Part shown: positions 1 through 64,000 of the stretch, in pieces
How the letters are laid out: each line of letters starts with the position of its first letter
Position numbering within the stretch: the first letter of the stretch is position 1
Assembly (NCBI RefSeq): GCF_012971745.1
Contig: NZ_CP048834.1
Coordinates: 620,001 to 684,000 of the forward strand
Source of the DNA: Starkeya sp. ORNL1
GTDB lineage: Bacteria > Pseudomonadota > Alphaproteobacteria > Rhizobiales > Xanthobacteraceae
DNA length: 64,000 nucleotides
Reading direction: 5' to 3'
Made by a program: the position numbers and the translations under genes
The notes under the pieces: generated by a model
What the model saw: only the letters and a program-made list of their open reading frames with translations
The model's database searches: none
Told to the model about the DNA's origin: nothing

Positions 1-889
1 ATTCGCGCGCTGGCCGCACCCGATCCTCACCGATTCCGGCGGCTTCCAGGTGATGTCGCTGGCGGCGCTGCGCAAGCTTACTGAGCAGGGCGTGACCTTC
101 CGCTCGCACATTGACGGTGCCTATTACGAGCTGACGCCGGAGCGCTCGGTCGAGATCCAGGGCCTGCTGGGCGCGGACATCCAGATGCAGCTCGACGAAT
201 GCGTGCGGCTGCCGGCGACGCCGGAGGAGATTGCCCGCGCGCTCAGGCTCTCATTGCGCTGGGCGGAGCGCTCCAGGCGAGCCTTCGAGGCGCAGCCGGC
301 GGGAAGGGCGCTGTTCGGCATCGTGCAGGGCGGCGATGATCCCGAACTGCGCGTGGAGTCGGCGCGTGGCCTCGTCGACATCGGCTTCCAGGGCTACTCG
401 ATCGGCGGCCTCGCCGTCGGCGAGCCGCAGGAGGTGATGCTGCGCATGATCGAGACGGTAGCGCCGATCCTGCCCACCGAGCGCCCGCGCTATCTGATGG
501 GTGTGGGCACGCCGGACGACATCGTTGAATCGGTGGCGCGCGGCGTCGACATGTTCGATTGCGTGATGCCGACCCGCGCCGGGCGGCATGCGCTCGCCTT
601 CACCCGCTTCGGCCGCATCAACCTGAAGAATGCGCGCCACGCCGACGATCCGCGCCCGCTGGATGAGGCCAGCGATTGCCCGGCGGCGCGCGACTATAGC
701 CGCGCCTATCTGCACCATCTTGTCCGCTGCGACGAGATGCTGGGCTCTATGCTGCTGACCTGGGTGAACCTTGCCTATTACCAGAGCCTGATGGCCGGCA
801 TCCGCGCCGCGATCGACGAAGGCCGGTTCGAGAGCTTCAAGGCAGAGGTGCAGGAAGGCTGGGCGCGCGGGGACATCCCCGCGCGGTAG
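1..889 (+). CDS. tgt: Queuine/preQ1 tRNA-guanine transglycosylase, 5' end outside the window
   Basis: This enzyme exchanges guanine 34 of GUN-anticodon tRNAs for a queuosine precursor. The reading frame is open from base 2, so about 295 C-terminal residues are visible and the start lies upstream. The substrate-pocket motif DSGGFQVM lies just after the window edge, followed by GIVQGG and by [14 protein letters not shown], which carries the nucleophilic Asp. The C-terminal zinc site is degenerate: where the E. coli enzyme has three Cys and one His, this protein has Ser, Cys, Ala ([17 protein letters not shown]) and Val (TWVNL). From memory, other rhizobial Tgt proteins share this loss. The gene converges on wrbA, with one palindromic repeat between them. 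Family assignment is certain. Confidence 0.97.
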
Positions 890-904
890 TCTAGTTCCAT
901 CAGG

Positions 905-956
905 ACCACGTCATCCTGAGCTGCGAGCGAAGCGAGCCTCGAAGGATGCTCGCTCC
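905..956 (+). repeat. Family A intergenic palindromic repeat, single copy
   Basis: A GTCATCCTGAG...CGAAGGATGCT element of about 50 bases lies in the gap between the convergent tgt and wrbA genes. The same element recurs in six other intergenic gaps of this window. Its internal part can pair (GCGAGCGAAGCGAGC region), so the transcript could fold. Confidence 0.85.
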
Positions 957-964
957 AAACTGCC

Positions 965-1564
965 TCAACCCTTCAGCTTCGTCGCGATGGTCGCGACGTG
1001 GCGGCCCTGGTAGCGGGCGCCTTCAAGCTCCACGGCCGAGGGGAAGCGGGCGCCGTCGCCGCCGGTGATGGTGGAGGCGCCATAGGGCGAGCCGCCCTTG
1101 ATCTCGTCGAGGCCCATCTGCCCCTGGAAAGCGTAGGGCAGGCCGACAACGATCATGCCCTGGTGCAGCAGGGTCGGGATGAATGTCAGGATGGTCGATT
1201 CCTGGCCGCCATGCTGGGTGGCGGACGAGGTGAACACCGAGCCGACCTTGCCGACCAGCGCGCCGCTCATCCACAGGCCGCCGGTCTGGTCCATGAAGCT
1301 GCGCAGCTGCGAGGTCACATTGCCGAAGCGGGTGCCAGAGCCGAAAATGATGGCGTCATAGTCCTTGAGGTCATCGACAGTGGCGACCGGAGCCGCCTGG
1401 TCGAGCTTGAAGCCGGATTTCTCGGCGACCTCGCGCGACACGATCTCCGGCACACGCTTCACATCGACTTGCGCACCGGCCTCGCGCGCGCCTTCAGCGA
1501 CCGCGTTCGCCATCGCCTCGATATGCCCATAGGCCGAATAATAGAGAACGAGAACCTTCGCCAT
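965..1564 (-). CDS. wrbA: NAD(P)H:quinone oxidoreductase, WrbA type
   Basis: A flavodoxin-fold FMN enzyme of 199 residues that performs two-electron reduction of quinones, limiting semiquinone and superoxide formation in the cytoplasm. The FMN phosphate loop is [12 protein letters not shown] near the N terminus; SGTRFGNV and SSATQHGGQ are the other flavin-contact segments typical of WrbA. The length matches the family. The frame is open about 70 codons further upstream, but the ATG at 1564 was chosen because it has a GAGGAG ribosome-binding site and gives the usual [10 protein letters not shown] start. It appears monocistronic, convergent with tgt. Confidence 0.96.
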
Positions 1565-1790
1565 TTTGCCAACTCCTCGAAGCGCTTGGCGTCGGCTGCT
1601 GCCGTCCGCCGGTTTCGAGCGAGAAGGTAGTCGGGCGGCCGGCGCAACGAAAGGCGCAAGGTCGGCAGACCGATCTTGCATGAATGCAACGCAGAATGGC
1701 TTGGAGTGTAGAGCGGTTCGGATGGACGGCCAGAGGATGGGTTCGGGCGCTTGCCATCCGCCGGTGAACCGCTTAATCCCCACCGCGTGA

Positions 1791-1866
1791 GAGCCCGTAG
1801 CTCAGCCGGTAGAGCACGTGACTTTTAATCATGGGGTCTCGGGTTCGAATCCCGACGGGCTCACCA
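1791..1866 (+). tRNA. tRNA-Lys (anticodon UUU)
   Basis: The 76-base sequence folds as a cloverleaf. The acceptor arms GAGCCCG and CGGGCTC pair, with discriminator A and an encoded CCA. The D arm is standard (AGCTCAGCCGGTAGAGC). The anticodon stem CGTGA/TCATG encloses the loop CTTTTAA with UUU at 1824-1826, and the T arm is CGGGTTCGAATCCCG. No second copy of its 3' end is visible in the window, so nothing here supports an integrated element at this site. Confidence 0.97.
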
Positions 1867-1953
1867 CTTTACCCCACTAAATCAACGCCTTAGACGTGGC
1901 TCTTTTTTGGAGCGCGTCTTCGCGTCTCTGGGGTCACGCAGGGGTCATTTGGC

Positions 1954-2052
1954 ATGTCCGGCACGGCGACCGCGTTCAACGAGACGGCCGGGGTCGTCGG
2001 ACTGCTGATGTCGATCCTGGTCTGGGTGAATTCCTATATGGCGTACCTGTAG
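1954..2052 (+). CDS. Possible 32-residue membrane peptide downstream of tRNA-Lys
   Basis: An ATG frame of 32 codons ends in a hydrophobic stretch (VVGLLMSILVWV) that could span a membrane. It lies in the otherwise empty 219 bases between the tRNA and the next gene. The nearest purine-rich stretch upstream is GGGG about ten bases from the ATG. It could be a chance frame or the relic of a larger gene; nothing identifies a function. Confidence 0.2.
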   Translation: MSGTATAFNETAGVVGLLMSILVWVNSYMAYL

Positions 2053-2085
2053 GCGCCAAGCGGTGAGGGCGGATCGCTTGTCGCC

Positions 2086-3123
2086 TCAGAATATCGCCAG
2101 CGGATTCACCTCACCGCCCGTGGCACCCTTGAACCGCCAGGGAGCGGCGCTCAGGAAGAAGCTCCAGCGCTTCTCCTGCGCGCAAGCGGCTGCAAGCCCG
2201 TCAAGCTCGGTATGATCAAGCAGCGTCATGCCCATGAACGGTATCGCGACCATGTGCATAGGTTCGGTCCAGCGGGGGAAGTCCGGACGCGGCGGGTGAA
2301 CGTCGCTGTCGGAATCGCTGCTGAGCACCGCCACGCCGCGCTCGCGTAGCCACGGCAGGCAGGCAGCGTGAAGCCCGGTACCGAGCCTGTAAGTGTTGCG
2401 CGCTCCTGCGCCGTTGCGCACAAACAGGATGTCGCCTTCCTGGACGCGAACGTCATGCAGCTTTTCGGCGGCGTCGAGATCCGCGGGCATGATGGTCGAT
2501 CCGGGCGGCAGTGGGCCGCCGCGCACTTCTGCGACGTCAAGCAGGACTCCCCGGCCGACGATGCCGTTGGCGCCGACATGTTCTATGCCGAGCTTCCGTG
2601 TTCCGTCCGGCGTGACGTTGTCGATCGGATAGCCGTTGTACATGCCGCGCCGGCCTTCAGGCGTGAAGATGTGGCACAGAGCGTCCACATGGGTGACGGC
2701 GAACCCATGGCACGTCATGGCTACGATGTCGTAGCAGCCGGCCTCTTCGGGAAGCGGATCCTCATAGCGGATCATCTTGTAGGAGAAGTTCCGCAATTCG
2801 GGGGTGGTCGGAGCGATTTCCCGGCCGAGCGGGACCACGCGTCCGGCGCGGATCAGCGCTGCCGCGGCAAGCCGCCGTTCGGCGGTGATGAGGTTCAATG
2901 TACCCAGTTGGTCGTCCGGACCCCATCGCCCCCAATTGGACAGTGCCGGGAGCGCCCGTTCGAGGTCCGCGTCAGTGACTATCGGAGGCGCAGGGCCCGC
3001 AGCGCCAGCCGCCGGGGCGACTGAGCCGGCGCTTGCAGCGGTTGCAAGAGCCGCCGCGCGGTGCAGCAGGTCCCGGCGGGAGAGCCCGGGTGCCGCATGA
3101 TCGTTTGTTGGATGTCCGGCCAT
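2086..3123 (-). CDS. Tat-exported cyclase-family (kynurenine-formamidase-like) metal hydrolase
   Basis: The 345-residue protein has a twin-arginine signal (SRRDLL at residues 15-20, then an Ala-rich hydrophobic stretch) and the HVDALCH metal motif (145-151) of the cyclase family PF04199, whose members hydrolyse cyclic or linear amides with Mn or Zn. NWGRWGPDDQLGTLNL is typical of the large-cyclase subgroup. Tat export suggests the enzyme folds with its metal in the cytoplasm and works in the periplasm. The frame opens 13 codons earlier, but the ATG at 3123 has a GGGGAG site. It has no obvious operon partner. The substrate cannot be told from the sequence; true kynurenine formamidases are shorter and cytoplasmic. 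Confidence 0.85.
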   Translation of the reverse strand: MAGHPTNDHAAPGLSRRDLLHRAAALATAASAGSVAPAAGAAGPAPPIVTDADLERALPALSNWGRWGPDDQLGTLNLITAERRLAAAALIRAGRVVPLGREIAPTTPELRNFSYKMIRYEDPLPEEAGCYDIVAMTCHGFAVTHVDALCHIFTPEGRRGMYNGYPIDNVTPDGTRKLGIEHVGANGIVGRGVLLDVAEVRGGPLPPGSTIMPADLDAAEKLHDVRVQEGDILFVRNGAGARNTYRLGTGLHAACLPWLRERGVAVLSSDSDSDVHPPRPDFPRWTEPMHMVAIPFMGMTLLDHTELDGLAAACAQEKRWSFFLSAAPWRFKGATGGEVNPLAIF

Positions 3124-3248
3124 ACGACTCCCCGATCTGCAATGCAGCACGAAAGTCTTCAACCGGAAGGTAGCACGGCAATTGCGGGGCTGGCCGTAGA
3201 AATTACCGCCGCAGATGCTGACCGCAGATCAGACAGTCTCCTACCAGC

Positions 3249-3638
3249 CTAAGGCGACACCAGATAATGCTGGCCCCATTCGGTCTTCGGAATGGGCTCG
3301 CCGAGCGCGTACTGGAACGACTTGATCTCGAGCCCGTCGTCGCTGGTCTCGCAGACATAGGACAGGTGATACCAGGTGTCGCCGCTGCGGATCGCGGCGC
3401 CCGGTGCCTTGACCACGGCGCCTTTGACAGCGGTGTCGTGGTACGCGTAGGCCACGAGTTCGTCGGGGTGCAGTGGCTTGTGCTCGCGCCCGACGACACC
3501 CATGCCGCGGGCATTGCAGCGTTGCTCGACGCGGAAGGTCGGGTCGAGCGAGAGCATCTGCGCATCATCCGGCTTGCGAGCTTCTGCGGGGCAAGCGGCG
3601 ACGACCAGGAGCGCTAGGGCGAGGAGGTGCGGTTTCAA
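3249..3638 (-). CDS. Small secreted protein, DUF930-like
   Basis: A 129-residue protein with a Sec signal peptide (residues 1-20, ending near PAEA). The mature part has LDP..R.EQRCNARGMG, then LHPDELVAYAY and WYHLSYVCETSDD, a pattern I recognise from DUF930 proteins of Hyphomicrobiales. Two Cys in the mature part could form a disulfide. Members have no established function. The gene stands alone, divergent from the Nif11-like gene, with about 160 bases between them. Confidence 0.75.
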   Translation of the reverse strand: MKPHLLALALLVVAACPAEARKPDDAQMLSLDPTFRVEQRCNARGMGVVGREHKPLHPDELVAYAYHDTAVKGAVVKAPGAAIRSGDTWYHLSYVCETSDDGLEIKSFQYALGEPIPKTEWGQHYLVSP

Positions 3639-3802
3639 GGCGATTCTCGCGAGTCCGTGACAGACGGCGTTCTGTTTCCATCAATGCGGCGGCGAGGGCA
3701 AACGCCGCGCGTACGACTTTGGTAATAAATCCGCGAGCGGAACGCGCCGTCGGCTGGGCCGTTATCCCTGACCAAAGGTGAGTGAGTGCAGGGAGCCTTG
3801 CG

Positions 3803-4057
3803 ATGAATCGCAGCCACGCGATGGAACGCCTGAAGGCTGACGCCAGCGGCAATACCGGGCTCAGCCACGTGCTGACGGAGGCGGTGCCGGGGTTCGCCTC
3901 GCCGGAAGACGCGGTGAACTTCCTTGCCGCGCGCGGCTTCGAGGTCTCTGCCCGCGATCTGGTCGAGGCGGCCGCGGACGAGGCCCGGGACGAGACGCCG
4001 GTCGGCGAGGGCGAGGGAGGTTATGGCGCGCTGATGCGCTTCATCATCGTCCGCTAG
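3803..4057 (+). CDS. Small protein with a Nif11/nitrile-hydratase-leader-like domain
   Basis: An 84-residue protein. Its middle (AMERLKAD...ASPEDAVNFLAARGFEVSARDLVEA) fits the helical Nif11-type leader pattern: a leading helix, then SPE-x-A-x3-A-x2-GF-x-hydrophobic-S-x2-DL. The tail is acidic and reaches GEGEGG followed by YGALMRFIIVR, so a GG leader boundary with an 11-residue tail is conceivable. The ATG at 3803 has an AGGGAG site; a GTG seven codons upstream is less well placed. No maturase, protease or exporter lies nearby, so a RiPP role is only a possibility. Its last 14 bases overlap the convergent tusA gene. Confidence 0.6.
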   Translation: MNRSHAMERLKADASGNTGLSHVLTEAVPGFASPEDAVNFLAARGFEVSARDLVEAAADEARDETPVGEGEGGYGALMRFIIVR

Positions 4058-4280
4058 CCCGGATCCGGAAGGTGAAAGCCGAGGCGGACTTCGTCTCGGC
4101 TTCGAGTATGTGTCCGCTCTGAAGCACGAGGGCAGGAATGTCGATCACCGACATCGGGTCGGTGCATTCCACTTCGATCAGCGTTCCCGCGCTCGCGCGC
4201 TCCAGCGCCCGCCTGGTGTGCAAGGCGGGCAGCGGGCATTTGAGGCCTCGGAGGTCGAGGCGCACGTTTCGCTCGGACAT
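4044..4280 (-). CDS. tusA: TusA-family sulfur carrier
   Basis: A 78-residue protein of the TusA/SirA/YeeD family that carries persulfide sulfur on a conserved Cys. LDLRGLKCPLPAL puts the CPxP Cys at residue 15, and the length is normal. The ATG at 4280 follows a CGGAG site; an in-frame ATG 16 codons upstream lacks support. TusA proteins feed tRNA thiolation, molybdoenzyme maturation or sulfur oxidation. Divergent mobB and nearby mobA make a link to molybdenum-cofactor or molybdoenzyme sulfuration plausible, but that is inferred from context only. Confidence 0.92.
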   Translation of the reverse strand: MSERNVRLDLRGLKCPLPALHTRRALERASAGTLIEVECTDPMSVIDIPALVLQSGHILEAETKSASAFTFRIRASGR

Positions 4281-4395
4281 ATGCGATCTCCGGAGCGAGC
4301 GCTTAGACGCCCCGGAGAACGGGCGCAAGCTTGACAGGCGCTACCGCTGCGGGAGATGTCCGGACGGATCGTCATTCAACCGTCGCAGGCTCGTC

Positions 4396-4935
4396 ATGCG
4401 CATCATCGGTTTCGCGGGCTGGAGCGGGGCGGGGAAGACCACCCTGCTCGATGATTTGATTCCCGCTTTGGTACGGCGCGGTGTTCGGGTATCCACCATC
4501 AAGCACGCGCATCACGAATTCGACGTCGACAAGCCGGGCAAGGATTCGCACCGCCACCGCATGGCCGGCGCGACCGAGGTGCTGGTCTCCTCGATGAACC
4601 GCTGGGCGCTGATCCATGAATTGCGCGGCGCTCCCGAAGCCGACCTGCCGGAACTGCTGGCCCACCTCGCTCCGGTCGATCTCGTGCTGGTGGAGGGCTT
4701 CAAGCGCAACCGGCATCCCAAGATCGAGATCTGGCGCGCCGAGGTCGGCAAGCCGTTCCTCCACCCGGACGATCCCTTCATCGTGGGCATCGCATCCGAC
4801 GCCGCGATCGCAGATGCGCCGCTGCCGGTGATCGACCTCAATGATGCCGAGGCACTGGCGGATTTCGTGATGATCCACGCCGCGCCGGCCGGCGACGTCG
4901 ATTGGCTCACCGAGGCGGATCAGGCGTTCGGGTAG
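4396..4935 (+). CDS. mobB: Molybdopterin-guanine dinucleotide biosynthesis adaptor MobB
   Basis: A 179-residue P-loop GTPase-like protein that assists MobA in making the guanine-dinucleotide form of the molybdenum cofactor. The Walker A GWSGAGKTT is at residues 8-15 region, followed by TIKHAHHEFDVDKPGKDS and VLVEGFKR..PKIE, both diagnostic of MobB. The ATG at 4396 starts exactly before MRIIGFAG, the family start; the longer open frame upstream is non-coding and runs antisense to tusA. The gene converges on mobA, and the two stop codons overlap by 16 bases. Confidence 0.95.
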   Translation: MRIIGFAGWSGAGKTTLLDDLIPALVRRGVRVSTIKHAHHEFDVDKPGKDSHRHRMAGATEVLVSSMNRWALIHELRGAPEADLPELLAHLAPVDLVLVEGFKRNRHPKIEIWRAEVGKPFLHPDDPFIVGIASDAAIADAPLPVIDLNDAEALADFVMIHAAPAGDVDWLTEADQAFG

Positions 4936-5528
4936 TGGGCGAGGGTGCGCTCGGCCTCGGTGAGGTCCGCGGGCGTGTTGACGTTGAAGAACGGGTCATA
5001 GGGCTCCGTCGGCCATTCCACGCCGACCGCCCCGATCAGATCGGCGAAGCGCCCGGCGCGGCGTTCGCCGCTTTCCAGCAAATGCCGCAGCGGGCCGCGC
5101 GACGACACCCGCCATAGCCCGACCACCGGATGGCTGCGTTCGCCGGACGCCGCAATGGCGGCCGGGGCGGGACCGCGCCCGGCCAGTAGGCGCGGTGCAA
5201 GGTCCGGCGGCAGGAACGGGCAATCGCCCGGCGCGGCGAGTACCCACTCGGCGCCCGGCCGATGCGCGGCGGCATGGTCGAGACCAGCGAGCAGGCCGGC
5301 GAGTGGGCCGGGATTGTCCGGCATCGCGTCCGGCACCACGGTGAGCGTGCTGCCGAAGCGCGCGGCATCGCCATTGGCGTTGAGCAGCAGGGTTTCCACT
5401 TGCGGCGCCAGCCGGTCAGTCACCCGTTGCAGAATGGTGCGGCCAGCGAGAGCGGCCAGCGCCTTGTCGCCGCCGCCCATGCGTCGCGACAGCCCGCCGG
5501 CGAGGATCAATCCGACAATGCCTGCCAT
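4920..5528 (-). CDS. mobA: Molybdenum cofactor guanylyltransferase MobA
   Basis: The 202-residue nucleotidyltransferase adds GMP from GTP to molybdopterin, giving MGD for DMSO-reductase-family enzymes. The N-terminal LILAGGLSRRMGGGDK is the GTP-binding signature, and PDNPGPLAGLLAGL, GDCPFLP and PFFNVNTPADL follow in family order. It starts one base after the stop of the DUF454 gene, so the two are probably co-transcribed. It converges on mobB with a 16-base overlap. Confidence 0.96.
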   Translation of the reverse strand: MAGIVGLILAGGLSRRMGGGDKALAALAGRTILQRVTDRLAPQVETLLLNANGDAARFGSTLTVVPDAMPDNPGPLAGLLAGLDHAAAHRPGAEWVLAAPGDCPFLPPDLAPRLLAGRGPAPAAIAASGERSHPVVGLWRVSSRGPLRHLLESGERRAGRFADLIGAVGVEWPTEPYDPFFNVNTPADLTEAERTLAHYPNA

Positions 5529-5529
5529 G

Positions 5530-5925
5530 TCACCCCGTCGGCCGCGTGAGGATGAAGGCGGCGACGGCGACGAAGAACACGCCGGTCACCACCAGGAGCG
5601 GCAGCGAGAGCCCCATCAGCACCAGTATGCTGAAGCTGAACACCATGCTGCCGGCGGAGAAATATTGCGCCGAGCGCGGAATGGCGCCATTCGCCCGCCA
5701 CGCCACCACTGCCGGCCCGAGTTGGGGATGGCCGAGCAGCCAGGCCTCGAAGCGCGGCGAGGAGCGCGAGAACAGCCAGGCGGCGATGATGAGGAACACC
5801 GTTCCGGGCATCATCGGGGTGAAGATGCCGATGATGCCAAGCCCCACGCACACCCAGCCGAGCGCAAACAGCAGCCAGCGGCCCGGTGCGATGGCGGACA
5901 GGGGTTTGTCGCGAGTATCGGTCAT
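5530..5925 (-). CDS. YbaN/DUF454-family inner-membrane protein
   Basis: A 131-residue integral membrane protein. The motif FALGWVCVGLGIIGIFTPMMPGTVFLI is shortened here as WVCVGLGIIGIFTPMMPGT; it and the following FSRSSPRFEAWLL are typical of the DUF454/YbaN family. There are about three or four membrane segments. The ATG at 5925 was chosen because the family start lies there; the open frame before it runs into the adjacent repeat. Function is unknown across the family. It directly precedes mobA (one-base gap), which is a transcriptional link rather than proof of a shared role. Confidence 0.85.
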   Translation of the reverse strand: MTDTRDKPLSAIAPGRWLLFALGWVCVGLGIIGIFTPMMPGTVFLIIAAWLFSRSSPRFEAWLLGHPQLGPAVVAWRANGAIPRSAQYFSAGSMVFSFSILVLMGLSLPLLVVTGVFFVAVAAFILTRPTG

Positions 5926-6007
5926 GTCGTCCGGGATATACGCCTTACGTGGCGGGATGACGAGAGTTTGGGGCTGAGTTTGGAGCGTAGCTAAGCTGTA
6001 GCTTTGC

Positions 6008-6122
6008 TTGAGCATCCTTCGAGGCTCGCCACGCTCGCACCTCAGAATGACGTCGTCTTTAAACAACCACGTCATCCTGGAGGTGCCCGGCAAAGCCGGG
6101 CCTCGAAGGATGCTGAAGCAGG
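6008..6122. repeat. Family A repeat, two copies in opposite orientation
   Basis: One copy reads inverted (GCATCCTTCGAGG...CTCAGAATGACG, about 6011-6057) and the second reads forward (GTCATCCTGGAGG...CGAAGGATGCTGAAGC, about 6068-6120). The second contains a perfect internal hairpin, GCCCGGCAAAGCCGGGC. The pair fills most of the gap between the start of the DUF454 gene and the recG stop. Confidence 0.9.
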
Positions 6123-6129
6123 ACCGCGC

Positions 6130-8226
6130 TCACCCCGCTCCAAGCAATCTCACCGCAATATCCCGCTCGAACAGGTGCAGCAGCAGCCGCAGTGCGGGGC
6201 CGCGCGGGCCGCTCAGGTCGGGATCGTCGGCGACGATCGCGAGCGCGTCCTTCCTCGCCTTCTCCAGCAGGCCGCCATGTACCTCCAGCTGCGCCAGCTT
6301 GAAGCCGGGAAAGCCGCTCTGCCTGGTGCCGAGCACGTCGCCTTCGCCGCGCAGCTTCAAATCCTGCTCGGCGAGGAAGAAGCCATCCTCGCTCTCGCGC
6401 AGTGCCCGCAACCGCTGGCCGGCAACCTCGCCGAGCGGCGGGCGAAAGACCAGGAGGCAGGTCGAGGCGATGTCGCCGCGCCCGACCCGGCCGCGGAGCT
6501 GGTGGAGCTGGGCCAGACCAAAACGCTCGGCATGCTCGATGACGATGATGCTGGCCTCCGGCACATCCATGCCGACCTCGACCACGGTGGTAGCGACCAG
6601 CAACTGGGTTTCACCGGCGGCGAAGGCGGCCATGGCGGCGTCCTTCTCGGCGCCCTTCATGCGGCCATGGACCAACCCGACGCGCGCGCCGAAATGCGCC
6701 GTGAGGTCGGCGAACCGCGCCTCGGCAGCGGCGAGGTCCGAGGTCTCGGATTCGTCCACCAGCGGGCAGATCCAGTAGACCCGGCGCCCCTCGGCCAGCG
6801 CATGGCCGAGCCGCTCCACCACCTCGTGCAGGCGTTCCGAGGAGACGGTGCGGGTGTCGATCGGTTGGCGGCCCGCCGGCTTCTCGCGCAGTTCGCTCAC
6901 ATCCATGTCGCCGAAATAGGTGAGCACCAGGGTGCGCGGGATCGGCGTCGCCGTCATCACCAGCACGTCGACCGCCTCGCCCTTGGCGGCGAGCGCGAGG
7001 CGCTGGTGCACGCCGAAGCGGTGCTGTTCATCGACGATGGCGAGCGTGAGATCGCGGAAGGCGACGCTCTCCTGGAACAGTGCATGGGTGCCGATCAGCA
7101 GATCGATCTCGCCGGCGGCAAGCGCAGCAAGGAGCTGGTCGCGGGATTTGCCCTTTTCCCGCCCGGTGAGCAGGCCGACGCGCAAGCCCGCTGCCTCGGC
7201 AAGCGGGGCGACGGTCTTCATGTGCTGCCGGGCGAGAATCTCGGTCGGCGCCATCAGGGCAGCCTGCCGGCCGGCCTCCACCGCGGTAGCGGCAGCGAGC
7301 AGTGCCACCACCGTCTTGCCGGAGCCGACGTCGCCCTGCAGCAGTCGCAGCATGCGGTCGCCCGAGCCCATGTCGGTGCGGATCGCCTTCAAGGCCTCGC
7401 GCTGCGAGCCGGTGAGGCTGAAGGGCAGCGCCCGTTCGATGCGGCCGGCAATCTCGCTGGTGCCTAGACTCGGCCGGCCGGCATCGCGCACGGTGCGGGC
7501 GCGCACCAGGCAGAGCGCAAGCTGGCCGGCCAGCAGTTCATCATAAGCCAGCCGCCGCCAGGCGAGGCCCGAAGGCCCGGCCTCGGTGGGGTCGGCGGGG
7601 TGATGTATGGCCTCCAGTGCTGCGAGGAAGCCGGGCCAGGCTTCGGCTTGCAGCGTGTCATGGCCCTGCCATTCCGGCAGGTCGCGCACCAGACGCAGCG
7701 CGGCGTCGACGGCGCGGCGCACATGGCCGTGGCCGAGCCCTTCGACCAACGGATAGAGCGGCTCCACCGGCGGCAGGCGGGCAAGGCCGGCCTCATCCAC
7801 CACGCGGTCGGGATGCACCATCTGCCGCATGCCGTCATAGAGCGCGATCGAGCCGGAAATCCAGCGCGTCTCGCCGATGGGGAGCAGGCGTTCCATGCGG
7901 CCGCGATCGGCATTGAAGAAGACCAGCGTGACGTCGCCGGTATCATCGCCCACCACCACCCGATAAGGCGCACGGCTGCCGCGCGGCGGTGGGCGGTGCT
8001 GCTCGACCCGCACCTCCAGCGTCACCACGGTATCAGGTGCCGCCTCTGCGATGGTCGGGCGGGCGCGGCGGTCGATGGCGGAGGAGGGCAGGTGCATCAG
8101 CAGGTCGACCACCCGCGCACCTTCCGGCCGGCCGAGCAGCCGGGCAAATGGCTTCGCCAGCTTCGGCCCGATGCCGGAAAGCTCGGTGAGCGAGGCAAAA
8201 TAGGGGTTGAGGACGTCCGGCCGCAT
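6130..8226 (-). CDS. recG: ATP-dependent DNA helicase RecG
   Basis: A 698-residue superfamily 2 helicase that remodels stalled forks and Holliday junctions. An N-terminal wedge/OB region (PIGETRWISGSIALYDGMRQMVHPD) precedes the helicase core: Walker A LLQGDVGSGKTVVAL, DEQHRFGVHQR in place of DExH, TATPIPRTL, then VGMDVPEAS and the QLHQLRGRVGRG motif VI. The length is right for the family. The frame is open for 128 codons before the chosen ATG at 8226, but that part is low-complexity shadow sequence opposite the sdhE start. The gene diverges from sdhE-mfd, so two repair helicases share one intergenic region. Confidence 0.98.
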   Translation of the reverse strand: MRPDVLNPYFASLTELSGIGPKLAKPFARLLGRPEGARVVDLLMHLPSSAIDRRARPTIAEAAPDTVVTLEVRVEQHRPPPRGSRAPYRVVVGDDTGDVTLVFFNADRGRMERLLPIGETRWISGSIALYDGMRQMVHPDRVVDEAGLARLPPVEPLYPLVEGLGHGHVRRAVDAALRLVRDLPEWQGHDTLQAEAWPGFLAALEAIHHPADPTEAGPSGLAWRRLAYDELLAGQLALCLVRARTVRDAGRPSLGTSEIAGRIERALPFSLTGSQREALKAIRTDMGSGDRMLRLLQGDVGSGKTVVALLAAATAVEAGRQAALMAPTEILARQHMKTVAPLAEAAGLRVGLLTGREKGKSRDQLLAALAAGEIDLLIGTHALFQESVAFRDLTLAIVDEQHRFGVHQRLALAAKGEAVDVLVMTATPIPRTLVLTYFGDMDVSELREKPAGRQPIDTRTVSSERLHEVVERLGHALAEGRRVYWICPLVDESETSDLAAAEARFADLTAHFGARVGLVHGRMKGAEKDAAMAAFAAGETQLLVATTVVEVGMDVPEASIIVIEHAERFGLAQLHQLRGRVGRGDIASTCLLVFRPPLGEVAGQRLRALRESEDGFFLAEQDLKLRGEGDVLGTRQSGFPGFKLAQLEVHGGLLEKARKDALAIVADDPDLSGPRGPALRLLLHLFERDIAVRLLGAG

Positions 8227-8343
8227 CGTCGCGCGAGGGTGGACGAGCCGCGCGCGGAGTGCAATGTGGCGTCGCGATTGCCCACCGGCCATTCGCCGCG
8301 CTAAACACTGCGCCCTCTCGCATCTGCGAGCTTCGAGGCCCAT

Positions 8344-8640
8344 ATGACCGGCACCACCCGCTCCAGCGCCGATCTCGACCCGCGGCGGCGGCGCATCCTC
8401 TACCGTTCCTGGCATCGCGGCACGCGCGAGATGGACCTGTTGATGGGCCGCTTCGCCGACGCGCTGATCGACCAGTTGTCGGAACACGATGTCGCGGACT
8501 TCGAGCGGCTGATCGAGGTGGAGGACCCGGAGCTGTTCGCCTGGATCGGCGGTGTCACGCCGCCGCCGGAGCATGACACGCCGGTGTTCAAGCGGTTCAG
8601 GACATTCCATTTGTCGGGCGAAGGCGTTCCCGAAATATGA
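8344..8640 (+). CDS. sdhE: FAD assembly factor SdhE (succinate dehydrogenase assembly factor 2)
   Basis: A 98-residue protein of the DUF339/SdhE family that helps FAD attach covalently to the flavoprotein subunit of succinate dehydrogenase. The diagnostic RGTRE sequence (RGxxE) is at residues 25-29, followed by MDLLMGRFAD and DPELFAWIGG. Its stop overlaps the mfd start as ATGA, so translation is probably coupled. The sdhE-mfd pairing is a neighbourhood I recall from other alphaproteobacteria. Confidence 0.95.
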   Translation: MTGTTRSSADLDPRRRRILYRSWHRGTREMDLLMGRFADALIDQLSEHDVADFERLIEVEDPELFAWIGGVTPPPEHDTPVFKRFRTFHLSGEGVPEI

Positions 8641-11600
8641 AGACCACGACGACCAATCTCGCCGCCCGGCTGGTGCCCGGTGGCACTGTCACCCTTGCGA
8701 ACGTCCCGTCCGGCATGCACGGCCTGGCAGCGGCGGACCTTGCGCGCGCGCTTGCGGCGAGGCCGGATGCCGCCTGGCCGACGCTCACGGTCATTTGCCG
8801 CGACGCCGAGCGCATGGCCGAGCTGGAGCGCGCGCTGGCGTTCTTCGCGCCGGGCATCGAGGTGCTGCCGCTCCCCGCCTGGGACTGCCTGCCTTATGAC
8901 CGCGCCTCGCCGGCCGGCGCGATCGTCGCGCGGCGCATGACGACGCTCGCTCGGCTCGCCCGGGTGAAGGGGCGCGAGGCCGGTACCATCGTGCTCACGA
9001 CGGTGAACGCCGCGCTACAGCGGGTGCCGGCGCGTGCGCTGGTCGCGACGCAATCCTTCTCGGCGGCGCAGGGCAATGCGCTCTCGCTCGACGAGGTGGT
9101 CGGCTGGGCCGAGGTGAACGGCTTCCTGCGCACGCCGACGGTGCGCGACACCGGCGAATATGCGGTGCGCGGCGGCATTGTCGACCTGTTCCCGCCGGGC
9201 CTGCCGGCGCCGGTGCGGCTGGATTTCTTCGGCGATACGCTGGATTCGCTGCGCGCCTTCGATCCGGAAACGCAGCGCACCACCACGCAGATGCGCGCGC
9301 TCGACCTCGTGCCGATGAGCGAGCTCCAGCTCACCACCGAGACCATGCGCCGCTTCCGCATGGGCTATGTCGCCAGCTTCGGAGCCTCCACCAAGGGCGA
9401 CCCGCTCTATGAGGCGGTAAGCGAGGGCCGGCGCTTCCCCGGCATGGAACATTGGCTGCCGCTGTTCCACGAGAAGCTCGACACGCTGTTCGACTATCTT
9501 GAGGGCACGCCGGTGCTGATCGAGGCGCAGGCCGAAGAAGCCGCCGGCGAACGGCTGACCCAGATCGCCGATTATTATGAGGCGCGGCGCGAGGCGCTGG
9601 AGCATCCGGGGCAGGGGAGCGGCGCGCCCTACAAGGCGTTGAAGCCCGACGCGCTCTATCTCACTTCCGCGGAGTGGGAGGCGGCACACAAGGGCCGCGC
9701 GCTGGTGCGGCTCAGCCCGTTCGCGCTGCCGGAATCCAGGGATGTGATCGATCTCGACGGCCGCCCGGCTCGCTCCTTCGCAACGGAACGGGCCGATCCC
9801 GAGATCAATCTGTTCGAGGCGGCCGCGACCTATCTGCGCGAGCTGGCGGGCAAGAAGCGCACTGTGCTTGCCGCGTGGTCGGACGGCTCGCGCGATCGCC
9901 TCGCCACCGTACTCGCCGATCACGGGCTGAAGGGCACCGAGCGGGTCGGCTCGCGCGATGCCGCCGAGACGCTGCCGAAGGGCGCCATCGGCCTCGCCGT
10001 GCTCGGCATCGAGAGTGGCTTCGAGACCGATGGGCTTGTCGTCATCGGCGAGCAGGACATTCTCGGCGACCGCCTGGTGCGGCCGAAGCGCAAGGCGCGC
10101 CGACCGCAGGACATCATCGCCGAGCTGACCTCGCTCACCGCCGGCGATCTCGTCGTCCATGTCGACCACGGCATCGGGCGCTTCGTCGGCCTCAAGACTA
10201 TCGAGGCGATGGGCGCACCGCACGACTGCCTCGAAATCCACTATGCGGAGAGCTCGAAGCTGTTCCTGCCGGTGGAGAATCTCGAGCTGCTGTCGCGCTA
10301 TGGCTCGGAGGATACCGAGGCGCAGCTCGACCGGCTCGGCGGTGGTGGGTGGCAGGCACGCAAGGCCAAGATGCGCAGCCGCATCCGCGAAATGGCGGCC
10401 GAGCTCATCAAGGTCGCGGCCGAGCGTCAGCTCAAGGAGGCGCCGCGGCTGGTGCCGGCGGCAGGGCTCTATGACGAGTTCCGCGCCCGCTTCCCCTATG
10501 AGGAGACCGAGGACCAGGACGCTGCCATCGACTCGGTGTTCGACGATCTCGGCTCCGGCCACCCGATGGATCGGCTGATCTGCGGCGATGTCGGCTTCGG
10601 CAAGACGGAGGTGGCGCTGCGTGCCGCCTTCGCGGTGGCACTGAACGGCAAGCAGGTCGCCGTGGTGGTGCCGACCACGCTGCTGGCGCGCCAGCACTTC
10701 AAGACCTTCTCCGAGCGCTTCAAGGGGTTGCCCATCGTGGTCCGGCAGGCCTCGCGCCTCGTCACCTCGAAGGAAATGTCGGAGACCCGCAAGGGCCTCG
10801 CCGACGGCACCGTCGATATCGTCGTCGGCACCCATGCGCTGCTCGGCAAGGCGATCTCGTTCAAGGATCTCGGCCTCGTCATCGTCGACGAGGAGCAGCA
10901 TTTCGGCGTCGGCCACAAGGAGAAGCTGAAGCAGCTGCGCGCCGAGGTGCATGTGCTCACGCTCACCGCGACGCCGATCCCGCGCACGCTCCAGCTCGCC
11001 ATGACCGGAGTGCGCGAGCTCTCCATCATCGCCTCGCCGCCGGTCGACCGTCTCGCGGTGCGCACCTTCGTCACGCCGTTCGATCCGCTGATCGTGCGCG
11101 AAGCCCTGCTGCGCGAGCGCTATCGCGGCGGCCAGAGCTTCTATGTCTGCCCGCGTATCGAGGATCTCGGCGAGGTGAAGGAGTTCCTCGACCGGAACGT
11201 GCCCGAAGTGAAGGTCGCGGTGGCCCACGGCCAGATGGCGGCGAGCCAGCTCGAAGAGATCATGTCCGCCTTCTATGACGGGCAGTTCGACGTGCTGCTC
11301 TCCACCACCATCGTCGAGAGCGGGCTCGATATCCCGACTGCCAACACGCTGGTGATCCACCGCGCCGACATGTTCGGCCTCGCCCAGCTCTACCAGCTGC
11401 GCGGCCGGGTGGGTCGGTCCAAGACCCGCGCCTATGCGATATTTACTTTGCCGGCTGAAAAGGCGATCACCGCACAGGCGGAGCGCCGGCTCAAAGTGTT
11501 GCAGTCGCTGGATACGCTAGGCGCCGGCTTCCAGCTCGCCAGCCATGATCTCGATATTCGCGGCGCCGGCAACCTGCTCGGCGACGAACAGTCTGGCCAC

Positions 11601-12158
11601 ATCAAGGAAGTCGGCTACGAACTTTACCAGGAGATGCTGGAGGAGGCGATTGCCAACCTCAAGGCCGGCATCACTGCGCCGGTCGCCGACAAATGGTCGC
11701 CGAACATCTCCATCGGTACGCCGGTGCTCATCCCGGAGGATTATGTCGCCGACCTGCACGTGCGGCTCGGCCTCTATCGCCGGCTCGCCGACATCGAGAC
11801 CGACGGCGAGATCGAGGCCATCGGTGCCGAACTGGTGGATCGCTTCGGCGAAGCGCCGGTCGAGGTCGACCAGTTGCTGAAGCTCGTCGCCATCAAGGCG
11901 ATGTGCCGGCGCGCCAATGTCGAGAAGGTCGATGCCGGCCCGCGCGGGGCGGTGATCACCTTCCGCGACGCGAAGTTCCCGAACCCGGGCGGCCTCGTCG
12001 CCTATCTCGGCAAGCCGCACGTCATCGCCAAGGTGCGACCGGACCTGAGGATCGTGTTCTCGGAAGACTGGCCCGACGCCACGGCGCGGTTGAAGGGCAC
12101 CGGTGCGATCCTGAAGGATTTGGCGAAGATCGCGGAGCAGACGGCCAAGGCGGCTTAG
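8637..12158 (+). CDS. mfd: Transcription-repair coupling factor Mfd
   Basis: A 1173-residue translocase that removes RNA polymerase stalled at lesions and recruits UvrA. The N-terminal third is the UvrB-like region (LPAWDCLPYDR...SP). The RNA-polymerase-interaction stretch VHVDHGIGRFVGL is next. The helicase core has GDVGFGKTEVALRAAF near residue 650, VDEEQHFGV, TATPIPRTLQLA, VESGLDIP and QLYQLRGRVGRS. The C-terminal region with LGAGFQLASHDLDIRGAGN and the regulatory D7 part is complete. The gene begins inside the sdhE stop and ends just before a family B repeat. Confidence 0.98.
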   Translation: MKTTTTNLAARLVPGGTVTLANVPSGMHGLAAADLARALAARPDAAWPTLTVICRDAERMAELERALAFFAPGIEVLPLPAWDCLPYDRASPAGAIVARRMTTLARLARVKGREAGTIVLTTVNAALQRVPARALVATQSFSAAQGNALSLDEVVGWAEVNGFLRTPTVRDTGEYAVRGGIVDLFPPGLPAPVRLDFFGDTLDSLRAFDPETQRTTTQMRALDLVPMSELQLTTETMRRFRMGYVASFGASTKGDPLYEAVSEGRRFPGMEHWLPLFHEKLDTLFDYLEGTPVLIEAQAEEAAGERLTQIADYYEARREALEHPGQGSGAPYKALKPDALYLTSAEWEAAHKGRALVRLSPFALPESRDVIDLDGRPARSFATERADPEINLFEAAATYLRELAGKKRTVLAAWSDGSRDRLATVLADHGLKGTERVGSRDAAETLPKGAIGLAVLGIESGFETDGLVVIGEQDILGDRLVRPKRKARRPQDIIAELTSLTAGDLVVHVDHGIGRFVGLKTIEAMGAPHDCLEIHYAESSKLFLPVENLELLSRYGSEDTEAQLDRLGGGGWQARKAKMRSRIREMAAELIKVAAERQLKEAPRLVPAAGLYDEFRARFPYEETEDQDAAIDSVFDDLGSGHPMDRLICGDVGFGKTEVALRAAFAVALNGKQVAVVVPTTLLARQHFKTFSERFKGLPIVVRQASRLVTSKEMSETRKGLADGTVDIVVGTHALLGKAISFKDLGLVIVDEEQHFGVGHKEKLKQLRAEVHVLTLTATPIPRTLQLAMTGVRELSIIASPPVDRLAVRTFVTPFDPLIVREALLRERYRGGQSFYVCPRIEDLGEVKEFLDRNVPEVKVAVAHGQMAASQLEEIMSAFYDGQFDVLLSTTIVESGLDIPTANTLVIHRADMFGLAQLYQLRGRVGRSKTRAYAIFTLPAEKAITAQAERRLKVLQSLDTLGAGFQLASHDLDIRGAGNLLGDEQSGHIKEVGYELYQEMLEEAIANLKAGITAPVADKWSPNISIGTPVLIPEDYVADLHVRLGLYRRLADIETDGEIEAIGAELVDRFGEAPVEVDQLLKLVAIKAMCRRANVEKVDAGPRGAVITFRDAKFPNPGGLVAYLGKPHVIAKVRPDLRIVFSEDWPDATARLKGTGAILKDLAKIAEQTAKAA

Positions 12159-12160
12159 TC

Positions 12161-12260
12161 ACGTCATCCCGGACGCGCCGCAGGCGCGAGCCGGGATCGT
12201 CCGCGGAACTGGCGAGCGATCCCGGCTCTACGCGCTATGCGCTTCGGCCGGGATGACGAT
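12161..12260. repeat. Family B palindromic repeat at a convergent gene junction
   Basis: About 100 bases with near-perfect outer inverted ends (ACGTCATCCCGG and CCGGGATGACG) and inner arms AGCCGGGATCG and CGATCCCGGCT. It lies between the stops of mfd (+) and the small secreted protein gene (-). A second copy is at 15645-15753, also between convergent genes. Confidence 0.88.
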
Positions 12261-12274
12261 GGTGGAGAAGCGGA

Positions 12275-12580
12275 TCACTGCTCGTCGTACGCCCCGTCAT
12301 TGTCCGGCATGAGATCGGAATCGACGTCGGAGCCCGCACCGGAATCGATCGGGTCGTTGCCGCCGGCCTGGTCCTGGTAATCCTCGCTCTTGTCGGAGCC
12401 GGGATTGTCCTCGAGCGGGCCGGGATCGAGATAATTGGGATCATTGTGGGTCGGGAAGGTGATCTCGACATCGCTGCTGCCGCCGGGGCGGATGGTAATG
12501 TGCTCCTCCGCCTGCTGTGCGAACGCAGGACTGGCCGCGAGGCCGAGAAGGGCAGCAAAGGCGATTGCGGCGTAGCGCAT
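12275..12580 (-). CDS. Small acidic secreted protein of unknown function
   Basis: A 101-residue protein with a clear Sec signal (MRYAAIAFAALLGLAASPAFA, cleavage after about residue 21). The mature part is very acidic and rich in Asp, Gly, Pro and Asn, with no Cys, and is probably unstructured unless it binds divalent metal. The ATG at 12580 has a CGGAG site. No family was recognised. The gene is not obviously co-transcribed with the binding-protein gene upstream, which ends about 106 bases away. Confidence 0.7.
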   Translation of the reverse strand: MRYAAIAFAALLGLAASPAFAQQAEEHITIRPGGSSDVEITFPTHNDPNYLDPGPLEDNPGSDKSEDYQDQAGGNDPIDSGAGSDVDSDLMPDNDGAYDEQ

Positions 12581-12686
12581 GGGTCGAACTCCGAGTGGGC
12601 ACGGCGCCCTCGCTGCCCTAAGGAGCCGTTTCCGTAGCGCCTGTCCAGAGCCAAAGAGCAGGAATGGCTGCGGACGCAGCGTCACC

Positions 12687-14495
12687 TCAGCTGACCTGCC
12701 ACCAGCTCTCCGCCAGCGTTCCCGACAGCGACACCTTGGCCGGGCGCGCCACCTTGCGCCAGCGCGCCACCCACTGGCCGGGCGTGTAGAACAGCGGCAC
12801 CGAGAACTGCGCCGAGATCAGCACGCGGTCGAGCGCGCGCACCGCCGAGACGAAATCCGGCCGCCCCCGCGCTTGCAGCAGCGCCTCGATCATGGCGTCC
12901 GCCGCCGGGCTCTTCAGCCCCATGAAATTGCGCGTGCCCGGCGTGTCGGCAGCCGCCGAGCCGAAATAGAAGGACTGCTCATTGCCGGGCGAGAGCGACT
13001 GGTCCCAGATATAGGGCACCATGTCATAATCATAGGTCTGCTTGCGGTTCTCGAACTGCACAGCATCGACCGGGCGGATGTCGAGGGTGATACCGGCGCG
13101 CTTCAGCATGCGCTGATAGGCGAGCGCCAGGCGTTCCTGGTCCTTGGTTCCGACCAGGAGTTCCGCCACGAACGGCTTGCCGGTGGCGCGGGAGGTGAGG
13201 GCGCCTTTCTCGACCTGCCAACCAGCGGCATCGAACAGATCGAGCGCGCGCTTGAGGCTCTCGCGGTCGCGTCCCGAACCGTCGGAGACCGGCGGTTGCC
13301 AGCGGCCATCCATCACCGCCGGCAGCACCGCATCGGGGAAGCGGGCGAGCAGTTCGCGTTCGCGCTCATCAGCCGGCCGGCCGCGAGCGGATAGCTCGGA
13401 ATCGTCATAGAAGCTGCCGTTGCGCTTGTAGACGCCGAAATAGAGATTGTGGTTGGACCATTCGAAATCGAACAGCTCGACGAACGCCGCCCGCACCCGC
13501 ACATCCTTGAATATGTCGCGCCGCATATTGAAGATCAGCGCCGAATAGGGCTTGGGCTGCCCGGTCGCGACCTCCTCCAGCACGATGCGGCCGTCGCGCA
13601 CCGCGGGAATGTCGTAGCCGGTCTTCCAGCGACCGGGATCGGTCTCGAAGCGTATGTCGGCAAGCCCGCGCTTGAAGGCCTCGAACTGGCTGTTGACGTC
13701 GCGATAGAAGTCGTAGCGCAGGCTGTCGAAATTATAGTTGCCGCGGTTCGGCGCGAGGCTCCGCCCCCAATAGTCCGGCGCGCGGGAGAGGATGACGGTC
13801 TCGCCCGGCTTCACCTGCGCGACGACATAGGGCCCGCTGCCGAGCGGCGCGGTGAAGCTGGTCTCCTCGAAGCTCGCCGCATTGGTGGCGTGCTCAGCCA
13901 GTATCGGCATCAGCGCCAGGATCAGCGGCAGCTCGCGGTCCTCCACGGCGAAATCGAAGCGTACGCCGCGTTCCCCATGGAGCGCGGCCTTCGCCACCTT
14001 GCCGTAATAGGTGCGCAGGTTCGGCCGGCCTTTGGTCTTCAAGAGCTCGAAGGAGAACAGCACGTCCTCGGGACGCACCGGGCGCCCGTCGGAAAAGCGC
14101 GCGGCGGGGTCGAGCTCGAAGGCGACATAGGAGCGGGCATCGTCGGTCTCGACGCTGCGCGCGATCAGCCCATAGAGCGTGAAGGGCTCGTCGGGACTGC
14201 GCGCCATCAGGCTCTCGACGATGTTCCAGCGGATGAAGGGCGGCGGCGTGCCGCGCACGATGAACGGGTTGAGGCTGTCGAAGGTGCCGACCGCCGCCTG
14301 CACGATTCGTCCGCCCTGCGGCGCCTCCGGATTGACGCTGGCGTAGTTGGAAAAGCCGGCCGGGTAGAGCGGCGCACCATGCATCGCGATACCGTGGGCC
14401 GGACCGCTCGCGCTCCACGCGACACGTGGTCCCAGCGCGAAGGTGGCCCCGGCGAGGCTATTGCGGATGAAACGGCGTCGGGTAATACCGGCCAA
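12687..14495 (-). CDS. Tat-exported family 5 extracellular solute-binding protein (YejA-like)
   Basis: A periplasmic binding protein of about 602 residues from the oligopeptide/DppA-OppA class (SBP_bac_5), closest in architecture to YejA, which serves peptide and microcin C uptake. Visible segments include YPAGFSNYASVNPEAPQGG, FDSLNPFIVRG, RFSDGRPVRPEDVLFSFE and LGSGPYVV. A TTG at 14495 was chosen as start: it follows GAGGAG by nine bases and gives MAGITRRRFIRNSLAG, a compact twin-arginine signal. An upstream ATG at 14552 would add 19 residues without a comparable site. No permease or ATPase genes are adjacent, so this is an orphan binding protein here. Confidence 0.88.
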   Translation of the reverse strand: MAGITRRRFIRNSLAGATFALGPRVAWSASGPAHGIAMHGAPLYPAGFSNYASVNPEAPQGGRIVQAAVGTFDSLNPFIVRGTPPPFIRWNIVESLMARSPDEPFTLYGLIARSVETDDARSYVAFELDPAARFSDGRPVRPEDVLFSFELLKTKGRPNLRTYYGKVAKAALHGERGVRFDFAVEDRELPLILALMPILAEHATNAASFEETSFTAPLGSGPYVVAQVKPGETVILSRAPDYWGRSLAPNRGNYNFDSLRYDFYRDVNSQFEAFKRGLADIRFETDPGRWKTGYDIPAVRDGRIVLEEVATGQPKPYSALIFNMRRDIFKDVRVRAAFVELFDFEWSNHNLYFGVYKRNGSFYDDSELSARGRPADERERELLARFPDAVLPAVMDGRWQPPVSDGSGRDRESLKRALDLFDAAGWQVEKGALTSRATGKPFVAELLVGTKDQERLALAYQRMLKRAGITLDIRPVDAVQFENRKQTYDYDMVPYIWDQSLSPGNEQSFYFGSAAADTPGTRNFMGLKSPAADAMIEALLQARGRPDFVSAVRALDRVLISAQFSVPLFYTPGQWVARWRKVARPAKVSLSGTLAESWWQVS

Positions 14496-14684
14496 GGGCG
14501 AAGGCTCCTCGTCCACGTGGCGAGTCAGGAATTTATCAGATAGAAGTAGCACGCCGCGGCGGGCGTAACTGCCGAAACGTCACGGTCCTGCCTTAATTGG
14601 CACCGAGACAGCCACCACCCGGAGAAGGCGCCCAGGCGTCCGCCGCCGTCGCGTGGCGATTGGCTTGCACGACAGGAACTCGAT

Positions 14685-15527
14685 ATGACCAGACGCTCAT
14701 CTCTTGCGCCGCGCCTTGCGCAATGTGCCGTTCTGGCGCTCGCCATCACTGGCGCGGCGACCATGGCGCAGGCCCAGACGGCGCCGACCCCCGCACCCGC
14801 CAAGCCGGCGGCACCGGCCAAGCCCGCTGCTCCCAAGCCTGCAGCGACGGCCAAGCCCGCGACGCCGGCCAAGCCCGGGGCGGCCGCGGCCGGTGGTGCA
14901 GCAGCTGGCGCTGCCGGTGCGGCTGCTGCCGCTCCCGATGGGCAGGCGGCCCCGACGGCGCTGGCGCTCCCTTGGTTGAAGCGCTGCGCCGACGATCCGC
15001 AGATCAAGAAGCAGATCTGCAGCATGGAGCAGACCATCCTCAGTGATGTCGGGCAGTTCATCGCCCGCTTCGGCATCCTCGAGGTGAAGGACGATAACAA
15101 GATGGCCTTCACCATCGGCCTGCCGAACGGCGTGCTGCTGCGCCAGGGCTTCCGCGTCGTGCTCGCCGGTGATGAGCCCAAGGCTGGCAGCTACGTGGTG
15201 TGCGACGACAAGACCTGTCGCGGCGATGTGGTGATCGACACTGCCTTCCTCGACAAGATGAAGAAGGCGCCGGGCGTGACCCTGCAATACGCCAACAGCA
15301 CCGGCCGCATCGTCTCGATCCCGGTCGGCCTCGGCGGCTTCACCAAGGCCTATGACGGCCCGCCGACCGACCAGAAGGCATTCACCGACGAATTCTCGAA
15401 GATCGAAGCGACGATCAAGCAGAACGTTGCCCAGCGCCAGCAGGCCGTGCAGCAGCAGACCCAGCAGATGACCGAAGGCCTGGAGAAGCTCGGCGCCCAG
15501 CGCCAGCAGGCTGCCCCGCAACAGTGA
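14685..15527 (+). CDS. Invasion-associated locus B (IalB) family protein
   Basis: A 280-residue exported protein. A Sec signal ends near AQAQ. Residues about 32-90 form an unusual Ala/Pro/Lys-rich low-complexity linker made of repeated AKPAAP-like units and then an Ala/Gly run. The IalB domain follows: WLKRCADDPQIKKQICSMEQ with paired Cys, then GLPNGVLLRQGFRVVL and VVCDDKTCRGDVVID. The C-terminal tail is Gln-rich (about 35 residues) and likely helical. IalB was named for erythrocyte invasion in Bartonella, but the family is widespread in free-living Hyphomicrobiales, where the role is unclear. A strong terminator hairpin follows. Confidence 0.88.
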   Translation: MTRRSSLAPRLAQCAVLALAITGAATMAQAQTAPTPAPAKPAAPAKPAAPKPAATAKPATPAKPGAAAAGGAAAGAAGAAAAAPDGQAAPTALALPWLKRCADDPQIKKQICSMEQTILSDVGQFIARFGILEVKDDNKMAFTIGLPNGVLLRQGFRVVLAGDEPKAGSYVVCDDKTCRGDVVIDTAFLDKMKKAPGVTLQYANSTGRIVSIPVGLGGFTKAYDGPPTDQKAFTDEFSKIEATIKQNVAQRQQAVQQQTQQMTEGLEKLGAQRQQAAPQQ

Positions 15528-15556
15528 TCGACTAGTCGGTCACGATACAGGTTACG

Positions 15557-15586
15557 AACGCCCGGCCTCGTGCCGGGCGTTTTGCT
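15557..15586 (+). terminator. Intrinsic terminator after the IalB-family gene
   Basis: A perfect ten-base stem, AACGCCCGGC/GCCGGGCGTT with a CTCGT loop, runs into TTTGCTTTTT. It begins about 30 bases after the stop codon. Confidence 0.9.
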
Positions 15587-15644
15587 TTTTGCCGGCGCCA
15601 ACGGCAGGCGTCACCCCACAAACGGGCGTCACCTCACAAACAGA

Positions 15645-15753
15645 TGTCATCCCGGACGGCCGGAGGCCGAGCCGGGATCGCACAGGCAAGGTGTTGTGCG
15701 GGACTTCACGCGATCCCGGCTCTACGTCCTGCGGGCTCCGGCCGGGATGACGA
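15645..15753. repeat. Family B palindromic repeat at a convergent junction
   Basis: TGTCATCCCGGACGGCCGGAG opens the element as a truncated copy of the motif at 12161, and CCGGCCGGGATGACG closes it, with GAGCCGGGATCG and CGATCCCGGCTC as inner arms. Just upstream (15607-15642) are two tandem 18-base units of the form GGCGTCACCYCACAAAC. It separates the IalB gene (+) from hspQ (-). Confidence 0.85.
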
Positions 15754-15772
15754 TGTGGTAGGGACAGAGCGC

Positions 15773-16105
15773 CTACTGCAGCCGGTCGGTCCGCACCCGC
15801 CAGCCGCCATCGCCGTCGGCGACGAGCATCTCTTCGACCTGCGGGTGGCGCACCGGCTCGCCGGAGGTGTCCGGTTCGAGGTTCTGTTCGGAGACATAGG
15901 CGACGTATTCCGTCTCCGCATTCTCGGCGAGCAGATGGTAGAAGGGCTGGTCTTTGGTCGGGCGGATGTCCTCGGGGATCGACTCCCACCATTCATCGGT
16001 GTTGGCGAATTCCGGATCGACGTCGAAGACCACGCCGCGGAACGGATAGTGCCGGTGTCGCACCACCTGTCCGATACGATATTTGGCGTTTCGTTCCTTC
16101 ATCAT
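15773..16105 (-). CDS. hspQ: Heat-shock protein HspQ (hemimethylated-DNA-binding YccV-like)
   Basis: A 110-residue member of the HspQ/YccV family, which in enterobacteria binds hemimethylated DNA and acts as a specificity factor for Lon. The motifs YRIGQVVRHRHYPFRGVVFDVDP, quoted here as IGQVVRHRHYPFRGVVFD, and QPFYHLLAE...YVSEQNLEPD are the conserved core. Two consecutive ATG codons (16105, 16102) are possible starts. The gene is monocistronic, facing a family B repeat at its 3' end. No heat-shock promoter could be identified with confidence. Confidence 0.94.
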   Translation of the reverse strand: MMKERNAKYRIGQVVRHRHYPFRGVVFDVDPEFANTDEWWESIPEDIRPTKDQPFYHLLAENAETEYVAYVSEQNLEPDTSGEPVRHPQVEEMLVADGDGGWRVRTDRLQ

Positions 16106-16293
16106 CCGTCCGTTCCATCGTCACGAAGGACCGCCGCGGCGCGAGGAAGGCCTCGGGAGCGGTCCTGTTCGGCCCGGCGGCTTAACCGCGAACCCGTCAT
16201 TCAGCCGCAACATATCCATTCGCACGCAAAGTCGAAAGACACCCCACGAAGTGACGGATTGACCCGTATCGAATCCCCCGATAGCTCGCGTCC

Positions 16294-17256
16294 ATGGCTG
16301 AAGTCCTCGCCCTGGCGCTTCCCTTTTTCGGTGTGATCTTCCTCGGCTTCGGTTGCGGTCGCATTGCCCGCATCCCGGAGAGCGGGCTGGCCTGGCTCAG
16401 CTTCTTCATCATCTATGTCGCGCTGCCGGCGCTGTTCTTCTCGCTGGTGGCGCGCACGCCATTCGCCGAGCTGACCAATGGCAGCTTCATCCTCGCCACC
16501 ACGGCCTCCACCGCGACCTGCTTCGCGCTGTCCTTCGGCATCGGGCTGTGGCTGCGGCGCGGCAGCGTGCCGGAGGCGAGCATCGCCGCCATCGTCGGTT
16601 CCTATGCCAATGTCGGCTATATGGGCCCGGGCCTGACGCTCGGCGCGCTGGGCGCCAGCGCGTCGGTGCCGACCGCGCTGATCTTCGTGTTCGACAGCCT
16701 GTTCTTCTTCACCATCGTGCCGCTGCTGATGGCGACCTCGACCCGCTACAAGCGTTCGCTCGCCGGCACCGTGTTGCTCGTCATCAAGCGGGTAGTGACG
16801 CATCCTTTCAACATCGCGACCTTCCTGGGCGTCGTCGCCGCCTATGTCGAGTTCCACCCGCCGGCCGCCATCGAGCGCACGCTGGAGTTCCTGAAGAACG
16901 CCGCGGCACCGTGCGCGCTGTTCACGCTCGGCGTCTCGGTGGCGCTGCGGCCGATGGAGCGCTTTCAGTGGGAAGTGCCGCCGCTGATCGCCATCAAGCT
17001 GCTGCTGCACCCGTTGCTGGTGTTCGTGGTGCTGTCGCTGGTCGGCAGTTTCGAGCCGGTGTGGGTGGCGACGGCGGTGCTGATGGCCGGCCTGCCGCCG
17101 GCGCTCAACGCCTTCATCATGGCCAAGCAATACGACACCTATGTCGAGGCGGCGTCCGGCGGCGTGCTGGTGGGCACCATGGTCTCGGTGCTGACCGTGA
17201 CCGCGCTGCTCTATGCCGTGCAGCACGACATGCTGCCGCGCACGCTATTTCCTTAA
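16294..17256 (+). CDS. AEC-family (auxin efflux carrier type) transporter
   Basis: A 320-residue inner-membrane carrier with about ten hydrophobic segments in two five-helix halves. The N-terminal LPFFGVIFLGFGCGR and WLSFFIIYVALPALFF segments, GSYANVGYMGPGL in the middle and MAGLPPALNAFIMAKQY near the C terminus are characteristic of PF03547. Bacterial members move malonate, malate or other small acids. The substrate here is unknown, and no metabolic gene is adjacent. The gene converges on the UbiH-type gene across a small hairpin. Confidence 0.92.
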   Translation: MAEVLALALPFFGVIFLGFGCGRIARIPESGLAWLSFFIIYVALPALFFSLVARTPFAELTNGSFILATTASTATCFALSFGIGLWLRRGSVPEASIAAIVGSYANVGYMGPGLTLGALGASASVPTALIFVFDSLFFFTIVPLLMATSTRYKRSLAGTVLLVIKRVVTHPFNIATFLGVVAAYVEFHPPAAIERTLEFLKNAAAPCALFTLGVSVALRPMERFQWEVPPLIAIKLLLHPLLVFVVLSLVGSFEPVWVATAVLMAGLPPALNAFIMAKQYDTYVEAASGGVLVGTMVSVLTVTALLYAVQHDMLPRTLFP

Positions 17257-17260
17257 TTTA

Positions 17261-17279
17261 CTCTCCCCGACGGGGAGAG
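17261..17279. terminator. Short palindrome between convergent genes
   Basis: CTCTCCCC-GAC-GGGGAGAG forms an eight-base perfect stem in the 39-base gap between two convergent genes. It lacks a T run on either side, so it may be a weak bidirectional terminator or a common rhizobial palindromic unit. Confidence 0.5.
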
Positions 17280-17295
17280 GGGGAAGGTCGTCGTT

Positions 17296-18510
17296 TCAAA
17301 GCGGGCGACCGGCGACGAGGCGCGGCACGTCCCGGGTCGGGCCGACGCCCTCGCGCATCACCGCGCGGCGCAGCGGTGGTGCGCTCTGCATCAGCCACAA
17401 GGCAAGGCCGCGCAGGCCGTGAACCGGCACCAGGCTGGTGAGCAGCGAGCGGTTGAACAGATCGACCGCAAAGGTGCGCGCGCCGATATCGGCACGGCGC
17501 CGCCGCTCATAGGTCTCGCCGATCGTCGACCCGCCGATATCGCCGCCGGCGCGCAGCGCATCGGCGACGAGCTCGGCCAAGGTGGCAGCGTCGCGAATGC
17601 CGAGATTGAGGCCCTGCGCGCCGATCGGCGGGATGACATGGGCGGCCTCGCCCATCAGCACCGCCCGACCGGAGTTGAGGCGCTCCGCAGTGCCGGCGCT
17701 CAGCGGGAAGCTGCCGCGCGGGGATTCCAGCCGCATGGCGCCGAGGATGGAGTTCGCGCGCAGTTCCATGGCGCGGGCGAAGGCATCCGGATCGAGCCCG
17801 ATCAGGCGCTCCGCCTCCGCTGCGCCGACCACGCAGACGATGCTGGAGCGGTTCCCCGGCAGCGGCACCAGCGTGAACGGGCCGGTCTCGGTGTGGAACT
17901 CGGTCGAAATGTCGCCATGGGGCCGAGTGTGCGCCAGCGTCGCGGTGACGGCGACCTGCGGGTAGGAGCGCGGGTGCGTCGCGATGTCGAGCGCGCGCCG
18001 CACCGCCGAATCGCGCCCGTCCGCGGCGACGAGCAGACCGGCATGCAATGTGCGGCCGCTATCCAGCGTCACATCAACATGATCGGAGCCATTGGCGACG
18101 TCGACCAACTGGGCTGCGATGCGGGTGATACCGGCGTCGCTCACCGCCGTATCCAGCGCAGCATTCAGGTGGAGGTTCTCGACATTCCAGGCGAAGGCGT
18201 CGAGCTCCATCTCCCGCGCCGAGAAGGCGACCTCCGGCGCGCGCAGCAGCCGCCTTGTGCCGTCGATCAGCCGCATCACCTTGAGCGGGGCCGCATTTTC
18301 GGCGAGGCGCGGCCAGACACCGAGCATCTTGAGCACGTTCACCGAGCCGTCCATCAGCGCCGTGGTGCGCGGGTCGGGACGGCGTTCGGGCGCCACCAGC
18401 GTGACCGAAGCTCCAGCCGCAGCCAGCGCCAGCGCAGCCGTCAATCCCGCCGCGCCGCCACCGACCACGATGGCCGTGCCTTGAGCTGCCCTTAAGTCAG
18501 GATTCGTCAC
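17296..18510 (-). CDS. UbiH/UbiF-family FAD-dependent hydroxylase
   Basis: A 404-residue flavoprotein monooxygenase of the ubiquinone-hydroxylase group. AIVVGGGAAGLTAALALAAAG is the dinucleotide-binding fold, quoted here as IVVGGGAAGLTAALAL; LLVAADGRDSAVRR is the DG motif; MGEAAHVIPPIGAQGLNLGI is the second FAD motif with the UbiH signature. It probably hydroxylates a ring position in ubiquinone synthesis, although the exact position (C1, C5 or C6) cannot be assigned. The start is a GTG at 18510. It diverges from pcs, with about 190 bases between the starts. Confidence 0.9.
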   Translation of the reverse strand: MTNPDLRAAQGTAIVVGGGAAGLTAALALAAAGASVTLVAPERRPDPRTTALMDGSVNVLKMLGVWPRLAENAAPLKVMRLIDGTRRLLRAPEVAFSAREMELDAFAWNVENLHLNAALDTAVSDAGITRIAAQLVDVANGSDHVDVTLDSGRTLHAGLLVAADGRDSAVRRALDIATHPRSYPQVAVTATLAHTRPHGDISTEFHTETGPFTLVPLPGNRSSIVCVVGAAEAERLIGLDPDAFARAMELRANSILGAMRLESPRGSFPLSAGTAERLNSGRAVLMGEAAHVIPPIGAQGLNLGIRDAATLAELVADALRAGGDIGGSTIGETYERRRRADIGARTFAVDLFNRSLLTSLVPVHGLRGLALWLMQSAPPLRRAVMREGVGPTRDVPRLVAGRPL

Positions 18511-18698
18511 GCTTTCATCTCTTTGTCATGCAACTCGGCTTGCGGGGATTTAAGCCGGCTCGCGAGTGTGGGATAAGCAAGCTTGGTCCGATGTGGCATT
18601 CCGCACGGACGGGCGCAACGCTGTTGCGGTGTGCGAGTTGGACTTGAACGGATTTGACCAGGTATTGGCGAGATAAGCCTCGGTCGCGGGAGGAAGCG

Positions 18699-19424
18699 GT
18701 GCCGGCATCGACGAAGCTGACCGAAATGGTTCGGCCGGGACGGCAGACGCTGGCCTTTGCCGTCCATCTCTTCACCGCGTCCGGTGCGGTGTGCGGTCTG
18801 CTGGCACTGATCGCCGCGGTCGAGGGCAATTGGTCGCGCATGTTCGCCTGGCTCGGCGCGGCGCTGTTCATCGACGGCATCGACGGCACCATCGCCCGGC
18901 GCGTGCGCGTGGTCGAGGTGCTGCCGCGCTGGTCCGGCGAGACGCTGGACCTTGTGGTGGACTATCTCACTTATGTGCTGGTCCCGGCCTTCGCCGTCGC
19001 CACCGGCGGGCTGATGCCATACTGGATGGCGATGCCGGCGAGCGCGGCGATCCTGCTCACCAGCGCGCTGTATTTCGCCGACGTCGACATGAAGACTGAG
19101 GACAAGTATTTCCAGGGCTTCCCGGCGGTGTGGAACCTCGTGGTGTTCTACTTCTTCCTGGTGCCGCTCAATCCGTGGGCGATCCTCGGCATCATCGCGG
19201 CGCTGTCGGTCGCGACCTTCCTGCCGATCAAGTTCGTGCATCCGTTCCGCGTTGTGCGACTGCGGGCGCTCACCCTCGGCCTGCTCGCCGCCTGGGGCCT
19301 GCTTGCGCTGCTGGCGGTGCTGGAAGACCTTGAGCCCGGCACTTGGGTGATTGGCGGCCTGTGCGCGATCGCGCTCTATTTCCTGCTGTTCGGACTTATA
19401 CGGCCGCGCAAGACGACTATCTAA
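18699..19424 (+). CDS. pcs: Phosphatidylcholine synthase
   Basis: A 241-residue integral membrane enzyme that condenses CDP-diacylglycerol with choline to give phosphatidylcholine and CMP, a pathway known mainly from rhizobia and other host-associated or soil bacteria. The CDP-alcohol phosphotransferase motif is DGIDGTIARRV...WSGETLDLVVDYLTY, with the aspartates in the Pcs spacing, and about eight hydrophobic segments follow. A GTG at 18699 was chosen because GGGAGGA lies five bases upstream; the TTG-initiated frame at 18654 has no such site. It is followed by the quinone oxidoreductase gene after 35 bases. Confidence 0.94.
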   Translation: MPASTKLTEMVRPGRQTLAFAVHLFTASGAVCGLLALIAAVEGNWSRMFAWLGAALFIDGIDGTIARRVRVVEVLPRWSGETLDLVVDYLTYVLVPAFAVATGGLMPYWMAMPASAAILLTSALYFADVDMKTEDKYFQGFPAVWNLVVFYFFLVPLNPWAILGIIAALSVATFLPIKFVHPFRVVRLRALTLGLLAAWGLLALLAVLEDLEPGTWVIGGLCAIALYFLLFGLIRPRKTTI

Positions 19425-19459
19425 ACGCCCGGTATCCCGAAGCAGGGAAGGGGAGTTCA

Positions 19460-20437
19460 ATGGCGCACGCGATCCGTATCCACCGCACTGGCGGTCCCGA
19501 AGTGCTGAGCTACGAGGAGGTGCCCGTTGGCGCGCCCGGGCCCGGCCAGGTGAAGCTCCGCCAGACCGCGATCGGGCTGAACTTCGTCGACACCTATTTC
19601 CGCTCGGGCCTTTATCCCGCAGCCGAGGGATTGCCGATGATCCTCGGCAATGAGGCGGCCGGCGTGATCGATGAGGTCGGCGAAGGCGTCAGCGATTTCA
19701 AGTCGGGCGATCGCGTCGCCTATGGCTTCTCGACCGGCGCCTACGCCACCGAGCGGGTGATGGCGACCGCTTCGCTGGTGAAGCTGCCGGAGTCGATCTC
19801 CGACGAGACCGCCGCGGCGATGATGCTCAAGGGCCTGACGGCGAGCTATCTGCTGCGGCAGACCTTCCCGGTACGCTCGGGCCAGACCGTCCTGGTGCAT
19901 GCCGCCGCCGGCGGGGTGGGCCTGATCCTCACGCAATGGGCAGCGCATATCGGCGCCACCGTCATCGGCACTGCTGGCTCACCCGAAAAGGCCGAGCTCG
20001 CCCGCGCCAACGGCGCGCACCACACCATCCTCTATAATGACGAGGACTTCGTCGCGAAGGTGCGGGAGATCACCAAGGGCGAATTGTGCGAGGTGGTCTA
20101 TGACGGTATCGGCCAGGCGACCTATCCGGGCTCGCTCGACTGCCTGAAACCGCGCGGCATGTTCGTCAGCTTCGGCAATGCGTCGGGGCCGATCACCAAT
20201 TTCAACCTGCTGGCACTGTCGCAGAAGGGCTCGCTCTACGCCACGCGGCCGACACTGGCGACGCACGTATCGACCCCCGGAAAGCTCGCTGCCACCGCCG
20301 GTCCGCTGTTTGATGCGGTGCTGTCCGGCATGGTGAAGATCCCCGTCAACCAGACCTATCCGCTGAGCGAAGCCGCCCAGGCGCACCGCGACCTCGAAGG
20401 CCGGCGGACGACGGGCTCGACGGTCCTGATTCCGTAA
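19460..20437 (+). CDS. Zinc-free NADPH:quinone oxidoreductase (MDR superfamily)
   Basis: A 325-residue medium-chain dehydrogenase/reductase of the QOR group. LNFVDTYFRSGLYP near residue 45 and the nucleotide motif AAAGGVGLILTQWA are typical, and the structural-zinc Cys cluster of true alcohol dehydrogenases is absent. It would reduce quinones or enones with NADPH in the cytoplasm. The ATG at 19460 has a strong AAGGGGAG site, and the 35-base gap to pcs suggests co-transcription. A pair of family A repeats follows. Confidence 0.93.
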   Translation: MAHAIRIHRTGGPEVLSYEEVPVGAPGPGQVKLRQTAIGLNFVDTYFRSGLYPAAEGLPMILGNEAAGVIDEVGEGVSDFKSGDRVAYGFSTGAYATERVMATASLVKLPESISDETAAAMMLKGLTASYLLRQTFPVRSGQTVLVHAAAGGVGLILTQWAAHIGATVIGTAGSPEKAELARANGAHHTILYNDEDFVAKVREITKGELCEVVYDGIGQATYPGSLDCLKPRGMFVSFGNASGPITNFNLLALSQKGSLYATRPTLATHVSTPGKLAATAGPLFDAVLSGMVKIPVNQTYPLSEAAQAHRDLEGRRTTGSTVLIP

Positions 20438-20448
20438 TCCCTTCGGCG

Positions 20449-20566
20449 CCTCATCCTGAGGTGCGAGCGCAGCGAGCCTCGAAGGATGCTGAAGCAGAGG
20501 GCCGTCGTCCTAGGCGGGCATCCTTCGAGGCCCGGCTCGCGCCGGGCACCTCAGGATGAGGTCGCT
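20449..20566. repeat. Family A repeat pair, head to head
   Basis: A forward copy at 20449-20496 (CTCATCCTGAGGTGCGAGC...GATGCTGAAGC) and an inverted copy at about 20518-20565 (GCATCCTTCGAGG...CTCAGGATGAGG) can pair as one long hairpin with a 20-base loop. The remaining bases up to 20737 hold no gene and presumably carry the promoter of the downstream transporter operon; no clear promoter or riboswitch was recognised there. Confidence 0.9.
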
Positions 20567-20737
20567 CATTAAGTGGCCGCCCCATTTCGCGGCAGGCCCA
20601 GGCCAGACTTTAGGCTTGCCCCAAAAATTGGGCATGCGATGCTGCCGCACGAACCTCCCGCGTCGGCAAAGAGCGCATGAGATCAACACCTTCCGAGCGC
20701 CAAACCGATTCGCGTCTGCGTCCCGCCGGGCGCGCTC

Positions 20738-22288
20738 ATGACTGAGGAAGCGCCGTCCGCTAGTCCGCCCGCCGCGCTGCTCGAAGCGATCCACCTGACC
20801 AAGCACTTCGGCGCGCTGGTCGCCAATGACCATGTCAGCCTCGCCATCCGCGCCGGCGAGACCCACGCGCTGCTCGGCGAGAACGGCGCCGGCAAGTCGA
20901 CCCTCGTCAAGATGATGTGCGGGCTGCTGCAGCCCGATGCCGGCGAACTCCTTTTCGAGGGCGAGCCGGTCTATTTTCCCGACCCAGCGACGTCGCGGGC
21001 ACGCGGCATCGGCGTGGTGTTCCAGCATTTCGCGCTGTTCGATGCGCTGACCGTGGTGGAGAACGTCGCGCTCGGGCTTCCCGGCCACGAGCCGCTTCCG
21101 GCATTGGCGAAGCGCATCGAGGATTGCGTTGGCCGTTATGGCCTCGCGGTCGAGCCCTGGCGCCGGGTCGGTGAGCTCTCGGTCGGCGAGCGCCAGCGGG
21201 TCGAGATCGTGCGCTGCCTGCTCGGCGATCCGCGTGTGCTGATCCTCGACGAGCCGACCTCGGTGTTGACGCCGGACGAGGCCGAGGGACTGTTCCGCAC
21301 TGTCGACCTGCTGACCTCCGAGGGCCGCGCGGTGCTGTTCATCTCGCACAAGCTCGACGAGGTGCGGCGCCTGTGCCAGCGCGCCACCGTGCTGCGCGGC
21401 GGCCGATTCATCGCCGAGGTCGATCCGCGGGTCGAGAGCTCGGCGAGCCTCGCCCGGCTGATGGTCGGCGCCGAGGTGCCGCGCACCCCGCGCGAGCTCA
21501 CCCACGAGATGGGCGAGCCGCGTCTTCTGCTGCACCATCTCAGCATTGCCGGCGACGGCAGCCGCGGCTCGGCGCTGCACGACATCAATCTCGAAGTCCG
21601 GGCCGGCGAGATCGTAGGCATTGCCGGCGTGGCGGGAAACGGCCAGACCGCGCTGTTCAACGCGCTGTCTGGTGAGCGGCGTGCGGTCGAGGCGGAAAGC
21701 ATCGTGATGAACGGCACCGCCGCCGGCTGGCTGTCGCCGACGCAACGGCGGGCGCTCAAGGCCGGCTTCGTGCCGGAGGAGCGCCTCGGTCATGCCGCGG
21801 CGCCCGACATGCCGCTCTCCGACAATGTGCTGCTCACCACCCATGGCGACGGCACCGTCGTCACCGCCGGCGTCATCCGCCATTCGGTGCTGAACACGCT
21901 GTTCGGCGGCATCGTCAGGGGCTTCGACGTGCGCTTTGGCGGCAGGGACCCGAAGGCGCGGCGGCTGTCCGGCGGCAACCTGCAGAAGTTCGTCATCGGC
22001 CGCGAAGTGCTGCGCGGCCCCAAGCTGCTGATCGTCGACCAGCCGACCTGGGGCGTCGATGCCGCCGCCGCCGCCTTCATCCGCACCACGCTGCGCACCA
22101 AGGCGGCGGAGGGCTGCGCCGTGCTGGTGGTGAGCCAGGACCTCGATGAATTGCTGGAATTCACCGACCGCATCGCGGTGATGTCGGAAGGCCGGCTCAC
22201 CCGGCCGGTGCCGGTCGCCGAGACCTCGCGCGAGGCGATCGGTCTCGCCATGGGTGGCATGCACGAGGAGGGCGCCCATGCCGCTTAG
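20738..22288 (+). CDS. BMP/nucleoside-type ABC transporter, double ATP-binding subunit
   Basis: A 516-residue protein with two fused ABC domains. The first has Walker A GENGAGKST (residues 47-55), the group-typical signature LSVGERQRVEI and LILDEPTSVLTPDE. The second has the degenerate GVAGNGQT loop, FVPEERL and LSGGNLQKFVIGRE. This arrangement belongs to the importers of nucleosides and related bases (YufO/NupA-type) that work with BMP-family binding proteins. It begins a tight cluster with two permeases and the binding protein and overlaps the first permease gene by 11 bases. Confidence 0.93.
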   Translation: MTEEAPSASPPAALLEAIHLTKHFGALVANDHVSLAIRAGETHALLGENGAGKSTLVKMMCGLLQPDAGELLFEGEPVYFPDPATSRARGIGVVFQHFALFDALTVVENVALGLPGHEPLPALAKRIEDCVGRYGLAVEPWRRVGELSVGERQRVEIVRCLLGDPRVLILDEPTSVLTPDEAEGLFRTVDLLTSEGRAVLFISHKLDEVRRLCQRATVLRGGRFIAEVDPRVESSASLARLMVGAEVPRTPRELTHEMGEPRLLLHHLSIAGDGSRGSALHDINLEVRAGEIVGIAGVAGNGQTALFNALSGERRAVEAESIVMNGTAAGWLSPTQRRALKAGFVPEERLGHAAAPDMPLSDNVLLTTHGDGTVVTAGVIRHSVLNTLFGGIVRGFDVRFGGRDPKARRLSGGNLQKFVIGREVLRGPKLLIVDQPTWGVDAAAAAFIRTTLRTKAAEGCAVLVVSQDLDELLEFTDRIAVMSEGRLTRPVPVAETSREAIGLAMGGMHEEGAHAA

Positions 22289-23354
22289 GTTGGAGCGGCA
22301 GGAGAATGTGCCGGCCTATGGGCTGGTACTGGCGCCGCTCATGGCGCTGGTGTTCACGCTGATCGTCGGCGCCATCATGTTCGTGCTGATCGGCCAGGAT
22401 CCGGTCCGCGCGTTCGGCATCTATTTCGTCGAGCCGCTGACCGATCTGTGGACCATCCAGGAACTGATCGTCAAAGCCTGTCCGCTGCTCTTGATCGGCA
22501 TCGGCCTGTCCTTCTGCTACCGCGCCAATCGCTGGAACATCGGCGCCGAAGGCCAGTATGTCGCCGGCGCGGTGGTTGGCTCATGGCTCGCCTTGATGAC
22601 CCACGGCATGGACGCCGGGCCATGGGTGCTCCCGGCCATGTTGCTGCTAGGGTCGATCGGCGGGGCGCTGTGGGGGCTGATCCCGGCTTTCCTGCGCGTG
22701 CGCTTCGGTGCCAGCGAAATCCTCACCAGCCTGATGCTGGTCTATGTCGCCCAGCTCGGGCTCGACTATCTGGTGCGCGGTCCCTGGCGCGATCCGGCGG
22801 GCTTCAACTTCCCGCAGAGCGTGACCTTCGACGACAACGCGCTGATGCCGCTCTTGATGGAAGAAGGACGCCTGCACGGCGGCATCATCATCGCCCTCGT
22901 GGTGGTGGCGGTGGCGACCTTCGTGCTGGGACGCACTTTGGTTGGCTTCTCCATCGCACTCGGCGGTTCCGCGCCACGTGCCGCGGCCTTTGCCGGCTTC
23001 GACGAGCGCAACGTTACCTATGGCGTGTTCGCGGTGTCCGGCGCGCTCGCCGGCCTTGCCGGCATCATCGAGGTGGCCGGCCCGATCGGGCAATTGCAGC
23101 CGTCGATCTCGCCGGGCTACGGCTTCACCGCCATCATCGCCGCCATGCTCGGCCGGCTGCATCCGGTCGGCGTGCTGATCGCAAGCCTGGTGCTGGCGCT
23201 CACCTATATTGGCGGCGAGGCGGCGCAGGTGTCGATGCGCATGCCGTTCGACGTCACCCGGGTGTTCCAGGGCACGCTGCTGATCGCCATCCTCGCTTCG
23301 GATGTGCTGGTGCGCTACCGCGTGCGCCGGGTCGAGGGGCATGCCCATGCTTGA
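22278..23354 (+). CDS. ABC transporter permease, BMP/nucleoside type (first)
   Basis: A 358-residue permease of the BPD_transp_2 class. About ten hydrophobic segments are visible. CYRANRWNIGAEGQY and ILTSLMLVYVAQLGLDYLV are conserved in this permease group, and SGALAGLAGIIEVAG holds the cytoplasmic coupling region. The ATG at 22278 follows GAGGAGGGC and lies within the end of the ATPase gene. It forms a heteromeric channel with the next permease. Confidence 0.92.
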   Translation: MPLRLERQENVPAYGLVLAPLMALVFTLIVGAIMFVLIGQDPVRAFGIYFVEPLTDLWTIQELIVKACPLLLIGIGLSFCYRANRWNIGAEGQYVAGAVVGSWLALMTHGMDAGPWVLPAMLLLGSIGGALWGLIPAFLRVRFGASEILTSLMLVYVAQLGLDYLVRGPWRDPAGFNFPQSVTFDDNALMPLLMEEGRLHGGIIIALVVVAVATFVLGRTLVGFSIALGGSAPRAAAFAGFDERNVTYGVFAVSGALAGLAGIIEVAGPIGQLQPSISPGYGFTAIIAAMLGRLHPVGVLIASLVLALTYIGGEAAQVSMRMPFDVTRVFQGTLLIAILASDVLVRYRVRRVEGHAHA

Positions 23355-24270
23355 CACCGTGGTGCTCGGCGCGGTGCTGGCCAGCGTGGTCGCGGCAGCG
23401 ACACCGTTGTTGCTCGCCGCGCTCGGCGAACTGGTTGCGGAGCGCGCCGGCACGCTCAATCTCGGTGTCGAGGGCATGATGATCATCGGCGCCGCGGTCG
23501 GCTATGCCACCGCCTATGGCACCGGGAGCCTGTTGCTCGGGACGCTGGCCGGCATCCTTGCAGGTGTGCTGCTGTCGCTGGTGTTTGCCGGCCTCGCCAT
23601 CTGGCTCGCCACCAACCAGGTGGCCTCGGGCCTCGCCACCACCATCCTTGGCCTCGGCCTCGCCGGGCTGATCGGCGCGCCCTATGTCGGCACTCGGCTC
23701 GACGGCGCGCCGGAGCTAAACATACCGGGCCTGAGCCATATCCCGGTGATCGGGCCGGTGGTGTTCGGCCAGGACGCCTTCGTCTATGCCTCGCTGCTCC
23801 TGCTCGCCGCCGTCACCTATGGCTTTGCGCGCACGCGGCTTGGGCTCATCCTTCGCGCGGTGGGCGAGAACCACGCCGCCGCGCACGCACTCGGCCATCC
23901 CGTGCGCAAGATACGGACGCTTGCCGTGATGTTCGGCGGCGCCTGCGCCGGTCTCGCCGGGGCGCACCTGTCGCTGGCCTATACGCCGTTCTGGGCCAGC
24001 GACATGACCGCGGGACGCGGCTGGATCGCGCTGGCGCTGGTGGTGTTCTCGGCCTGGAAGCCGCTCTGGCTATTGGCCGGCGCCTACCTGTTCGGCGCGG
24101 TCTCGATCTTGCAACTGCACGTTCAGGGCTTCGGCCTCGGCATACCCTCGCAGCTGCTCTCCTCGTTGCCCTATCTTGCCACCATTGCGGCGCTGGTCAT
24201 CATATCGGCGTTGAAGAAGGGGCAGGGGGCACCGGGCTCGCTGGGCGTGCCGTTCGTGCCGGACCGCTGA
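23347..24270 (+). CDS. ABC transporter permease, BMP/nucleoside type (second)
   Basis: A 307-residue permease paralogous to its neighbour. ALGELVAERAGTLNLGVEGMM, quoted here as ERAGTLNLGVEGMM, is the family hallmark; NQVASGLATTILGLGL and FGGACAGLAGAHLSL follow. Two in-frame ATGs exist (23341, 23347). The second is better spaced from GAGGGG and was taken as start. Its start overlaps the end of the first permease gene, so translation is probably coupled. The likely cargo of the system is a nucleoside, base or ureide. Confidence 0.92.
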   Translation: MLDTVVLGAVLASVVAAATPLLLAALGELVAERAGTLNLGVEGMMIIGAAVGYATAYGTGSLLLGTLAGILAGVLLSLVFAGLAIWLATNQVASGLATTILGLGLAGLIGAPYVGTRLDGAPELNIPGLSHIPVIGPVVFGQDAFVYASLLLLAAVTYGFARTRLGLILRAVGENHAAAHALGHPVRKIRTLAVMFGGACAGLAGAHLSLAYTPFWASDMTAGRGWIALALVVFSAWKPLWLLAGAYLFGAVSILQLHVQGFGLGIPSQLLSSLPYLATIAALVIISALKKGQGAPGSLGVPFVPDR

Positions 24271-24293
24271 ATATCGTTCAACGAGGAGACGTC

Positions 24294-25391
24294 ATGCGCA
24301 AGATTTTCTCACTGGCGGTCGCGCTTGCCGCGGGGGCTGGGCTCGTCGGCCTTGGCCTCGCCGGTGCACACACCGCCGCAAACGCCGCCGAGAAGCTCAA
24401 GGTGGGCTTCGTCTATGTCGGGCCGGTCGGCGATTTCGGCTGGAGCTACCAGCACGATGTCGCCCGCAAGGCGGTGGAGAAGGCCCTCGGCGACAAGGTC
24501 GAGACCAGCTTCGTCGAGAACGTACCGGAAGGTCCGGATGCCGAGCGCGTGATCGAGCAGTTGGCCCGTGCCGGCAACAAGCTGATCTTCACCACCTCCT
24601 TCGGCTTCATGGAGCCGACGGTGAAGGTGGCGAAGCGCTATCCGAAGGTGATGTTCGAGCACGCCACCGGCTTCAAGCGCGACAAGAACCTCGCCACCTA
24701 TGCCGCCCGCTTCTATGAGGGGCGCTACGTCCTCGGCCAGATCGCGGCCAAGACCTCGAAGAGCGGCGTGGTCGGCTATATCGGCGCCTTCCCGATCCCG
24801 GAGGTCATTTCCGGCATCAACTCCTTCATGCTCGGCGCGCAGTCGGTGCGGCCCGACATGAAGGTCAAGATCATCTGGGTCAATGCCTGGTTCGACCCGG
24901 CCAAGGAGGCCGACGCCGCCAAGGCGCTGATCGACCAGGGCGCCGACGTGATCACCCAACATACCGACAGCCCAGCCGCCATGCAGGCGGCGGAGTCCCG
25001 CGGCGTGAAGGCGTTCGGCCAGGATTCCGACATGATCCAGTTCGGCAAGAACGCCCAGCTGACCGCCATCGTGAACAACTGGTCGGACTATTACATCGAC
25101 CGGGTGAAGCTGGCGCTCGACGGCAAGTGGACCTCGATCGACACCTGGGGCGGGCTCAATACCGACATGGTGCATCTGGCGCCCTTCACCAACATGCCGG
25201 ACGACGTGAAGAAGCTGGCCGAGGATACCGAGGCCAAGATCAAGGTCGGCACGCTGCATCCCTTCCAGGGCCCGGTCTACAAGCAGGACGGCACGCTCGC
25301 GGTGAAGCCCGGCGAGAACCTGGCCGACAAGGACATCCTGTCGATGAACTGGTACGTCAAGGGCATCGACGACAAGGTGCCGGGGCAGTAA
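24294..25391 (+). CDS. BMP-family (PnrA-like) periplasmic binding protein
   Basis: A 365-residue periplasmic protein with a signal peptide ending near AANAA. KVGFVYVGPVGDFGWSYQHD is the ligand-site segment of the BMP family, shown here as GFVYVGPVGDFGWSYQHD. GADVITQHTDSPAAMQAA and FGQDSDM are also typical. Members bind purine nucleosides or related molecules. An ACGAGGAGA site lies in front of the ATG, 24 bases after the second permease, so binding protein and channel are one operon. A family C repeat follows and may separate its mRNA from the hydrolase genes downstream. Confidence 0.93.
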   Translation: MRKIFSLAVALAAGAGLVGLGLAGAHTAANAAEKLKVGFVYVGPVGDFGWSYQHDVARKAVEKALGDKVETSFVENVPEGPDAERVIEQLARAGNKLIFTTSFGFMEPTVKVAKRYPKVMFEHATGFKRDKNLATYAARFYEGRYVLGQIAAKTSKSGVVGYIGAFPIPEVISGINSFMLGAQSVRPDMKVKIIWVNAWFDPAKEADAAKALIDQGADVITQHTDSPAAMQAAESRGVKAFGQDSDMIQFGKNAQLTAIVNNWSDYYIDRVKLALDGKWTSIDTWGGLNTDMVHLAPFTNMPDDVKKLAEDTEAKIKVGTLHPFQGPVYKQDGTLAVKPGENLADKDILSMNWYVKGIDDKVPGQ

Positions 25392-25414
25392 TTCGTTGAG
25401 GGCACTATAAGTAC

Positions 25415-25503
25415 GTTGTCATCCCCGGCCTTGTGCCGGGGATCTCGATTCCGGACAGTGCATCAGCAGCCGAGATGGCCGGGACAAGCCTGGCCATGAC
25501 GTC
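25415..25503. repeat. Family C palindromic repeat
   Basis: GTCATCCCCGGCCTTGTGCC...GGGGATCTCGATTC on one side and GAGATGGCCGGGACAAGCC...GCCATGAC on the other form two hairpins within about 90 bases. It lies between the BMP binding protein gene and the first M20 gene, and its outer ends resemble those of families A and B. Confidence 0.75.
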
Positions 25504-25522
25504 GGGTTGAGTTGGTTAAATC

Positions 25523-26806
25523 ATGGGTCAAAGCATTCCGCTGGACATCGAGGCGCTGGGCCGCCGCGCCGCGTCGATGATCGAGGCGCTGGGCGCGATC
25601 TCCTCCTCGCCCGACCATCTCACTCGCCTGTTCCTCACCCCCGAGCACCGCCGCGCCGCCGATCTCGTCGCCTCCTGGATGCGCGACGCGGGCCTGGGTG
25701 TGTCAGAAGACGCGCTCGGCACGGTGCGCGGCCATTGGTGGCCGGCGGGCGAAGAAGCGCCGCGCCTGCTGCTCGGCTCGCACATCGACACGGTTGAAGA
25801 CGCCGGCAAATATGATGGCTGCATGGGCGTTGTGCTGGCGCTGCTCGCGGTCGAGACCATTGCCAAAGCGGGGCTGAAGCCCGCCTATGGCATTGATGTG
25901 CTGGCGTTCGGCGACGAGGAAGGCTCGCGCTTCCCGACCACGCTCTCCGCTTCCTCCGCGATCGCCGGGGTTTTCCAGCCCTCCATGCTGGTCGCGAAGG
26001 ACGCCGATGGCGTCAGCTTTGAGGACGCCGTGCGCGCCTATGGCAAGGACCCGGCCGATATTCCCTCAGCGGCCTATGATCCGAACCGGGTCATTGCCTA
26101 TGTCGAGGCGCACATCGAGCAGGGGCCGGTACTGGAGGTCGAGGATCAGCCGCTCGGCATCGTCTCCGCCATTGCCGGCGCTTCGCGCCTCTCCGTCACC
26201 GTCACCGGTGAGGCGGGCCATGCCGGCACCGTGCCGATGCGGCTGCGCCATGATGCGCTGCTCGGCGCCGCCGAGATGGCATTGGCGGTGGAGAAGATCG
26301 CCAAGGCGGACCGTCACGGCATGGTGGCGACCGTCGGGCGCGTGCATGTCGATCCGGGCGCGGTGAATGTCATCCCGGCGCGCGTGGTCTTCACCATCGA
26401 TCTGCGCTCCGGTTCGGATTCTTCGCGGCGCGACGCGCTGACCCGGTTCGAGCGCGAGGCTCACAAAATCGCCGATCATCGCGGCCTCGGCGTCGTCATC
26501 TCGGCCTTCCATGAGGTGGCGACCGTGCCTTGCTACCGCGACCTCGAGGTACGCTTGAGCAATGCTGTAGCCGAGCTTGGGCATCGTGCGCCGGTGATGC
26601 CCTCCGGCGCCGGCCATGACGGGCAGGCAGTGTCGAAGCTCTGTCCGGTCGGCATGCTATTCGTGCGTTGCAAGGGCGGCGTCAGCCATAATCCCGCGGA
26701 ATATGCCAGCCCTGCCGATATGGGACTTGCAGCCGCCGCGCTGGTACGCTTCATCGAACGCTTCGAACTGCCGAAGACAGGCAGTGCCACCGGAGTATCG
26801 ACGTGA
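25523..26806 (+). CDS. M20-family amidohydrolase (allantoate amidohydrolase / N-carbamoylase type)
   Basis: A 427-residue dinuclear-metal hydrolase of the HyuC/AllC group. Metal and catalytic residues are visible: GSHIDTV with H87, KYDG with D98, GDEEGSRF with E132/E133, and AHIEQGP. GHAGTVPMRLRHDAL belongs to the dimerisation lid. Enzymes of this group hydrolyse allantoate, ureidoglycolate, beta-ureidopropionate or N-carbamoyl amino acids. The adjacent purine-type importer favours a ureide or pyrimidine-degradation substrate (inference). The stop overlaps the next gene's GTG start. Confidence 0.88.
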   Translation: MGQSIPLDIEALGRRAASMIEALGAISSSPDHLTRLFLTPEHRRAADLVASWMRDAGLGVSEDALGTVRGHWWPAGEEAPRLLLGSHIDTVEDAGKYDGCMGVVLALLAVETIAKAGLKPAYGIDVLAFGDEEGSRFPTTLSASSAIAGVFQPSMLVAKDADGVSFEDAVRAYGKDPADIPSAAYDPNRVIAYVEAHIEQGPVLEVEDQPLGIVSAIAGASRLSVTVTGEAGHAGTVPMRLRHDALLGAAEMALAVEKIAKADRHGMVATVGRVHVDPGAVNVIPARVVFTIDLRSGSDSSRRDALTRFEREAHKIADHRGLGVVISAFHEVATVPCYRDLEVRLSNAVAELGHRAPVMPSGAGHDGQAVSKLCPVGMLFVRCKGGVSHNPAEYASPADMGLAAAALVRFIERFELPKTGSATGVST

Positions 26807-28032
26807 CCAGCGCCAGTGCCGATTTCGACGCCCAGCGTTTTGCCCTGGAGACGGAGTTCCTGAAAGCGCTGGTGCGGGTGCCGAGCGACAACCCGCCGGG
26901 CGACTGCGCGCCGCATGCCGAGGTCGCCGCGAAGCTGCTGGAAGAACTGGGCTTCACCGTCGAGCGCCATGTCGTCGCGGAGCCGTTCGTGAAGACCTAT
27001 GGCATGCGCTCGGTGGTGAACCTGGTGGTGCGCACCACGTTCGGCAGTGGCAAGGGACCGGTGATCGCGCTGAACGCCCATGGCGACGTGGTGCCGCCGG
27101 GCGAGGGCTGGACCTTCAATCCCTATGGCGCCGAGGAAAAGGGTGGGGCCATCTATGGCCGCGGCGCGGCGGTGTCGAAGTCGGACTTCGCCACCTACAC
27201 CTTCGCGCTGCTCGCGCTCAAGGAGCAGCCGGAAGGGCTCGACGGCAGGGTCGAGCTGCATTTCACCTATGACGAGGAGGCGGGCGGCTTTCTCGGGCCG
27301 AAATGGCTGCTGGAGCACGAGCTGACCAAGCCGGACTATGCGCTCTCCGCCGGCTTCTCCTATTCGGTGGTCATTGCCCATAATGGCGCGCTGCATCTCG
27401 AAATCGTGGTGCGCGGCAAGCAGGCCCATGCCGCGCTGCCGGAGACCGGCGCCGACGCGCTGGAGGCGGCGACCAGGATCCTCACTGCCATCTACGCGGA
27501 ACGCGCGCGGCTCTATGGCATCACCAGCGCGACGCCGGGCATCGGCTCCCCCAAGATCACCGTCGGCCTGATCTCCGGCGGCATCAACACGAATGTGGTG
27601 CCGGACCGCATCGTCATGCGCGTCGACCGCCGGCTGACGCCGGAAGAGGACGGCCTTGCCGTCGAGGCGGCGCTCACCACGCTGATCGAACGGGCGGTGG
27701 CGGATCGCCCCGGTATCGAGGTCGAGTGCCGGCGCATCATCCTCGCCGAGCCGCTGCGCACGCTGCCGGGCACCGAACGCCTGGTCGAGGCGATCCAGAA
27801 GCACGCCACCGAGGTGCTCGGCGTGACGCCGCCGGCGACCGCGGTACCGCTCTATACCGATGCCCGTCATTACACGGCGCAGGGCATTCCGACGGTGCTC
27901 TATGGCGCCGGCCCTCGTACCATTCTCGAGGCCAACGCCCACGCCGCCGATGAGCATGTGCGCCTCGATGATCTCAAGGCCGCGACCATCATCGTCGAAC
28001 GAGCGCTGCGGGACCTGCTCAAGGCACGGTGA
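26803..28032 (+). CDS. M20/ArgE-DapE-family metallohydrolase
   Basis: A 409-residue enzyme of the M20 peptidase/deacylase family. The metal site comprises NAHGDVVPPG (H93, D95), YGRGAAVSKSDFATY with a bridging Asp, and YDEEAGG (E158/E159). SGGINTNVVPD and YTDARHYTAQGIP are typical of ArgE/DapE-like proteins. It starts with GTG inside the stop of the preceding M20 gene (GTGA overlap), so the two hydrolases are translationally coupled and probably act in succession. The substrate is not known. Confidence 0.88.
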   Translation: MTSASADFDAQRFALETEFLKALVRVPSDNPPGDCAPHAEVAAKLLEELGFTVERHVVAEPFVKTYGMRSVVNLVVRTTFGSGKGPVIALNAHGDVVPPGEGWTFNPYGAEEKGGAIYGRGAAVSKSDFATYTFALLALKEQPEGLDGRVELHFTYDEEAGGFLGPKWLLEHELTKPDYALSAGFSYSVVIAHNGALHLEIVVRGKQAHAALPETGADALEAATRILTAIYAERARLYGITSATPGIGSPKITVGLISGGINTNVVPDRIVMRVDRRLTPEEDGLAVEAALTTLIERAVADRPGIEVECRRIILAEPLRTLPGTERLVEAIQKHATEVLGVTPPATAVPLYTDARHYTAQGIPTVLYGAGPRTILEANAHAADEHVRLDDLKAATIIVERALRDLLKAR

Positions 28033-28056
28033 TCGCGGACGCCAGGAGACCAAGCC

Positions 28057-28827
28057 ATGACGGCGTTCTGGCAATGGCTGGTGCCGCAGCCGGTGTGGGT
28101 GATCCTGCTGGTGGTCGGCGCCATCCCGATCATCACTGGTCTTGCGGTCTATGTCCTTGCCCTCTCGGCGCCGGTGGTGCGGTGGGTGAAGCCGCAGGAG
28201 ATCGCCCCGCCTTATCTCGGTGCCGTCACCCTGCTGTTCGCGCTGTTTGCATCGCTGATGATGGGCGACATCTGGCACCGGGAGACGCGGGTCGGCGAGA
28301 TCGTCCAGGAGGAAGCGCGGAGCCTGCGCGCCGCGCTCGACATCGCCGCGGTGTGCGGGGCGCCGTGCGATGATGCGCGCGATGCGACCTATGGCTATGC
28401 GCGCCTGCTCGCCAACCAGGAGTGGAGGCGCAGCTGGGTCCATCTGAGCCCATTGGCCGATGCCGGCCTCGACCGGCTCTTGTCGTCGCTGAAGACGATC
28501 AACACCGACAATGCGGCGCGCACCAGCCTGCTGACCCAGCATCAGCAATTGCGGCGGCTGCGCAGCGAGCGCTACGGCATCATGAATTTCGACATGGCGC
28601 CGCACCGCTGGAACATGCTCATCATGCTCGGCGTGCTGACACAGCTTGTCCTTGCCTCGGTGCATGTCGGCCGCCGCGTGGCGCTGACCGTGGTGCTCGG
28701 CCTGTTCACCGCCGCCTTCGTGGTGACGCTGGTCTACATGGCCGAGTTGGCGTGGCCGGCCGCAGACGCAACCGTCATCTCGCCGGAGGATCTCCACTAC
28801 ATCCTGCTGGTGCCGAACGGAAGCTGA
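28057..28827 (+). CDS. Membrane protein, DUF4239 (bestrophin-like) type
   Basis: A 256-residue integral membrane protein with two hydrophobic segments near the N terminus, a soluble central part of about 100 residues, and two segments near the C terminus. This layout and RETRVGEIVQEEARSLRAAL resemble the DUF4239/bestrophin-like family of unknown function. The ATG has an AGGAGA site. It follows the M20 pair by 24 bases and is probably the last gene of that operon. Confidence 0.7.
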   Translation: MTAFWQWLVPQPVWVILLVVGAIPIITGLAVYVLALSAPVVRWVKPQEIAPPYLGAVTLLFALFASLMMGDIWHRETRVGEIVQEEARSLRAALDIAAVCGAPCDDARDATYGYARLLANQEWRRSWVHLSPLADAGLDRLLSSLKTINTDNAARTSLLTQHQQLRRLRSERYGIMNFDMAPHRWNMLIMLGVLTQLVLASVHVGRRVALTVVLGLFTAAFVVTLVYMAELAWPAADATVISPEDLHYILLVPNGS

Positions 28828-28832
28828 GTTGA

Positions 28833-28946
28833 ACCACGTCATCCTGAGGTGCCGCGAAGCGGCCTCGAAGGATGCTCGTCCCCGAAGACCGCCATCTGCT
28901 TCAGCATCCTTCGAGGCTCGCTGCGCTCTCGCCTCGGGATGACGTC
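28833..28946. repeat. Family A repeat pair, head to head
   Basis: The forward copy is at about 28833-28876 (ACGTCATCCTGAGG...CGAAGGATGCT). The inverted copy is at 28899-28946 (AGCATCCTTCGAGG...GGGATGACGTC). It follows the stop of the DUF4239-type gene and could form a long hairpin that ends the transporter operon mRNA. Confidence 0.9.
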
Positions 28947-29040
28947 GAGCAGGCTTGTCACCAAACTGCAAACGATTGCATAATGCGTGTGCCGCCCGCG
29001 CAAGACGGGCGCCGATGCCACGCAGAGGAAGCGCACGCCA

Positions 29041-29988
29041 ATGAACGATGCCACCATCGCGGCGTCTGCCGCCGCATTCCGTTCGGATCCGGAGCATGTC
29101 GCGGTCACCGAGCCAGTCGCCGGCTCCGACCGGCCGGTCCATCTCATCTATGTCGAAATGCGCGACGGCCTCTATGCGCCCATCGGACTGCGCGTGCCAG
29201 CCGGGCAGGGGCCGTTCCCGTTGGTGCTGTTTGCTTCCGGCAATGGCGGCGGCGGCATGCGAATGATCCGCGATTTCACCCATAACCAGAGCTGGACGCA
29301 GGAGCGGTTCCTCGATGCCGGCTATGCGGTTGCCTGGACGCGCTATCGTGCCGAGGTGGACTACGCCTATGACCGGGTGGGGCCACTGGTCGAGGACATA
29401 AGGCAAGGGCGGCAGCTGCTGAACCGCGGGCCGCTGGAATATGAGGATCTCATCTCCATCGCCGAATACGCCAAGACGCTGCCCTTCATCGATCCGGAGC
29501 GCATCGGCTACATGGGCATGAGCCATGGCGGCGAGATGGCGCTGAAGATCGCCTCAGAATACCGCGGCATCCGGGCGATGATCGCCAGCGAGCCCGCCTC
29601 GCACGAATTCGTCCGGCTGCGGCCGGATACCACGGCGCATATCGACCCACGCACCGGCCTGCTCAATGTCGAGAAGATGCTGATGCGCGATCCGGCCAAG
29701 GTGCGGGCGCGGATCACCGAGGATGTGGCGCAGGCCCGCGTTGCACCGATCGCGACGCCGATCCTGGTGCAGGGCCGCGACAGCGACGAATTGCAGGGCA
29801 TTTTCCGCGTCAGCTACGACCTGCTCGCCGAGGCGGGGAAGGACGCGCGCTGGAAGTCCTACGACCATGACGTGCACGGCTTCGTCTATGTGAAGCGCAA
29901 CGCGGCTGGCGTCTATGAACCCGACCCGGTGCAGACCGAGGCGGTGGGGGATTCGATCGCGTTTTTCGACGAGTATCTGAAAGGGTAG
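29041..29988 (+). CDS. Alpha/beta hydrolase (prolyl-oligopeptidase/dienelactone-hydrolase-like)
   Basis: A 315-residue serine hydrolase. The nucleophile elbow is GMSHGG (Ser161), the oxyanion region is FASGNGGGG, and YDHDVHGF near the C terminus carries the probable catalytic His. ILVQGRDSDE is the usual acid-bearing segment. No signal peptide is present, so it is cytoplasmic. The ATG at 29041 has an AGAGGAAG site. The substrate is unknown; the gene stands alone between two repeat pairs. Confidence 0.85.
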   Translation: MNDATIAASAAAFRSDPEHVAVTEPVAGSDRPVHLIYVEMRDGLYAPIGLRVPAGQGPFPLVLFASGNGGGGMRMIRDFTHNQSWTQERFLDAGYAVAWTRYRAEVDYAYDRVGPLVEDIRQGRQLLNRGPLEYEDLISIAEYAKTLPFIDPERIGYMGMSHGGEMALKIASEYRGIRAMIASEPASHEFVRLRPDTTAHIDPRTGLLNVEKMLMRDPAKVRARITEDVAQARVAPIATPILVQGRDSDELQGIFRVSYDLLAEAGKDARWKSYDHDVHGFVYVKRNAAGVYEPDPVQTEAVGDSIAFFDEYLKG

Positions 29989-29990
29989 AT

Positions 29991-30114
29991 CACCACGTCA
30001 TCCTGAGGTGCGAGCTTGAGCGAGCCTCGAGGGATGCTGAAACAGGACAACGATCATCTGCCACGAATATCCTTCGAGGCTCGGGCTTTGCCCGAGCACC
30101 TCAGGATGACGTTG
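29991..30114. repeat. Family A repeat pair at a convergent junction
   Basis: A forward copy (ACGTCATCCTGAGGTGCGAG..., about 29991-30044) and an inverted copy (ATCCTTCGAGG...CTCAGGATGACG, about 30069-30111) fill the gap between the hydrolase (+) and rimO (-). The inverted copy has an inner hairpin, CTCGGGCTTTGCCCGAG. Confidence 0.9.
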
Positions 30115-30135
30115 CTTGTTTACCGCGAGCGCTGA

Positions 30136-31494
30136 TCAGAACCCGACGGCGGTGCCGTGCAGGTCATAGGCGTCGGCGCGCTCGATCTTTACGGTGGCGA
30201 TCTCGCCGACGCGGAGCGGACGGCGCGCGGCGACATGCACCACGCCGTCGATCTCCGGGGCGTCAGCCTTCGAGCGGCCGATGGCCACCGTCGGGCCGAC
30301 GCTGTCGATGATGACCTGCTGGCGGGTGCCGACCTTGCGCTTGAGGCGGCGGGCGCTGACGCGCTGCTGCGTCGCCATGAAGCGATCCCAGCGCTCCTGC
30401 TTCACCTCGTCCGGCACCGCATCGCCGAGGTCATTGGCGGGTGCGCCGCGGACCGGCTCATATTTGAAGCAGCCGACGCGATCGAGCTCGGCCTCGTCGA
30501 GGAAGTCGATAAGTTCCTGGAACTCGGCCTCGGTCTCGCCGGGGAAGCCGACGATGAAGGTTGAGCGCAGCGTCAGGTCCGGGCAGGCCTCGCGCCATGC
30601 CTTGATGCGCGCCAGCGTCTTCTCCTGCGCCGCCGGGCGCTTCATGCGCTTTAGCACGGTGGGGGAGGAGTGCTGGAACGGGATGTCCAGATAGGGAAGG
30701 ATCACCCCGTCCGCCATCAGCCCGATCACTTCGTCGACATGCGGGTAGGGGTAGACATAGTGCATGCGCACCCACGCGCCGAGCGTGCCGAGCTCGCGGG
30801 CCAGATCGAGGAAGCGGGCGCGGACCTCACGATCCCTCCACTTGCTCTCGGCATATTTCAGATCGACGCCATAGGCCGAGGTGTCCTGCGAGATGACGAG
30901 GAGTTCCTTCACCCCGGCGGCGACCAGCTTCTCGGCCTCGCGCAGTACGTCGCCGGCCGGCCGGCTGACCAGGTCGCCGCGCAGCTTGGGGATGATGCAG
31001 AAGGTGCACCGATTGTTGCAACCTTCTGAAATCTTTAGATAAGCGTAGTGGCGGGGCGTGAGCTTCACGCCCTGCGGCGGCACCAGATCGAGGAACGGGT
31101 CGTGCTGCGGCGGCACCGCGATGTGCACCGCGTCCAGCACGCTTTCATATTGCTGGGGGCCGGTGATGGCGAGCACGCTGGGGTGCACGTCGCGGATCTG
31201 CTCCGGTTCGGCGCCCATGCAGCCGGTGACGATGACCTTGCCGTTCTCCTTGAGTGCGTCGCCGATGGCGGCGAGGCTTTCCGCCTTGGCGCTGTCCAGG
31301 AAGCCGCAGGTATTGACGATGACGAGGTCGGCGCCCTCGTGCTGCCGCGAGAGCTCATAGCCCTCGGCGCGCAGTCGCGTGACGATGCGCTCGCTGTCGA
31401 CCAGCGCCTTGGGGCAGCCGAGCGAAACGAAGGAGATGCGCGGCGCCGCACCGGGCGCGGCAATAGGGGCGTCCAGCGACGCGGCGTCGGCCAT
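30136..31494 (-). CDS. rimO: Ribosomal protein S12 methylthiotransferase RimO
   Basis: A 452-residue radical-SAM enzyme that methylthiolates the conserved Asp of ribosomal protein S12. The N-terminal UPF0004 domain carries three Cys of the auxiliary Fe-S cluster (C27, C63, C92). The radical-SAM motif is CNNRCTFC (C159, C163, C166). A C-terminal TRAM domain of about 70 residues ends the protein. [13 protein letters not shown] distinguishes RimO from MiaB. The length is normal and the gene is monocistronic. Confidence 0.96.
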
Positions 31495-31586
31495 GATGGA
31501 TCGGGGCTCGGAATTTCAGGATCGCGAGCCGTTACGGCACAGCGCCCCGCGCGTCAACTCCCGGCCGCCCTACGATGCCGTGAGCG

Positions 31587-31913
31587 TCAGGCCGCTCGGT
31601 CGGTCGCCTGCTCGATCACAGCGTCGAACAGTTCGAGTTCGGGATGGCCGAGATAGAGCGGCTTGTTGCCGCCGGCGGAGCGGTGGGCGGCGCGGAAGGC
31701 TTCCGAGCGGGTCCAGGCTTCGAAGTCGGCGCGTGAGTTCCAGATGCTGTGCGAGGCGTAGAGCGTGTGGTCGTCCTTTGCGGGGCCGCGGAGCAGGCTG
31801 AATGCCTTGAAGCCCGGCACCTGCGCCAGATAGCTGTCGCGCTCGCGCCAGACGCGTTCGAACTCCTCCTCGGAGCCGCGGACGACCTTGAAGCGGTTCA
31901 TGGCGAGGAACAT
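31587..31913 (-). CDS. ABM-domain (antibiotic biosynthesis monooxygenase / heme-oxygenase-like) protein
   Basis: A 108-residue ferredoxin-like-fold protein. MNRFKVVRGSEEEFERVWRERDSYL, shown here as FKVVRGSEEEFERVWRER, and YASHSIWNSRADFEAW follow the ABM pattern, and the GxxEEFE/VPGF arrangement recalls heme-degrading HmoA/IsdG-type proteins. No catalytic residue proves heme cleavage. The ATG at 31913 has an AAGGGAG site. The gene stands alone about 90 bases upstream of the rimO start region. Confidence 0.82.
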   Translation of the reverse strand: MFLAMNRFKVVRGSEEEFERVWRERDSYLAQVPGFKAFSLLRGPAKDDHTLYASHSIWNSRADFEAWTRSEAFRAAHRSAGGNKPLYLGHPELELFDAVIEQATDRAA

Positions 31914-32034
31914 CGGCGTCTCCCTTGCGTGTCGGGGCCGAGTCTCGCCGAGCCGGGCGGCGAGGGCAAGGCGACCTTTCGTCAGACGAAGAGGGCGGCT
32001 CACGCCGCCCTCGTCTCAATTGCACATCCAGTGC

Positions 32035-32180
32035 GACGTCATCCTGAGCCGCGAGCTCAGCGAGCCTCGAAGGATGCCCATCCCCGATGACCGCCCTCTG
32101 CTTCAACATCCTTCGAGGCTCTGGCTGCGCCCGAGCACCCCGCGGTTGGCCATTGGCCAACCGCTAGGGATGACGTGGTT
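32035..32180. repeat. Family A repeat pair, one copy interrupted by an extra palindrome
   Basis: The forward copy is at about 32036-32079. The inverted copy starts at about 32101 and ends in GGGATGACGTGG. Between CGAGCACC and GGGATGACG the usual TCA is replaced by about 28 bases centred on GCGGTTGGCCATTGGCCAAC, part of a near-perfect palindrome at about 32142-32164. The arrangement suggests a small insertion or a variant repeat. Confidence 0.85.
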
Positions 32181-32199
32181 CATTCAGAGGAGACCGATC

Positions 32200-32769
32200 T
32201 CACTTCAGCTTGCCGACATCGATGCCGAGGGTGATGGCGCCGATCGCCTTGCCCTTGTCGGAGATGGTGACGCTGACCTGCGAGATCTTCTTGCCACCGT
32301 CATCCTCGGCCTTGTCGACGAAGATCGAACCAGGGCCGGCGCCATAGGATTTCTGCCACTTGGCCTCGTCGGCCTGCCAGAAGTCCGAGGTGCCGTCGGT
32401 CTGGCCGACATTGAGGCCGCGATCGTCCATGACGAAGGCTTCGGTGATGACGCCGCCGGACGCTTCCTTCTTCTTGGTGAGGAAGGCGGCGAGCGGGTTC
32501 TTCATGGTGCTGTCGAGCAGTTCCGGCTTCTTCGCCACCCAATCCTTGTCGAGCTGGTCGATCTCGGTCTGCATCAGCTTGGCATGCGCCTTGTTGGACG
32601 CCTCCACCGCTTTGATGACGACCGGGTCGCTGAGCCAGGACTCGACGTGCTTCTTCACATATTCGGTTGCCGGCTTCACATGGGCCATCTCGTCCTGCGC
32701 CAGCGCCGGGACCGCGCCCACGGCGAAGGCAGCCACCGCAAGGGCGGCGATCTTGGTGCAAATGCTCAT
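32200..32769 (-). CDS. Secreted Cache-like (PDC sensor-type) protein
   Basis: A 189-residue periplasmic protein with a Sec signal ending at PALAQ. The C-terminal half (FVMDDRGLNVGQTDGTSDFWQADEAKW, shown here as VMDDRGLNVGQTDGTSDFW, then SVTISDKGKAIGAITLGIDV) resembles the ligand domain of Cache/PDC chemoreceptors and kinases. There is no membrane anchor or output domain, so it may be a free sensor or binding subunit. The helical N-terminal half is Lys-rich. A good RBS (GGAGGAAA) precedes the ATG. Its partner is not evident locally. Confidence 0.75.
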   Translation of the reverse strand: MSICTKIAALAVAAFAVGAVPALAQDEMAHVKPATEYVKKHVESWLSDPVVIKAVEASNKAHAKLMQTEIDQLDKDWVAKKPELLDSTMKNPLAAFLTKKKEASGGVITEAFVMDDRGLNVGQTDGTSDFWQADEAKWQKSYGAGPGSIFVDKAEDDGGKKISQVSVTISDKGKAIGAITLGIDVGKLK

Positions 32770-33421
32770 TTCGTTTCCTCCGGACGGTCGTTCAATCGCC
32801 GCCTGAAGGTGAGCCTAGCACAAGACCCGAACTATAAATCAAGAGCTTCGACCGCATTCATCTTCATTGCCTTGCGGAATGCCGGCTCTTAAACATATTG
32901 CACCTGCGAACATCTGTAGTCGTTGTCAAGTTTTTCATAATATATGATGAAATCAACATTGATCGTCGATGCCGCACTCGGCCTGTGGGGTATCGCATCT
33001 GCGATATATTCACGCATTCGGCCAACCCGCCGTTCAATTCGACTTCCGCAAACGCCCGCTGTGGTTGCGGTGTTCTGCCATGCTAACGGAAACGCCGCCG
33101 GGAAATCTCAACACTGGTATGCAGAATGTAATGTATGACCCACGGTATTTTTGATTTGCATCGCCTCCGGCTGACGAAATTGTCACAGCGGCCGAAAAAA
33201 TTGCATCATGAATTCGCCTCACGAGAAGGTGTTTAACCCAGGTAGCCGCTGGCCGCTGCGGTGTGGCGAAAGAGGAAGGCGCGCGGCGGACTTTCTGTCA
33301 TCATCCGCTGGCACAATGACTGCCATCAACAAGTGCTGCCCGATCGCGCGGCTCCGGCCCCTGCGCGTCGCCACGGGAAAAAACGAACGGGTCGCACCCG
33401 ACAGGGAGAGGTTCAACGCCA
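32770..33421. other. 652-base intergenic region, no convincing gene
   Basis: This stretch is richer in A and T than its surroundings, most clearly at 32880-32950 and 33110-33220. Several short open frames occur, but none has a usable start, codon pattern or recognisable product. It presumably carries the promoters of the secreted Cache-like gene (-) and the DUF982-like gene (+). An untranslated RNA cannot be excluded; no terminator-type hairpin with a T run was seen. Confidence 0.5.
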
Positions 33422-33694
33422 ATGAAAAGCATCGACATCAGCCGCCACACAGATTTCCGTCCGCAGCCCGTGCAGATTCGTGTCGGGAGTGAGGACATCG
33501 AAGTCCGGTCGCTGAATTGCGCCATCGACCTGATTCGTTCGCTGCGCCATGACCGGCTCGGCAATTATGCCGAGATGCTGCTCGTGCAACTCGAAGCTGC
33601 CCGCGAGCCCGAACAGCAGGCGAAAGCCTGGACCGCGTTCCGCACCTGGTCGACAGCGTGCGGGCTCGATGCCCAAATCGCGCGGGCGGCCTGA
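33422..33694 (+). CDS. Small cytoplasmic protein, DUF982-like
   Basis: A 90-residue protein. The pattern PVQIRVGSEDIEVRSLNCAIDLI followed by a helix with L..QLEAAREPEQQAKAWTAFRTW, here abbreviated, resembles the DUF982 proteins abundant in Hyphomicrobiales: a short beta segment, a central helix, then an Ala-rich helix with an AF motif. The match is by eye and moderate. A GGGAGAGG site lies in front of the ATG. Function is unknown. Confidence 0.65.
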   Translation: MKSIDISRHTDFRPQPVQIRVGSEDIEVRSLNCAIDLIRSLRHDRLGNYAEMLLVQLEAAREPEQQAKAWTAFRTWSTACGLDAQIARAA

Positions 33695-33899
33695 ACACCT
33701 GATATTGCTGAAGAACGGAACGCGCCGTCCTCCCGGAAGGGAAGGGCGGCGTTGCCGTTTTGCGACTTCGCGCCGGTATCGCGCCGCCGGCATCCCGTTG
33801 CCGACGCATGGCAGCCTCGCAACGTTACAATGACAGGACGTTAGCAGTCGGACGCAGGATCGGTTATGTCTGCCGCGGGGCTTCGACGACGGGGATAAT

Positions 33900-34811
33900 G
33901 TGAAGCGCGTCATTCTTGCACTTGCGGCGCTCATCGGAACCGGTGCGCCCTCGAGCGCCCAGAGCCCTGCGCCGCAGCCCACGCCCTGGGGAAACTTTGA
34001 CTGGTCGCAAGTCGCCGCGCCGCGCGTGACGCTGCCGCAAAGCGTCGTCCCGTTGCAGCCGACGATTCCCGGCAGCGTGGCGGCGCCGCCCGCGGCCCCG
34101 TCGCCCGCGCGCACGCCCGTCGTCCGCGCACCTGCCGTGCAGGCTCCTCCCGTCCAGCCGCCCGCATCGCGCCAGGCGGCCCGGCCAGGCGCGTCGCAAT
34201 CGACGACGCAATCCGCGCGGACGGCCGCACCGACCACGCCGCGCCGCGCACGCACGGTGGCCGCCGCTCCCGTCGAGGACAAGGACCCGCCCCAGCCGGT
34301 CCCAGCGGCTCCGGTAGAGCCACCGCTTGCCATCCTGCTGGACGGGCTCGGCATTTATGTCCAGCAGGACTATGTCGGCGTCTCGGCGCTGGCGCGACCG
34401 CTGCAGCAGCAGGGCTACCGCACCATCGTCGACAATCATTTCATGCGCAATGTGCAGGGGCAGGTACCGGCCATCATCATCGGCCATTCGATGGGTGGCC
34501 AGTCGGCACTGAGGCTGGCGCGCCAGATCGTGCAGGCCGGCTATCCGGCGCCCGATGTCATCACCATCGACGCCGCTCCCTTGCCGTCGCCATGCGCGGT
34601 GCCACGCTGCACGAACATCTTCAGCCCCGGCTTTCCCCAGGTCGTCGGCGCGCAGAACATCTCCGCCTGGGACCACGGCGCCTATCTGGTCAGTCACGCC
34701 ATGCTGGCCAGCAATCCGGCGATCCAGCGCATGGTGCTGCAGTACACCGCAAGCCTTATCGCACAGCGCAATGGCGCGCGGGTCGCGGCGCAACGTTCAT
34801 CCAACGACTGA
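33900..34811 (+). CDS. Exported lipase-like alpha/beta hydrolase with disordered linker
   Basis: A 303-residue protein with a Sec signal ending near SSAQ, then about 110 residues rich in Pro, Ala, Gln and Arg, probably disordered, then a compact alpha/beta domain. IIIGHSMGGQSAL is the nucleophile elbow, preceded by LLDGLGIYVQQDY and followed by VITIDAAPLPSP and AWDHGAYLVSH, which may supply the acid and the His. The domain is short for a lipase. The start is GTG at 33900 with GGGGAT upstream. The linker could span peptidoglycan or bind it. It is followed four bases later by another small gene. Confidence 0.7.
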   Translation: MKRVILALAALIGTGAPSSAQSPAPQPTPWGNFDWSQVAAPRVTLPQSVVPLQPTIPGSVAAPPAAPSPARTPVVRAPAVQAPPVQPPASRQAARPGASQSTTQSARTAAPTTPRRARTVAAAPVEDKDPPQPVPAAPVEPPLAILLDGLGIYVQQDYVGVSALARPLQQQGYRTIVDNHFMRNVQGQVPAIIIGHSMGGQSALRLARQIVQAGYPAPDVITIDAAPLPSPCAVPRCTNIFSPGFPQVVGAQNISAWDHGAYLVSHAMLASNPAIQRMVLQYTASLIAQRNGARVAAQRSSND

Positions 34812-34815
34812 TCCG

Positions 34816-35130
34816 GTGTTCCGCGCCAATGCCCTGGTACTTGGCGGCGCCACCACCTATCTGCTGCTCAGTCCTGCTGAGCTTACCGTGGTGCCGACAA
34901 TGCAGAGAATGGCGAGCGAGCTCGTTCAATGGTTCGAGGCGAACGGCCTCAATCCCGCCGACTATCGTGTGCGTATCGAGGCCAAGAGCATCGCCGCGCA
35001 GCGTGACCTGCTGAAGCACTTCGTCGAGCAGGTGGAGCCGGCCATGACGCCTGCCGCCGCCAGCCACCTCAAGCCGAAGCTTGAGGGCATCGAGATCAGC
35101 GTCGAAGGACCGTTGCCGCACTTCCGCTGA
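34816..35130 (+). CDS. Hypothetical protein, co-transcribed with the lipase-like gene
   Basis: About 104 residues if translation begins at the GTG at 34816, four bases after the preceding stop; the frame is open further upstream inside the neighbour, so the start is uncertain. The N-terminal part LVLGGATTYLLL is hydrophobic and could be a signal or anchor. The remainder is amphipathic with ADYRVRIEAKSIAAQRDLLKH and ends in GPLPHFR. No family was recognised. Close spacing suggests it acts with the exported hydrolase. Confidence 0.55.
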   Translation: MFRANALVLGGATTYLLLSPAELTVVPTMQRMASELVQWFEANGLNPADYRVRIEAKSIAAQRDLLKHFVEQVEPAMTPAAASHLKPKLEGIEISVEGPLPHFR

Positions 35131-35223
35131 CGAGCGGCGCCAAGAGACCTTTGCCAATCAATGCTTTCGCCACGGCACGTGCCGTGGCATGAAACAGCGA
35201 AGCCTCGCTCCCCAAAGGACCCA

Positions 35224-36720
35224 ATGCCGATATCGCGCCTGTCGTTCGTCCAGGCAACGCTGCTCATGCTGCTGGCGGGCCTCATCGCCCTGGTCGCGAT
35301 CGTCGGCACCACGATCTGGCTGGTGAACCGCACCCAGACCTATGTCGAGGAATTGAATCAGGCGCGCGAGTTACGCAGCGCCGCGATCGACCTTTTCGTC
35401 ACCCTGCAGAACGCAGAGACCGGCCAGCGTGGCTATCTGCTTACCGGCGTGGAGAGCTATCTGGCGCCGTATGATCGTGCCAAGGGCTTGTTTCCGCAGC
35501 GCCTTTCCCGCCTCGAGGCCGCGGCAAAGATCAATGCGCCCGACCAGACGGAAGTCGATCGCCTGGCGCCGATCCTGAACGACAAGATGGCGGAGCTCCA
35601 GCAGACCATCGATCTCGCCAGAGCGGGCCATGGCGAAGAGGCGCTCACCATCGTTCGCACCGACAGCGGCAAGCAGCTCATGGATGATGCGCGCGCCATC
35701 CTCTCGCGCCTGCTCACGACCGCCGAGGCCCGGCTTGCCGACCGCATCACCGCCCAGCGGGACAGTGCCGACACGCTGTGGTGGGCAGCCATCATCGGCG
35801 GGCTGGTCATTCTGGCCGTCACTTTCGGGGGCGCCTGGACCATCGTGCGCTACACGCGGGACCTTGCGGACACCCAGAAGGAGGTCGAGGCACTGAATGT
35901 CGGCCTGGAGGAGCGGGTGCGCGAGCGCACCGCCGATCTTGCCCGGGCGAATGACGAGGTGCAGCGCTTCGCCTATATCGTCACCCATGATCTTCGTGCG
36001 CCGCTGGTGAACATCATGGGCTTCACCAGCGAATTGGAAACCAGCCTCGACTCGATCCGCACCTTCATCGCCTCGGCGCCGGGCGAGGCGGTCGACCCGG
36101 CGTTCGCCGAGGCACGGGTGGCGGTGCAGGAGGATGTGCCGGAAGCGCTTGGCTTCATCCGCTCCTCGACCCGCAAGATGGACGGCCTGATCAATGCCAT
36201 CCTCAAGCTGTCGCGCGAGGGGCGCCGTGCGCTGAAGCCGGAGCCTGTCGACCTCGCGGCACTGCTGAAGACGGCCGAGGAAAGCCTCACCCACCAGCTC
36301 AATGAGAATGGCGGCAGCATCAGCGCCGCGGTCGGATTGCCGCCGATCGTCTCCGACCGGCTGTCGCTGGAACAGGTCATCGGCAATCTGCTCGACAATG
36401 CAGTGAAGTACCGCTCCCCCGAGCGCGCCTTGCAGATCAAGGTCGCGGCGCGCCCGGCGCCGGGCAATCGCGTCGCGATCACCGTCGAGGACAATGGCCG
36501 CGGCATTGCCGAACAGGATCATGAGCGGGTGTTCGAACTGTTCCGCCGCTCCGGCGTTCAGGACATACCGGGGGAAGGCATCGGCCTCGCCCATGTGCGC
36601 ACGCTGGTGCGCAATCTCGGTGGCGACATCACCCTCAGTTCACGGTTTGGACAGGGGACGACGTTCAGTATAGAGCTGCCGCGCGACGTGCGGGTGTTTC
36701 TCGGGAGTAAAGCCGCGTGA
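35224..36720 (+). CDS. CHASE3-domain sensor histidine kinase
   Basis: A 498-residue inner-membrane kinase. TM1 is at residues 11-34, the periplasmic CHASE3 domain (LQNAETGQRGYLLTGVESYL) at about 40-180, TM2 at 187-208, and a coiled coil with EERVRERTADLARAND at about 215-245. The DHp box is FAYIVTHDLRAPLVNI with His255, and the ATPase has NLLDNAVKY, DNGRGI and GEGIGLAHV. CHASE3 ligands are generally unknown. The ATG at 35224 follows AAAGGA. It overlaps the next gene, a lone receiver, as GTGA, so it is the head of a three-gene phosphorelay operon. Confidence 0.93.
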   Translation: MPISRLSFVQATLLMLLAGLIALVAIVGTTIWLVNRTQTYVEELNQARELRSAAIDLFVTLQNAETGQRGYLLTGVESYLAPYDRAKGLFPQRLSRLEAAAKINAPDQTEVDRLAPILNDKMAELQQTIDLARAGHGEEALTIVRTDSGKQLMDDARAILSRLLTTAEARLADRITAQRDSADTLWWAAIIGGLVILAVTFGGAWTIVRYTRDLADTQKEVEALNVGLEERVRERTADLARANDEVQRFAYIVTHDLRAPLVNIMGFTSELETSLDSIRTFIASAPGEAVDPAFAEARVAVQEDVPEALGFIRSSTRKMDGLINAILKLSREGRRALKPEPVDLAALLKTAEESLTHQLNENGGSISAAVGLPPIVSDRLSLEQVIGNLLDNAVKYRSPERALQIKVAARPAPGNRVAITVEDNGRGIAEQDHERVFELFRRSGVQDIPGEGIGLAHVRTLVRNLGGDITLSSRFGQGTTFSIELPRDVRVFLGSKAA

Positions 36721-37163
36721 CCGAAGATGCCAAGCCGGTGACGATCGTCATGATCGAAGACGATGAAGGCCATGCGCGCCTCATCGAGCGCAATATCCGC
36801 CGTGCCGGCGTGCAGAACGACATCGTGCCATTCACCAATGGCACGGACGCGCTCAACTTCCTGCTTGGCACCGACGGCAGCGGAGCGGTCAGCGCCGGCC
36901 GCCATCTGCTGGTGCTGCTCGACCTCAATCTGCCGGACATGACCGGCGTCGATATCCTGGAGAAGGTGAAGGCGAATCCGCACACCCGCCGCTCGCCGGT
37001 GGTGGTGCTCACCACCACGGACGACGCGCGCGAAATCCAGCGCTGCTATGATCTGGGCGCCAATGTCTACATTACCAAGCCGGTGAATTATGACGGCTTC
37101 GCCAATGCCATCCGCCAGCTCGGGCTGTTCTTCGCGGTGATGCAGGTCCCGGAGACCGCGTGA
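36717..37163 (+). CDS. Single-domain response regulator
   Basis: A 148-residue stand-alone receiver. The acidic pair is IEDDEGHA, the phospho-acceptor is D69 in LLDLNLPDMTG, and the conserved Lys is in ITKPVNYD. The segment RLIERNIRRAGVQNDIVPFTNGTDAL, here cut to IERNIRRAGVQND, resembles the Rcp1/phytochrome-partner type of receivers. With no output domain it probably passes phosphate between the kinases on either side or binds a protein target. Start and stop both overlap neighbours by four bases (GTGA). Confidence 0.92.
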   Translation: MTEDAKPVTIVMIEDDEGHARLIERNIRRAGVQNDIVPFTNGTDALNFLLGTDGSGAVSAGRHLLVLLDLNLPDMTGVDILEKVKANPHTRRSPVVVLTTTDDAREIQRCYDLGANVYITKPVNYDGFANAIRQLGLFFAVMQVPETA

Positions 37164-38209
37164 ACGCCATGCCAGGCACCGGCACGCTGCGCGTGCTCTA
37201 TGTCGATGACGATCCGGCACTGACGAGGCTGGTGCAACGCGCGCTGGCCCGGCGCGGCTATACCGTCGCGACCGCCGCGGACGCCGCCTCCGGCCTCGCG
37301 CGGATCGCGGAAGGCGGCATCGATGTGGTGGCGCTCGATCATTATCTGCCGACTGGAACCGGCCTCGACGTGTTGGCGGAGCTCGGCCTCCGCGAAGGAT
37401 CGCCGCCGGTGGTCTATGTCACCGGCTCGGCGGAAACGGCGGTCGCGGTCGAGGCGCTGAAAGCGGGTGCCTTCGACTACGTGCCGAAAACGGTGAATGA
37501 CGAATTCCTCGAACTGCTCGGCAGCGCCATCGACCAGGCCGTCGACAAGGCGCGGCTGATCCGCGCCAAGGAGGAGGCGGAGCGCCAGGTGCGGGTCGCC
37601 AAGGATCGCGCCGAGACGCTGCTCTCCGAGGTCAATCACCGTGTCGCCAACAGTCTCTCCATGGTGGCGGCGTTGGTGCGCCTGCAGGCCAATGCCATTG
37701 CCGACAAGGGCGCCAAGGCCGCGCTCTCGGAGACGCAGGCGCGTATCATGGCGATCGCCGGCGTGCACCGGCGGCTCTACACCTCGGACGACGTCCGCAG
37801 CGTGGAGATCCACGAGTATCTCACCGGGCTGATCGGCGAGCTCGCGGTCTCGATGCGTGAGGCCGGCCATCATTCCTCGGTCAGCGCCGAGGTCGAGACC
37901 ATGCCGGTGCCGACCGACAAGGCGGTGTCGATCGGCGTCGTGGTCACCGAACTGGTGACGAATGCCTTCAAATATGCCTATCCGGACACCGCCGGCGGCG
38001 ACATCCGGGTGAGCTTCGGGCGCAATGGGGACAATGCCGCGCAGCTCGTCATCGAGGATGACGGGATTGGCTGGCGCGGCGACGGCACGGCGCGCGGCAC
38101 CGGGCTCGGCACCCGCGTCGTCAAGGCGATGGCTGGCAGCCTCGGGGCCGAGTTGAGCTATGACGCGCCGGAACGTGGCACCCGCATCCGGCTCGACTTT
38201 CCGGTGTGA
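37160..38209 (+). CDS. Receiver–HisKA_2 hybrid histidine kinase
   Basis: A 349-residue soluble protein. An N-terminal receiver (YVDDDPAL; D60 in VALDHYLPTGTG; K110 in YVPK) is joined by a coiled coil at about 125-155 to a HisKA_2 dimerisation domain (LLSEVNHRVANSLSMVAALVRLQ, with His160; cut here as SEVNHRVANSLSMVA) and an HATPase (VTELVTNAFKYAYP, EDDGIGW). Phosphorylation of the receiver probably controls the kinase. GTG at 37160 overlaps the previous stop; an ATG three codons later is an alternative. The three genes form a relay whose final target is not encoded here. Confidence 0.92.
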   Translation: MNAMPGTGTLRVLYVDDDPALTRLVQRALARRGYTVATAADAASGLARIAEGGIDVVALDHYLPTGTGLDVLAELGLREGSPPVVYVTGSAETAVAVEALKAGAFDYVPKTVNDEFLELLGSAIDQAVDKARLIRAKEEAERQVRVAKDRAETLLSEVNHRVANSLSMVAALVRLQANAIADKGAKAALSETQARIMAIAGVHRRLYTSDDVRSVEIHEYLTGLIGELAVSMREAGHHSSVSAEVETMPVPTDKAVSIGVVVTELVTNAFKYAYPDTAGGDIRVSFGRNGDNAAQLVIEDDGIGWRGDGTARGTGLGTRVVKAMAGSLGAELSYDAPERGTRIRLDFPV

Positions 38210-38230
38210 CGCCAGCTGATATCCGGCCTT

Positions 38231-39724
38231 TCAGATCCGGGCGACGACGCTCTTCAGCTTGCAATAGGAGCGCAGGCCTTCCATGCCCTTCTCCCGCCCG
38301 AAGCCGGACTTGCGGTTGCCGCCGAAGGGCACTTCGATGCCGCCTGCGAAATACTCATTGATGTAGACCTGTCCCGCATCGACGGCGCGGGCGTATCGGT
38401 AGGCCTTGGACAGGTCGCGCGTATAGATGCCGGCCACCAGGGCATAGTCGGTGCAATTGGCTGCGGCGATCGCCTCGTCAAGTCCGTCAACCACCTGCAC
38501 AGCCAGCACCGGCCCGAAGATCTCCTCCTGCACGATCGGATCCTTGACGCCGCGCGCGGCGACGACAGTCGGCTGGAAGAACCAGCCATCGGCGGCGTTC
38601 GAGGGGCGAGCGATGTTGCCGCCGGCATGAATGATGTTGCCGGCCGCCTTGGCCTGCTCGACGTGGCCGGCGATCTTCGCGAGCTGGGCCGCTGAATTCA
38701 CCGGCCCGATGGCGGGATTGCGCAGTCCGTGCCCGATGCTGAGGCCCTCCATCCGGCCGGCGAGACGGTCGATGAAGCCATCGGCGATGCTGCGCTCGAT
38801 GACGAGCCGCGAGCCGGCCGAGCAGATCTGCCCGGCATTCTCGAAGATCGCCTCCATCACCCCGTTCAGCGCGGCATCCGGGTCGGCGTCGGCCATGACG
38901 GCGAGCGGCGACTTGCCGCCGAGTTCCAGCACCAGGCGCGTCACGTGCTTCGCCGCCGTCTGCATCACGCGTATGCCGGTGTCGACCGAGCCGGTGAAGG
39001 TGATGTGGTCGATGCTCGGGTGATCGGTCAACGGCGCGCCGGCCTCCCGGCCGGTACCGGTGACGACATTGAACACACCCGCCGGAAGCCCGGCCCGGTG
39101 CGCCAGTTCGGCGAGCATCAGGCAGGTGAAGGGGGTCTGCTCGGCCGGCTTCGCCACCACGGCACAGCCGGCGGCCAGCGCCGGGGCGATGCCGCGCGCC
39201 GCAGTGGAGAGCGGATAGTTCCACGGGATGATCTGGGCGGCGACGCCGATCGGCTCCTCGATGGTGAAGCCGACATAGTCCGGCCCGAGCGGGATGCTGG
39301 CGCCATGCAGCTTGTCGGCGGCGCCGGCGTAATATTCGAAGGCGCGGGCGGCACCGCGCACGTCGCCTTCTGCCTCGACCAGCCGCTTGCCGCTATCGAG
39401 GCTCTCCACCACCGCAAGCCGGTCGGCATTGTCGCGGATCAGGGCGGCAAGACGGTTGAGCACACGCCCGCGCTCCGCAGGGGTAGCCCGGCCCCATTCG
39501 CCGGCAAGCGCCCTGCGCGCGGCAGCGACGGCGGCGTCGACATCGGCTGCCGTGCCGGCGGCGAAGCCGGCAAAGGCGGCGCCGCGGCCCGGATCGAAAC
39601 TTTCCATCCGCCCACCGGCTTCGGACGCGACGAAGCGTCCGTCGATGAAATGGCCGTCGGGCAGCCCCTTCAGCGTGCCCGTCGCCAATGCCTCCTCGAC
39701 GAGGCTGTCGCGCACCGCGCTCAT
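38231..39724 (-). CDS. NAD(P)-dependent aldehyde dehydrogenase
   Basis: A 497-residue ALDH-superfamily enzyme. IIPWNYPLSTAARGIAPALAAG, cut here as IIPWNYPLST, binds cofactor; LELGGKSP carries the general-base Glu; ENAGQICSAGSRL carries the nucleophilic Cys; GPVLAVQVV and PFGGNRKSGFGRE are the C-terminal family motifs. It oxidises an aldehyde to a carboxylic acid. A long open frame extends upstream into the neighbour, but the ATG at 39724 overlaps the stop of the enolase-superfamily gene (ATGA) and gives the right length. It is the second gene of a two-gene operon divergent from the MocR regulator. Confidence 0.94.
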   Translation of the reverse strand: MSAVRDSLVEEALATGTLKGLPDGHFIDGRFVASEAGGRMESFDPGRGAAFAGFAAGTAADVDAAVAAARRALAGEWGRATPAERGRVLNRLAALIRDNADRLAVVESLDSGKRLVEAEGDVRGAARAFEYYAGAADKLHGASIPLGPDYVGFTIEEPIGVAAQIIPWNYPLSTAARGIAPALAAGCAVVAKPAEQTPFTCLMLAELAHRAGLPAGVFNVVTGTGREAGAPLTDHPSIDHITFTGSVDTGIRVMQTAAKHVTRLVLELGGKSPLAVMADADPDAALNGVMEAIFENAGQICSAGSRLVIERSIADGFIDRLAGRMEGLSIGHGLRNPAIGPVNSAAQLAKIAGHVEQAKAAGNIIHAGGNIARPSNAADGWFFQPTVVAARGVKDPIVQEEIFGPVLAVQVVDGLDEAIAAANCTDYALVAGIYTRDLSKAYRYARAVDAGQVYINEYFAGGIEVPFGGNRKSGFGREKGMEGLRSYCKLKSVVARI

Positions 39725-40827
39725 AGCGCGACCTCGCTCACCTTGTAGTCCGCCTTGTCGAGCCAGGAGGGCTCGATCTCCATGCCCCAGCCGGGGCCTT
39801 CCGGGATCTGGACCGCACCGTCGCGAACGACCAGCGGATTGCGCAGCAGGCCGCGCTCCCACGGATAATAGTCTTCGCCCTCGATGGAATATTCGACATA
39901 GGGCCCGGCATTCTCCAGCGCGCCCATGACGTGCAGCGTAAACGCAGTGACCATGGACTGGTTGGCGGAATGCGGCGTTACCAGCATGCCGGCATCCTTC
40001 GCCATGTCCGCTACTTTCAGCATGCGCACCACGCCGCCGATATAGCAGACGTCCGGCTGCACCACGTCGACGACGCGGTTCTCGATCATGTAGCGCCAGA
40101 TGGTGAGGTCGCAGTCCTGCTCGCCGCCGGTGACATCGAGGTCGAGCGCGTCGCGCACTTCGCGCGTCCAGTGATGCTGCCAATAGGGGCAGGGCTCCTC
40201 AAAATGGATGATGCCATTGTCCTGGAGCATCTGGCCGACCTCGATCGCCTTCTTCGGCGAATAGGCGCTGTTGCCATCGACCAGGAGGCGCGCCTCGTCG
40301 CCCAGCGCCTTGCGCACCATCGGCACGATGGCGTCGGTGCGGCCGGGCCACTCGTCCTCGTCATGCCCGCACTCCTTGCCGACGCGGAACTTGAAGGCGC
40401 TGAAGCCGTGCGCGTCGCGCAGGCGCGGCAGGCGGTCGGCTTCCTCTTCCGGCGTGATCTCGCCGCGCTTCATGCTGGAGGCATAGACCGGGAAGGGGCG
40501 GGGGGTGCCGCCCAGCAACGCGCAGACGCTCTTCTGCTCGATCTGGCCGCGCAGATCCCACAAGGCGGTGTCGAGGCCGGTGATGGCGCGGAACAGATAG
40601 GAGCAGGGGAATTTGTGCTCGCGCTCGGGGATCAGCGTGACCAGCGCCTCGATATCGGAAGCGTCAGCGCCAAGGGCATAGGGCGCGACCTGGCGATGAA
40701 AGACCTGGGCGGTGATGTCCGCATTATAGGGCGACAGCTGTCCCCAACCCTGTCGGCCCTCGTCGGTGGTGACGCGGACAAAGCCGACATAGCGGTTCGA
40801 GAAGGTCTCCAGGCGCTGGATTTTCAT
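39721..40827 (-). CDS. Enolase-superfamily (mandelate racemase/muconate lactonising-like) enzyme
   Basis: A 368-residue cytoplasmic enzyme that abstracts a proton alpha to a carboxylate. The magnesium ligands are visible in LLVDGNS (Asp), HFEEPCPY (Glu) and TGGEQDC (Glu). The second-strand base motif reads FKFRVGKECG, so the usual KxK is KxR. TPHSANQSM carries the opposite-face His. These features suggest an acid-sugar dehydratase or a hydroxy-acid/proline-type dehydratase. The partner aldehyde dehydrogenase and the MocR gene imply an inducible catabolic route. The exact substrate cannot be read from the sequence. Confidence 0.85.
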   Translation of the reverse strand: MKIQRLETFSNRYVGFVRVTTDEGRQGWGQLSPYNADITAQVFHRQVAPYALGADASDIEALVTLIPEREHKFPCSYLFRAITGLDTALWDLRGQIEQKSVCALLGGTPRPFPVYASSMKRGEITPEEEADRLPRLRDAHGFSAFKFRVGKECGHDEDEWPGRTDAIVPMVRKALGDEARLLVDGNSAYSPKKAIEVGQMLQDNGIIHFEEPCPYWQHHWTREVRDALDLDVTGGEQDCDLTIWRYMIENRVVDVVQPDVCYIGGVVRMLKVADMAKDAGMLVTPHSANQSMVTAFTLHVMGALENAGPYVEYSIEGEDYYPWERGLLRNPLVVRDGAVQIPEGPGWGMEIEPSWLDKADYKVSEVAL

Positions 40828-40883
40828 GGATTGCCGATGGTTCGGGACTGCGCTTGCGCGGTTTCGCTGGATATTCCCGCTCC

Positions 40884-40911
40884 AATGGTCTGGAACTAAG
40901 GTCCATTCTGG
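40884..40911. promoter_or_regulatory. Probable MocR-protein operator, divergent promoter side
   Basis: The half-site AATGGTCT at 40884-40891 is followed by an inverted AATGGACC (read as GGTCCATT, 40900-40907, extending to CTGG). It lies between the enolase-superfamily gene (-) and the MocR gene (+). The same half-sites recur on the other side of the regulator gene at 42451-42481. Confidence 0.55.
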
Positions 40912-40953
40912 AGAAAACTACAGGCCAATTGCCGGCGAGGAGGTCGTGCCGTC

Positions 40954-42441
40954 ATGGTCAAATGGGCCAAGGGAGCCTTGCTCCAGTCCATCGTCATCGA
41001 TCGCGAAGCGCCGCAGGCCTTGAGCCTGCAACTGTGCGCAGGCCTGCGCGACCTGATCCTCGGCGGCATGCTGAAGGCCGGCGACCGGCTGCCGGCAACC
41101 CGCATCCTCGCGGCACAGCTCGGCATGGCCCGCACCACGATCGTCGAATCCTTCGAACGGCTGGTGGCAGAGGGGCTGCTGGAGACCAGGGTGGGTGCCG
41201 GCACCTATGTCAGCCAGGCCATCAACGCGGAGCGCCCGGCAGCACAGCCGCAGAAGCCGACACAGCCGGCGACCAGCGCGCGGCTTGCCCAGTCGATGGC
41301 GGCCGCCTCCGGGCGTTTCGCCGAGCGCCTCGCCCACCAGCCGCGGGCCTTCACCACGGCGATGCCGGCCTTTGACGAATTCCCGATGGCACAATGGTCG
41401 CGCCTCGCGGCCAAGCACTGGCGCAAGCAGCGCTTCGACGTGCTGGGCTATCCCGATCCGCTCGGCTACCGGCCGCTGCGCGAGGCCATCGCCTCGCATC
41501 TGCGCACCAATCGCGGCATCGACTGCACCGGCGACCAGATCTGCGTCGTCGCCGGCGCGCAACAGGCGTTCCAGCTGATCGGCGGCGCGCTGCTCGATCC
41601 CGGCGACAAACTATGGTTCGAGAATCCCGGCGCCATCGGCGCGCGCAACAGCCTGCTGCTCTCCGGCGCCGACCTCGTCCCGGTGCCGGTGGACGATGCC
41701 GGCCTGAACGTGGAACGCGGGCTGGAACTGGCGCCGGACTTCACGCTCGCCTTCGTCACCCCCTCGCACCAGCAGCCCCTGGGCACCAAGATGAGCCTGG
41801 AGCGCCGCTTCGCCCTGCTCGACGCTGCCGAGCGCTGCGGCGGCTGGATCATCGAGGATGATTGGGACGGCGAATTCCGCTTTTCCGGCCAGCCTTTGCC
41901 GACGCTGAAGGGCATCGATACCGGCGGACGGGTGATCTATGTCGGCACCTTCTCCAAATCGCTGTTTCCGGCGCTGCGGCTCGGCTTCCTGCTGGCGCCG
42001 CCGGCGCTCGCGCCGATCCTGCACGCCAGCCTGGAGGCTTTCTCGCCCGGAGTTCCGACTGCGCCGCAGGCCATCGTCGCCGACTTCATCGCCGAGGGGC
42101 ATTTCGCCACCCATGTCCGGCGCATGCGCAAGCTTTATGCCGAGCGCTACCAGACGCTCTACGACGCGGCGCAGGCCCAGCTTGGGGACTGGCTCGACAT
42201 CATGCCGACCACCACCGGCATGCATACCGTTGCCTATCTCAAGCATGGCCTCGACGCCGAGCGCGTCGGCGCCGCCGCCACCGCGCGCGGCATCACCGTG
42301 GCTCCGATCAGCCGCTTCTGCACCGAACCTTTCCCACGACAGGGGCTGGTGCTCGGCTTCAGCGGCTTCGGCGCGCCGCAGATCGAGCAGGGCGTCAGGG
42401 TGTTGCGCGGGGTGTTCGAAGGGCTTCGCGCCGCTGCGTGA
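40954..42441 (+). CDS. MocR-type (GntR–aminotransferase fusion) transcriptional regulator
   Basis: A 495-residue regulator. An N-terminal GntR winged helix (LILGGMLKAGDRLPATRILAAQLGMARTTI, cut here as GDRLPATRILAAQLGMART; to about residue 90) is joined by a Pro/Ala/Gln linker to a PLP-binding aminotransferase-like domain (YPDPLGYRPLREAIASHL, WIIEDDWDGEFRF, YVGTFSKSLFPALRLG with the PLP Lys). MocR proteins sense amino compounds or PLP. AGGAGG lies upstream of the ATG at 40954. It sits between a catabolic pair (ALDH, enolase-like) and a PotABCD-type transporter and probably controls both. Confidence 0.93.
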   Translation: MVKWAKGALLQSIVIDREAPQALSLQLCAGLRDLILGGMLKAGDRLPATRILAAQLGMARTTIVESFERLVAEGLLETRVGAGTYVSQAINAERPAAQPQKPTQPATSARLAQSMAAASGRFAERLAHQPRAFTTAMPAFDEFPMAQWSRLAAKHWRKQRFDVLGYPDPLGYRPLREAIASHLRTNRGIDCTGDQICVVAGAQQAFQLIGGALLDPGDKLWFENPGAIGARNSLLLSGADLVPVPVDDAGLNVERGLELAPDFTLAFVTPSHQQPLGTKMSLERRFALLDAAERCGGWIIEDDWDGEFRFSGQPLPTLKGIDTGGRVIYVGTFSKSLFPALRLGFLLAPPALAPILHASLEAFSPGVPTAPQAIVADFIAEGHFATHVRRMRKLYAERYQTLYDAAQAQLGDWLDIMPTTTGMHTVAYLKHGLDAERVGAAATARGITVAPISRFCTEPFPRQGLVLGFSGFGAPQIEQGVRVLRGVFEGLRAAA

Positions 42442-42450
42442 ACGGGGCGA

Positions 42451-42481
42451 AATGGTCTGTCCCGTTTTGCCAGAATGGACC
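42451..42481. promoter_or_regulatory. Probable MocR-protein operator upstream of the transporter operon
   Basis: AATGGTCT at 42451-42458 and AATGGACC at 42474-42481 form a direct repeat 23 bases apart. CCAGAATGGACC (42470-42481) is the exact reverse complement of GGTCCATTCTGG at 40900-40911. The site lies between the MocR gene and the binding-protein gene. Confidence 0.6.
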
Positions 42482-42563
42482 TGCCTGACATACCAATGCC
42501 GCCCTAGAGTTCCATCCAGAGCCGGCGCGCGCTGGCTCCAAACCTCGATAGGAGGATGGATAC

Positions 42564-43630
42564 ATGACCAGTCTGAGGGGACTGCTCGCCTGTGCGCTGG
42601 GGATCGCGGCTCTCGCCGCTCCGGTCCCGTCGCAGGCCGATACGCTGCGGCTGCTGACCTGGGGCGACTATGCGCCGGAAGCGGTCATCAAGAAGTTCAA
42701 GGAAGCCACCGGCATCGATGTCGAGGTCACGCTCTCGAATAATGAGGACATGATCTCGAAGCTGCGTGCCACCGGCGGCGCGGGGTTCGATCTCGCCCAG
42801 CCGAGCCAGGACCGCATCCTCGGCCCGCAGACCGATTTCGGCATCTACAAGCCGCTCGACGTCAGCAAGATCGACACTTCCAAGTTCATTCCCGACCTGC
42901 TCGACGCCTCGAAGAAGAACACCACCATCGACGGCAAGGTCTATGGCGTCTCGCATCTTTGGGGCACTTCGGGCCTCGTGGTGAACAAGGCCAAGGCGCC
43001 GAACCTCAAGACCTTCGCGGACCTGTGCTCGGACCAGTACAAGGGCCACGTCTCGATGCGCCTGAAGCGCACCGCGCTGTTCGGCATGGCGTTCGCGCTC
43101 GGTGACGATCCGTTTGCCGCCTATGGCGACAAGGCCAAGTATCAGGCCATTATCGAGAAGGCCGGTGCCGCCCTTGCTGCCTGCAAGAAGAACGTGAAGG
43201 CCTATTGGTCCGGTTCGGACGACCTGCTCACATGCTGCGCTCCGGCGAGGTCTATGCCTCCGAGGCTTGGGATTCGACAGGCTTCAAGCTGAACGGCGAA
43301 AACCCGGACATTAATTTCGTCGCCCCGACCACCGGCGCGCTCGGGTGGATCGATACGTTCGCGCTGCCGGCCAAGGGCAAGAACGACGAAGCCGCCTATA
43401 AGTGGATCAACTTCGTCATGCAGCCCGAGATCGCCGCGCTCATCGTGCAGTCCTCGGGAAGCTTCTCGGCGTCCAAGGGCTCCGATGCGCTGGTCCCGGA
43501 AAAGCTGCGCAAGGCGTTCCAGGAAGCCTTCCCGCCGCAGGTGATCGCCAATGTGAAGTGGTTCCCGGCCATTCCGCCCGGCTATGAAGACATGGAAGGC
43601 AAGATCCTCGACAAGATCGCGGCGCAGTAA
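42564..43630 (+). pseudogene. PotD-type periplasmic binding protein gene with a one-base frameshift
   Basis: The first part (42564 to about 43230) encodes a signal peptide ending near SQAD and then LRLLTWGDYAPEAVIKKFKEATG and GGAGFDLAQPSQD, typical of spermidine/putrescine-type binding proteins. The frame then runs into a premature stop at 43292, while the natural continuation (MLRSGEVYASEAWDS...PEIAALIVQSSGSFSASKG) is open in another frame up to 43630. Both parts look intact and join well if one base is added at about 43228-43232 (CTGCTCACATGCTG where CTGCTCAACATGCTG would restore the frame). This is either a fresh mutation or a sequencing error. AGGAGG precedes the ATG. If restored, the protein would have about 355 residues. 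Confidence 0.85.
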
Positions 43631-43638
43631 GCTCGACA

Positions 43639-43665
43639 AGGCCCGGCGGCATCGCTGCCGGGCCT
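43639..43665 (+). terminator. Hairpin after the binding-protein gene
   Basis: AGGCCCGGC/GCCGGGCCT forms a nine-base perfect stem starting about nine bases after the stop. It has no T run, so it may act as an mRNA 3' stabiliser or partial attenuator that leaves the binding protein better expressed than the transporter, rather than as a full terminator. Confidence 0.5.
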
Positions 43666-43690
43666 CCCCTGGCGGTGCCGCGCCGATCAT

Positions 43691-43733
43691 GACGTCATCC
43701 TGAGGTGCAGGCATCGCGAGCCTCGAAGGATGC
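43691..43733 (+). repeat. Family A repeat inside the transporter operon
   Basis: GACGTCATCCTGAGG...CCTCGAAGGATGC, a single forward copy, lies between the binding-protein gene and the ATPase gene and ends 22 bases before the ATPase start. Confidence 0.85.
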
Positions 43734-43755
43734 GCACGCAGGATATGACCACCTG

Positions 43756-44862
43756 ATGGCCTACGACCTCGAATGCCGCAATGTGGTGAAGAGCTTCGGT
43801 GCGTTCGTCGCGGTCGATGGCGTCTCGCTGCAAGTCCCGCAGGGCTCGTTCTTTTCCATCCTCGGCCCCTCGGGCTGCGGCAAGACCACGCTGCTGCGGA
43901 TGATCGCCGGCTTCGGCGCGCCGACCTCGGGGGACATCCTGATCAATGGCCGTTCCATGCTGCAGGTGCCGCCCAACAAGCGGCCCGCCAACATGGTATT
44001 CCAACATCTCGCCTTGTTTCCGATGATGAGCGTCGCCGAGAATATCGGCTATGGCCTGCGCCGCCGCGGCATCGGACGCGCGGAGATCGCGCAGAAGGTG
44101 CAGGCGGTGCTGGCGCGCATCAACCTGCCCGATGCCGGACCGAAGCGGATCGACCAACTGTCCGGCGGCCAGAAGCAGCGCGTGGCGATCGCCCGCTGCA
44201 TGGTGCTGGAGCCGACCGTGCTGCTGCTCGACGAGCCGCTGGGCGCGCTCGATCTCAAGCTGCGCGAGCACATGAAGCTGGAGCTCAAGCAGCTCCAGCA
44301 CCAGTTCAACACCACCTTCGTCTACATCACCCATGACCAGTCCGAGGCATTGGTGATGTCGGACCAGGTGGCGGTGATGAATGGTGGGCGCTTCGAGCAG
44401 GTCGGCACGCCGCGCGAGCTCTATTATCGTCCCGCCACCGCCTTCGTCGCCGGCTTCGTCGGCGACAGCCACCGCTGGTCCGGACGGGTGGAGAGCGCGG
44501 ATGGCGCGCGCCTGACGGTGCGCAGCGACACCGGCGTGACATTGGCGGCCCAGGCGACCGATCCGCTCGTGCCCGGCGCGCGGGTCGACATCTTCGTGCG
44601 GCCGGAGGCGGTGGAGATCGTTCCCGCCGCAACGGATGCCGCGGAATCCGGCGGGGTGAACCTGATGCACGGCATCCTCGAAAGCCTGCTGTTCAACGGC
44701 GCCGCCAGCCGCGCCATGGTGCGGCTTTCCGAAGGCGACCTCGTCGGCGTCGCGCTGCCGCAGACGCTCGGCCGCAGCGATCTCGCCGAAGGCGCCGCGG
44801 TGCGGCTGCGCTTCGCCGCCGATCAGGCCACCGCCTTCCCGGCAGCGGGCGCAGCCCGATGA
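43756..44862 (+). CDS. PotA-type ABC transporter ATP-binding protein
   Basis: A 368-residue cytoplasmic ATPase of the spermidine/putrescine and iron class. Walker A is GPSGCGKTT, the signature is LSGGQKQRVAIARC, Walker B is VLLLDEPLGALD, and the switch is YITHDQSEAL. A C-terminal TOBE region occupies the last 100 residues. The frame is open upstream through the family A repeat, so the ATG at 43756, the first one after the repeat, was chosen; its ribosome-binding site is poor. It overlaps the first permease gene by four bases (ATGA). Confidence 0.93.
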   Translation: MAYDLECRNVVKSFGAFVAVDGVSLQVPQGSFFSILGPSGCGKTTLLRMIAGFGAPTSGDILINGRSMLQVPPNKRPANMVFQHLALFPMMSVAENIGYGLRRRGIGRAEIAQKVQAVLARINLPDAGPKRIDQLSGGQKQRVAIARCMVLEPTVLLLDEPLGALDLKLREHMKLELKQLQHQFNTTFVYITHDQSEALVMSDQVAVMNGGRFEQVGTPRELYYRPATAFVAGFVGDSHRWSGRVESADGARLTVRSDTGVTLAAQATDPLVPGARVDIFVRPEAVEIVPAATDAAESGGVNLMHGILESLLFNGAASRAMVRLSEGDLVGVALPQTLGRSDLAEGAAVRLRFAADQATAFPAAGAAR

Positions 44863-45749
44863 CCGGCGGCACCATGCGTGGGGAGGGCGGCTCGGCACGC
44901 AGGCTCGGCTTCATCCTGGTGCTGGCACCGTTCCTGCTGTGGACCTTCCTGCTGGTCGTCATTCCGCATATCGACCTGCTGCTGATCTCGCTGCGTGAGA
45001 AAGTCGCGCCGCGGGTCTTCGAAACCGGCCTCGGCAATTACGACGCGTTCTTCGGCGAGCGCGTCTATGTGATGGCGCTGGTGCGCACCGTGGTGATGTC
45101 GCTGATCGCCACGGCGCTGACCCTGCTGATCGGCTTTCCCGTCGCCTACTACATCGCCAAGATCGCCAAGGGCCGAGCCCGCACCGGGCTGTTCATGATC
45201 TGCCTGATCCCGTTCTGGGTCAGCGAGCTGGTGCGGGTCTTCGGCTGGATGATCCTGCTGCGCGAGACCGGGATCATCTCCGGCCTGCTGCAGTATCTCG
45301 GCCTCGTCGATGGTCCGGTCGAACTGCTCTATAACGACGTCGCGGTGATGGTCGGGCTCGTCTACACCTCGATGCTGTTCATGGTGGTGCCGCTGATCTC
45401 CACCCTCGACAGCCTCGACGACGCCTTGATCGAGGCAGGTTACGACCTCGGCGGCAACGGCTTCGTGGTGCTGCGCGAGGTGGTGGTGCCGCACGCCATG
45501 CCGGGCATCGTCGCCGGCTGCATCGTGGTGTTCATGCTGAGCCTCGGCAACTACCTGACGCCGACCTTGCTCGGCGGCAAGAACAGCCAGTGGTTCACCG
45601 CGCAGATCTATTCGCAGTTCATCACCCGCTTCAACTGGGAGGTCGGCTCCGCCTTCGGCTTCGTGCTGCTGGCGGCCTCCAGCCTGATCGTCTGGCTGGC
45701 GCTGCGGGTCACCGGCCAGTCGCTCTCCACCACCATCGGGCGGGGATAG
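44859..45749 (+). CDS. PotB-type ABC transporter permease
   Basis: A 296-residue permease with about six membrane segments. It has the EAA loop IEAGYDLGGNGFVVLREVVVPHAMPGI (cut here to EAGYDLGGNGFVVLREVV), which docks the ATPase. VIPHIDLLLISLREK and FWVSELVRVFGWM also match PotB-like proteins. The ATG at 44859 overlaps the ATPase stop; MRGEGGSARR five codons in is an alternative start. The substrate is probably a polyamine or similar cationic amine (family knowledge); nothing here proves it. Confidence 0.92.
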   Translation: MTGGTMRGEGGSARRLGFILVLAPFLLWTFLLVVIPHIDLLLISLREKVAPRVFETGLGNYDAFFGERVYVMALVRTVVMSLIATALTLLIGFPVAYYIAKIAKGRARTGLFMICLIPFWVSELVRVFGWMILLRETGIISGLLQYLGLVDGPVELLYNDVAVMVGLVYTSMLFMVVPLISTLDSLDDALIEAGYDLGGNGFVVLREVVVPHAMPGIVAGCIVVFMLSLGNYLTPTLLGGKNSQWFTAQIYSQFITRFNWEVGSAFGFVLLAASSLIVWLALRVTGQSLSTTIGRG

Positions 45750-45752
45750 GCG

Positions 45753-46613
45753 ATGCTGAACTCGCTGCCGCAAAACCCGCTGCTGCGCGCCGCCTATGTC
45801 GGCTACATCGCGCTGTTCCTGTTCTATCTCGCAGCGCCGCTGATCGTGGTCGCGACCTTCGCCTTCAACGATTCACTGGCGCCTTCGCTGCCCTGGCGCG
45901 GCTTCACGCTCGACTGGTTCTTCGGCTCCACCGAGCCGAAGCTCGGCCTGTTCTTCGACCGCAACATCATGCGCGGCATCGGCAACTCGCTGATGGTCGC
46001 GTTCGCCACCACGGCGCTGGGGCTGCTGTGCGGGACGACGACGGCCTTCCTGTTCGAGCGCTACGATTTCCGCCTGAAGGGCCTGTGCTACATGCTCATG
46101 CTGGCGCCGCTGGTGATCCCCGGCGTCATACTCGGCATCTCCATCCTTGCCTTCTCCAGCAGCGTCGCCAATGCGGTGGACGACCGCTTCGCCATCGAGG
46201 TCGGGGCGCTGCGGCCGGGGCTGGTCCTGGTTGTCCTCGGCCAGTTCTCCTTCATCGCTACCATCGCGACGCTGGTGATCGCGGCGCGCCTGCGCAAGTT
46301 CGACCGTTCGCTGGAGGAGGCAGCACTGAATCTCGGCGCCAGCCAGCCTGCGGTGCTTGCCACGGTGACGCTGCCCTATCTCAAGCCCGCGCTGATCGGC
46401 GCCGGGCTGATCGCATTCCTGATGTCGTTCGAGAACTTCAACACCACGCTGATGCTGGTCGGTTCCGATCCACCGCTCACCATCACCATGTTCGACCGCA
46501 TGAAACAGGGCTCGACGCCGGTGCTGAACGCGGTGTCGCTGTTCCTGATGATCGGCTCCGGCCTGCTCGGCCTGGTCAGCGTGCTGGTGCAGCGCGGCAA
46601 GGCGGCGAACTAG
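45753..46613 (+). CDS. PotC-type ABC transporter permease
   Basis: A 286-residue permease, partner of the preceding one, with about six membrane segments. The EAA loop is EEAALNLGASQPAVLATVTLPYLKPAL, cut here to EEAALNLGASQPAVLATV. FEROFs such as TAFLFERYDFRLKG and MLAPLVIPGVILGIS are usual in PotC proteins. It starts three bases after the PotB-type stop with a GGGGAT site and is followed after four bases by the GMC oxidoreductase gene, which places enzyme and importer in one operon. Confidence 0.92.
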   Translation: MLNSLPQNPLLRAAYVGYIALFLFYLAAPLIVVATFAFNDSLAPSLPWRGFTLDWFFGSTEPKLGLFFDRNIMRGIGNSLMVAFATTALGLLCGTTTAFLFERYDFRLKGLCYMLMLAPLVIPGVILGISILAFSSSVANAVDDRFAIEVGALRPGLVLVVLGQFSFIATIATLVIAARLRKFDRSLEEAALNLGASQPAVLATVTLPYLKPALIGAGLIAFLMSFENFNTTLMLVGSDPPLTITMFDRMKQGSTPVLNAVSLFLMIGSGLLGLVSVLVQRGKAAN

Positions 46614-46617
46614 GGCC

Positions 46618-48255
46618 ATGAGCGAATACGACTACATCATCGTCGGCGCGGGCTCGGCCGGCTGTGCCGTGGCCGGCCGCCTCGCCGAGGCCGGGCGTTT
46701 CCGCATCCTCGTGATCGAGGCCGGGCCACGCGACCGCAGCGTCTGGATCCATATGCCGATCGGCTATGGCAAGTCGTTCTACAATCCGCGCGTCAACTGG
46801 ATGTACCGCACCGAGCCTGAGCCTCAGCTCGACGGCCGCACCATCTATCAGCCGCGCGGCAAGGTGGTCGGCGGCTCCAGCTCGATCAACGCCATGGTCT
46901 ATTCACGCGGCCAGGCCGAGGATTTCGACGCCTGGGCGGCGCAAGGCAATCCCGGTTGGGGCTGGCCTGACGTGCTGTCTTATTACAGGCGCATGGAAGA
47001 CCATGCACTTGGCGCCAGCCCCTGGCATGGCGCCGGCGGGCCTCTCCATGTCAGCGACATCGCCGGCAACGTGCACCCGCTGACGCATGCCTTGGTCGAG
47101 GCGGGCAGGCAGGCGGGCCTCGCCTTCAATCCGGACCTCAACGGCGCCACCACGGAAGGCGTCGGCTACTACCAGATCAACACCGCCGGCGGCTTCCGCA
47201 TGTCGGCGGCGCGGGCCTATCTTTGGCCGGCGCTGAAGACCGGGCGTGTCGATCTCGTCACTGATGCACTGGTGACGAAGGTGCGGTTCGAGGGCCGCCG
47301 CGCGGTCGGTGTCGCGTATCGGCGCGACGGGGTGGAGCACGAGGCGCGGGCGCGCGGCGAGGTCATCCTCGCGGGCGGCGCCGTCAACACGCCGCAACTG
47401 CTCCAGCTCTCCGGCGTCGGACCCGGCGCGCTGCTGTCCCGCCACGGCGTACCCGTGGTCATCGACTCTCCGGTGGGCCGAAACCTGCAAGACCATCTCT
47501 GCTACGACCATGTCTATCGCGCCAGCCGGCCGAGCCTGAACGACGACCTGCTGCCGCTGCTCGGCAAGCTGAAGGTGGGGCTGGCCTATGTGCTGGCGCG
47601 GCGCGGGCCGCTGTCGCTCAGCGTCAACCAGGGCGGCGGCTTCATGCGCAGCCGACCCGGCCTCGACCGGCCGGACATGCAGCTCTATTTCTCGCCGCTC
47701 TCCTATGAGCGCGCCACGCCCGGCGTTCGGGCGCTGATGAAGCCCGATCCGTTTTCCGGCTTCTCGACCAGCGTCTCGCCATGCCGGCCGACCAGCCGCG
47801 GCCATGTGGAGATCCGCTCCGCCGATCCGTTCGAGGTGCCGGCGATCGCGCCAAGCTATCTGGCGACGCAGAAGGATATCGACGACCTCATCACCGGCGC
47901 GCATTTCCTGCGTCGCCTTGCGCAGACACCTGCGCTTGCCGCCATCATCGCCGAGGAACTGAAGCCGGGACCCGCCGCGGTGTCGGACGCAGATATGCTC
48001 GCCGACATCCGGGCGCGCGCCTATTCGGTGTTCCACCCCTGCGGCACCTGCCGGATGGGTCCCGATCCGGCTGACGCCGTCGTCGACGCCGAATTGAAGG
48101 TGCATGGCGTCGACGGGCTCCGCGTGATCGATGCATCGATCTTTCCGAGCATCCCTTCCGGCAACACCAACGCGCCGGCTATCATGGTCGGCGAGAAGGG
48201 CGCCGATCTCGTACTGGGCAGGAACAACGCCGGTATTGGCGGGTTGTCGGCATAG
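46618..48255 (+). CDS. GMC-family FAD-dependent alcohol oxidoreductase (choline-dehydrogenase-like)
   Basis: A 545-residue flavoprotein. The ADP-binding fold is [17 protein letters not shown] at the N terminus. [20 protein letters not shown] is GMC signature 1, cut here as [30 protein letters not shown] is signature 2; and [11 protein letters not shown] carries the active-site His with [17 protein letters not shown] near the end. It oxidises a primary alcohol to an aldehyde. Together with the aldehyde dehydrogenase upstream it could turn an imported amino alcohol or polyol into an acid, as BetA and BetB do for choline (inference). It is the last gene of the transporter operon; the first ku gene starts 25 bases later. 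Confidence 0.93.
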
Positions 48256-48279
48256 GGCGTCGTGTTCCGGGAGGCCACC

Positions 48280-49089
48280 TTGGCGAGCCGCTCGTTCTGG
48301 AAGGGCTATCTGAAGCTCTCGCTGGTGACCTGCGCGGTCGCCATGACGCCGGCCACGACCGAAAACGCCAAGGTCCGGTTCCACACGCTGAACCGCAAGA
48401 CCGGTCACCGCGTCGTCAGCCAATATGTCGATGCCGAGAGCGGCAAGCCCGTTGATGAGGAGGACGAGGTCAAGGGTTATCCGCGCGGCGAGGACGACTA
48501 CCTCGTGCTGGAGGACGACGAGATCGACGCGGTGGCATTGGAGAGCACCCGCACCATCGACATCGAGATGTTCGTGCCGCGCGAGAGCATCGGCTGGATC
48601 TGGTACGACCGGCCGCATTATCTCACACCCGACGACGAGGTCGGCGAAGAAGCGTTCTCGGTCATTCGCGACGCCATGGAGGCGACCGGGACGGTCGGCG
48701 TCTCGCGGCTCGTGCTCTACCGGCGCGAACGCGCGGTGATGCTGGAGCCGCGCGACAAGGGCATCATCTTGTGGACGCTGCGCTATGGCGACGAGGTGCG
48801 CGACCCGGCCGAGTATTTCGGTGAGATCGGCAGGGGCAAGAGCGATCCCCATCTCATGGATCTGGTGTCGACGCTGATCGAGGAGCGCACCAGAGCCTGG
48901 GATCCGGACATGGTGGACGATCCGGTGCAGGCGCGCCTGCTCGACCTCATCGCCTCGAAGAAAAAGGGCAGGAAACGCCCCGCTAAGAAGGCCGAGCCGG
49001 AGATCGAAGCGCCACCAGGCAACGTCATCAACATCATGGACGCGCTGCGCAAGAGCCTCTCGACGGAAGCAAAGCCAAAGCGACGCTAG
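48280..49089 (+). CDS. ku: Bacterial Ku protein (first)
   Basis: A 269-residue Ku-core protein that binds DNA ends in non-homologous end joining. [35 protein letters not shown] and [14 protein letters not shown] are the conserved Ku core. A Lys-rich C-terminal tail ([15 protein letters not shown]) may contact DNA or LigD. The TTG at 48280 was chosen: GGGAGG lies five bases upstream and translation begins [12 protein letters not shown] as in other Ku proteins; the GTG at 48262 has no such support. It converges on ligD, seven bases apart. It is clearly divergent from the second Ku in this window. Confidence 0.94.
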
Positions 49090-49096
49090 AGCATTG

Positions 49097-51664
49097 CTAT
49101 GCCGCTTTCCTGCGCTTGCCCTGCCTTTGCTCAAGCGGAACCGCGGCGGCGCGGAAGCCCTCCCACGGATCGGACTTCAGGGCCGCGAGCCGGACGGGAG
49201 TATTGGCTACCGTGAAATAGGCCGGGCCGATACCGGGGTTGAGCTCATTCCAGGCCAGCGGCATCGAGACCGCGGCGCCCGGCCGGGCGCGGGTCGAATA
49301 GGCCGCTACCGCCGTGGCGCCGCGCTGGTTGCGCAGATAATCGACCAGTATCTTGCCGCGGCGCTGCGACTTGGTGATGGTCGAGACGAAGCGGTCCGGC
49401 GTGTCGGCGGCCATGGCGTCGGCGATGCCCTTGGTGAAGGCCTTCACCGCGGTCCAGTCCGCCTTGGGCTTCAGCGGGGCGACGACGTGCAGGCCCTTGC
49501 CGCCCGAGGTCTTCACGAAGGCGGCGAGGCCGGCATCTTCCAGGCGCTGGCGCACTTCTCCGGCTGCGGCGATCACCGTCTCCCACGGCACCTGTTCGCC
49601 GGGATCAAGGTCCATGATGATGGTGTCCGGCCGCTCCCAATCGGCCACCGTCGACCCCCACGGATGGATCTCCAATGTCGCCGCCTGCACCAGGGCGAGC
49701 AGCCCGTCGAGATCATTGATGCTGATCAGCGGCTCTTCGCCGGTCTCCTTCGGATCACGGACCAGCGCGACCTTTGGATTGATGCCCTTCCAGGCGTGCT
49801 TCTGGAAGAACTTCTCGCCCGTGATGCCGCTCGGGCAGCGCAGCAGCGCCAGTGGATGGCCGACGATGAAAGGCGCGATCTGCGGCCAGACTTCGGTGTA
49901 GTAGTCGGCGAGCCCTTCCTTGGTCACGCCGTCATCGGGCCAATAAAGCCGGTCGGGATGGGTAAGCTTCACGTTGCGGCGCGCCGGGGCAGGGGAGGCC
50001 GCCATCTTCGGCATCTCTCTCACCACGTCGCGTGCGGCCTTGTCCTCACGCAGCCCTCTGAACGAGGCATGGCGCAAATGACCATCGGCGGTCCAGGCGC
50101 GGAACTCGACCTCTGCCACCAGTTCCGGTCGCACATAGCGCGCCTGCCGGGCCTCATCCGCGGTTAGGCGCTTTGCAAAGGGACTGGTCTGGATCCGCAT
50201 GCGGTTGAGCCGGCGGAACAGTTCCTCGGCGACCGGCACGGTGAAACCCGTACCGACGCGGCCGACATGGACCAGGTCATCGCCATCATAGACGCCGAGG
50301 ATCAGCGAGCCGATCGCCTGGCGCGAGGTGGTCGAGGGCACATAGCCGGCGATGACGAATTCCTGCCGCGCCGAGCATTTCGACTTCACCCAGCTCTTGC
50401 CGCGTCCGGAGCGGTAGGGCGCATCGCGTAGCTTCGAGACCACGCCTTCGAGGCTCAGCCGGCAGGCGTGGCTCAACACCAAGTCGCCGTCCTCCTCGAA
50501 ATGGTCGCTGTAGCGGATGATGCCGGCATCCTTGCCGATAAGCTGTTCGAGCAATCTCTTGCGTTCGATCAATGGGAGGGCGGTGAGGTCATAGCCGTCG
50601 AGGTAAAGCAGGTCGAAAGCGTAGAACAGGAACCGGTCGCTGCGGCCTTCGCTGAGATCGGCCTGCAGGGCCGAGAAGTCCGAGGCGCCGGTATCCTTCT
50701 CGACCACCAGCTCGCCGTCGATCAAAGCGGTGCCGACCGGCAAGGCTTGCAGCGCCTGTACCACAGGCTTACCGAACTTGGCCGTCCAGTCGAGGCCGCT
50801 GCGGGTCAGCAGCTTGATGCGCCCGGCCTCGATGCGGGCCTGCAGCCGGTAGCCGTCGAACTTGATCTCGTGCAGCCAGCGCTCGCCGCGGGGCGGAGAC
50901 GCGATGAGGCTCGCCAGCGTCGGCTCAATGAAACCGGGCAGGGCGGCCTTGCTTGCTCCCTTGATGGTCGACGGGTCGGGAAGGGGCGGGTGCTTCTCCT
51001 CTTCCAATACGGCGTCATCGGACGGTGAGGCCGCTTTGGACTTGCGTCGGGACGCAGCTTTCTTGGCGATCTCGCCGGTTTTCGAGGACCAGCCCGGTTC
51101 CTCGCTAGCGACATCAGCGATCTCGCGGCCGGTCTTCACTGATTCCGGGCGTTCCTCGAGAATATCGGGCGCCTCCTCCGGCCGGGCGAATTCGTCGTCG
51201 CCCTTGATCAGCAGCCAGTTCTCCCGCTTCTCCCGCGGCTTGCCGTGCATGCGCACGAGATGCCAGCGGCCGTGGAGCTTCTCGCCATTGAGCTCGAAAT
51301 CGAGATGGCCCTTGGCGTAGCCCTTATGGGCGTCGCCGATCGGGGTCCAGGTGCCGCGATCCCACACGATCACGGTGCCGCCACCATATTCGCCTTTCGG
51401 AATGGTGCCTTCGAAGCCGCCATATTCGAGCGGATGGTCCTCGACATGGACGGCGAGGCGCTTCTCGCCGGCTACAAGGCTGGGGCCGCGGGTGACGGCC
51501 CAGCTCTTCAGCACGCCGTCCATCTCCAACCGGAAGTCATAATGCAGCCGCGTGGCGTCATGCTTCTGGATGACGAAGCTGTTGCCGGATTTGCGTCCCC
51601 GCCCGCCTTTGGGCTCCGGCGTCGCGGTGAAGTCGCGTTTCTTGCGATAGATTTCGAGCGCCAT
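49097..51664 (-). CDS. ligD: ATP-dependent DNA ligase D, three-domain form
   Basis: An 855-residue NHEJ enzyme. The order is a 3'-phosphoesterase (about 30-160, HYDFRLEMDG at 41-50 and DHPLEYGGFEG), a Lys/Ala-rich linker, a ligase (about 245-530, HEIKFDGYR with the adenylated Lys268, LYLDGYDLTALPL) and a primase-like polymerase (about 560-845, LTHPDRLYWPDDGVTK, IIMDLDPGE with the metal Asp pair). The phosphoesterase-ligase-polymerase order is one seen in other alphaproteobacteria, whereas Mycobacterium has polymerase first. It starts three bases after the second ku gene on the same strand, so these two form an operon. Confidence 0.97.
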   Translation of the reverse strand: MALEIYRKKRDFTATPEPKGGRGRKSGNSFVIQKHDATRLHYDFRLEMDGVLKSWAVTRGPSLVAGEKRLAVHVEDHPLEYGGFEGTIPKGEYGGGTVIVWDRGTWTPIGDAHKGYAKGHLDFELNGEKLHGRWHLVRMHGKPREKRENWLLIKGDDEFARPEEAPDILEERPESVKTGREIADVASEEPGWSSKTGEIAKKAASRRKSKAASPSDDAVLEEEKHPPLPDPSTIKGASKAALPGFIEPTLASLIASPPRGERWLHEIKFDGYRLQARIEAGRIKLLTRSGLDWTAKFGKPVVQALQALPVGTALIDGELVVEKDTGASDFSALQADLSEGRSDRFLFYAFDLLYLDGYDLTALPLIERKRLLEQLIGKDAGIIRYSDHFEEDGDLVLSHACRLSLEGVVSKLRDAPYRSGRGKSWVKSKCSARQEFVIAGYVPSTTSRQAIGSLILGVYDGDDLVHVGRVGTGFTVPVAEELFRRLNRMRIQTSPFAKRLTADEARQARYVRPELVAEVEFRAWTADGHLRHASFRGLREDKAARDVVREMPKMAASPAPARRNVKLTHPDRLYWPDDGVTKEGLADYYTEVWPQIAPFIVGHPLALLRCPSGITGEKFFQKHAWKGINPKVALVRDPKETGEEPLISINDLDGLLALVQAATLEIHPWGSTVADWERPDTIIMDLDPGEQVPWETVIAAAGEVRQRLEDAGLAAFVKTSGGKGLHVVAPLKPKADWTAVKAFTKGIADAMAADTPDRFVSTITKSQRRGKILVDYLRNQRGATAVAAYSTRARPGAAVSMPLAWNELNPGIGPAYFTVANTPVRLAALKSDPWEGFRAAAVPLEQRQGKRRKAA

Positions 51665-51667
51665 CGA

Positions 51668-52540
51668 TCAACTCGCCTTCCGGCGCGGCGCGGCGGGCTT
51701 CGCCGACTTGGATACCGCAGGCTTCGCCGATTTGGACGCCGCGGTCTTCGTCGCTGTCTTCTTGCCGCCAAGCCCGGCGCTTTCGCGCAGCGCCGCCATG
51801 AGGTCCACGACCTTCTCGCGCCGCGGCGCCTTGCGGACCTCGATCTTACGGCCTTCGAGCTTGGCCTTGACCAGTTCGGCCAAGGCCGCCTCGTAGCGAT
51901 CCTCATAGGCAGATGGGTCAAACGAGCCTTTCTTGGTCTCGATGATGTGCCGGGCGAGGTCGAGCATCTCGTCCTTGGTCTTCATCTCGGGCACGCCGTC
52001 GAACGCTTCCTTCGCGGACCGCACCTCGTAGTCGAAATTGAGCGTGTTCGCGATCAGCCCGTCGCCGTCAGCGCGGATCAGCAAGGTGCGCACACGCCGG
52101 AACAGCACGGCTTGTGCGATCGCGGCCACCTTCTTCTTGCGCATGCCTTCGCGGATGAGGATGAAGGCTTCGGTCGCCGTCTTGTCGGACGGCGCGAGAT
52201 AATAGGGCTTGTCGAAATAGACGTCGTCGATCTCGGCGAAGGGAATGAAGGCGGAGACATCCAGCTTCTTGTCGCTTTCCGGCACCACGGAGGCGACTTC
52301 CTCCGGTTCCAGCATCACATAATCGCCCCGGCCAACCTCGTAGCCCTTGACCTGGTCGTCCTTCTCCACCGGCTTTCCGGTGTCGACATCGACGAACTGG
52401 CGATGGACGCGGTGTCCGGTCGCGCGGTTGATGGTGTGGAAGGCGATGCGGTCGGAGGTCGAGGCGGCGGTGAAGAGCGCCACCGGGCAGGTGAGCTCGG
52501 CGATCTTCAGATAGCCCTTCCAGTTCGCCCGCGGTGCCAT
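51668..52540 (-). CDS. ku: Bacterial Ku protein (second)
   Basis: A 290-residue Ku homologue. NWKGYLKIAELTCPVAL, FHTINRATGHRVHRQFVD and QVKGYEVGRGDYVML form the core. The C-terminal tail is longer than in the first copy and is built from repeated SKSAKPA units, a Lys/Ala/Ser-rich region like those that modulate DNA binding in other bacterial Ku proteins. It is the first gene of the ku-ligD operon. The intergenic region up to 52731 is shared with the divergent chromate-resistance genes. Confidence 0.95.
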   Translation of the reverse strand: MAPRANWKGYLKIAELTCPVALFTAASTSDRIAFHTINRATGHRVHRQFVDVDTGKPVEKDDQVKGYEVGRGDYVMLEPEEVASVVPESDKKLDVSAFIPFAEIDDVYFDKPYYLAPSDKTATEAFILIREGMRKKKVAAIAQAVLFRRVRTLLIRADGDGLIANTLNFDYEVRSAKEAFDGVPEMKTKDEMLDLARHIIETKKGSFDPSAYEDRYEAALAELVKAKLEGRKIEVRKAPRREKVVDLMAALRESAGLGGKKTATKTAASKSAKPAVSKSAKPAAPRRKAS

Positions 52541-52731
52541 GGCGCGCTCCTATGGTGCGCAAGGCAACGTCACGAGAACGGAATCTGTTCCGACGAGACC
52601 CTGGCGCGACGTCAAGCCTTGCCCCTGATCCTGCCCTCCCTGTATGATCAATGTAAGGGGTTACTCGCGATTACCCCGTGAGGCGCCAGCCCAAAGATCG
52701 CGTCCATGTTCCCGATACGGGGTGGACGCTC

Positions 52732-53571
52732 ATGTCATCGAACACCGAAATCACCGCATCGCAGTTGGCGCGCCTTGTCGGCCTGCCGACCGGCCCGACC
52801 ATCGTCGATGTCCGCACCGATGCGGACTTCGCCGCCGATCCGCGCCTGGTGCCCGCTTCTCTACCTCGTGACGCTTTGGCGGTCACCGCATGGGCGGCGG
52901 AATTCACCGGGCAGGACGTCGTCATCCTCTGCCAGAAGGGCGCGAAGCTCAGCGAGGGCGCAGCGGCCTGGCTGCGTCACGATGGGATCAAGGCTGAGAC
53001 GCTCGAGGGCGGCTTCGAGGCCTGGCGCGCCGCGGGTGGGCTGCTGGTCGCGACCGGCAAGCTGCCGCCGCGCGACGAGTTGGGGCGTACCGTCTGGGTC
53101 ACGCGGGCGCGTCCCAAGGTCGATCGCATCGCCTGTCCCTGGCTGCTCCGCCGCTTCGTCGACCCGAACGCCGTCATCCTGTTCGTGACGGCGTCGGAAG
53201 TGCCGGCGGTGGCCGAGCGCTTCAAGGCAACGGCGTTCGACATCGACGATGTGTTCTGGAGCCACCGCGGCGAACGCTGCACCTTCGACACCATGATCGA
53301 GGAGTTCGGACTCTCCTGCGCGCCGCTGGATCGTCTGGCGACCATCGTGCGGGCAGCCGATACCGCGCGCCTCGACCTCGTGCCGCAGGCGGCCGGCTTC
53401 CTCGCTGCATCGCTCGGCCTCTCCCGCATGTTCCGCGACGACCTCGACCAGCTCGAAGCCGGTATGCTGCTCTATGACGCCTTCTATCGCTGGTGCCGGG
53501 ACGCCACCGAGGAGACGCACAATTGGCCTTCCAGCGCGAAGCCGGCGTGGGGGAGGCCGCGATGTCGATAA
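52732..53571 (+). CDS. chrB: Rhodanese–ChrB fusion, chromate-resistance regulator/accessory protein
   Basis: A 279-residue cytoplasmic protein. The N-terminal rhodanese domain (residues about 10-110; VDVRTDADF, VVILCQKGAKLSEGAA with the active-loop Cys, GGFEAWRAAGG) is joined to a ChrB C-terminal domain (WVTRARPKVDRIACPWLLRRF, cut here as RPKVDRIACPWLLRRF; GERCTFDTMIEEF; AAGFLAASLGLSRMF). ChrB proteins sense chromate or aid its handling. The ATG at 52732 follows GGGTGGA; the frame is open 18 codons upstream. It overlaps chrA by ten bases. Confidence 0.9.
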   Translation: MSSNTEITASQLARLVGLPTGPTIVDVRTDADFAADPRLVPASLPRDALAVTAWAAEFTGQDVVILCQKGAKLSEGAAAWLRHDGIKAETLEGGFEAWRAAGGLLVATGKLPPRDELGRTVWVTRARPKVDRIACPWLLRRFVDPNAVILFVTASEVPAVAERFKATAFDIDDVFWSHRGERCTFDTMIEEFGLSCAPLDRLATIVRAADTARLDLVPQAAGFLAASLGLSRMFRDDLDQLEAGMLLYDAFYRWCRDATEETHNWPSSAKPAWGRPRCR

Positions 53572-54959
53572 TCGTCACGACGGACGAGCCTGTCGCCATG
53601 CCCACCGCTCCGACCTTTGCCGAGGCGACCAGGGTATGGGCCAGGATCGGCCTCCTGAGCTTCGGTGGGCCGGCCGGCCAGATCGCCCTCATGCACAAGG
53701 AACTGGTCGAGGAGCGCCGCTGGATGGGCGAGCAGCGTTTCCTGCATGCCCTCAATTACTGCATGCTGTTGCCTGGCCCGGAGGCGCAGCAACTTGCCAC
53801 CTATATTGGCTGGCTGATGCATCGCACCCTCGGCGGGCTCATCGCCGGGCTGCTGTTCGTGCTGCCCGGCGCCCTCGTGATGCTGGGCCTCAGTATCCTC
53901 TATGCCGTCTATCGCGAGATACCGCTGGTCGACGCCGTGTTTTTCGGCGTGAAGGCCGCGGTGCTCGCGGTGGTGGTCGAGGCAGTGCTGCGGATCGGCA
54001 GGCGAGCCCTCAAGAACCGCACCATGGTTGCCATCGCGGTCGCGGCCTTTATCGGCATCTATGTCTTCCACGTTCCGTTCCCGCTCATCATCCTGATCGC
54101 GGGCTTGGTCGGCTGGATCGGCAGTCGGCAGGCACCCCAACTCTTCACGGCCGGCGGGCACGGCTCGAAGGGGGATACGCCCGATTTCAAGGGCGTCGTC
54201 GATTTGATGTTCGAGCGCGGTGAGCTTGCCCATGCCGACCCATCCCGGGGGCGAGCCTTCCGCGTGCTGGCGATCTGGCTGCCGGTCTGGCTCGGACCAG
54301 TGCTGTTGCTCTGGCTGTTCACCGGCTCCGCCAGCGTGTGGACCCAGATCGGCGGCTTTTTCAGCGCGATGGCAGTCGTCACTTTCGGGGGCGCCTATGC
54401 GGTGCTGGCCTATGTCGCACAGGCCGCGGTGGGCAGCTTCGGCTGGCTCGCGCCGGGGGAGATGGTCGATGGGCTGGGGCTCGCCGAGACCACGCCCGGA
54501 CCCCTGATCATGGTGCTCCAGTTCGTCGGCTTCCTCGCCGCCTATCGGACGCCCGGCACGCTCGATCCGCTCCTTGCCGGCTGCCTCGGCGCGCTGCTCG
54601 CCACCTGGGTGACGTTTGCGCCGTGCTTCCTGTGGATCTTCCTCGGTGCGCCCTATGTCGAGGCGCTTCGCGGCAATCCGGCGATCTCGGCGGCGCTGTC
54701 GGCCATCACCGCCGCCGTGGTCGGCGTGGTGATGAACCTTGCGCTCTGGTTCGCGCTGCATGTCGTGTTCCGCGAGGTGCGGACCTTCGAGATATTCGGC
54801 ATCGGCCCGGACCTGCCCGTGCTGGCCTCGATCGACTGGAGGGCGGCGCTGCTCGCCGCTTGCGCGATGATCGCGATGCTGCGCTTCAAGGTCGGCATGA
54901 TGCCGACGCTTGGCGCCTCCGCCGCAGCTGGAGTGCTGCTCACGTATTTGTTTGCGTGA
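53562..54959 (+). CDS. chrA: Chromate efflux transporter ChrA, long (two CHR-domain) form
   Basis: A 465-residue inner-membrane protein with two homologous CHR halves. The first has RIGLLSFGGPAGQIALMHKE and MLLPGPEAQQLATYIGW; the second has FFSAMAVVTFGGAYAVLAYV and GLAETTPGPLIMVLQFVGFL. About ten to twelve membrane segments are visible. It exports chromate taken up by sulfate carriers. The ATG at 53562 follows GGGGGAGG and overlaps the end of chrB, so the two are one operon. Confidence 0.96.
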   Translation: MSIIVTTDEPVAMPTAPTFAEATRVWARIGLLSFGGPAGQIALMHKELVEERRWMGEQRFLHALNYCMLLPGPEAQQLATYIGWLMHRTLGGLIAGLLFVLPGALVMLGLSILYAVYREIPLVDAVFFGVKAAVLAVVVEAVLRIGRRALKNRTMVAIAVAAFIGIYVFHVPFPLIILIAGLVGWIGSRQAPQLFTAGGHGSKGDTPDFKGVVDLMFERGELAHADPSRGRAFRVLAIWLPVWLGPVLLLWLFTGSASVWTQIGGFFSAMAVVTFGGAYAVLAYVAQAAVGSFGWLAPGEMVDGLGLAETTPGPLIMVLQFVGFLAAYRTPGTLDPLLAGCLGALLATWVTFAPCFLWIFLGAPYVEALRGNPAISAALSAITAAVVGVVMNLALWFALHVVFREVRTFEIFGIGPDLPVLASIDWRAALLAACAMIAMLRFKVGMMPTLGASAAAGVLLTYLFA

Positions 54960-55043
54960 TAACGCCGTGCGAAGCTGAAACCGGCTGGTTGAAGCTGGGC
55001 GCCGCGACACTAGTTAAGGCGCGCACCCCAGCCGGAGGCGTCC

Positions 55044-55367
55044 GTGCCGCATACGAGACCAGGCTATATCGGCTTGATCGAGCATCGTCTGCGGACGGTC
55101 AAGGCTGGTTCAGCGCCCGGCCTTCGCTCGGAAGTTGCACATATGCTCGCCGCGGCGCGTTCGCTGGTCAATCCCGGCAGGGCCTTCGACGACGAAGTCG
55201 AACGGCTTCTCAGCGAGTGCGCATTGCTTCGGGATTCCCTGCTGGAAGGGCGGGGCGGTCGCGTGGAGCGAGCGGCGGCGCTCGCCACGCTCGCGGGAAT
55301 CGAGACGCTGCTCGCCGAGCCCCACTATCCGGTCGAAATGGACCGGCTGGCAAAGCGCCTCGGCTGA
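55044..55367 (+). CDS. Small hypothetical protein
   Basis: A 107-residue, mostly helical cytoplasmic protein with a GTG start and a CCGGAGG site. VERLLSECALLRDSLLEGRGG and AALATLAGIETLLAEP suggest a two-helix hairpin. No known family was recognised. It follows chrA after 84 bases and meets the brnA-like gene tail to tail with no gap. It may be co-transcribed with chrBA. Confidence 0.6.
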   Translation: MPHTRPGYIGLIEHRLRTVKAGSAPGLRSEVAHMLAAARSLVNPGRAFDDEVERLLSECALLRDSLLEGRGGRVERAAALATLAGIETLLAEPHYPVEMDRLAKRLG

Positions 55368-55610
55368 TTAAAGCCCAGCCGCCTTGCGCAGTGCCGCGTT
55401 GATGCGATCCTGCCAGCCCGGTCCGGCTTCCTGGAAATGATCGAGCACATCCTTGTCGAGCCGGATCGACACCTGCTCCTTCACGCCGGGCGGCGACGGA
55501 GCCTTGCGGGGAGCCACAGGCGGCATCTCGACCGGCTTGGTGGTAGCAGCTTTGAAAGCGGCCTCCGCATTGTCGCGGACCGAGCCGAATGGCCGGCGTG
55601 TCGTGGTCAT
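55368..55610 (-). CDS. BrnA-like antitoxin, no BrnT partner nearby
   Basis: An 80-residue protein. The C-terminal half, VKEQVSIRLDKDVLDHFQEAGPGWQDRINAALRKA (cut here as VSIRLDKDVLDHFQE and GPGWQDRINAALR), is the ribbon-helix-helix domain of BrnA/PF14384 antitoxins. The N-terminal 35 residues are Pro/Ala-rich. A good AGGAGA site precedes the ATG at 55610, whose first bases overlap the stop of the nicotinamidase gene as ATGA. A brnT toxin gene normally precedes brnA; none is present. It may be an orphan regulator of its own operon. Confidence 0.8.
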   Translation of the reverse strand: MTTTRRPFGSVRDNAEAAFKAATTKPVEMPPVAPRKAPSPPGVKEQVSIRLDKDVLDHFQEAGPGWQDRINAALRKAAGL

Positions 55611-56284
55611 CTCATTCTCCTGTGTTCCTGATTGTCCGCCAGGGGCGGCGCTGCCCATTCGAAGTCGGCAACGGATATGAAGCTGATGCCCGCTGCCGCC
55701 ATGGCGTCGAGGGCCGCTTCAAGTGAACCGTCGAGATCAATACCGCGGCAGGCGTCGAGCACAACAGCGACATCGAAGCCGAGCCGCGCCGCATCCAGGG
55801 CGGAATAGGCGACGCAATAGTCCGTGGCGAGGCCGGCGAGGAACACCCTGCCTATGCCACGCTCGCGCAAATAGCCGTCAAGCCCGGTCGGCGTGGTGCG
55901 GTCATTCTCGAAAAAGGCCGAATAGGAATCGATCGCGGGATCAAAGCCCTTGCGCAGCACCAATTCGGCCTTGGTCAAATCGAGATCGGGATGGAAATCG
56001 GCGCCATGCGTGCCCTGCACGCAATGCACCGGCCACAGCGTCTGCGGCCCGTAGGCGACCTCGATGGTCTCGAACGGGTGCCGGCCGGGGTGGGCCGCGG
56101 CGAAGGAGGCATGTTCGGGCGTGTGCCAATCCTGCGTGACGACGGCGCGGCCGAAGTGCGCCATCAGGCGATTGACCAGCGGCACGATGTGATGGCCGTC
56201 GCCAACGGCGAGCGTGCCGCCGGGGCAGAAGTCATTCTGAACGTCGACGACGATCATCATGTCGGAACGGGTCGGGCGGATCAC
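55607..56284 (-). CDS. pncA: Nicotinamidase/pyrazinamidase
   Basis: A 225-residue isochorismatase-fold amidase that turns nicotinamide into nicotinate for NAD salvage. The catalytic triad is visible: Asp14 in VVDVQNDF, Lys in VLRKGFDP, Cys in GLATDYCVAYSA. The metal site is QDWHTPEHASF. The GTG at 56284 was taken as start because GAGG lies upstream and the family usually starts just before DxQNDF; an ATG at 56329 is possible. Its stop overlaps the brnA-like start, an unusual translational coupling of NAD salvage and an antitoxin-type regulator. Confidence 0.93.
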   Translation of the reverse strand: MIRPTRSDMMIVVDVQNDFCPGGTLAVGDGHHIVPLVNRLMAHFGRAVVTQDWHTPEHASFAAAHPGRHPFETIEVAYGPQTLWPVHCVQGTHGADFHPDLDLTKAELVLRKGFDPAIDSYSAFFENDRTTPTGLDGYLRERGIGRVFLAGLATDYCVAYSALDAARLGFDVAVVLDACRGIDLDGSLEAALDAMAAAGISFISVADFEWAAPPLADNQEHRRMR

Positions 56285-56350
56285 GGACACCTCATGTGCC
56301 TCAGCGCGGATATGGCTGCGATAGCGCAAATCGGGGAGCGTGGCACGCGA

Positions 56351-56713
56351 TCAGCTGAAATCTCCCGATGCACCCGCTCCGCCCGAGGAACCACCGCCGC
56401 CACGTGGAGAAGGGCGGCTGCCGCGATCGTCGTCGCCCGGGCGCAGGCGGGTCTGGCCGGCCGCACGGGCCAGGAAGATGACGCTGCGACGCAGCCGGCT
56501 GGTGCGCTTGCGCGGCACCCATCCGATCACCACCAGCACCTTGCAGATGAAGGACACCACGATCAGCGCGGCGATGGCGACGAACAGCACCATGACCAGG
56601 AAAGCGCCGAGGCTTACGGTCTCGATCGGGGCAGGGGGCACGTCGTCACCGTCGCACTGGCAGCATCCATCATAGGATACCGTATATCGGTGTCGCCCGA
56701 AGCGGCGATCCAT
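56351..56713 (-). CDS. Small single- or double-pass membrane protein with Gly-rich tail
   Basis: About 120 residues if the ATG at 56713 is used. A Cys pair (DGCCQCDGDD) near the N terminus is followed by one long hydrophobic region (ETVSLGAFLVMVLFVAIAAL, continuing for 15 residues), a basic stretch (PRKRTSRLRRS) and a Gly/Ser/Arg-rich tail. This resembles small uncharacterised rhizobial membrane proteins, but no family is certain. The ribosome-binding site is weak. It lies between pncA and the GST gene on the same strand. Confidence 0.5.
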   Translation of the reverse strand: MDRRFGRHRYTVSYDGCCQCDGDDVPPAPIETVSLGAFLVMVLFVAIAALIVVSFICKVLVVIGWVPRKRTSRLRRSVIFLARAAGQTRLRPGDDDRGSRPSPRGGGGSSGGAGASGDFS

Positions 56714-56769
56714 CGTTCGACCAAGCTGTCGCCGCACGCGGTTACCGCCAGGCCTCTCTCGCGAAAGGC

Positions 56770-57417
56770 TCAATCGCGATCCGGCGCACCGAGCGGGAAG
56801 AAGGGGCGGTACGGCCGCGCCTCGTCAACCGCGCGGGCGAAAGAGGGTCGCGCCAGCAGGCGTTGACGATAGGCATGCACGTTCGTGAAAGCTGCGCCGA
56901 TCGTGTGCGTCCAGTCGGCGTAGAACAGCGCCGGCGCCGCCGCACAATCCGCAAGGCTGAAAGCGCCACCCGCCGCCCATTCCCGTCCAGCCATCACGCC
57001 GTCGAGCCAGCCATAGGCGGTGTCGAGCATCGCGCGAGCTTCGTTCGCGCCGTAGGGATCGCGGTCGGCCTCGGGCCGGATGCTGTCGAACACGATCTTC
57101 TGCTGGGGCGTCGAGATGTAGTTGTCGAAGAAGCGATCCATCAAGCGGACCCGGAGCGCCCCGTCGCGATCGACGGGGATGAACCTCACGGGACCCGGAT
57201 GATGCAGGTCGAGGTACTCGATGATGATGCTGGATTCGAGGATCGTCGCCCCTTCGTCCTTCAGGATCGGGAACCGCTTGATCGGCCATAGGGCGGTGAA
57301 CTCGGCCATGGTCGGCGTGTCGTCGAGCATGCGGAACTCGAACGGCGTGTCGTTCTCATAGAGCGCGATCAGGGCTTTCTGGCAGTAGGAGGAGAAGGGG
57401 TGGGCATAAAGCTGCAT
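56770..57417 (-). CDS. Glutathione S-transferase family protein
   Basis: A 215-residue protein. The N-terminal thioredoxin-like domain (LYAHPFSSYCQKALIALYEN, 1-80) carries SSYCQK as the probable thiol-interacting site and FPILKDEGATILESSIIIEYL for glutathione binding, cut here as EGATILESSIIIEYL. The C-terminal helical domain contains SLADCAAAPALFYADW, the GST N-capping region. The ATG at 57417 was chosen for its family-typical start. The substrate is unknown. It is on the same strand as pncA. Confidence 0.92.
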   Translation of the reverse strand: MQLYAHPFSSYCQKALIALYENDTPFEFRMLDDTPTMAEFTALWPIKRFPILKDEGATILESSIIIEYLDLHHPGPVRFIPVDRDGALRVRLMDRFFDNYISTPQQKIVFDSIRPEADRDPYGANEARAMLDTAYGWLDGVMAGREWAAGGAFSLADCAAAPALFYADWTHTIGAAFTNVHAYRQRLLARPSFARAVDEARPYRPFFPLGAPDRD

Positions 57418-57498
57418 CGAGGTGGCTCCATGGCGAGGGGTCACCTCAAGGACGAATTACGGCGCCGATTTCCGACATGGTCGGCGACGGCAATGAGC

Positions 57499-57933
57499 CT
57501 AGATGGTCAGCTCGCCTTCGTCGGTGCCGTCCCAATAGTGGATGCGCGACGCGTGGACCTTGATCAGCACGAGGCCGGCCGTGTCCACGCCCTCCTCGAA
57601 CCAGTTGGTGAGATCCGAAGTCCAATGTGTCTCGAATTCCGCCTTGTCCCGGATCAGCGTTGCGTTGCCTTCGACCGCGATGAAGATCGGCGGGGTGCCG
57701 AACAGGCCTTTCCTGCCCTGCAATGAGAGGCCGACGTGCGGATCGCGTTCGATCTCGGAGACGACATGAGTGTGGTCGAGCGCGAAGAAGAAGGAGTCTC
57801 CATCATATTCGACATCGCCATTGTTGCTCATGGGCCGCGCCGCAATTCCGCCGCCGGGCGTGTGCGTCGACAGCATGGCGAAATCGATGTCCCGCATCTC
57901 TTTCGAGATGTCCGAAAGCGTCATTGTGCTCAC
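57499..57933 (-). CDS. PNPOx-fold general-stress-type flavin protein
   Basis: A 144-residue split-barrel protein of the pyridoxamine-phosphate-oxidase-like family. FAMLSTHTPGGGIAARPMS, LDHTHVVSEIERDPHVGLSLQ and HYWDGTDEGEL follow the general stress protein 26 pattern, in which the dimer binds FMN or FAD. The GTG at 57933 has a GGAGGA site; an ATG three codons later is possible. It follows the secreted-protein gene by 128 bases and may be the last gene of the cluster that starts at 61606. Confidence 0.85.
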   Translation of the reverse strand: MSTMTLSDISKEMRDIDFAMLSTHTPGGGIAARPMSNNGDVEYDGDSFFFALDHTHVVSEIERDPHVGLSLQGRKGLFGTPPIFIAVEGNATLIRDKAEFETHWTSDLTNWFEEGVDTAGLVLIKVHASRIHYWDGTDEGELTI

Positions 57934-58061
57934 GTTCGTCCTCCAGCTTTGTGGAGTGGGAACGTTCGGCGCCGGATTTTGATCCCGCCGACTGTCATGC
58001 GACGACGCGGCTGGCGGCCACGCGGACTATCGCCGCCTGGCCGCCAGGTCTTCACCAATCG

Positions 58062-58505
58062 TCATGGCCTGGCGGCCTGCACCTCGGGCTTCACGAGCGC
58101 ACGAATGCCCGCGAAGATACGCCCGGGAAACAGCCTGCCATACGCGACCACGCCGTCGTCCTTCCACGTCAGGCGATCTCCGGAGAGAGCGAGCGTGCTG
58201 CAATCCCAGGTCTTTGGCGGGGCGATCTCGGTCTGGTCGTCATCGGGATCATAGGCAAGGCAGAGCTTGTTGCCGTCTATGCGCCACCAGCCCCGATACG
58301 ATTCCCTGTTGTTGCGGCCGACGATCGCACCGTTCGGCTGCAAGAACTCCTCGTAATACTTGCCGTCCTCGATGCCGATGATGGTATTTCCGACGACCCG
58401 GGCACGGATTTCAGCGCCGCTGAGCTCGCCCTCCGCGGCGAGAGCGCCGGTGTGGAGCGGCAGCAGGATCAAGAGGATAGGTCCCAGATACTTGATGGCA
58501 TGCAT
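58062..58505 (-). CDS. Small secreted protein of unknown function
   Basis: A 147-residue protein with a Sec signal ending at ALAAEG. The mature part has LSGAEIRARVVGNTIIGI, a Gly/Tyr-rich beta pattern with YYEEFLQPNGAIVGR and YRGWWRIDGNKLCLAYD, and a single Cys pair. This is a calycin-like or DUF995-like pattern common in Hyphomicrobiales, of no known function. The GGAGGA site fits the ATG at 58505. It starts 24 bases after the membrane-anchored protein gene and probably belongs to the same operon as the FAD-methyltransferase fusion. Confidence 0.7.
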   Translation of the reverse strand: MHAIKYLGPILLILLPLHTGALAAEGELSGAEIRARVVGNTIIGIEDGKYYEEFLQPNGAIVGRNNRESYRGWWRIDGNKLCLAYDPDDDQTEIAPPKTWDCSTLALSGDRLTWKDDGVVAYGRLFPGRIFAGIRALVKPEVQAARP

Positions 58506-58529
58506 GATCTTGTCCTCCGCAGTTTGCTG

Positions 58530-59369
58530 TCAGCCGAGAAGGTACGGATAGGCGACAAAGCCGAGATCGCAGAGCAGTACGAACAGGATCGCGAGCTCCA
58601 CCTTCAAGTTTCCATTGGCCTGTTGGGCCTCGAGCAGTCGCGAAGTGATGAGTTCGTAGTGTTCGAGCGCGAAATCGATCGGTTCGCCCAGCACTTCGAG
58701 GCGATCGTAAAGCTCGGCCTGCAAGGCGAGCTCGCCGAACAGACGCTTTGAACCGGCCTGAAGCGCGCGATCGAGCTGCTCGAGCGTAGCCTCAAGCCGC
58801 AGCGCTGAACTTGCCATTGCCGTCACCGTTTCCGCGACGCGACTGACCTTCGCCTTGCGGAACCATTGGTCCCGCGCATAGACGGTGTGCGTCAGGCGGG
58901 TGTCGCGCCGGATCGCCGGCCAGATGGCGGACATCCTCGCTTCGAGCGCGCTGGTGTCGCGCTCGGCGATGGTGAAGCGGGTCACCGCGTCCAGTGCCTC
59001 GTCGAGCTGTTCCGGCGCGGCGTAGACGATGGCAAGCGTATCGGTCCAAACGACGCGGGCGGTGCGCAGACCGGCCCGAACGACGCGGCCGGCTGCCGTG
59101 CTCACCATGGGAACGCCGGCAAGCCAGGGAATTTCGATATCCGTCGACGCGCCGGGCGGCATCCACAGCACCGCCAGCGACTTGCCGCCATCATCGTGAA
59201 TCGTCGGCGGTGGCATCCGGAGATCCTCTGCCATCCATCTCGCATAGACGGTGCGGGGCTCCGTAATCGTGTCGACGCGATCTTCGGTCTCTAGCGGACG
59301 GGTCCGGAAACGGACGCGCCAGGCTTTTGCCTCGATATCGGGCAGATGCACGACATTGGTTTTCAGCAT
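58530..59369 (-). CDS. C-terminally anchored membrane protein of unknown function
   Basis: A 279-residue protein with a soluble N-terminal domain (residues 1-150), a long helical region likely to form a coiled coil (about 180-245, AELYDRLEVLGEPIDFALEH), and one C-terminal membrane helix (LAILFVLLCDLGFVAYPYLL). This topology resembles RMD1/DUF155 proteins, but the sequence motifs do not match well enough to assign it. AGGGAG precedes the ATG at 59369. It starts 53 bases after the fusion protein gene, which suggests a membrane tether or partner for that enzyme. Confidence 0.75.
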   Translation of the reverse strand: MLKTNVVHLPDIEAKAWRVRFRTRPLETEDRVDTITEPRTVYARWMAEDLRMPPPTIHDDGGKSLAVLWMPPGASTDIEIPWLAGVPMVSTAAGRVVRAGLRTARVVWTDTLAIVYAAPEQLDEALDAVTRFTIAERDTSALEARMSAIWPAIRRDTRLTHTVYARDQWFRKAKVSRVAETVTAMASSALRLEATLEQLDRALQAGSKRLFGELALQAELYDRLEVLGEPIDFALEHYELITSRLLEAQQANGNLKVELAILFVLLCDLGFVAYPYLLG

Positions 59370-59422
59370 GTTACTGCTCCCTGTCGATCATCGAAATCAG
59401 GTGACTCTGGTTGGTCTGCTAG

Positions 59423-61606
59423 TCAGGGATTCGGTGCGGTGATGAGCGCGGCCGGAATGCGCTCATCCTCATAGAGGTGATCGCGAATGATCCGCTCGGC
59501 CGCCTCGATGGCGTCGAGATCCTGCGCGGCACTCGCTTCGGTGCCGTAGAAGCAATAGAGGACGCTCTCGGGGTCCTCGTACCAGACGCCTGATGCGAGG
59601 CCGGCGGCGACCGTTTTCTTCCAGACCACGTCCAATCGCCGCGGGTCGGCCAGCGCAAATCCGAAGCCGACGGCGATCAGCTGATCCGCCCAGTCCCAGC
59701 GAGAGGTGAAGGTACCGATGCCGGACAGCAACTCCTTGCGCTCCACGAACTCGATCGGCAGGTCAACGGTAGCGGAGCCAAGGACCAGGCCGTACCGGGT
59801 GACGCGGCGGACCTCCTTCAGCAGATCGGAAAGCTGTGCGCGCTCGAAGCGGCAGAGGCCGGTGTCGAGCACCACGTCGAAATAGCCCGCGGCGAGCTTC
59901 ATATCCGCCAGCGCGCAGCACAGATTGACCTCGCGCAGCTCACGCGGTGTCTTTGCCCAGACCGAGCGGCTCGGCTCGATACCGATAGCGTCGAAGCCGA
60001 GGGCGCGAAGACCGGCAACGAGCCGGCCGCGGCCGGAGCCGATATTGAGGATGCGGGCGCCGGGGCGCACGCCCCACACCAGTTCGAGCAGTTCGGCGAG
60101 ATAGGAGGCATTGAAGATCGCCCCTTGCTCCTCGTCGTCACCGATGAACCAATGGCTGATCGTGGTGCCGCCGATGCGTTCCTTCCGGTAGGCTTGGCGC
60201 TTGCCCAGGATCTCCGCCACCAGGATATCAGTCGCGGCATCGGCGGAATCGAGGACGCCATTGAGCGTCGCATCGAACAGGTAGTCGCCGACCGTGATCA
60301 GGCCCGGAAGCTGTTCGGCTGTCGGCCGATGATTCTGGTAGGGGCTCCGCACCGGGTAGCCGCCGGGAATGGCGTTGACCGATGCCATCCAGCGATGGAC
60401 GCGGCTGTCGACGATGAGCCGCTTGCCGATGGCGAGCTCCGGCGGAAGCGCATCGAGGCATAATTTCTCGATCTCGCTATCGGAGAGGTTCGCGAGCCCC
60501 AAGGCGGCGTTTCCGGCAATCAGGAAGCCGAGTACGCCCCAGCTGCCGATCGCGTTGCGCGCGCCCTCGTCATAGACGCAGCAACCGTCGAAGGCGTCGA
60601 GCATCCACCACGCGCCCGGCAGCAGTTCGCGCCAGAACGGACGCTGAAAAACCAATGTTGCGCGCAGATAATGGCCCGGCCGGTCGAAATAGTTGATGTG
60701 CCGTGCCATGGCCTGCTGGAGGTGCGGCGATCGCCAGTCGATGATGGAGAGCGCCGTCAGTGGCAGGCACAGCACGACATAGTCGGCCACGATGGCCTCG
60801 CACGTGCCGTTGATGCACATGCCGAGCTGATAGGTCCCGTCGAACAGTGGCCGGACCGAATTCAGGGATGCGTTGAACCTGACATCGGCATCGATCTGCT
60901 CGACCAGGCGATCGACGATCTGCTCATTGCCGCCGATGACGGAGAAGACGTCGATATAGCCTTCACTGTCCATCAGGGCGTTCTTGAGGAAGGTGAGCCC
61001 GTTGGTGAGATGCGGCGGCGCGGCGACATCGCTGTGCGCCATCACCCGCACGTATCGGCGGGCCATTTCGTCGGACATCTCCGCGGCGATTACGTCCTCC
61101 CCGGATATGCGAGCCCAGGGATGGCGGTTGTCGACGTTACGGGCGCTCGAGTAATAGTCTTGCGGCCGAAGCATTTCGGTGCGCTTCTGCCGAAACGCGC
61201 TGACCTGCTCCTGCGTCACGTCGCCGAACTCGGCACCAAGATGATCACTGTCTACGATGATCTTGCTGTCGAGTATGCAGGCGCCACCGGAAATGTGCTT
61301 GATCTCCAATCCCAGTTCGTTCTGGATCAGATCGCGCAGCGGATCCGGGCCAAGCGCGGAATAGTCATAGATTTCCGCAACCCCGGCTTCATAGATGCCG
61401 ACTCCGGCAAGTTCCTTGGTGACGATCTTTCCGCCGAGCCTTTCACTGGCTTCGTAAATCGTGATCGAGCAGGCGTTTCCAGCCTTTGCCGCGAGATGCC
61501 GGGCGGTGAATAGACCTCCGGGTCCGCCACCGATAATAGCAACCCTGTACTTTGGAAACGACGAATCAACTGAAGAAAAGTCCGATGCAACCGGTATATC
61601 CTTCAT
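59423..61606 (-). CDS. FAD amine-oxidase-like protein fused to a SAM-dependent methyltransferase
   Basis: A 727-residue protein with no signal peptide. Residues about 18-470 form a flavin amine oxidase/phytoene-desaturase-type fold: YRVAIIGGGPGGLFTARHL at 20-38, EASERLGGKI at 52-61, IGGNEQIVDRLVE at 224-236 and the C-terminal FAD motif LITVGDYLFDATLNGVLDSA at 436-455. After a short linker (470-500), residues about 500-690 form a class I methyltransferase: ARILNIGSGRGRLVAGLRAL at 517-536 (motif I), IGIEPSR, and FDVVLDTGLCRFERAQLSDL at 576-595. A GAGGAGGT site precedes the ATG. Next come a membrane-anchored protein and a secreted protein. The substrate is unknown; a secondary metabolite or pigment is one guess. 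Confidence 0.88.
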   Translation of the reverse strand: MKDIPVASDFSSVDSSFPKYRVAIIGGGPGGLFTARHLAAKAGNACSITIYEASERLGGKIVTKELAGVGIYEAGVAEIYDYSALGPDPLRDLIQNELGLEIKHISGGACILDSKIIVDSDHLGAEFGDVTQEQVSAFRQKRTEMLRPQDYYSSARNVDNRHPWARISGEDVIAAEMSDEMARRYVRVMAHSDVAAPPHLTNGLTFLKNALMDSEGYIDVFSVIGGNEQIVDRLVEQIDADVRFNASLNSVRPLFDGTYQLGMCINGTCEAIVADYVVLCLPLTALSIIDWRSPHLQQAMARHINYFDRPGHYLRATLVFQRPFWRELLPGAWWMLDAFDGCCVYDEGARNAIGSWGVLGFLIAGNAALGLANLSDSEIEKLCLDALPPELAIGKRLIVDSRVHRWMASVNAIPGGYPVRSPYQNHRPTAEQLPGLITVGDYLFDATLNGVLDSADAATDILVAEILGKRQAYRKERIGGTTISHWFIGDDEEQGAIFNASYLAELLELVWGVRPGARILNIGSGRGRLVAGLRALGFDAIGIEPSRSVWAKTPRELREVNLCCALADMKLAAGYFDVVLDTGLCRFERAQLSDLLKEVRRVTRYGLVLGSATVDLPIEFVERKELLSGIGTFTSRWDWADQLIAVGFGFALADPRRLDVVWKKTVAAGLASGVWYEDPESVLYCFYGTEASAAQDLDAIEAAERIIRDHLYEDERIPAALITAPNP

Positions 61607-62216
61607 AGCTACCTCCTCGAAGCAGCGACGATGACCGGTTTAACCGCAGAAGGCCGACCTGTTCTTACGCGAATAAACCGAATTCTGAGCGCAGCCACGC
61701 CATGCGCCGGTCGCGATGCGGCGGCGCTTGAGCATTCGGATCGGGTGATCCAGAATTTGCAGATATCGTAGGTCAGGTGACGTCCCGGATTCGTGCGCAT
61801 GGGCGACGGTTGTCAGCCGGGGCGGATGCGACGAAGACCGACAGCGGCGAGCCTCCCAGCCAGCCAATGCTTTATCTTATTCCAAACATATTATAGCTGT
61901 TTTCGAACTATTTCAACTGCAAGTCAGCATTAACTTGCATCGCCTTGTGCCGAGGTAAGATAAGACCACCAGATTACGCCGGGATGTTTCGAAAATTCGA
62001 CGCCCGCAATGATTTACTTCGTTTTTATGGACGCTCTCTGCGGTGAAAGTATAGAGATATTGCAGAACTGCGGCAATTACTCGATATATATGATGCTTAA
62101 CGATGCAATGGTGATCCTTTTCCATCGCTGATTATCCGGAGAAATATTTGCCTAGATACGAAAGCGCCGCGCGCGGGGCACTTTCGATTGCCGAACGTCT
62201 CGGAATTTCCGTATCC
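61607..62216. other. 610-base AT-rich intergenic region
   Basis: The stretch is markedly richer in A and T than either flank (for example 61860-62110), and no convincing gene was seen. Short frames on the minus strand (around 61913-62125) have no RBS or family. It must carry the promoter of the fusion operon and the 3' end of the gene at 62217. The base composition suggests acquired DNA or a large regulatory region. Confidence 0.55.
61890..61916 (-). promoter_or_regulatory. Candidate sigma-70-type promoter for the FAD-methyltransferase operon
   Basis: On the minus strand TTGAAA (61911-61916) and TATAAT (61890-61895) are separated by 15 bases, an unusually good match for a GC-rich genome. It lies about 285 bases from the ATG at 61606, so the leader would be long. 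This is a visual match only. Confidence 0.35.
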
Positions 62217-63107
62217 TTACCGCTCGGGCGACACGGTGTGGTTGGCTAGCATTTCGAGCGCCTTGACCATCGCCGAGTGATCCCACGCCGCGCCGCCATG
62301 GGCCGCGCAGGCGCTGAACAGCTGCTGGGCGAGGGCGGTGGCCGGCAGCGAAAGCTGCAGCTGGCGCGCGCCGGACAAAGCGAGGTTCAGGTCCTTCTGG
62401 TGCAGCTCGATGCGGAAGCCGGGCGCGAAGGTGCGCTTGACGATGCGTTCGCCATGCACTTCGAGGATGCGCGAATTGGCGAAGCCGCCCATCAGCGCCT
62501 GGCGCACCTTGGCCGGATCGGCGCCGGCCTTGGAGGCGAACAGCAGCGCTTCGCTGACCGCGAGGATGTTCAGCGCGACGATGATCTGGTTCGCCACCTT
62601 GGTGGTCTGGCCATCGCCATTGCCGCCGACCAGGGTGATGTTCTTGCCCATCTTCTCGAACAGCGGCTTCACCGTCTCGAAGGCAGCCTCCGGGCCACCG
62701 ACCATGATGGTGAGCGAAGCGGCCTTGGCGCCGACCTCGCCGCCGGAGACCGGGGCGTCGAGATAGTCGCAGCCGAGTTCGTTGATCTTTTTCGCGAACT
62801 CCTTGGTCTCGACCGGGGCGATCGAGCTCATGTCGACGACGATCTTGCCCGCGGTAAGGCCGGCGGCGACGCCGCCCTCACCGAACAGCACACGCCCGAC
62901 ATCATGCGTATCGGGCAGCATGGTGAAGACGATGTCGGCCTGTCCCGCCACGTCCGCAGAGCTGACACAGGCAATGGCGCCGGCCTCCTTAAGCGCCCGC
63001 GGCAAGCCGCTGCGCGAATGGCCATAGAGCTCGTGGCCTGCCGCCAGCAGGTGGCCCGCCATCGGTGCGCCCATGATGCCGAGACCGACAAATCCAACCT
63101 TCGCCAT
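62217..63107 (-). CDS. 2-hydroxy-3-oxopropionate (tartronate semialdehyde) reductase
   Basis: A 296-residue beta-hydroxyacid dehydrogenase that reduces tartronate semialdehyde to D-glycerate with NAD(P)H. GFVGLGIMGAPMAGHL at residues 5-20 is the cofactor-binding fold, DAPVSGGEVGA is the substrate-binding loop, and TKVANQIIVALNI carries the catalytic Lys. HQKDLNLAL in the C-terminal domain fits GarR/GlxR proteins. It follows the aldolase gene by 26 bases on the same strand, so the two form a glucarate/galactarate or glyoxylate-to-glycerate operon. Confidence 0.93.
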   Translation of the reverse strand: MAKVGFVGLGIMGAPMAGHLLAAGHELYGHSRSGLPRALKEAGAIACVSSADVAGQADIVFTMLPDTHDVGRVLFGEGGVAAGLTAGKIVVDMSSIAPVETKEFAKKINELGCDYLDAPVSGGEVGAKAASLTIMVGGPEAAFETVKPLFEKMGKNITLVGGNGDGQTTKVANQIIVALNILAVSEALLFASKAGADPAKVRQALMGGFANSRILEVHGERIVKRTFAPGFRIELHQKDLNLALSGARQLQLSLPATALAQQLFSACAAHGGAAWDHSAMVKALEMLANHTVSPER

Positions 63108-63133
63108 CCGTCTTTCCTCGATGCCTTGAGCTG

Positions 63134-63898
63134 TCAGGACTTGTACTTGCGGGCGATAGCTTCGGTCGTGCGCGCCAGCGTGCCGGTATCGATGCCGACC
63201 GCGGTGAAGACGCAGCCGGCCGCCATGTAGCGCCGCGCCAGCGTCTCGTCGCCGGTGAGGATGCCGGCGCGATTGCCCGCCGCGAGGATGCGCCCGATCG
63301 TCTTCTCGATCAGCTCGACGATGAACGGATTGCCCTGATCGCCCAGATAGCCATAGTCCGAGGACAGGTCGCCCGGCCCGATGAACAGCCCGTCTATGCC
63401 CGGCACGGCGGCGATGGCTTCGAGATTGTCCAGGCCGAGCCGGGTCTCGATCTGCACCAGCAGGCAGATCTCCTCATGCGCGCGGTGGTGATAGTTCTGG
63501 ACCCGGCCGAAGCGCGAGGCCCGGCTGGCACCGGCAAAGCCGCGAATCCCGTCCGGCGGGAAACGTGTCGCCGCCACCACGGCCCGGGCCTGCTCCACCG
63601 TCTCGACCATGGGGATCAGGAAGCTCTGCACGCCGATGTCGAGATAGCGCTTGATGACGATGGGGTCGTTCTCCGGCACCCGCAGAATGGGATGCGTCGG
63701 GTTCTCCATCATCGACTGCAGCTGCCCGAGGATAGCCGGCACATCGTTCGGCGCATGCTCGGCATCAAGCAGCAGCCAATCGAAGCCGGAGCCGGCGAGG
63801 ATCTCGGTGGCGGTATTGCTCACCATGCTGTTCCAGAAGCCGATCTGCTGCTGGCCGGCCAATATGGCGCGCTTGAAGGTATTTACGGGCAGGTCCAC
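63134..63898 (-). CDS. HpcH/HpaI-family aldolase (2-dehydro-3-deoxyglucarate aldolase type)
   Basis: A 254-residue class II, metal-dependent aldolase. GFDWLLLDAEHAPNDV carries the His general base, RVPENDP and LIPMVETVEQAR are core segments, QIETRLGLDNL and FIGPGDLSSDYG supply the metal ligands. GarL-type enzymes split 5-keto-4-deoxyglucarate into pyruvate and tartronate semialdehyde, the substrate of the reductase that follows; related HpaI enzymes act on 4-hydroxy-2-oxoheptanedioate. The downstream reductase favours the GarL assignment. Confidence 0.9.
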   Translation of the reverse strand: MDLPVNTFKRAILAGQQQIGFWNSMVSNTATEILAGSGFDWLLLDAEHAPNDVPAILGQLQSMMENPTHPILRVPENDPIVIKRYLDIGVQSFLIPMVETVEQARAVVAATRFPPDGIRGFAGASRASRFGRVQNYHHRAHEEICLLVQIETRLGLDNLEAIAAVPGIDGLFIGPGDLSSDYGYLGDQGNPFIVELIEKTIGRILAAGNRAGILTGDETLARRYMAAGCVFTAVGIDTGTLARTTEAIARKYKS

Positions 63899-63941
63899 GT
63901 GTGAGGTCCTCTTGAAACGATGGGCGAGAGAAGGGCGCGCG

Positions 63942-64000
63942 CTATTCGGCGAGCGCTTCCTTGCGCTTGCGCAGCAAAGCGGGCGAGAGCATCGCGAGAA
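63942..64000 (-). CDS. C-terminal end of a gene cut by the window edge
   Basis: The minus strand reads an open frame of about 19 codons (LAMLSPALLRKRKEALAE then TAG at 63942) at the right edge. The basic tail after a hydrophobic segment suits the end of a membrane transporter such as an MFS carboxylate carrier, which would fit the neighbouring sugar-acid genes, but only the tail is visible. Confidence 0.5.
   Translation of the reverse strand, partial: LAMLSPALLRKRKEALAE

Follow-up and report, generated by a model that had tools for sequence, protein, structure and literature searches.

What could a flavin-dependent oxidase domain and a methyltransferase domain accomplish together in one polypeptide chain, and how does this relate to the membrane protein and the exported protein that are encoded directly behind them? 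The question is raised by a locus of Starkeya sp. ORNL1 within the stretch of 64,000 nucleotides that was analysed here (the window). Its relevant features are:

59423-61606, minus strand: fusion gene, 727 aa, with an FAD domain of the PF01593 fold (~residues 17-470) and a class I SAM methyltransferase (~485-700)
60173..61606, minus strand: FAD half of the fusion, residues 1-478, with GGGPGG at 26-31, the invariant H312-Y313-x-R315 and a C-terminal FAD motif at ~439-455
59426..60172, minus strand: methyltransferase half of the fusion, residues 479-727, with motif I GSGRG at 523-527
58530-59369, minus strand: membrane partner, 279 aa, with one C-terminal hydrophobic stretch, directly after the fusion
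58062-58505, minus strand: small exported protein, 147 aa, with a signal-like N-terminus and no Pfam family
57499-57933, minus strand: PNPOx-like protein, 144 aa, matching PF16242/PF01243
61607..62216, minus strand: upstream region of the fusion, 610 bases, with two sigma-70-like matches

The frames, and the gaps of 53, 24 and 128 bases that are passed on the way from the fusion gene via the membrane and exported-protein genes to the PNPOx gene, are as the first-pass annotation had described them. The sigma-70-like matches are weak, with 4 found vs. 1.3 expected across the whole of 57300-62400.

Domains and motifs of the fusion protein

The 727-residue protein had initially been read as a flavin domain joined to a class I methyltransferase, and this fusion is real. 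Pfam detects PF01593 at residues 30-458 (E 3e-26; 93.1 bits vs. a curated cut-off of 19.8) and PF08241 (Methyltransf_11) at residues 520-605 (E 3e-7; 31.5 bits vs. a cut-off of 21.2), the same genome encodes a second copy with 79% identity that was duplicated as a unit with its membrane gene and exported-protein gene, and relatives occur at many loci in other genomes. The second copy and these loci rule out a chance fusion as well as an assembly artefact at the joint, which had been named as a possible refutation. The nucleotide-binding motifs for FAD and SAM are intact in both halves. In the methyltransferase half, the motif I glycines G523 and G527 are present in 58/58 and 57/58 family sequences, respectively, the middle position 525 being Ala in 44/58 and Gly in 14/58, and the acidic residue E544 after strand 2 is kept in at least 97% of the sequences; the C-terminal half therefore has the characteristic residues of a class I SAM methyltransferase. 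A structure prediction of both domains had been suggested, and AlphaFold2 models each of them with confidence (pLDDT 87.4, pTM 0.88). Intact motifs and the confident model rule out gene decay, against which the motifs had already been taken to argue.

With MAO, putrescine oxidase and L-amino acid oxidases, the fusion shares the PF01593 fold and the FAD motifs. The mark of amine oxidases of the MAO/PAO/LAAO type is a conserved lysine near the flavin N5 (K305 in MAO-A), whereas R315 of the fusion aligns with this position, as counted along the HMMER alignment, and the arginine is invariant in 58/58 family sequences. Because of this invariant exchange, it appears doubtful that the flavin half carries out an ordinary amine oxidation, and the original label “amine oxidase” is equally doubtful as a name for its activity.

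Structure searches, which speak for the flavin half and hardly cover the methyltransferase part, gave amino-acid and amine oxidases, renalase, protoporphyrinogen oxidase and phytoene desaturase as fold neighbors. PADLOC reported two weak matches to the fusion (5e-7 and 8e-5).

In plant cyclopropane synthases, the methyltransferase belongs to the CMAS family (PF02353). The window's fusion has a generic Methyltransf_11 domain instead, and the Pfam search gave no match to PF02353 in the methyltransferase half at 1e-3, while a UfaM-like protein from a related genome, which served as positive control, matched at 1e-84. The missing PF02353 rules out a membership in the CFA-synthase fusion family.

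Spread of the family and its membrane partners

The fusion is a member of a conserved, unnamed family that is mainly rhizobial. Relatives are encoded in 253 stretches of genome contigs, of which 80 were kept for analysis, and a protein search in which 7998 candidates were scored gave 808 matches, with lengths of 638-1187 aa among the 120 listed. Gene calls at part of the loci come from a custom codon-usage caller, and the genes of L017, L021 and L173 were recovered by tblastn. Trees of the FAD half and of the methyltransferase half resolve the identical three clades (A, B and C), with a long-branch warning from the program and with seven clade-A rows and L175 placed without knowledge of their partner. 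In one sample of 397 genomes of the order, 34 encode the fusion (1e-60, two candidates scored per genome), 14 of them in genus g24 and 12 in genus g66, these being counts of carriers and not shares of each genus. As few candidates were scored in each genome, weaker relatives could be missed in these searches across the order. It had been considered that the two halves might usually be separate genes in relatives, but the fusion is the rule: one genome, G024, has the family split into two abutting frames, and among 106 genomes of the class, the flavin-half profile at 1e-20 detected fusions only, in 2 genomes, and no close relative in which the flavin half stands alone. No paper on the fusion or its product was found by literature queries that required nearly all terms together and thus are a thin test of absence, and none was found under presumed locus tags of the interval between rpoC and rpsL.

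The main point lay beyond the reach of the first-pass annotation: in two of the three clades, the partner of the fusion is an ABC exporter. In clade B, the Bradyrhizobium clade, and in clade C, the f20/g66 clade, the fusion is followed by an exporter of the MsbA/P-gp type, which has ABC_membrane (PF00664) and ABC_tran (PF00005) in one chain, as seen in the partner proteins of L034 and L162, and a clade-B example matches ABCB4, Sav1866, TM288 and MsbA. The exporters differ from MsbA/P-gp by an acid-rich N-terminal extension (in L034 also a C-terminal one) and by being restricted, within the sample of 397 genomes, to the vicinity of the fusion. In this sample, the exporter was detected in 29 genomes (E<=1e-110, three candidates scored per genome), all of which are among the 34 fusion genomes, at a distance of 69-403 bases from the fusion, and in none of the 363 fusion-less genomes (Fisher p 3e-39, kinship ignored). 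In case of clade B, the exporter follows the fusion in 94/94 judgeable locus records, and the pair often lies between rpoC and rpsL. These records come from a group of 96 with 85 different fusion proteins, in which L033 belongs to the window's clade and the 3.5-kb contig of L024 ends just behind the fusion. In case of clade C, the exporter likewise follows in 10/10 f20/g66 loci, where the pair is located behind a TRAP transporter. The contigs of G637 and G861, which are under 5 kb, do not show the partner. With PADLOC, the clade-B exporter matches mads_3 (1.4e-32) and mads_8 (1.1e-9), which we take for ABC-ATPase similarity.

In the window's clade, A, another protein takes this place. Whether the membrane and exported genes travel with the fusion had been posed as a check, and they do so in several genera: the membrane partner follows the fusion in 18/18 distinct places, and the exported-protein gene is present in 11/18. 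The PNPOx gene, which had been included in the putative pathway, is beside the fusion in the window only among the 18 places (in two of which, L015 and L092, the downstream DNA is too short to judge), and it is thus ruled out as a member of the system. The 147-aa exported protein has the expected signal-like stretch, at residues 4-25, and no Pfam family at 1e-3. The 279-aa membrane partner has, as predicted, one membrane helix at its C-terminal end, where the single strongly hydrophobic stretch is found (windows from 251-279), the best earlier 19-residue hydrophobicity window reaching 1.06. It was detected in 3/397 order genomes (1e-6, six candidates scored per genome), with the fusion adjacent in all 3, and never together with the ABC exporter in one genome of this sample. 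The fusion is strictly linked to one of these two alternative membrane partners.

The model of the 279-aa protein comprises a small alpha/beta domain and long helices, the last of which has 59 residues and ends in the hydrophobic stretch, and this shape, with a stalk helix that would enter the membrane, may be likened to that of CorA/ZntB metal channels. CorA/ZntB channels have two TM helices and a GMN motif, whereas the 279-aa protein has one hydrophobic segment, no GMN motif and no Pfam match to the CorA/ZntB or DUF155 (Rmd1/RMND1) families, nor to any other at 1e-3, and its profile found nothing in a PDB sequence search at E<=5. PF02582 (DUF155) is missing both from the 2 families that the protein matches at E<=5 and from the 25 families (out of 38) that were listed for 45 relatives at E<=1, and it has no match in the window's own genome. 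A single hhalign comparison of the 279-aa family with DUF155, using 4 DUF155 sequences and no control, gave a weak alignment of the C-terminal helical/TM part (probability 66%, E 5.5e-5, 148 columns). The papers listed for DUF155/RMND1 deal mostly with RMND1 disease, and the single match in PMC10632474 is to DUF1559. None of the tests made identifies the clade-A membrane partner as a transporter, and an export step is thus conjectural for the window's genome.

Possible function and alternative explanations

We see about even chances that these genes constitute a so far undescribed system of alphaproteobacteria, in which a fusion of FAD-dehydrogenase and SAM-methyltransferase makes a membrane-destined molecule by a chemistry that does without the classical amine-oxidase lysine, and in which this enzyme is the obligate partner of a membrane protein, a role in which the ABC exporter and the CorA-like one-helix stalk protein can replace each other. 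How such a system might work can be proposed more tentatively, with chances that we place somewhat below even: the fusion would be a two-step oxidation/methylation tailoring enzyme that passes its product on to a membrane protein dedicated to it, which in two clades is an exporter. The flavin half would strip electrons from the substrate in a dehydrogenation or desaturation that differs from amine oxidation with the usual help of a lysine. The methyltransferase half would place a methyl group from SAM on the same or the next intermediate, although it may also act on something other than the product of the flavin half. The product would pass to the membrane partner, whose gene comes next, and in clades B and C, the MsbA/P-gp-type exporter would move it out of the cytoplasm. 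The cargo would most likely be lipophilic, for example a lipid of the membrane, although none of the tool results points to a lipid. In the window's clade, the stalk protein that stands in place of the exporter probably tethers the enzyme to the membrane, on whose other side the small exported protein may be active. Through this partner swap, nature itself allows two modes of membrane coupling to be compared within one enzyme family, and the strict enzyme-exporter pairing gives a direct handle on the chemistry, as any molecule that the enzyme mutant or the exporter mutant no longer releases would be a candidate product.

Which other explanations could account for these genes? It is possible, if rather unlikely, that the fusion converts an amino acid into a small natural product or a signal by a VioA-type oxidation, a methyl cap and ABC secretion. 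The best fold matches include VioA, putrescine oxidase and L-amino acid oxidases, there is a weak match of the family profile to the SAM methyltransferase LahSB, the exporter linkage is compatible with secretion, and other flavoprotein genes lie near some of the loci: 36/96 clade-B records have a PF01494 gene on the opposite strand, and 4 loci have a second PF01593 gene. However, the lysine of this oxidase class is the invariant arginine of the family, the clades share no neighbor beyond the partners in the gene clusters read, and the stable gene block in Bradyrhizobium-type genomes would be unusual for a secondary metabolite. The fold matches also bring up a repair enzyme, whose renalase-like flavin half would act on damaged nicotinamide cofactors and whose methyltransferase would dispose of the product prior to export. 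This is very improbable, as an L-amino acid oxidase ties with the renalase matches (29.4), PPOX, VioA and MAO are within ~2 units, amine oxidases rank first in Foldseek, and repair needs no dedicated exporter.

The domain order leads to a further idea, which we consider improbable, namely that the protein is a bacterial version of the fusion that plants have for cyclopropane/furan fatty acids, with a phospholipid acyl chain being methylated and then desaturated as by UfaM and UfaD. Cotton GhCPS has an N-terminal FAD oxidase domain of ~400 residues and a C-terminal SAM methyltransferase (PMC3132707), Arabidopsis AtUFAMD1 resembles UfaM as well as UfaD (PMC10940516), and UfaM and UfaD are a SAM methyltransferase and a flavoprotein that work successively on one molecule, the methylated acyl chain being desaturated by UfaD (PMC7380195); an exporter or stalk-protein partner is not mentioned in the respective passages of PMC3132707 and PMC10940516. 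The cotton synthases (GhCPS1-3) thus have the domain order of the window's fusion, and the original remark that this is not a described family has to be qualified, as the layout is described in plants with another methyltransferase family. Three UfaD-like proteins, named for their DUF1365 neighbor, scored highest among seven PF01593 proteins compared, and a FabI-like gene lies past the exporter on the opposite strand in 5/10 clade-C loci. Against this idea, the UfaD match is mainly limited to the Rossmann motif, and the methyltransferase half lacks the PF02353 match. Moreover, the UfaM-UfaD-UfaO system of Cereibacter/Rhodobacter sphaeroides and Rhodopseudomonas palustris consists of separate genes with a CMAS-type methylase and the DUF1365 oxygenase UfaO, features that the window's system lacks; DUF1365 has 0 matches in the window's genome, while 21/41 sample genomes are positive.

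Finally, the neighbors could be linked by chance or shared ancestry, with the fusion acting alone in the cytoplasm. The clade-B pair resides inside a stable ribosomal/RNA-polymerase block, where neighbors can persist without a common function, but in clade C, this exporter type is found behind the fusion in a different setting, it is absent at the chosen threshold from all fusion-less genomes of the sample, and the enzyme, membrane and exported genes were duplicated jointly in the window's genome, and we consider this explanation improbable. As the fusion-exporter pair is present in many Bradyrhizobium genomes and, at another place, in at least 12 f20/g66 genomes, it is likely important to its hosts.

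An intact, conserved fusion protein with an unusual flavin site

The fusion protein of the window belongs to an intact and conserved family whose flavin site is unusual. The genes concerned are:

Window 59423-61606, minus strand: fusion of a PF01593 flavin half and a class I SAM methyltransferase half, 727 aa
Window 58530-59369, minus strand: membrane (stalk) protein, 279 aa
Window 58062-58505, minus strand: exported protein, 147 aa
Window 57499-57933, minus strand: PNPOx gene
Locus record L120, 7293-10836 (G000:C1, about 1803-1806 kb; G000 is the window's genome): second copy of the fusion, membrane-protein and exported-protein genes

When 5.8 billion proteins were searched, 808 matched the fusion; among the 120 matches listed, the length ranges from 638 to 1187 aa, and the majority is labelled with both kinds of Pfam domain. 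According to the first-pass annotation, halves that are usually separate genes in relatives would refute its view. A profile of the flavin half only, applied at 1e-20 to 106 genomes of the class, has matches in just two of them (the window's own and G991), and each match is a fusion. Moreover, the flavin and methyltransferase halves were each placed in a tree of 58 sequences, of which 55 are different; both trees contain the identical three clades A, B and C with a support of at least 97 on both measures, and the halves therefore have travelled together.

A lysine at the position of K305 in MAO-A is characteristic of MAO, polyamine, L-amino acid and histone-lysine oxidases. In an HMMER alignment with the family profile, with the position counted by hand, this lysine is aligned with R315 of the family, which is invariant together with H312 and Y313 in 58/58 sequences from all three clades. 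The family thus lacks this lysine, although its fold and FAD motifs are retained. The SAM motif of the methyltransferase is mostly kept, with G523 in all 58 sequences and G527 in 57, while position 525 is occupied by Ala (44 sequences) or Gly (14 sequences).

Within the window's family, 47 of 149 genomes carry the fusion over its full length. It was found in 34 of 397 genomes of an order-wide sample, and in 11 of 398 genomes of a phylum-wide sample, every one of the latter from the window's family. The family count includes G024, in which the fusion is split into two abutting frames (L122, G024:C1:5993000-6008000); the break near record position 6000031-6000034 corresponds to about residue 367, which falls inside the flavin domain rather than at the boundary of the two domains, and the exporter described below still adjoins. 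Within the window's genus, the distribution is patchy (2/30 genomes), and an acquisition is conceivable. The window's own genome has two copies, and all three genes (fusion, membrane and exported protein) are duplicated as a set: compared with the window, the enzyme of L120 is 79% and its membrane protein 66% identical, and its exported protein shares 53% identity with the counterpart in locus L011.

One of two membrane partners

In the genome sample, every fusion with an assessable neighbourhood has a membrane partner, either the 279-aa membrane protein or an MsbA/P-gp-type ABC exporter. The same 397 genomes of the order were searched for the fusion, the exporter (E<=1e-110) and the membrane protein (E<=1e-6). 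The exporter was found in 29 genomes, all among the 34 with a fusion and always at a distance of 69-403 bases from it (Fisher p 3e-39, a descriptive value only, as kinship is ignored). The membrane protein was found in three genomes (G000, G601, G881), with the fusion adjoining in each and the exporter in none, and the contigs of the remaining two fusion genomes, G637 and G861, are shorter than 5 kb. Each fusion of known neighbourhood therefore has exactly one of the two partners, and at these thresholds neither partner was found without the fusion in the 397 genomes. As few candidates were scored per genome, this rule applies to close relatives only.

Clade A includes Xanthobacteraceae, Xanthobacter, G601, Hyphomicrobium, Methylocystaceae, Rhodoblastus, some MAGs (named Acetobacteraceae, Rhodospirillales and Proteobacteria) and G991 from outside the order. 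The first-pass annotation had asked whether the membrane and exported genes travel with the fusion, and in 18 distinct places selected from this clade, including two from the window's genome, the membrane protein gene indeed follows on the same strand in 18/18. The exported protein is encoded in 11/18 places, close by in nine and some 1.2-1.3 kb beyond in L016 and L019, a count limited by the contig end in L015. The PNPOx gene, which had been proposed as a possible part of the system, was seen only in the window among the 18 places, of which L015 and L092 have too little downstream sequence to judge, and can be set aside. In L172 (G601; 5390-8562), one fusion is followed by two tandem pairs of membrane-protein and exported-protein genes.

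In the clade-B group (Bradyrhizobium, Tardiphaga and relatives), the exporter follows the fusion in 94/96 records; one of the other two belongs to clade A, and the other is located at a contig end. An rpoC cluster lies within 8 kb in 88/96 records, an rpsL cluster in 62/96 and both in 60/96, with one member of each verified by Pfam in L027. In Bradyrhizobium-type genomes, fusion and exporter are often found between rpoC and rpsL-rpsG-fusA (L027 5537-16945, L174, L176-L179, L212-L214). In clade C (family f20, genus g66), the exporter follows in 10/10 loci, located behind a TRAP transporter (DctP verified in L162, DctM in L164); it is of the same kind as that of clade B, with 44-47% identity. 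Exporters of both clades (e.g. L034 12186-14210, L162 11321-13171) have an acid-rich N-terminus with D/E runs, and that of L034 also has an acid-rich stretch at its C-terminus.

Among the gene clusters inspected, other neighbours recur in only a fraction of the loci: a PF01494 flavoprotein gene near the exporter on the opposite strand (36/96 clade-B records, e.g. L178 5477-6703), a second PF01593 gene (four loci), an SDR-like gene (four records), and a FabI-like enoyl-ACP reductase gene (PF13561) on the opposite strand past the exporter (5/10 clade-C loci, e.g. L162 13232-14047).

Known fusions and a possible pathway

In plant cyclopropane synthases, the methyltransferase is preceded by an FAD oxidase domain (about 400 residues) at the N-terminus, and cotton GhCPS lost about 70% of its activity without this domain, whose role was open in 2011 (PMC3132707). 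Arabidopsis AT3G23510, named AtUFAMD1, is similar to bacterial UfaM and UfaD (PMC10940516); the methylated acyl chain from UfaM is desaturated by UfaD (PMC7380195). These systems are a precedent for the logic of the fusion, but the fusion is not a member of their group, as its methyltransferase half is not of the CMAS type (the positive control matched) and DUF1365 has no match in the window's genome. A narrow literature search found no publication on the fusion family.

The fusion would catalyze two steps, an oxidation and a methylation, and the product would then pass to or through the membrane. Our best guess is a lipid-like cargo, given an exporter of the MsbA/P-gp kind and a known fused precedent that acts on acyl chains.

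Other genes in the window

Window 48262-52540: two Ku genes (PF02735) either side of a LigD gene (PF21686, PF13298, PF01068), assigned by Pfam
Window 53493-54959: chromate transporter gene (PF02417), assigned by Pfam

The Ku-LigD-Ku genes represent an end-joining set that has two paralogues of Ku. In case of the chromate transporter gene, the start of the longest ORF overlaps the upstream frame.
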